Assembly (NCBI GenBank): GCA_030620115.1
Contig: JAUXFG010000069.1
Coordinates: 1-19,425 of the forward strand
Direction of reading: 5' to 3'
DNA length: 19,425 nucleotides
DNA from: Candidatus Fermentibacterota bacterium
GTDB taxonomy: Bacteria > JAFGKV01
Within the stretch, counting starts at the first letter, position 1. Each line of letters begins with the position of its first letter. The position numbers and the translations under genes were made by a program. Of the stretch, positions 1-19,425 are shown in pieces. The notes below the pieces were generated by a model. It searched no databases. It was given only the letters and a program-made list of their open reading frames with translations, and was not told where the DNA came from.

Positions 1-326
1 CCTTCGACTTCGCCTATGACTGGGAGATTCTTCACCATGTTTTCCCGGAGAATCGGGAGCGGTACGTAAGTAATGTCCACCGCATCCTTCGTCCGGGGAC
101 TCGATACCTGTCGGTGTGTTTTGGCGAAGACGATGCCCCTGGTTTTGGAGGGGGAGGCAAATACCGGAAGACGCGTCTTGGTACTACGCTCTACTTCTCT
201 TCTGAACAGGAGCTGCGCAGCCTCTTCGAGCCGCTGTTTTATGTCCAAGAGCTGTGCACAATAGAGATCGCTGGCAAGTACGGCCCGCACCTGGCTGTCA
301 AGGCCCTGATGTTGAAGAGGGATTAG
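1..326 (+). CDS. SAM-dependent methyltransferase, class I, C-terminal part (partial at left edge)
   Basis: The reading frame is open from the first complete codon at base 3 to a TAG at 324-326, so the gene enters from the left and only about 107 C-terminal residues are visible. The stretch FDFAYDWEILHHVFPENR followed by RILRPGTRYLSVCF matches the post-motif I part of Rossmann-fold methyltransferases: an acidic strand, the W-x-x-LHH segment, then the LRPG turn and strand 5. The tail, with KYRKTRLGTTLYFSS and a final strand around EIAGKYGPHLAVKAL, resembles a family of small uncharacterised class I methyltransferases. The SAM-binding glycine motif lies outside the window and the substrate cannot be inferred. 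The next gene is 575 bases away on the other strand, so there is no operon information. Confidence 0.8.
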   Translation, partial: FDFAYDWEILHHVFPENRERYVSNVHRILRPGTRYLSVCFGEDDAPGFGGGGKYRKTRLGTTLYFSSEQELRSLFEPLFYVQELCTIEIAGKYGPHLAVKALMLKRD

Positions 327-901
327 GGATGCTCCTCACCCGAAACCTCGTCTCGAACTTCATCCCTCCCTTCCAACTTCTGCGTTCGATGTTGAATGTT
401 CGATGTTCCCAAACTTCATGGGGAGCTTCGTCGAGTCCGAACCAAGTTTTTTCCATAAGCAGTCACAGCTAACTAGTATCGTGTTTCAGAGGTTCTGTAC
501 CTGTTTCCGGCGATTCTACATCCTTCACAGCAGCCGACAATGTCACCCACCCGCGCCCGTGTCGCAGAATCCGGAGATGTCTCTGTGGTTCATCATCTCC
601 TAATACCGTCTCATTTTGAATTGCCAAAACAGAGCACAAAACTTCCGAGACGGTGTACTAGCCGACATTTCCAATTGAGGGTAGGTGACTGTTCAGAGGT
701 TCAGGGGCTGAAGGGTTCAGAGGTTGTAGATTCACCTCAGAAAAGCGCCCGGACCCGATAAAACGGAGGCGGAGTCTTAGTCCTGCACCCTTGATCATTG
801 AAATCGAAGATCTCGAACATCACTCCTTGCTCTCTTGGTCTGTCAATTGCTCACCAAAGCCTTTCATGAAAGGCCCCCTCTCATGCTCTGTGCCGATGGA
901 G
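327..901. other. Intergenic region with degenerate repeats and small hairpins, no gene recognised
   Basis: No convincing coding frame is present in this 575-base gap. Bases 386-412 carry a degenerate direct repeat of GTTCGATGTT/GAATGTTCGATGTTC type, and 690-727 repeat GGTTCAGAGGTT-like units; both look like dispersed low-complexity intergenic DNA. A nested inverted repeat lies at 605-654. A perfect palindrome at 859-874 sits just beyond the stop of the PIN-toxin gene. The short open frames here have no recognisable protein content. Confidence 0.6.
859..874 (-). terminator. Perfect 16-base palindrome downstream of the toxin gene, possible weak terminator
   Basis: GCCTTTCATGAAAGGC is a perfect palindrome 27 bases past the toxin stop codon on the minus strand, where it is followed by TTTGG. 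The position suits a transcription terminator for the toxin-antitoxin pair. The T-tract is short and the loop is minimal, so efficiency would be low; it could instead be a protein-binding site. Confidence 0.3.
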
Positions 902-1279
902 TTACCAGATCACTTCAACGTCGTACATGGAGAAACGAGTATCCGCAGTCACGATCGACCAACCATTCGCTCTTGCAGTCGCGATGATCAGACGATCACA
1001 TGGATCTCGATGGATCATTGGCAGCTCCGTGGCAGCCACGCATGTATAGAGATCGAGCGGAACAGCCTTAATGTCGTGGTGATCAAGCACGACCTTGAGC
1101 CATTCGACAGGCAGGGCAGGAAGCTCCAGTTTGCCGGAGCGATACTTCAAGCCAATCTCAAGGCCCGTGATAGCTGAAATGTGCAGGCCGGCGGCATTGT
1201 CGATGCGTTTCAGAGCTTCTCGACTCAGATTCCTTCCTCCCTCGGCGAGCCAAAGGAGCGCACAGGTATCCAATAGCAT
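902..1279 (-). CDS. vapC: PIN-domain ribonuclease toxin, VapC family
   Basis: The 125-residue product has the normal size for a VapC toxin and starts MLLDTCALLWL, the N-terminal signature of the Sll0205-like PIN subgroup. Four acidic residues expected to bind Mg2+/Mn2+ are in place: D4, E41 (in SAITGLEIGLK), D95 (in HRDPCDRLIIATA) and D113 (in IVTADTRF). Family members are endoribonucleases that cleave tRNA or other structured RNA and are held inactive by the paired antitoxin; the target of this one cannot be told. Its ATG overlaps the antitoxin TAA by one base (TAATG), which favours translational coupling. The gene is intact and every acidic site is kept, so it is probably active. Confidence 0.9.
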   Translation of the reverse strand: MLLDTCALLWLAEGGRNLSREALKRIDNAAGLHISAITGLEIGLKYRSGKLELPALPVEWLKVVLDHHDIKAVPLDLYTCVAATELPMIHRDPCDRLIIATARANGWSIVTADTRFSMYDVEVIW

Positions 1280-1509
1280 TAGACTTCCTCAGGCCATTCG
1301 TCATCAGTGAGAGGCTCTGTCGGATCGTACCGGATCTTGATCTGGCTCATGACACGGTGCGGCAGCAACCGATTCCGTTTCTTGTGGGGAATCAGATCGG
1401 CGATGGGGCGACCGTTGCGGCATATCAGGAAGACCTCCCCCCGTTCTTCGATCTCAGCCAAAACCGCCGACAGATGCGTTTTGGCTTCGTGAACATTCAG
1501 ACTCTTCAT
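1279..1509 (-). CDS. Antitoxin of type II toxin-antitoxin system, Phd/YefM-like
   Basis: This 76-residue protein begins MKSLNVHEAKTHLSAVLAEI and continues GEVFLICRNGRPIADLIPHK, the standard Phd/YefM fold: a first strand, a helix with the AKTHLS segment, then strands ending in the R-x-G-x-P-x-A-x-L motif. The N-terminal half should bind DNA and repress the operon. The acidic tail (YDPTEPLTDDEWPEEV) should wrap around the PIN toxin and block its active site. AAGGAG lies eight bases before the ATG. It is the first gene of the pair, the usual order. The toxin partner makes the pair VapBC-like, although this antitoxin is Phd-type and not AbrB- or RHH-type. Confidence 0.88.
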   Translation of the reverse strand: MKSLNVHEAKTHLSAVLAEIEERGEVFLICRNGRPIADLIPHKKRNRLLPHRVMSQIKIRYDPTEPLTDDEWPEEV

Positions 1510-1524
1510 GGGAATTACTCCTTT

Positions 1525-1562
1525 TTAGTCTAAAGACTAAGTCTACTTAGTTCAGATGTCAA
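1525..1562 (-). promoter_or_regulatory. Promoter and overlapping operator palindromes of the toxin-antitoxin operon
   Basis: On the minus strand TTGACA (1557-1562) is a perfect -35 box, followed after 17 bases by TAGTCT (1534-1539) as a weak -10. Two inverted repeats overlap the -10: TTAGTCT/AGACTAA at 1525-1531 and 1534-1540 (spacer 2), and ACTAAG/CTTAGT at 1536-1541 and 1546-1551 (spacer 4). Phd/YefM-type antitoxins repress their own operon by binding such palindromes, so this is the likely autoregulatory site. Binding itself is inferred. Confidence 0.65.
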
Positions 1563-1657
1563 GTGAGAATTGGACTATCTTGCCCCGATCAACAGAGCGA
1601 GTTCTGGGTGCGCGGAACCCGGCGTCTGCTCTCGGAACACCGAGTCCTTGCGGGGAT

Positions 1658-1687
1658 CCGGAGTCGTTCCGTTCTCCTTCCAGCATC
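1658..1687 (+). repeat. 30-base repeat, copy 1 (inverted relative to 5210-5239)
   Basis: The sequence beginning CCGGAGTCGTTCCG and ending CTTCCAGCATC is the exact reverse complement (30 of 30 bases) of 5210-5239. This copy lies directly against the point where the cobQ remnant stops matching, so it probably marks a rearrangement or insertion endpoint. The flanks of the two copies diverge at once, as expected for a dispersed element. Confidence 0.8.
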
Positions 1688-1691
1688 CAAC

Positions 1692-1769
1692 GCCCATGTC
1701 TTTGAAGATCCGGCAAAGCGCCATGACCACCACGCTCTTTCCCACATGGGAACCAGTTCGAAGGAAAGA
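1692..1769 (-). pseudogene. cobQ: Remnant of cobyric acid synthase gene (5' end only)
   Basis: Read on the minus strand in a frame different from cobS, bases 1769 to 1692 encode LSFLRTGSHVGKSVVVMALC followed by RIFKDMG. This matches the N-terminal P-loop segment of cobyric acid synthase (CobQ/CbiP), where G-T-x-S-H-V-G-K-S is followed by ALCRIF. CobQ amidates adenosylcobyrinic acid a,c-diamide. Only about 26 residues survive. The frame has a TAA (1808-1806) just upstream and no ATG before the homology, the usual glycine of GTGS is preceded by R, and after MG the family's VAPFKAQNMALNS-like sequence is replaced by unrelated codons next to the 30-base repeat. It lies immediately after cobS, so it was probably the next gene of the ancestral operon. 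A database comparison would settle the assignment. Confidence 0.72.
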
Positions 1770-1800
1770 CAGGCGCTCGCGACGGGCGGCTGTCTTGAAT

Positions 1801-2580
1801 TCAGATTAACATCACCCTCCAGCTTGTGAACTGGGCAAGCCAATGACTTGCAGCCGCGCAAGAAAGCAATAGCCCTGTTTCGATGAGTTCGCAGCATGCG
1901 CCGAGCAGGTCGCCGGTCACCCCGCCTACGCGGCGAAGGAACCAGAATCCAAGGAAGCGGCTGGCGATCCAGCCGCCTGTCAGGACGACCGCACCCGCCG
2001 GTCCGCTGACCGCAAGGAGCAGCAACAGTGCCAAAATCAGGGACCAAACGCGGTGATAGGATCGCGCGTCATCCACAAAAGGCTTTGCTGTTCCACTGCC
2101 TGGCCGGGCATATGGAAGACAAACAGCCAGTTCGACCAAGGTTGTCCTCGAGACGATACAGGCGGAAACGATCCAGTGAAAAGATCCCATTTCGATCAGA
2201 TGCGAAAAAGCAACCCATTTGCTCAGCAAGACAAGGACAAGCGCCATGACCCCGAAAGCACCCACATGTGAATCCTTCATGATGGCCAATATCTGCTCCC
2301 GATTCCGGCCTCCGCCGAAACCGTCGGCCCAGTCGGCCAGTCCATCGAGATGAAAGCCCCGCGTCAAGAGAACGCCTCCGACCAAAACAGCCCCGGCCGC
2401 ACCCTCGGACCAGCCGCCAGGAACGAGACTGAATGCCCTGGCCAGTCCCATAAGCATGACACCGAGCAGACAGCCCACCAGGGGGAACCACGGCAAGGCG
2501 TCGGACATTCGTTCGGCTTCCCTTCCGGGCGCCGGCAGGATTGAGAGAGTTCTTATCGCAGAGACAAATCCTTGGAGCAT
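1801..2580 (-). CDS. cobS: Adenosylcobinamide-GDP ribazoletransferase (cobalamin synthase)
   Basis: CobS is the membrane enzyme that joins adenosylcobinamide-GDP to alpha-ribazole (or its phosphate), the last step of nucleotide loop assembly. The 259-residue length is typical. The diagnostic HLDGLADWADGFGGG (residues 77-91) is present, with MKDSHVGAFG (101-110) just after it; these acidic residues bind the metal and substrate in the family. Several hydrophobic segments fit a polytopic inner-membrane protein (about 33-50, 63-75, 110-125 and two more in the C-terminal half). The ATG is three bases after the cobT stop, so translation is probably coupled. The stop is within the region that also held the start of the lost cobQ gene. 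Confidence 0.95.
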   Translation of the reverse strand: MLQGFVSAIRTLSILPAPGREAERMSDALPWFPLVGCLLGVMLMGLARAFSLVPGGWSEGAAGAVLVGGVLLTRGFHLDGLADWADGFGGGRNREQILAIMKDSHVGAFGVMALVLVLLSKWVAFSHLIEMGSFHWIVSACIVSRTTLVELAVCLPYARPGSGTAKPFVDDARSYHRVWSLILALLLLLAVSGPAGAVVLTGGWIASRFLGFWFLRRVGGVTGDLLGACCELIETGLLLSCAAASHWLAQFTSWRVMLI

Positions 2581-2583
2581 TTC

Positions 2584-3642
2584 TCAATCGTCTTTCTTTG
2601 AAACGCCAGCCGAATCAAATGTTGCCATCTCGTCATAGATCTTGACAGCCGCCTCAATCAGGGAGATGGCCAGCGCTGCTCCGGTTCCTTCGCCAAGACG
2701 TATTCCGAGGTCGAGAACCGGCCGGGCGTTGAACCGTTCGAAAAAAACGGCATGACCAGCCTCTGCTGAGAGATGGCTGAAAAAAAGATATTCCTCAACA
2801 TGAGGACACATCCTGCATGCAACGAGTGCCCCGGCCGAGGAGATGAACCCGTCAACGACAACAGGCACACGACGCGAAACGGCTCCGAGTGTGAGGCCGC
2901 AAATTCCCGCGATCTCCAGCCCCCCTATGGCCGCGAGAGCGCTCAACGGATCTGAGCAACGCTCTCTGTTCACTTCAATTGCCCGCTCAATAACCTTCAC
3001 CTTGTGCGCGAGTGTGTGGTCGTCGATTCCAGTACCCCGGCCGGTTATCTTCTCCACGGCGCAGGGCAAGAGCGCAGCGAAGATTGCAGACGAGGGCGTG
3101 GTGTTGCCGATACCCATCTCCCCGGTACCGATGAGGGTCGCGCCGCCGGCTGCGGCTTCCTGGGCCAGTCCAATGCCGACTTCAACAGCCCTTCGTGCTT
3201 CTTCCATCGTCATGGCCGGGCCTTTGGCTATATTTGCGGTTCCTGCCCGCACCTTCTTCGCAAGCAATCCTTGTGCGTCTTCCAACGGATCGTCGACGCC
3301 GATGTCGACCAGGCGAACTTCCGCCCCCGCATGCCGAGCCAGCACATTGACCGCAGCGCCGCCAGCCAAGATATTCCTGACCATCTGGGGCGTCACCGCC
3401 TTGGGATAGGCGGAAACCCCCTCGGCCACGACACCGTGATCCCCAGCAAAAGTGAAGATAATCTTCTTTCCCATGTGCGGCTTGTGTGTTCCGGTCGCGA
3501 GGCAGTAGCGCACCGCCAGCTCTTCCAGATGACCCAAACTGCCCGGCGGCTTGGTCAGGTTGTCGAGATGCGCGCGGATCTCATCCTCGCAGCCATGATC
3601 CACGGGGAGAATCTCAGCCATGGTCTCGTCCAGTAGACTCAT
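2584..3642 (-). CDS. cobT: Nicotinate-nucleotide--dimethylbenzimidazole phosphoribosyltransferase
   Basis: CobT transfers phosphoribose from nicotinate mononucleotide to a lower-ligand base such as 5,6-dimethylbenzimidazole, giving the alpha-riboside phosphate used by CobS. The 352-residue product from this start matches the usual length of about 350. Visible signatures are LTKPPGSLGHLEELA (29-43), FAGDHGVVAEGVSAYP (65-80), GEMGIGNTT (174-182) and RLGEGTGAALA (315-325), where E318 corresponds to the catalytic glutamate (E317 in Salmonella CobT). The frame is open upstream to 3729, but the ATG at 3642 is chosen because the protein then starts at the family N-terminus, GAGG lies before it, and it overlaps the cobU stop as ATGA. 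Confidence 0.96.
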   Translation of the reverse strand: MSLLDETMAEILPVDHGCEDEIRAHLDNLTKPPGSLGHLEELAVRYCLATGTHKPHMGKKIIFTFAGDHGVVAEGVSAYPKAVTPQMVRNILAGGAAVNVLARHAGAEVRLVDIGVDDPLEDAQGLLAKKVRAGTANIAKGPAMTMEEARRAVEVGIGLAQEAAAGGATLIGTGEMGIGNTTPSSAIFAALLPCAVEKITGRGTGIDDHTLAHKVKVIERAIEVNRERCSDPLSALAAIGGLEIAGICGLTLGAVSRRVPVVVDGFISSAGALVACRMCPHVEEYLFFSHLSAEAGHAVFFERFNARPVLDLGIRLGEGTGAALAISLIEAAVKIYDEMATFDSAGVSKKDD

Positions 3643-4169
3643 TCCGTCCCTCGTTTCACGATGATTGGAATTCCACTCACCATCAGTATGACGCAGTCTG
3701 CTCGCTCGGCCACCTGCTGGTTCACCCAACCGGCCAGGTCCCGGAAACGCCGGGCCAGGGCGTTATGTGGGACGATACCCATGCCTACTTCGTTGGAAAC
3801 GATGATGATGTGGCAGGGAGGCTCGCCAAGGAGGTCTAGGAACTGGGCGACTTCAGGATAGTCGTCATCCTTTTTCTCCCGGTGATGCATGAGATTGCCG
3901 AGCCAAACCGTAAGACAGTCAATCACGACCACTTCAACATCCGCGGAAAGCGATTCAAGCGCGCTTCCCAGCTCAAACGGATCTTCAATGGTAATAAACG
4001 AATCACCCCGATCTTCCCGGTGTTTTTTGATCCGCACTCGCATCTCGTCATCAAACGGCTCAGCGGTGGCGATAAGAGCCAGTCTGCCCTGATAGCCTTG
4101 CGCGAGAGACAATGCATGATGACTCTTGCCGCTCCGTCCGCCGCCAATAACGAATGTGATCTTTTTCAT
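3639..4169 (-). CDS. cobU: Adenosylcobinamide kinase / adenosylcobinamide-phosphate guanylyltransferase
   Basis: CobU phosphorylates adenosylcobinamide and then adds GMP from GTP, producing the adenosylcobinamide-GDP used by CobS. The 176-residue length is standard. The P-loop GGGRSGKS is at residues 9-16. H50 in RIKKHREDR corresponds to the histidine that is guanylylated in the Salmonella enzyme (H46). The segments VVVIDCLTVWLGNLM (80-94) and VSNEVGMGIVPHNALARRFR (124-143) are further family signatures. Its ATG overlaps the cbiR stop as ATGA and its TGA overlaps the cobT start as ATGA, so the three genes are almost certainly co-transcribed and translationally coupled. Confidence 0.96.
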   Translation of the reverse strand: MKKITFVIGGGRSGKSHHALSLAQGYQGRLALIATAEPFDDEMRVRIKKHREDRGDSFITIEDPFELGSALESLSADVEVVVIDCLTVWLGNLMHHREKKDDDYPEVAQFLDLLGEPPCHIIIVSNEVGMGIVPHNALARRFRDLAGWVNQQVAERADCVILMVSGIPIIVKRGTE

Positions 4170-4996
4170 CCAGCCAATCTCCTCATGATTTCCATTGACC
4201 TTTCGAATTCCGCGCGGCCGAAGACTTCCAGGGTCAGAACACGTTCTTTGTCGTTCTCCAAGCCAACGCGCTCGATCAACATTGCGGGAATCTGTGGATC
4301 CAGCGCGCCGATATCCTTGTGATCAGCCCCATCAAGATTGCCATGCAGGTGGATCACTCGGCATTGAGCCAGATACTTGTCCAAGTATTCCCGGATCGGA
4401 TATCCGTAAAAAGCAAGGTGCCCGACGTCGAGGCATACCGATAGGCCGTGGCGAGACACGATGTCAGCGACATACTCAAAAGGATAATCCAGTGTTTCCA
4501 CACACAGGTCTTCAGGTTCGGCGCCGGATAATTGCAGTTCACGCACCGAGCGGTCCAAGGCTCTTCTCCAGCATTCAATCTCCTGCGCAGGTCTCTTGCC
4601 ACGCATTTCACCGTGAAAATGAACTATGTACGCAAACGGAGCGAGCGGCCTGGTAATATCGACAATCCTCATGCATTGTTCGACGGATCGTCTTCGGACA
4701 ACCTCGTCCGGATTGCCCAATTGGATGTCGAGCGGCAGATGAACGGTATAGGTTAGCTGTCTCGTGCACTTCAGCTCCGCGAGTCTATCGATAACATCGG
4801 CATTCGGAAGATTCGATGCCTCTTCAGACTCAAAGAGCACAAGCTCTACATCATCTACCAACGGGCCGAGGAACTCCACGTTGGGGACGAGATCGGCGGG
4901 AAGAATGTATGATGTCGTACCCAGCCGAAAGGGGAACGCGCCTTTCATGGATGGTATAGGATACGCCGTTGGATTTGGGACTGTTTGTCTATGCAT
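4166..4996 (-). CDS. cbiR: CbiR-like cobamide remodelling hydrolase (AP endonuclease 2 / TIM-barrel superfamily)
   Basis: The 276-residue protein is a xylose isomerase-like TIM barrel. Its opening FPFRLGTTSYILPADLVPNV (residues 21-40) followed by VELVLFESE resembles CbiR, which in Akkermansia muciniphila hydrolyses the nucleotide loop of cobamides and so removes the lower ligand. Likely metal ligands lie at barrel strand ends: H86 (TVHLPLD), H126/H128 (VHFHGE), E167 (CVETLDYP), D190/H193 (CLDVGHL), H216/H218 (IHLHGN), D224/H226 and E257 (LTLEVF). Being first in an operon with cobU, cobT and cobS supports the remodelling role. The ATG at 4996 has GGGAG eight bases upstream; a TTG at 4999 and an internal ATG at 4948 are alternatives, the latter without a clear Shine-Dalgarno. 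The fold is certain; the specific activity is inferred. Confidence 0.82.
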   Translation of the reverse strand: MHRQTVPNPTAYPIPSMKGAFPFRLGTTSYILPADLVPNVEFLGPLVDDVELVLFESEEASNLPNADVIDRLAELKCTRQLTYTVHLPLDIQLGNPDEVVRRRSVEQCMRIVDITRPLAPFAYIVHFHGEMRGKRPAQEIECWRRALDRSVRELQLSGAEPEDLCVETLDYPFEYVADIVSRHGLSVCLDVGHLAFYGYPIREYLDKYLAQCRVIHLHGNLDGADHKDIGALDPQIPAMLIERVGLENDKERVLTLEVFGRAEFERSMEIMRRLAG

Positions 4997-5005
4997 CAAC
5001 TGTGT

Positions 5006-5040
5006 CTCCCGAGTTCTCTTGGTCCGGACTTCTCACCGGA
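5006..5040 (-). promoter_or_regulatory. Leader hairpin before cbiR, weak resemblance to part of a cobalamin riboswitch
   Basis: On the minus strand GAAATCCGGTGAGAAGTCCGGA (hairpin TCCGG/CCGGA at 5023-5040) resembles the conserved GAA-x-CCGGTGAGAATCCGG hairpin of cobalamin riboswitches. It is followed by CGGGAGACACAG, loosely like the AGGAGACC motif, and leads straight into the cbiR ribosome binding site. The conserved core CCCGCAACTGT and a clear B12 box are not visible, so this is at best divergent or decayed, and it may be chance. Confidence 0.25.
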
Positions 5041-5209
5041 TTTCGTTGCCTGTCCTAAGCCAACCGAAGGGCGAAACGGCTGAAGTGAAAAGAAATGCGG
5101 GTCAAGGTCAACCACATTCCCCATCTGTTCCATGGAAATTCCAGAATCCTTTCGGATATGCATGAAATATATGGGTTGGCCGCAAGGCGATGCCGGTTTC
5201 TGGATGCTT

Positions 5210-5239
5210 GATGCTGGAAGGAGAACGGAACGACTCCGG
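5210..5239 (-). repeat. 30-base repeat, copy 2 (inverted relative to 1658-1687)
   Basis: On the plus strand it begins GATGCTGGAAGGAG and ends CGACTCCGG; the reverse complement is identical to 1658-1687. It lies in the cbiR leader region, inside degenerate TGGATGCTTGATGCTGG / CCATCCAGTATCCAG sequence that can fold back on itself. The two copies bracket the cobamide operon and the cobQ remnant in opposite orientation. Confidence 0.8.
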
Positions 5240-5362
5240 GTTCCATCCAGTATCCAGTGACCAGCAACCAGCATCGCTGCGCCTCAATCAATGCGCCACG
5301 GCATCATCGCTCGTCGATTTGAGGCGCAGCTTCGCGAGAGATTTATGAAGAATACGAAATGC

Positions 5363-5391
5363 TTGACTGCGCCTTACCGGCCCGACATACT
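5363..5391 (+). promoter_or_regulatory. Candidate sigma70-type promoter for the C25 peptidase gene
   Basis: TTGACT (5363-5368) and CATACT (5386-5391) are separated by 17 bases and match the -35 and -10 consensus at 5/6 and 4/6 positions. The site would give a 5' leader of about 135 bases. Consensus rules in this lineage are unknown, so this is only a candidate. Confidence 0.3.
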
Positions 5392-5531
5392 GACGTCTCA
5401 TGATTTCTGCAGCACGTCTCGAATAGATCCAAGCCGCATGTGGATGACCATGAGACAAGGATCCGATGCCTGCTCAAGAAGCGAATCCTTGTCACTCTTT
5501 CCCGTCACAGGCCAATTCCTTGGAGGCAACG

Positions 5532-8500
5532 ATGCGCAAGCTATTCCGGTTCAGCCTTGCATTCCTTTTGATACTCGCCGCCGGCGCTCAGGCGAGGGTT
5601 GGCGTGCAGAAGCTCACACTCGACCCCACGACCGACGCCGAGAAACCGGTCTTTGCCGTTCTCGATGAAGAAGCCGGTTCCCTCCGCCTCGAGATACGAC
5701 TGCCGTTGCTGAATGTGGAGGAGATCATGGTAGGCGATGAGATCTATCAGGCTCTGACCATACCCGGCGGCGACATCCGGGGCGAGGCAGGACAGGCGGG
5801 GCTTCCTGTTTTCACCCGTCTCGTGGTGGTACCCGACAACGCTGCAGTGACCGTGCGGGTCCTGGACCATGAGAGACAGGTGCTGCCGGGCTACCGGGTC
5901 CTGCCCGTGCAGCCGGACGACGGCGAGGAGTTCGTGATTGACCGCGACTACTACGCGGAGGTCCGAAGCCTGGCACCCCCCGCCGTGGAGGTAGGCGACC
6001 CGGCCATCTTTCACCGCCTGCGCGTGGTGCCGGTGACTTTCAGCCCGGTAGAGTTCGATCCCAAAAGCGGCGAACTAACGGTGTGCTCACGCATGGAGGT
6101 GGAGCTTGACTTCAGCGGCCGGGATCTGCGGAACGCGGCGGCGCGGCAGCGCAGCCGAATCCCCGAGTCCTTCCATCGTATCTATCAGGACGTGGTGATC
6201 AACTACGACAGCTTCATGGATCGCAACGAGGCCCAGGTTTGTCCGGGCACCTACCTCTTGATCTACCCCCCTGAAAGCGGCGTCCTCACTCGCCTCCAAC
6301 CCCTCATCGACTGGCGCAAGAGGCAGGGGTACAACGTATTGACGGCCTCGACCAACACCACAGGCTCCACCAACAGTCTCATCAAGACCTACATCCAGAA
6401 CATCTACGATACGGTGGATCCGCCCCTGGAGTTCGTGGCCCTGGCCGGCGACGCGAATGGTACCTATGACGTGCCCTGCTGGTTCGAGAGCCTCTCGGGT
6501 TACGGCGGCGAGGGAGACCACTACTACACGACCCTTGAGGGGTCGGACATTCTCGCCGACGTTCACATCGGCCGTCTGTCATTCCGTGACCTGAGCACCC
6601 TCGAGGCCATCGTCGACAAGATCGTCACGTACGAAAGCAACCCGCCCACCAGCGACACTGGATGGTTCACGCGGGCCGGCCTGACTGGGGATCGAAGCTC
6701 ATCAGGTATCACCTGCATCTACGTAAACCAGTGGGTCAAGACACAGCTCCTTGCCGCCGGCTACACCCAGATCGACACCATCTTCACGAGCCCCTGGGTC
6801 AGCCAAATGACAAACAGCATCAATCAGGGACTCACGGTATTCACCTACCGGGGCTTTTTGAACATGAGCGGCATGGGCACGTCCAATATCCTCGGTTTGT
6901 CCAACGGCTATAAACTGCCCTTTGCCGTTATCGTGACCTGCGATACGGGCAGTTTTTCGGACGATGCCACTTGCCGCTCCGAGGCCTTCTTGCGCAATGC
7001 CAACGGCGGCGGTATCGGATCCGTGGGCTCGGCCACTTGGGGCACCCACACCCGCTACAACAACTGCTACTTCAACGGGGTCTGGGATGGGGCCATCAAC
7101 GGCTCGGAGCACCGGCTCGGCGCGTCACACACGCGCGGCAAGCTGAACCTCTACCTCAACTATCAGACTGCCCAGCCGAACAAGGTCGATATCTGGTCCA
7201 TGTGGAACACCCTCATGGGCGACCCGGCAACAGACATGTGGACGGGTTATCCCGCCGGTATGACTGTGGAATACCCCGATCCCTTCCCTGTGGACGCGAA
7301 TTCGGCGCCTGTCACGGTCACGGTCGGGACAATCCCGTTGGAAGACGCCCTGGTGACCCTATACAAGGCTGGAGAGATCCAGGTGAGCGGCTACACGGAC
7401 TTTGCGGGGCGGGTGAATCTGCCGATTTCGGCCTCAACAGCCGGTGAAATGCTGGTGACCGTCACCAAACACAATCGCTTCCCCCACCTAGGGAGCCTCA
7501 CCTTAGGTTCTGTTGGCACTTTCGTGGGTTACCACGACTCGGTTGTAGACGATGATCTCTCGGGCGGCAGTTCGGGGAATAATGATGGGATCGTCAACCC
7601 AGCAGAGAACATCGAGCTGTCCGTGGCCCTGCACAACTACGGGACCTCAGGGGCAACGGGCGTGACAGCGACGTTGTCGACGCTCGACACGTACGTGACC
7701 ATTACCGACTCGGAGGAGAACTTCGGGGACATCGGGGCCGACGCCACAGTATGGAGCGCCGAGGACTTTGATTTCAGCGTGGATCCGGCCACCCCGGATG
7801 GTCATGTGCTGGATCTGGACCTAGTGGCGAGCAGCCTCTCCTCTGACTGGACCTCCTTGATCCAGTTGACCGTGCAGAGCGCGGCCTTCAGCATGGAAGA
7901 CTTCACCTGGGGCGGCGGCGGTGGCAGTCTGGACCCAGGCGAGTCAGGAAGCCTGAGCATCGAAATCCGAAACCTGGGCAGTATCCTCGGAGCCGGCGTG
8001 ACAGGCGAATTGAGCACGGAGAGCCCCTGGATTGAGATCACCGACGCCAATGGTAGTTTCGGAAGTATAGGCGTGGGATCCACAGCGGAAAACGCGAGCG
8101 ACCCCTTTGCCCTGATCGTCTCCGGAGACTGCTTTAAGGGCCACCAGGCAAACTTCACCTTGACCCTGACCTTCAACGGACAAGCCCAGGACATTGTGGA
8201 ATTCACCCTCACCGTAGGCAATACCACCAGCAGCGACCCCGTGGGTCCCGACGCCTACGGCTACTATGCCTTCGATAATACGGATGTCGGTTATCCATTC
8301 GCGCCTACGTATAACTGGCTCGAGATCGACCCCAATTATGGCGGTTCCGGCACGGACGTAGGGCTCAGCGATTTCGGCTGGGAGCAGGATGACACGAGAA
8401 TCATGGATCTGCCCTTCATCTTCCGCTTCTATGGTCAGGACTACGACGAGATCAGCATCTGCTCCAATGGCTGGGTTGTTATGGGCCGGACCTACCTGAA

Positions 8501-10328
8501 GCACTACTGCAACCGTGCCCTGCCCAGCTCAGGCAGCCCCGACGCCCTGATCTGCCCCATGTGGGACAACCTCTACCAGACGGGGAGCAATAGGGTCTAT
8601 TATTTGAACGACACGGTGAACCATCGTTACGTGATACAGTGGAGTCGCGTGAAAAATGATTACAGCAATGCTACCCAAAACTTCGAGATGATCCTCTACG
8701 ACCCGAACTTTTATCCCACCTCTTCGGGCGATGGGGAAATTCTCTTCCAATACGCCACGGTCAACAATACGGACAGCCGGGATGGCTACGTTACGGTGGG
8801 CATCCAGAACCAAGACCACACGGACGGCCTCCTCTATACCTACTGGAATCATTACGAGCCGGGAGCAGCAACCCTAAGCTCGGGGCGAGCCATCCGCATC
8901 CTACCGGTAGGAGCCATGGCTTTCGGTACCCTGGAGGGCGACATAACCAATACCTCCAATGGGGGCACGCCCATCCAAGGCGTAAACATCCGGGTATTGG
9001 AGGCGAATCAAACCCTCGTCAGCGACAGCGACGGTCACTACTTCGGCTCCGTGCAAGAAGGTACCTACACGGTACGAGCGGAGCACTACAGCTTCGACCC
9101 CGTGACTGAAACGGATGTGGAGATCATCGAAGATCAGACCACAGTGCTCGACTTCAGCTTGACGGACATCCTGGGGCCTGAGATTTCCAATACCACGGTT
9201 CATCCTTGCACGGATGATACCGATGGGCCCTACGTGATCGAAACCTATATCACCGACTTCTCGACAATCAACGAAAGACATCTCTACTACAAAATCAACG
9301 GCAGCGGTCAATTCGAGGTGCCTTTGGTCTTGATCGACGCGGAGACGGGCCTTCATCGGGGCGAGATCCCGGGTTACCCATTCAACACAGAGATCAGCTA
9401 CTGGGTGGAAGCCGAGGATATCGTGACCAACGAGAGCCGCGACCCGGAAGGCACGGATACCTACGACTTCTGGATCCTCAACTCGGTCACGATCTTCGCG
9501 GACGACATGGAAGACGACCAGGGATGGACCGTTGGCGATGCTGGTGACGATGCGTCGGCAGGCATCTGGGAGCGCGTGGACCCCAACGGTGTCTGGGAAG
9601 GAGCCACCGAGGTTCAGCCCGAGGACGACGCGACGCCCCCAACAGGCATAATGTGCTACATCACCGGCAACGATCCACCCGGTTCGAGCCAGGGCACCGA
9701 CGACGTGGATGGAGGCAAAACGACTCTACTCAGCCCATGGTTCGACCTCTCCGGGGTCATGGAGGCCTTTGTCAGCTACCGACGTTGGTACACCAACGAC
9801 ACGGGCTATAGTCCAGGCGAAGACTACTGGGTGGTACAGGTGACCGACAACGGCAGCAACTGGGTAAACCTGGAGAATACCAATACCAGCGATCGGAGCT
9901 GGGCGCTCAAAACCTTCGTTCTTGACGATTACGTGGAGCTGACGAGCACAGTACGTTTTCGCTTTATCGCGTCCGACGAGGGGGACGGCTCGGTGGTGGA
10001 GGCCGGCGTGGACGAGTTCGAGCTCATAGGCTTTCAAACAATGACTCTCTCCGGCAACGTATCGGCGGGGGAGCTTGTACTTGACTGGACAGCGATACCA
10101 GGGACGACCAACTACTGGGTCCATGGCGCTGACAACGATGTCTACTTCGAGCCGAGCACCGGAAACAGGTTGGCGATAGTACCCGGCGAAACAATCACCT
10201 GGTCAAGCGCCAACGGCATCGAAGATTCAGACCACAACTGGACCTATCTGGTCCTCGCGGTCGACGCCTCCGAGCAGGAAATCAACCGATCCAATCGATA
10301 TGGGGAGTATGATGTAGTGTGCCCCTGA
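5532..10328 (+). CDS. Secreted multidomain C25 (gingipain-type) cysteine peptidase homologue
   Basis: This 1598-residue protein starts MRKLFRFSLAFLLILAAGAQ, a signal peptide with likely cleavage after AQA (about residue 21); GGAGG lies five bases before the ATG. Residues about 40-210 look like the gingipain propeptide and 239-575 like the C25 caspase-like domain (GTYLLIYPPE, LEFVALAGDA, DVHIGRLS). The nucleophile is probably C470 in PFAVIVTCDTGSF. The usual GHG histidine position reads TYRGF (439-441), so the dyad is not canonical; H506 in GTHTRYNN is another candidate. Then come a C25-type Ig domain (about 575-670), two CARDB-like repeats with GIVNPAEN/GSLDPGES (690-910), a beta-rich domain with SICSNGWVVMG (910-1130), a carboxypeptidase-regulatory-like fold (1132-1210), a MAM/jelly-roll-like domain (1323-1500) and a final Fn3-like domain. 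The frame from an earlier ATG at 5466 lacks a signal peptide at its N-terminus and is not preferred. Confidence 0.9.
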   Translation: MRKLFRFSLAFLLILAAGAQARVGVQKLTLDPTTDAEKPVFAVLDEEAGSLRLEIRLPLLNVEEIMVGDEIYQALTIPGGDIRGEAGQAGLPVFTRLVVVPDNAAVTVRVLDHERQVLPGYRVLPVQPDDGEEFVIDRDYYAEVRSLAPPAVEVGDPAIFHRLRVVPVTFSPVEFDPKSGELTVCSRMEVELDFSGRDLRNAAARQRSRIPESFHRIYQDVVINYDSFMDRNEAQVCPGTYLLIYPPESGVLTRLQPLIDWRKRQGYNVLTASTNTTGSTNSLIKTYIQNIYDTVDPPLEFVALAGDANGTYDVPCWFESLSGYGGEGDHYYTTLEGSDILADVHIGRLSFRDLSTLEAIVDKIVTYESNPPTSDTGWFTRAGLTGDRSSSGITCIYVNQWVKTQLLAAGYTQIDTIFTSPWVSQMTNSINQGLTVFTYRGFLNMSGMGTSNILGLSNGYKLPFAVIVTCDTGSFSDDATCRSEAFLRNANGGGIGSVGSATWGTHTRYNNCYFNGVWDGAINGSEHRLGASHTRGKLNLYLNYQTAQPNKVDIWSMWNTLMGDPATDMWTGYPAGMTVEYPDPFPVDANSAPVTVTVGTIPLEDALVTLYKAGEIQVSGYTDFAGRVNLPISASTAGEMLVTVTKHNRFPHLGSLTLGSVGTFVGYHDSVVDDDLSGGSSGNNDGIVNPAENIELSVALHNYGTSGATGVTATLSTLDTYVTITDSEENFGDIGADATVWSAEDFDFSVDPATPDGHVLDLDLVASSLSSDWTSLIQLTVQSAAFSMEDFTWGGGGGSLDPGESGSLSIEIRNLGSILGAGVTGELSTESPWIEITDANGSFGSIGVGSTAENASDPFALIVSGDCFKGHQANFTLTLTFNGQAQDIVEFTLTVGNTTSSDPVGPDAYGYYAFDNTDVGYPFAPTYNWLEIDPNYGGSGTDVGLSDFGWEQDDTRIMDLPFIFRFYGQDYDEISICSNGWVVMGRTYLKHYCNRALPSSGSPDALICPMWDNLYQTGSNRVYYLNDTVNHRYVIQWSRVKNDYSNATQNFEMILYDPNFYPTSSGDGEILFQYATVNNTDSRDGYVTVGIQNQDHTDGLLYTYWNHYEPGAATLSSGRAIRILPVGAMAFGTLEGDITNTSNGGTPIQGVNIRVLEANQTLVSDSDGHYFGSVQEGTYTVRAEHYSFDPVTETDVEIIEDQTTVLDFSLTDILGPEISNTTVHPCTDDTDGPYVIETYITDFSTINERHLYYKINGSGQFEVPLVLIDAETGLHRGEIPGYPFNTEISYWVEAEDIVTNESRDPEGTDTYDFWILNSVTIFADDMEDDQGWTVGDAGDDASAGIWERVDPNGVWEGATEVQPEDDATPPTGIMCYITGNDPPGSSQGTDDVDGGKTTLLSPWFDLSGVMEAFVSYRRWYTNDTGYSPGEDYWVVQVTDNGSNWVNLENTNTSDRSWALKTFVLDDYVELTSTVRFRFIASDEGDGSVVEAGVDEFELIGFQTMTLSGNVSAGELVLDWTAIPGTTNYWVHGADNDVYFEPSTGNRLAIVPGETITWSSANGIEDSDHNWTYLVLAVDASEQEINRSNRYGEYDVVCP

Positions 10329-10401
10329 GAATAGCTCAAAGGTGCTACTGAACCATTCGGCTGATAGACGCTGTCGTCTGTCCCCCCGGTGCGAAGTCAC
10401 C

Positions 10402-10593
10402 TCCCTCCATTGGACAAAACGTACACATCCTCCTCTGGAGGGCCATGCTTCGTCATGGCCGCCGTCGGTACCGATGCCGCGGACGCGACAGAGCGCGTCC
10501 CTCCATTGGACAAAACGAACACATCCTCCTGTGGAGGACCATACTCCGTCATGGCCGCCGTCAGTACCGATACCGCGGATGCGATCCGCCAGC
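10402..10593. repeat. Imperfect 96-base tandem duplication between convergent genes
   Basis: Unit 1 starts at 10402 and unit 2 at 10498; both open TCCCTCCATTGGACAAAACG and both contain CGTCATGGCCGCCGTC and TACCGAT. They differ at scattered positions, so the duplication is not recent. The period is a multiple of three, which keeps long frames open on both strands (for example 10342-10647 plus and 10227-10631 minus), but their content is repeat-driven and no protein family is recognisable. This repeat fills most of the 299-base gap between the C25 and FG-GAP genes. Confidence 0.85.
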
Positions 10594-10600
10594 TGGCGGA
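10585..10600. repeat. 16-base palindrome, locus 1 (related to 17937-17952)
   Basis: TCCGCCAGCTGGCGGA is a perfect palindrome at the end of the tandem repeat block and 28 bases from the FG-GAP stop. A copy with one change (TCCGTCAGCTGGCGGA) lies at 17937-17952. It could act as a terminator stem for the convergent genes, but there is no T-tract. Confidence 0.75.
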
Positions 10601-10627
10601 CGTTCCTCCCTAGCCCAAATCCCATCC

Positions 10628-12427
10628 TCAAGGGATGTCGGTCATGAAATCAAATACTCCAGTACCCGTTGAAAGCTCGGACATGTTTCCGGATTCATCA
10701 ACAGTGAAGAGCCGATAGTAGTAGAAATTGTCAACATCCCCTAGTACGTCCACCGTATCTGTGGCTGTGGTTTGCGGATGGATTGCCGCAGGTAGATAGG
10801 AGACAAACGTCCTGGGCTCATTAATCAACGGTTGCCTATGGCGAAGCACGCGATAGAATAGCACATATTCGAACTCGCCGCTCGTGTCTTGTGTGACCTG
10901 GCTCCACGTCAGTGTGGCATGCCCCGACACGTCGTATTCCGCGTCAAGATCGGTAGTCCGTGCAGGAGGGGTCGTATCATCGCCATAGTTGCTCGGAATC
11001 ACAAACACCGTGCCTGCATCATACCCGGCATGGGGATCAGCCGCGGCCCCGATCAACAGATCGGGGAGGCCATCATTGTTCACATCCCCTCCGGCAACAC
11101 TGCAGCCTGCCCAAAACTTGCCCTCCATTCCTTTCCATCCGCCTTCGCTCTCCTCAATATCCAGTTCTGATGGCCATGCTCCTCTACCAAGAACGGCGTA
11201 GGCTTTTCCGGGTCCACCATCATAATAGGGTGCACCGATGGCGAAATCGTCATAGCCGTCGCTGTTTACGTCTCCCAGCGCGGCCATTGCGTCGCCAGTG
11301 GAAAGATTTGCTCCCAGGATGTGGGTATCAGCATTGGTTATCGGTACGTCTGATGCCGGCAGGATAAGAGAACTGCCCAAAAAGAGATAAACGTGACCGA
11401 TTCCAATCCGAGAGGAGATGAGGAAATCACCTTTCCCGTCGTGGTCCGTGTCGCCCGCGCCAGAGACATGATATCCGACTTCATCGCCACCGGCTTCGCC
11501 CACGATTGAAAGGTCGGCATAGACCAAGCTATCATTGAGGCTCCATCCACTGGCCCTTCCCAGGACGAGGTACGCCTTGCCCATAAATAGATTGCTACTG
11601 TCAGGCGTATACTTCGGGGCGCCAATGAGGATTTCATCGCAACCATCACCATTGAGATCAGGAACGCCTGATACCGAGAACCCGGCCCGACTGAAACCCA
11701 TTTCGTCCTGTTCCCCAACGAATGAAGCATCTGCTTTGGAAAGAGAAACCGGGACCGACGTCCAATCATCCTTGCCCAGAATAAGGTAGACTTTTCCGCT
11801 GCCGATGAAGGGAACCCCGACGAGGAAATCACCCCTCCCGTCGCCGTTCACGTCACCTGCTGAAGCAATGGCAGGTCTTCCCATGAATGCCTCGCCCACG
11901 AATGAGGCATCAGCTGAAAAGAGGGTATCATCATGTGCCCAACCAGTTTCCTTGCCGAAGATGATGTAGACCTTCCCATAGTCCATCCCCGCCTCATCAT
12001 TACCTGGGGAAGCGACGACTATGTCGTCGTAGATGTCGCCGTTCACGCTGGGAACAATCGCTAAGCCGGCCGATCCACCTTCCTGCGCCCCTCCCGGGTG
12101 ATCAAGATCGACCTCACCCTTGAGACTCGCATCTGAAGCTGCAACAATATCGAGTTCTGGCTGCCAACCCGAAGCGGAGCCGAACACAATGAAAACGGTT
12201 CCCAGTTCTATTCCTCCGGTCGCATCAAAGGGTGCAGCGAACACCATATCGTCAATGCCATCACCATTGACATCCCCCCCGGAGGCAATACAAAGGCCCA
12301 ACTTCGCCTCGGATATCGAGCCCATCCAGGACCAGGGGGCAGACCAGGTATACTGATCCTGCTCCCACGCAAGAGCGCCAACGGTAGACAACGAGACGAT
12401 CACCAAGATCTTGAGCGCAGTGTTCAT
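10628..12427 (-). CDS. Secreted FG-GAP (integrin alpha-like) seven-bladed beta-propeller protein
   Basis: The 599-residue product begins MNTALKILVIVSLSTVGALA, a signal peptide of about 20 residues, and GGAGG lies six bases upstream of the ATG. Seven FG-GAP units can be counted by their calcium-binding cores: GDVNGDGIDD (51), PSVNGDIYDD (126), GDVNGDGRGD (191), PDLNGDGCDE (256), GDTDHDGKGD (325), GDVNSDGYDD (385) and GDVNNDGLPD (447). Most units also carry the GxVYxxxG strand (for example GKVYIIFGK). Units two and five have weakened acidic loops. This fits a closed seven-bladed propeller like the integrin alpha head. Residues about 487-590 look like an Fn3-type domain. Such proteins usually mediate surface binding; the ligand is unknown. 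It is convergent with the C25 gene and divergent from the M14 gene. Confidence 0.9.
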   Translation of the reverse strand: MNTALKILVIVSLSTVGALAWEQDQYTWSAPWSWMGSISEAKLGLCIASGGDVNGDGIDDMVFAAPFDATGGIELGTVFIVFGSASGWQPELDIVAASDASLKGEVDLDHPGGAQEGGSAGLAIVPSVNGDIYDDIVVASPGNDEAGMDYGKVYIIFGKETGWAHDDTLFSADASFVGEAFMGRPAIASAGDVNGDGRGDFLVGVPFIGSGKVYLILGKDDWTSVPVSLSKADASFVGEQDEMGFSRAGFSVSGVPDLNGDGCDEILIGAPKYTPDSSNLFMGKAYLVLGRASGWSLNDSLVYADLSIVGEAGGDEVGYHVSGAGDTDHDGKGDFLISSRIGIGHVYLFLGSSLILPASDVPITNADTHILGANLSTGDAMAALGDVNSDGYDDFAIGAPYYDGGPGKAYAVLGRGAWPSELDIEESEGGWKGMEGKFWAGCSVAGGDVNNDGLPDLLIGAAADPHAGYDAGTVFVIPSNYGDDTTPPARTTDLDAEYDVSGHATLTWSQVTQDTSGEFEYVLFYRVLRHRQPLINEPRTFVSYLPAAIHPQTTATDTVDVLGDVDNFYYYRLFTVDESGNMSELSTGTGVFDFMTDIP

Positions 12428-12739
12428 GTTTATCCTCCAAGAATAATGATACTACCGGGAGCAGCCCATCGGAATATCAACACTCTAGCCGAGTGGTATC
12501 TGAAGCCTTGAATCTATCGGCCAACGGCTTCCGGTCAATCGCGCTCTGATACATCCAAGTCCGTGCGGAGCCCCGGGGCAGCCCCCTGGGCGGTGGGCCG
12601 GTGAATCGTTCAATTTGGGTGACGATGTGCCAATATGTTCATAAGCTGATCTGGTTGAGTTGAACATGTCCTGCACAGATCCCATGATGTATGTTCAACG
12701 TGAAGGAATTGAGGGAAACGAACAAAAGGAGCAAAGATC
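12428..12739. other. Divergent intergenic region between FG-GAP and M14 genes, with an inverted repeat
   Basis: This 312-base region must hold the promoters of both flanking genes, but no strong -35/-10 pair stands out. A 9-base inverted repeat, GTTGAACAT at 12659-12667 and ATGTTCAAC at 12691-12699 (23-base loop), lies 41 to 81 bases before the M14 start and could be an operator. Bases 12570-12604 are a GC-rich run (GCCCCGGGGCAG, CCCCCTGGGCGG) of unknown role. No gene is seen. Confidence 0.55.
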
Positions 12740-15379
12740 ATGGCAAATTCTCGTACATTGATCGTTGCGTTTCTATGTCTGGCCCTTCCGGCACTCCTTG
12801 TATTTCCATTGTGGGCCATCGAGATGCCGGAGCCCAGAATCCAGGCGCGGGTTGATTTCGACTCCATGTCTGAGTGGCAGAGGTTCCTGGCTGTCCGTGA
12901 CCTTGATCTCATGAATGTGAAGTGCGCTCATCATGCTCGAATCGTCACGGATGCGGAGCAGCTTGAGCAGCTTCGGTCTCTTGGATTCGCCGTGACCGTG
13001 GAGATCGAGAACATGGAGGAGTTCTACGCCTGCAGGATCAGTGGGGACAACTTCGGTGACTACCACACCTATTCCGAGACCGAGCAATTCCTGGACGATC
13101 TGCATGCTTCTTGGCCATGGATAACCACCGCAAAGATGACCATCGGCACGAGCCATGAGGGGCGCGACATCTGGGCAATGAAGATCTCAGATAATCCCGA
13201 ATCGAACGAGGACGAGCCCGAAGTGCTGTTCGACGCCCTCCACCATGCGCGAGAGCCCATGTCCTTGGAAGTCGTACTCTACTACATGACGTGGCTCTGT
13301 GAGAACTACGGGAACGATCCTGATGCCGCGTTCCTTGTTGACAACCGGGAGATCTGGTTTGTCCCTGTCGTCAACCCGGATGGCTACGTATTTAATGAGA
13401 TGACCTATCCCGCAGGCGGCGGGATGTGGCGAAAGAACAGACGGGATAACGGGGATGGCACATGGGGGGTGGATCCGAACAGGAACTACCCCTACGAATG
13501 GGGCAGAGATGATGGCTCTTCGTCTGACCCGGCGAGCCAGATCTATCGCGGCCCATACGCTGCCTCGGAACCCGAAGTCCGGGCCGTAATGAACCTCATG
13601 AAAGACCATGAGTTCTTTTCACACCTGACATTCCATTCTGTCGCAGGCATGATCCTCGTACCCTGGAGTTTCACAAGCAGTCCCCCGCCTGACGACTGGA
13701 TTCTGAGACGATGGGGAAACGAGATGGCCAAGTTCAATGACTATGCAGTGGGCCAGTCGAATGAGCTCCTGTACTTGTGCAGCGGAACTACGGGGGACTA
13801 CGCGTACGGGGAACAGGTGGAGAAGAACAAGATCATGTCGTGCTGCGTTGAGGTTGCCGGAAGTGGTTTCTGGCCGGAAGAGAATGAGATACCTGCCCTG
13901 AATGAGGAATGCTTGTGGCCCCAGATCTGTGCTACCTGGGTTGCCGGGGTCTACCTGGAGCTTGGCGCTATTGCTCTTTCAGGAGGAAATGAGGACGGGA
14001 AGCCCGATCCTGGAGAGACGCTCGAGCTCGTCGCCATGATCAAGAATGAGGCGCTGTCTGCAGACGCGGAGAACGCGGTGATTACGCTCAGCACGGATGA
14101 CCCATATGTTCAGCTCCACGATGCGAGTTCTTTTCTTGGCGCCATTGTGTGCCCATGGACAGTACAAAACACGGAGGATCCTTTCCGATTCTCGCTTCAT
14201 CCTTCCACTCCCGACGGGCATCTGTTGGCCATGACGATTGCTCTGAATGCAGATGGATTCTCCCGTCAGGAGAATACCGAGTGGAACGTGGGCCGGCCCT
14301 TTGTCAGCTTGTCTGATGATATGGAAAACGGGATTGGGAATTGGATCAGCGGTGATCATTCCTGGGGATTGACGACTTCGATTTCTCACTCACCGGACTA
14401 CTCGTATGCCGACAGCCCGGTGGGTGACTACTCCAATTTGACAAACACATGGATAGAACTAACCAATCCACTTGATCTGAGCCAGGTGGACACCGCCAAT
14501 CTGTCGTTCTGGCATTGGCACAATACTGAGGAGAACGCGGATTACTGTTATGTCGAAGCCTCTGATGACGATGGCGGCACCTGGCGCCAGATCGGATCGA
14601 GGTACCACGGGACGAGCGAAGACTGGGAGCAGGTTGCGCTATCATTAGCCGACTACGTTGGCTCACCGAACTTCACGCTACGATTCAGATTGGAATCGGA
14701 TCCATATGTCACCGCGGATGGCTGGTACATCGACGACGTGCTGATCACTGAGCCGCCAAACATGAACACCAGGCCCACCGCGCCAACACTCTTGAGCCCG
14801 GTTGACGGAAGCATGCTCTATACGCCTTCTCCAACCCTTGCAGTATTGAATTCCTCCGACGCGGATCGTTCAGACAAACTGACATACGGATTCTTCTTGT
14901 ACGCCGATGAATTGCTCACCCAGCTCGTGGCTTCTGCATCCAACATACCTCCACGGCGTGCCAATACCGAGTGGACGGTGGATCTCACGCTGGATGACGG
15001 TACGTATTGGTGGCAGGCCTATGCTGACGACGGTACGGAGAGAAGCCCGCTCATGTCCGCGGCTTCGTTCACCGTGGATGCCTCCCGTTTCGAAATACCG
15101 AGCACGGTAGCGCTTCTCGGCCCGCAACCAAACCCGTTCGAGGATGAGATGCTCCTTGGTTTTGAGCTCCCTTCAAGGAGCGATACCAGGATCACCATAT
15201 ACAACCTCCATGGCCGCACCGTACGTACGCTCATCCACGGAAAACGAGGACAGGGTCGAGGAAACGTGACCTGGGACGGCTCCGACAACCGAGGACGGAG
15301 AGTCGCCAGCGGAGCCTACCAGGTCAGGCTTGAGGCCTGCGGCGTCATGAGATCGAGGAAACTGGTGGTACTGAGATAA
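12740..15379 (+). CDS. Secreted M14 family zinc carboxypeptidase with FlgD-like C-terminal domain
   Basis: The 879-residue protein starts with a signal peptide (about residues 1-26, LIVAFLCLALPALLVFPLWA); AAGGAG lies eight bases before the ATG. The M14 domain spans about 105-415. Zinc ligands by family alignment are H169 and E172 (LHHARE) and H299 (FHS). N247-R248 (VDPNRNY) correspond to N144-R145 that bind the substrate carboxylate in carboxypeptidase A, and E371 (CCVEVAG) to the general base E270. So the active site looks complete. Behind it are a CARDB-like domain with DGKPDPGETLEL (about 415-510), a MAM/jelly-roll-like domain (about 520-670), an Fn3-like domain (about 675-780), and a C-terminal FlgD Ig-like domain (PNPF, ITIYNLHGRTVRTL, VTWDGSDNRGRRVASGAYQV), which in FCB-related bacteria is often linked to secretion or surface attachment. 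Confidence 0.93.
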   Translation: MANSRTLIVAFLCLALPALLVFPLWAIEMPEPRIQARVDFDSMSEWQRFLAVRDLDLMNVKCAHHARIVTDAEQLEQLRSLGFAVTVEIENMEEFYACRISGDNFGDYHTYSETEQFLDDLHASWPWITTAKMTIGTSHEGRDIWAMKISDNPESNEDEPEVLFDALHHAREPMSLEVVLYYMTWLCENYGNDPDAAFLVDNREIWFVPVVNPDGYVFNEMTYPAGGGMWRKNRRDNGDGTWGVDPNRNYPYEWGRDDGSSSDPASQIYRGPYAASEPEVRAVMNLMKDHEFFSHLTFHSVAGMILVPWSFTSSPPPDDWILRRWGNEMAKFNDYAVGQSNELLYLCSGTTGDYAYGEQVEKNKIMSCCVEVAGSGFWPEENEIPALNEECLWPQICATWVAGVYLELGAIALSGGNEDGKPDPGETLELVAMIKNEALSADAENAVITLSTDDPYVQLHDASSFLGAIVCPWTVQNTEDPFRFSLHPSTPDGHLLAMTIALNADGFSRQENTEWNVGRPFVSLSDDMENGIGNWISGDHSWGLTTSISHSPDYSYADSPVGDYSNLTNTWIELTNPLDLSQVDTANLSFWHWHNTEENADYCYVEASDDDGGTWRQIGSRYHGTSEDWEQVALSLADYVGSPNFTLRFRLESDPYVTADGWYIDDVLITEPPNMNTRPTAPTLLSPVDGSMLYTPSPTLAVLNSSDADRSDKLTYGFFLYADELLTQLVASASNIPPRRANTEWTVDLTLDDGTYWWQAYADDGTERSPLMSAASFTVDASRFEIPSTVALLGPQPNPFEDEMLLGFELPSRSDTRITIYNLHGRTVRTLIHGKRGQGRGNVTWDGSDNRGRRVASGAYQVRLEACGVMRSRKLVVLR

Positions 15380-15554
15380 CTCTTAGTGCGGGAACCGGGA
15401 GAGACGCAGGTGATAGGATGTGCCCGCGGATCCTCGAGGAGCTATCGATTACCCTGTCGAGATCTTGCCATGTCTTGGAAACATCTATAACCGAGACACT
15501 CGAATAACTCCCTATTCTTGTCTGTGCGCCATCCACAATGCCCCAATACCAAGA

Positions 15555-16753
15555 TCAGACCCCCGCGCAATCACCAGCCCCGGCTCGAACTGACAGCAGG
15601 TTCCGAAGCTCCTTGACAGAACGCTCCACGGCCGTGAGAGCCGATATCACGAGCTCATCGGAGGTGAGATCAACGCCAGTCTCCCGAAGCAGATCCAAAG
15701 GAGGCTTGGAGGATCCGCCTTGCAGAAGGACGAGATACTTCCTCGCCGTATCCTGATCTTCGGCCAAAACCCTGGAACAGATATCGAGCGCCGATGCCGT
15801 GCCAACCGCGTACTTGTAGACATAATAATCGCGATAGAAATGTGGTATGCGACCCCAATGAACCTCAATAAGCTTGTCTTGATCGTCAAAAGAAAAGGCA
15901 GCCCCATAATACTGCTTGATCAGTCTATAATACGTGTCGTTCAGGTATTCCGAAGTAAGCGCTCCTCCCTTCTCGACCATATCATGAATCTTCCTCTCGA
16001 ACTCCGCAAGCATGATCGGCCCATGGAGCGTGATTCCGAAGCGTCTGAGCCGATAGTCGATCAGCCGAATTCGCTCCTATAGAAACCAAGGAATGCGTTC
16101 TTTCTGATCGTTCTGTCTCTTGACTCGAGGAACTGCTCAATATTGCTGTTGGTCAGCTGCACCTCCTTGCCATCTTGGCCAGCCACTTCGGGGAGACGAG
16201 CAGGCCGCTCCACATCGTTCAGCAATCTGAACGCTTTGCCGAAGCCCTATAGGGGCTCTCGCGCCATATCGAGAAGACGCTCTTCGCTTTCGCTCAGCAT
16301 GTGTGAGCGAAAGCAAAGTCGATCCTCCAGCCATGATAGATAGGGCCGCAACTCACGAGTCTCGATCCATTCGCTCATTCTATCCTCTGGGATTCTCAGA
16401 AGTTCGGGGATAAGGAATGACGAAGCAGCAGCATAGTCTGTCACTCGCGAGATGATTCTGGCCAGCATGTCCTGATACGTGGTTCGAGAAAGATCTTCGT
16501 CTCGCCTATGGTAGGCGTAGGTGTAGAGCTTATCCAGAAGCCGATTGTGCATAAGAAACCGGTCAAGTCCGGATGCAATCCTGGCTGGAGATCGAGATAG
16601 CGTGTCAGACCACGAGGCGATCTCTCCGGGAAATCCTTCGACCCTCCGGAAGTCTTGCTCCCACGCTTCGTCCGAACTGTAGAGAGCTTCCAGATCCCAC
16701 CTATCCTCAATAGGAACTTCCGCCCTATCCGTTGGCTTGCTGGTCATGGCCAA
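15555..16753 (-). pseudogene. pepF: Oligoendopeptidase F (M3 family) pseudogene: nonsense codon plus internal deletion
   Basis: Intact M3 oligoendopeptidases have about 600 residues and a central HEXXH zinc site. Here the N-terminal part (16753-16250) reads well: VPIEDRWDLEALYSSDEAWE onward to MAREPL. An in-frame TAG at 16249-16247 follows, and the same frame resumes as GFGKAFRLLNDVE, VQLTNSNIEQFLESRDR and RKNAFLGFYRSEFG to about 16070. The sequence then jumps, in another frame, to RLIDYRLRRFGITLHGPIM and AEFERKIHDMVEKG, and continues through RIPHFYRDYYVYKYAVG and SALDICSRVLA to a normal C-terminus at 15555. About 200 residues, including HEXXH, are missing at an EcoRI-like GAATTC near 16067-16072. 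No active peptidase can be made. Two independent lesions argue against a simple sequencing error. Confidence 0.9.
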
Positions 16754-17225
16754 GCTCCTCCCCTCGCAATCTTCAGATCAAATCGACCGATTCATGTGTG
16801 TGTCGTAGAATACTGATTACAGGATCAGGAAGCAAGATCAAGGAGGTGGGTGGCAGAGAAAGGCAAGGATCCACTACTGAGGCCAAGCAATCTCCCTGAT
16901 CCACCCGGTATTCCCGGCTGCTCACCTGGCTCCCGCCCCATGGTGATTGCCCAGCGTTGCTGCCACGAGAGCCCACGCCTGCCCACGTAATAGTCTGGAA
17001 GGCCATAGGCCGCCAGGGCCTCTAACCCCGCAATCCAGCAATCCCACATTTCGCTTTTCCCCTCTCCTCTCCCCTCCCCCTAGATTGCCAGATTTGTAGA
17101 TTGTCATATTATAGATTCCCAATCGCTGAACCTTCCGACCTCCATACACGCTATACCAATGAGACAGGTACATTCGCAGATGCGGTGGGTTCGCATCGAA
17201 CCGCCGCGCCAACAAGGAGGGGATC
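16754..17225. other. Intergenic region upstream of the tonB-like gene
   Basis: This 472-base region has no recognisable gene. Bases 17055-17080 are a pyrimidine-rich run (CCCCTCTCCTCTCCCCTCCCCC), and 17081-17105 hold degenerate TAGATTG repeats like those of dispersed intergenic DNA. A promoter-like pair is at 17085-17112. A minus-strand frame at 16825-17049 is open but matches nothing I recognise and has no ribosome binding site that I can see. Confidence 0.55.
17085..17112 (+). promoter_or_regulatory. Candidate promoter for the tonB-like gene
   Basis: TTGCCA (17085-17090) and TATTAT (17107-17112) match the -35 and -10 consensus at 5/6 each with a 16-base spacer. The leader to the ATG at 17226 would be about 105 bases. 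The -35 lies inside degenerate TAGATTG repeats, so the match could be chance. Confidence 0.4.
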
Positions 17226-17858
17226 ATGCGTGAACCAACTACGTCGCCATCCAAGCGAGAACGTCTCTCAGCCAGGATCTTTCACCGAAGAGCGTTGCTC
17301 CTGGCGCTTCTCGTGCATCTTTTCGTTTTCGTTGCCGCGCCTACCTATTCCATCCGAGTAAAAGCCCCCTCACCTCCGACAATCACCGTAATGCCTTTCC
17401 TACCGACACCTGACATGCCGCCAGAGAAGAAGCCGATTCCTCGGCCTCCGATGATAGTTGAGGTTGCTGATGACGAGGAACTTGTTGACAATGAATTCGA
17501 CATCCAGCCCACCGATCTCGAATACTGGGACGACAAGCGCGTGGAGGAGCCTGCGCAGATGCTTCCGCCCCCAAACACGGTCATCCCCCACGACACACCC
17601 CCTGCGATCATCCGGCCCCCGAGTCCCAAATATCCGGAGATTGCCCGCATGGCGGGTTTGGAAGGACGGGTTTTCGCGCGCTTGTTCGTGGGAAAAGACG
17701 GGAGAGTGAAGCAAGTCGTGATCATGCCCGGTAACGAGATCTTCCATGATGAGGTGCGCAAGGCTGCCTTTGATCTTCACTTCTCCCCCGCCATGATGGG
17801 CGACAGAAAGGTCGGCGTCTGGGTCTCTGTACCCTTCGACTTCTCCTTGGAGGATTAG
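17226..17858 (+). CDS. TonB-like energy transducer
   Basis: The 210-residue protein has the TonB layout. A basic cytoplasmic start (RERLSARIFHRR) leads into one transmembrane segment at about 23-43 (ALLLALLVHLFVFVAAPTYS) with a buried H31, like the functionally important histidine in the TonB anchor. A proline-rich periplasmic linker covers about 46-135 (PTPDMPPEKKPIPRPP, PPPNTVIPHDTPP). The TonB C-terminal domain is at about 133-208, starting SPKYPEIARMAGLEGRVFAR. Such proteins pass ExbBD proton-motive energy to outer-membrane transporters; no exbB, exbD or receptor gene is in the window. AAGGAGG lies five bases before the ATG. The cobamide operon nearby would benefit from TonB-dependent B12 uptake, but nothing here shows that link. 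Confidence 0.9.
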   Translation: MREPTTSPSKRERLSARIFHRRALLLALLVHLFVFVAAPTYSIRVKAPSPPTITVMPFLPTPDMPPEKKPIPRPPMIVEVADDEELVDNEFDIQPTDLEYWDDKRVEEPAQMLPPPNTVIPHDTPPAIIRPPSPKYPEIARMAGLEGRVFARLFVGKDGRVKQVVIMPGNEIFHDEVRKAAFDLHFSPAMMGDRKVGVWVSVPFDFSLED

Positions 17859-17926
17859 CCCGAACTTCTCACCACACGCTTCGCTTGGATGCATATGCGA
17901 AGCCTTGGGTGCGGGACTACGCCTCC

Positions 17927-17959
17927 GGGGGCACGGTCCGTCAGCTGGCGGATGCCCCC
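17927..17959. repeat. Hairpin element containing the 16-base palindrome, locus 2
   Basis: GGGGGCA (17927-17933) pairs with TGCCCCC (17953-17959), enclosing TCCGTCAGCTGGCGGA (17937-17952), itself palindromic but for one position and nearly identical to 10585-10600. It lies about 70 bases past the tonB stop and could work as a terminator without a T-tract, or be a REP-like dispersed element. Confidence 0.65.
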
Positions 17960-18087
17960 ACATGGGGGAAACCAATTCTGAGGCAGATCCGTGCACCAAG
18001 ACTGCGAACCAATTCTGGGATGTTTCAGAATAGGCCTGGAAGTGCTTTACACTTTCGGAACCCTCCATGCAATGACTGAGGCCCGGT

Positions 18088-18161
18088 GTCATCGCGAGCG
18101 ACAGCGCGGCGATCCCGCGTACCGCGCGGGATTGCTTCGTCGCTACCCTCCTCGCAATGAC
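18088..18161. repeat. REP/MITE-like imperfect palindrome of about 74 bases
   Basis: The ends GTCATCGCGAG (18088-18098) and CTCGCAATGAC (18151-18161) are inverted repeats with one mismatch. Inside, AGCGAC (18097-18102) pairs with GTCGCT (18139-18144), and GCGATCCCGCG pairs with CGCGGGATTGC around the loop TACCG. The whole can fold into one long stem. Its edge sequence (GTCATTGCGAG type) resembles dispersed intergenic repeats seen in many environmental genomes. No transposase is nearby. Confidence 0.7.
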
Positions 18162-18295
18162 TGAGGGTGGGGCTACGGTCCCGGGATCTCTCTACGGGAT
18201 TCTGTATTCCTATCTTGAGCCGTAGCGATAGACCGAGACCATAAAACGAGAGAATGAAGCATCCGCCTATTCTTGCGCGAATCCCTATTGAGAAG

Positions 18296-19425
18296 TCACC
18301 GCGGGTCCACGACCCGTCCCATGAAAAGGATCGACTCCGTCACATTGTCCCAGATGATGAAGATAAACGGATGATCCGCCACGACCCCCTCCCCAGCCGA
18401 AGTGGGTCCAAATCCTGCTCCGGTTGCGGCTGCGGCTTCTGTTCCTTCCTCGTCGACCCGCACGTAAGCGTTGTGTACCAGAACTTCGAGGTAAAGGTCT
18501 CTGCCGCCGGTGATGCCCGAGAAGTCGGCGGAATGTGGATCGAAAGCCGAGGGCATGCCCATGGCGACGAGCTGATCCTTCAGGCTCGCTTCGAATGTGA
18601 ACTCGAACCGGGGTAGAGCGACCAGGATCTCGGCCTCTTGGAGTGCGCCCCGCCACTGGCGGATGTTCTCGAATGAGAGCGACGCCTCCAGCTCGGCTAA
18701 CCCATCCCGCTCCTGGGGAACAAGGATCATCATCTCCACGTCTTCGCCGTCGTAGGGTAACGCAACCGCGCTGAGGTCCTCGAACTCGCCGAACTCCACG
18801 GACACCTCTTCATGCTTCATCATAGGAACTTCGACCGGTTCCACTCCGCGAACCCAGAAAGTCGCATCCTGGGTATGGTTCTCGTCAAAGGTGAATTGCC
18901 ACGTCCCCTTGAAATAGACGGCGTTCGCCAATGCCAGTAGTGTCTCCTGATTGATCATATCCGGCTTGAACAGTTCATTTATCCTGTCGCCTGTTTGATC
19001 CGCTACCCACTGATTGATTCGTGCGCGGACATTCTCGAAATCGGTGCAAAAATCCACCAATTCCTGAGCAGCATCATAGTGTTCGCCAGTGATGTCGAGG
19101 TAGCTCTCCAGGAGGGGGAAATTCTGTTGTATCCACATACCATTCACCGTGCTCAACTCATACCCGCCAAGCTCACTCCCCCGATCCAGGCTGGCGTGCA
19201 ATGCCCCAAACATCTCATGCCACCGGTCAAACCCGGAGGGTACGTGCATCACCTCCTCCATTTCAAACATGGTCCCATCGGCTGCTCCTGCCAAGACCAT
19301 GCTCAGAACGGTGGAGATACTCCACGGCGAGAAGAATAGGTTGCCATCCTCTCCCTGCAATCGTGCGTAGAAATCCAAAGCGAAGCGAGTATTCGCCTCC
19401 ACCACGGCGTCCACGTAGGGAAGGA
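18296..19425 (-). CDS. Serpin (serine protease inhibitor), partial at right edge
   Basis: The frame is open from the TGA at 18298-18296 to the end of the window. A GTG at 19414 could be a start, but the frame continues upstream as LPY, so the true start and any signal peptide lie outside. Over 370 residues fit the serpin fold: NLFFSPWSISTVLSMVLAGA, LLALANAVYFKGTWQFTF, PYDGEDVEMMILVPQ, LPRFEFTFEASLKDQLVAMGM, AYVRVDEEGTEAAAAT and the closing DHPFIFIIWDN ... ILFMGRVVDP. The hinge GTEAAAAT with small residues is typical of inhibitory serpins that insert the loop as strand 4A. The reactive loop after it (GAGFGPTSAGEGVV) is a few residues shorter than usual; by alignment P1 is probably T in GPT-SAG. 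The target protease is unknown. It may protect the cell surface from its own or foreign proteases. Confidence 0.93.
   Translation of the reverse strand, partial: LPYVDAVVEANTRFALDFYARLQGEDGNLFFSPWSISTVLSMVLAGAADGTMFEMEEVMHVPSGFDRWHEMFGALHASLDRGSELGGYELSTVNGMWIQQNFPLLESYLDITGEHYDAAQELVDFCTDFENVRARINQWVADQTGDRINELFKPDMINQETLLALANAVYFKGTWQFTFDENHTQDATFWVRGVEPVEVPMMKHEEVSVEFGEFEDLSAVALPYDGEDVEMMILVPQERDGLAELEASLSFENIRQWRGALQEAEILVALPRFEFTFEASLKDQLVAMGMPSAFDPHSADFSGITGGRDLYLEVLVHNAYVRVDEEGTEAAAATGAGFGPTSAGEGVVADHPFIFIIWDNVTESILFMGRVVDPR

Follow-up and report, generated by a model that had tools for sequence, protein, structure and literature searches.

The window analysed here, a stretch of 19,425 nucleotides, corresponds to contig C61 of a 4.1-Mb genome that is 98.3% complete. 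Between positions 1801 and 4996, its minus strand carries four ORFs (cbiR, cobU, cobT, and cobS), each with an ATG start and a TGA stop, and the following features can be assigned:

4166-4996, minus strand: cbiR, first gene of the operon, predicted cobamide phosphodiesterase of the AP endonuclease 2 superfamily (NCBIfam NF041277, 261 bits, cut-off 105)
4166-4169, minus strand: ATGA overlap of the cbiR stop and the cobU start
3639-4169, minus strand: cobU, predicted adenosylcobinamide kinase / adenosylcobinamide-phosphate guanylyltransferase (PF02283, 190 bits; NCBIfam PRK05800, 182 bits, cut-off 161)
3639-3642, minus strand: ATGA overlap of the cobU stop and the cobT start
2584-3642, minus strand: cobT, predicted nicotinate-nucleotide--dimethylbenzimidazole phosphoribosyltransferase (TIGR03160, 454 bits, cut-off 319; PF02277, 458 bits)
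1801-2580, minus strand: cobS, predicted adenosylcobinamide-GDP ribazoletransferase (TIGR00317, 120 bits, cut-off 110; PF02654, 177 bits)

Both overlaps are read directly from the nucleotide sequence, as is the gap of 3 nt (2581-2583) that separates cobT from cobS. All four ORFs lie where the original prediction had placed them, and the two ATGA overlaps and the 3-base gap that it described are exact. CobU, CobT, and CobS each score above their curated NCBIfam cut-off, in agreement with Pfam, and the four predicted product identities are far beyond chance. Since cobU, cobT, and cobS follow cbiR and are coupled by overlaps, CbiR is located beside cobamide biosynthesis genes.

Rfam analysis of the whole window reports no cobalamin riboswitch upstream of cbiR. 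In the 4900-5600 stretch, the single Rfam match, to mir-763, is implausible. No transporter gene is found near the operon, and no sigma-70-like promoter stood out for it, the four sites found being all on the plus strand. The operon is flanked by 59-nt inverted repeats (1638-1696 and 5201-5259), the core of which, GGAGTCGTTCCGTTCTCCTTCCAGCATCC, is present in 24 copies in the genome (at most 3 mismatches; 0 in the control), 22 of them on other contigs. As this core is a genome-wide dispersed repeat, the flanking repeats, which resemble the ends of a mobile element, do not speak for a transposable unit. Because the repeat recurs on other contigs and the G+C content of the contig agrees with that of the genome, the contig is most likely native to the host genome and not a contamination. 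Downstream of the operon, an antitoxin of the Phd/YefM type and a PIN-domain toxin form a pair on the minus strand (902-1509), their genes abutting at position 1279. On the other side, the 5466-19414 segment encodes several large, probably secreted proteins, including a gingipain-type peptidase of family C25, a protein with FG-GAP repeats, and an M14 carboxypeptidase that has a FlgD-like tail, as well as a TonB C-terminal protein and a serpin. At 15558-16753 on the minus strand, a gene for oligopeptidase F (M3) appears broken, its N- and C-terminal fragments being in different frames and much of the middle missing.

No PF00590 tetrapyrrole methylase over the cut-off and no CbiB are found in the host genome, and de novo corrin synthesis is therefore absent genome-wide; the earlier remark that no corrin-ring genes were in view thus holds for the whole genome. 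PF00590 likewise returns no match over the cut-off in any of three related genomes (the host, G000, and G001 and G002), with matches in 14 of 14 control genomes. On account of this result in the three genomes, the usually widespread 16S rRNA methylase RsmI seems to be absent from the lineage too. The only FecCD permease of the host belongs to a BtuF-BtuD-BtuC-like cluster on contig C5, which scores below the BtuFDC equivalog cut-offs and whose substrate is therefore presumptive. Regarding the use of cobamides, the genome encodes a MetH-like protein, an MTTB-type methyltransferase accompanied by a corrinoid protein, 22 B12-binding domains, and the adenosylcobalamin-dependent class II ribonucleotide reductase NrdJ (570 bits, C180:8428-10320).

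The operon very likely serves to remodel the lower ligand of cobamides along the route that was published in 2020 for Akkermansia; the reaction, the sequence of steps, and what they are for are proposed here by analogy with that work. The CbiR of A. muciniphila converts AdoCbl and MeCbl into Cbi-P and alpha-ribazole, requires anaerobic and reducing conditions, and is inhibited by EDTA; seven cobamides are substrates, and the enzyme enables cobamide remodelling in E. coli (PMC7733943). By analogy, the CbiR of the window would cut the phosphoribosyl bond of the nucleotide loop of an imported cobamide, yielding AdoCbi-P and an alpha-riboside, so that the expected products are alpha-ribazole and AdoCbi-P, not alpha-ribazole phosphate. 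CobU would then act as guanylyltransferase to convert AdoCbi-P into AdoCbi-GDP, no other CobU activity being needed, while CobT would form an alpha-ribotide from nicotinate mononucleotide and the base preferred by the cell. CobS would join AdoCbi-GDP and the alpha-ribotide into a cobamide phosphate, and the last step would fall to a phosphatase encoded outside the operon, possibly a CobC-like protein on contig C254. Unable to make B12 itself, the host could thus probably still cut B12-type molecules that it imports and rebuild them with a preferred lower ligand. In outline, this agrees with the remodelling function originally proposed for the operon, given the gene identities, their coupling, the conserved metal-site residues, and a genome that lacks corrin-ring synthesis but encodes BtuFDC-like import proteins and enzymes that depend on cobamides. 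Counting against it are the adenosyltransferase not found in the genome (see below) and the lack of a transporter gene or cobalamin riboswitch close to the operon.

The same enzymes would do both remodelling and cobinamide salvage, and the operon might instead serve mainly salvage and nucleotide-loop assembly, with CbiR as an auxiliary enzyme for recycling cobamides that are damaged or in surplus. CobU, CobT, and CobS alone make up the classical salvage set (PMC9426561, PMC8092220), and salvage would be useful regardless to a host devoid of ring synthesis. However, cbiR is the first gene and is translationally coupled to cobU, the cbiR-first order recurs across several phyla, in seven other loci, and pure salvage has no need of a cutting enzyme, which makes this explanation improbable as compared with remodelling.

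Remodelling assigns the cutting step to the first protein, which is identified as CbiR by every test available, as had been predicted. The match to the equivalog model NF041277 covers residues 23-272 of the protein and positions 1-248 out of 249 of the model, with a score 2.5 times the cut-off, while the best endonuclease IV model reaches 16 bits only. In the alignment, H86, H126, E167, D190, and H193 are kept in 84 of 84 CbiR relatives, and H216, H226, and E257 in 82 of 84, the remaining two being gapped at those positions. From what is known of endonuclease IV, we take these conserved positions to be the metal site. Such an assignment of the conserved His/Asp/Glu positions follows from the place of CbiR in the AP-endonuclease-2 superfamily (PMC7733943). 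In a quick tree, whose rows do not include the Akkermansia sequence itself, the 84 CbiR sequences split with a support of 92 from five other members of the superfamily, two of them from the host genome. The AlphaFold2 model is a TIM barrel of the AP-endonuclease-2 type (mean pLDDT 94.9, pTM 0.91), which compares with solved sugar isomerases/epimerases and endonuclease IV with Z values of 22-26, the closest folds being a tagatose-epimerase-like protein, xylose isomerases, and endonuclease IV. As a sequence search of the PDB reports no solved CbiR but only an endonuclease IV (5zhz, E 0.008), this structural ranking cannot decide between subfamilies. That the first protein is another AP-endonuclease-2 enzyme, an endonuclease IV or a sugar isomerase/epimerase found by chance within a cob operon, would fit these nearest folds and the fact that Pfam by itself gives only AP_endonuc_2, but is hardly credible against the 261 bits of the CbiR model, the position inside CbiR in the tree, and the cob genes that accompany the protein here and in the loci of its relatives.

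Not all steps of the route are encoded in the operon. CobS yields a cobamide phosphate, from which CobC has to remove the phosphate (PMC8092220), and the substrates of both CobU and CobS reportedly have to be adenosylated (PMC9426561). Neither CobC nor an adenosyltransferase is present within the operon. The earlier statement that it holds exactly the four enzymes needed is therefore incomplete: the operon covers the cutting, activating, and joining steps, but the phosphatase and the adenosyltransferase fall outside it. The sole histidine phosphatase found in the genome, the CobC-like protein mentioned above, scores 134 bits with TIGR03162 (cut-off 163) and slightly better, 141 bits, with the phosphoserine phosphatase model (cut-off 350), and earns neither name. 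Neither PF01923 nor PF02572 returns a match in the 98.3% complete host genome, in which the adenosyltransferase of a complete adenosylcobamide salvage set is hence not recognisable; PF01923 (PduO type) is present in both genomes of the same family. Given this reported requirement of CobU and CobS, the missing adenosyltransferase is a real gap, which could be filled by the import of adenosylated cobamides, by an unrecognised enzyme, or by a gene in the missing ~2% of the genome. The same gap concerns NrdJ, which depends on AdoCbl.

The enzyme, the pathway, and the link to cobamide genes are already published and curated, and this kind of operon is real but already described from many bacterial phyla. 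CbiR of A. muciniphila (Amuc_1679), encoded in a cobDQ-cbiB-cobT-cobS-cobU locus (PMC7733943), belongs to the same curated family as the window protein and shares its conserved His/Asp/Glu metal-site residues. Both organisms possess the partners CobU, CobT, and CobS and are devoid of de novo corrin synthesis. In contrast to the A. muciniphila locus, the operon described here is a compact cbiR-first unit without adjoining cbiB or cobDQ, CbiB being absent from the whole host genome. Remodelling by the amidohydrolase CbiZ, in Rhodobacter and Dehalococcoides, likewise removes the lower ligand and makes way for another. However, CbiZ cuts an amide bond, after which the linker must be rebuilt, whereas CbiR cuts the phosphoribosyl bond and skips this rebuilding (PMC7733943). 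CbiB is not encoded by the host genome.

The view that CbiR has been found chiefly in Akkermansia and a small number of other bacteria is outdated, as homologues had been reported from 22 phyla by 2020, with Chlorobi, Chloroflexi, and Proteobacteria accounting for 76% of them and the PVC superphylum for few (PMC7733943). Gene order was compared in 80 loci from one scan of genome contigs and in 3 from further genomes, many of which end at contig ends. The order cbiR-cobU-cobT-cobS is common to at least seven other loci, found in Planctomycetota (L038 and L089), in Deltaproteobacteria/Thermodesulfobacteriota/Proteobacteria (L040, L061, and L063), and in Verrucomicrobiota (L041 and L046, cobU and cobT being further apart in L046). 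In many other loci, cbiR adjoins cobU, cobT, or cobS in different orders. For each of the four window genes, the closest full operons are L038, L089, and L040, the last from a deltaproteobacterium; they rank first to third among the matches for CobU, CobT, and CobS and within the top five for CbiR (identities of 47-52% for CbiR, 56-60% for CobU, 66-72% for CobT, and 54-57% for CobS). Together with L041, they share the gene order and direction of the window operon and have similar ATGA overlaps. These four nearest loci also carry either a BtuC-type permease gene before cbiR or a BtuFDC set after cobS, whereas the importer of the window genome is encoded on another contig; such neighbours fit import followed by remodelling.

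As all four genes have the same closest full operons, the cassette probably moved horizontally as one unit. The forks around the window CbiR are weakly supported in the quick tree, so that neither the direction nor the donor of a transfer can be read from it. CbiR and CobT return no match in either genome of the same family, from which the operon is taken to be absent on the basis of these two proteins. A more specific scenario can be put forward tentatively, although we consider it rather unlikely as a whole: a mobile four-gene cassette would have reached a single genus within a poorly sampled lineage otherwise without lower-ligand genes, and would work there without a known adenosyltransferase, either because CbiR, CobU, and CobS act on imports that are already adenosylated or because an unrecognised adenosyltransferase exists.

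While this mechanism has been in the literature since 2020, the operon places cobamide remodelling in one more poorly known bacterial lineage. It also indicates that cbiR travels between phyla together with cobU, cobT, and cobS as one unit, and it helps to predict which uncultured bacteria use many forms of B12 while making none.
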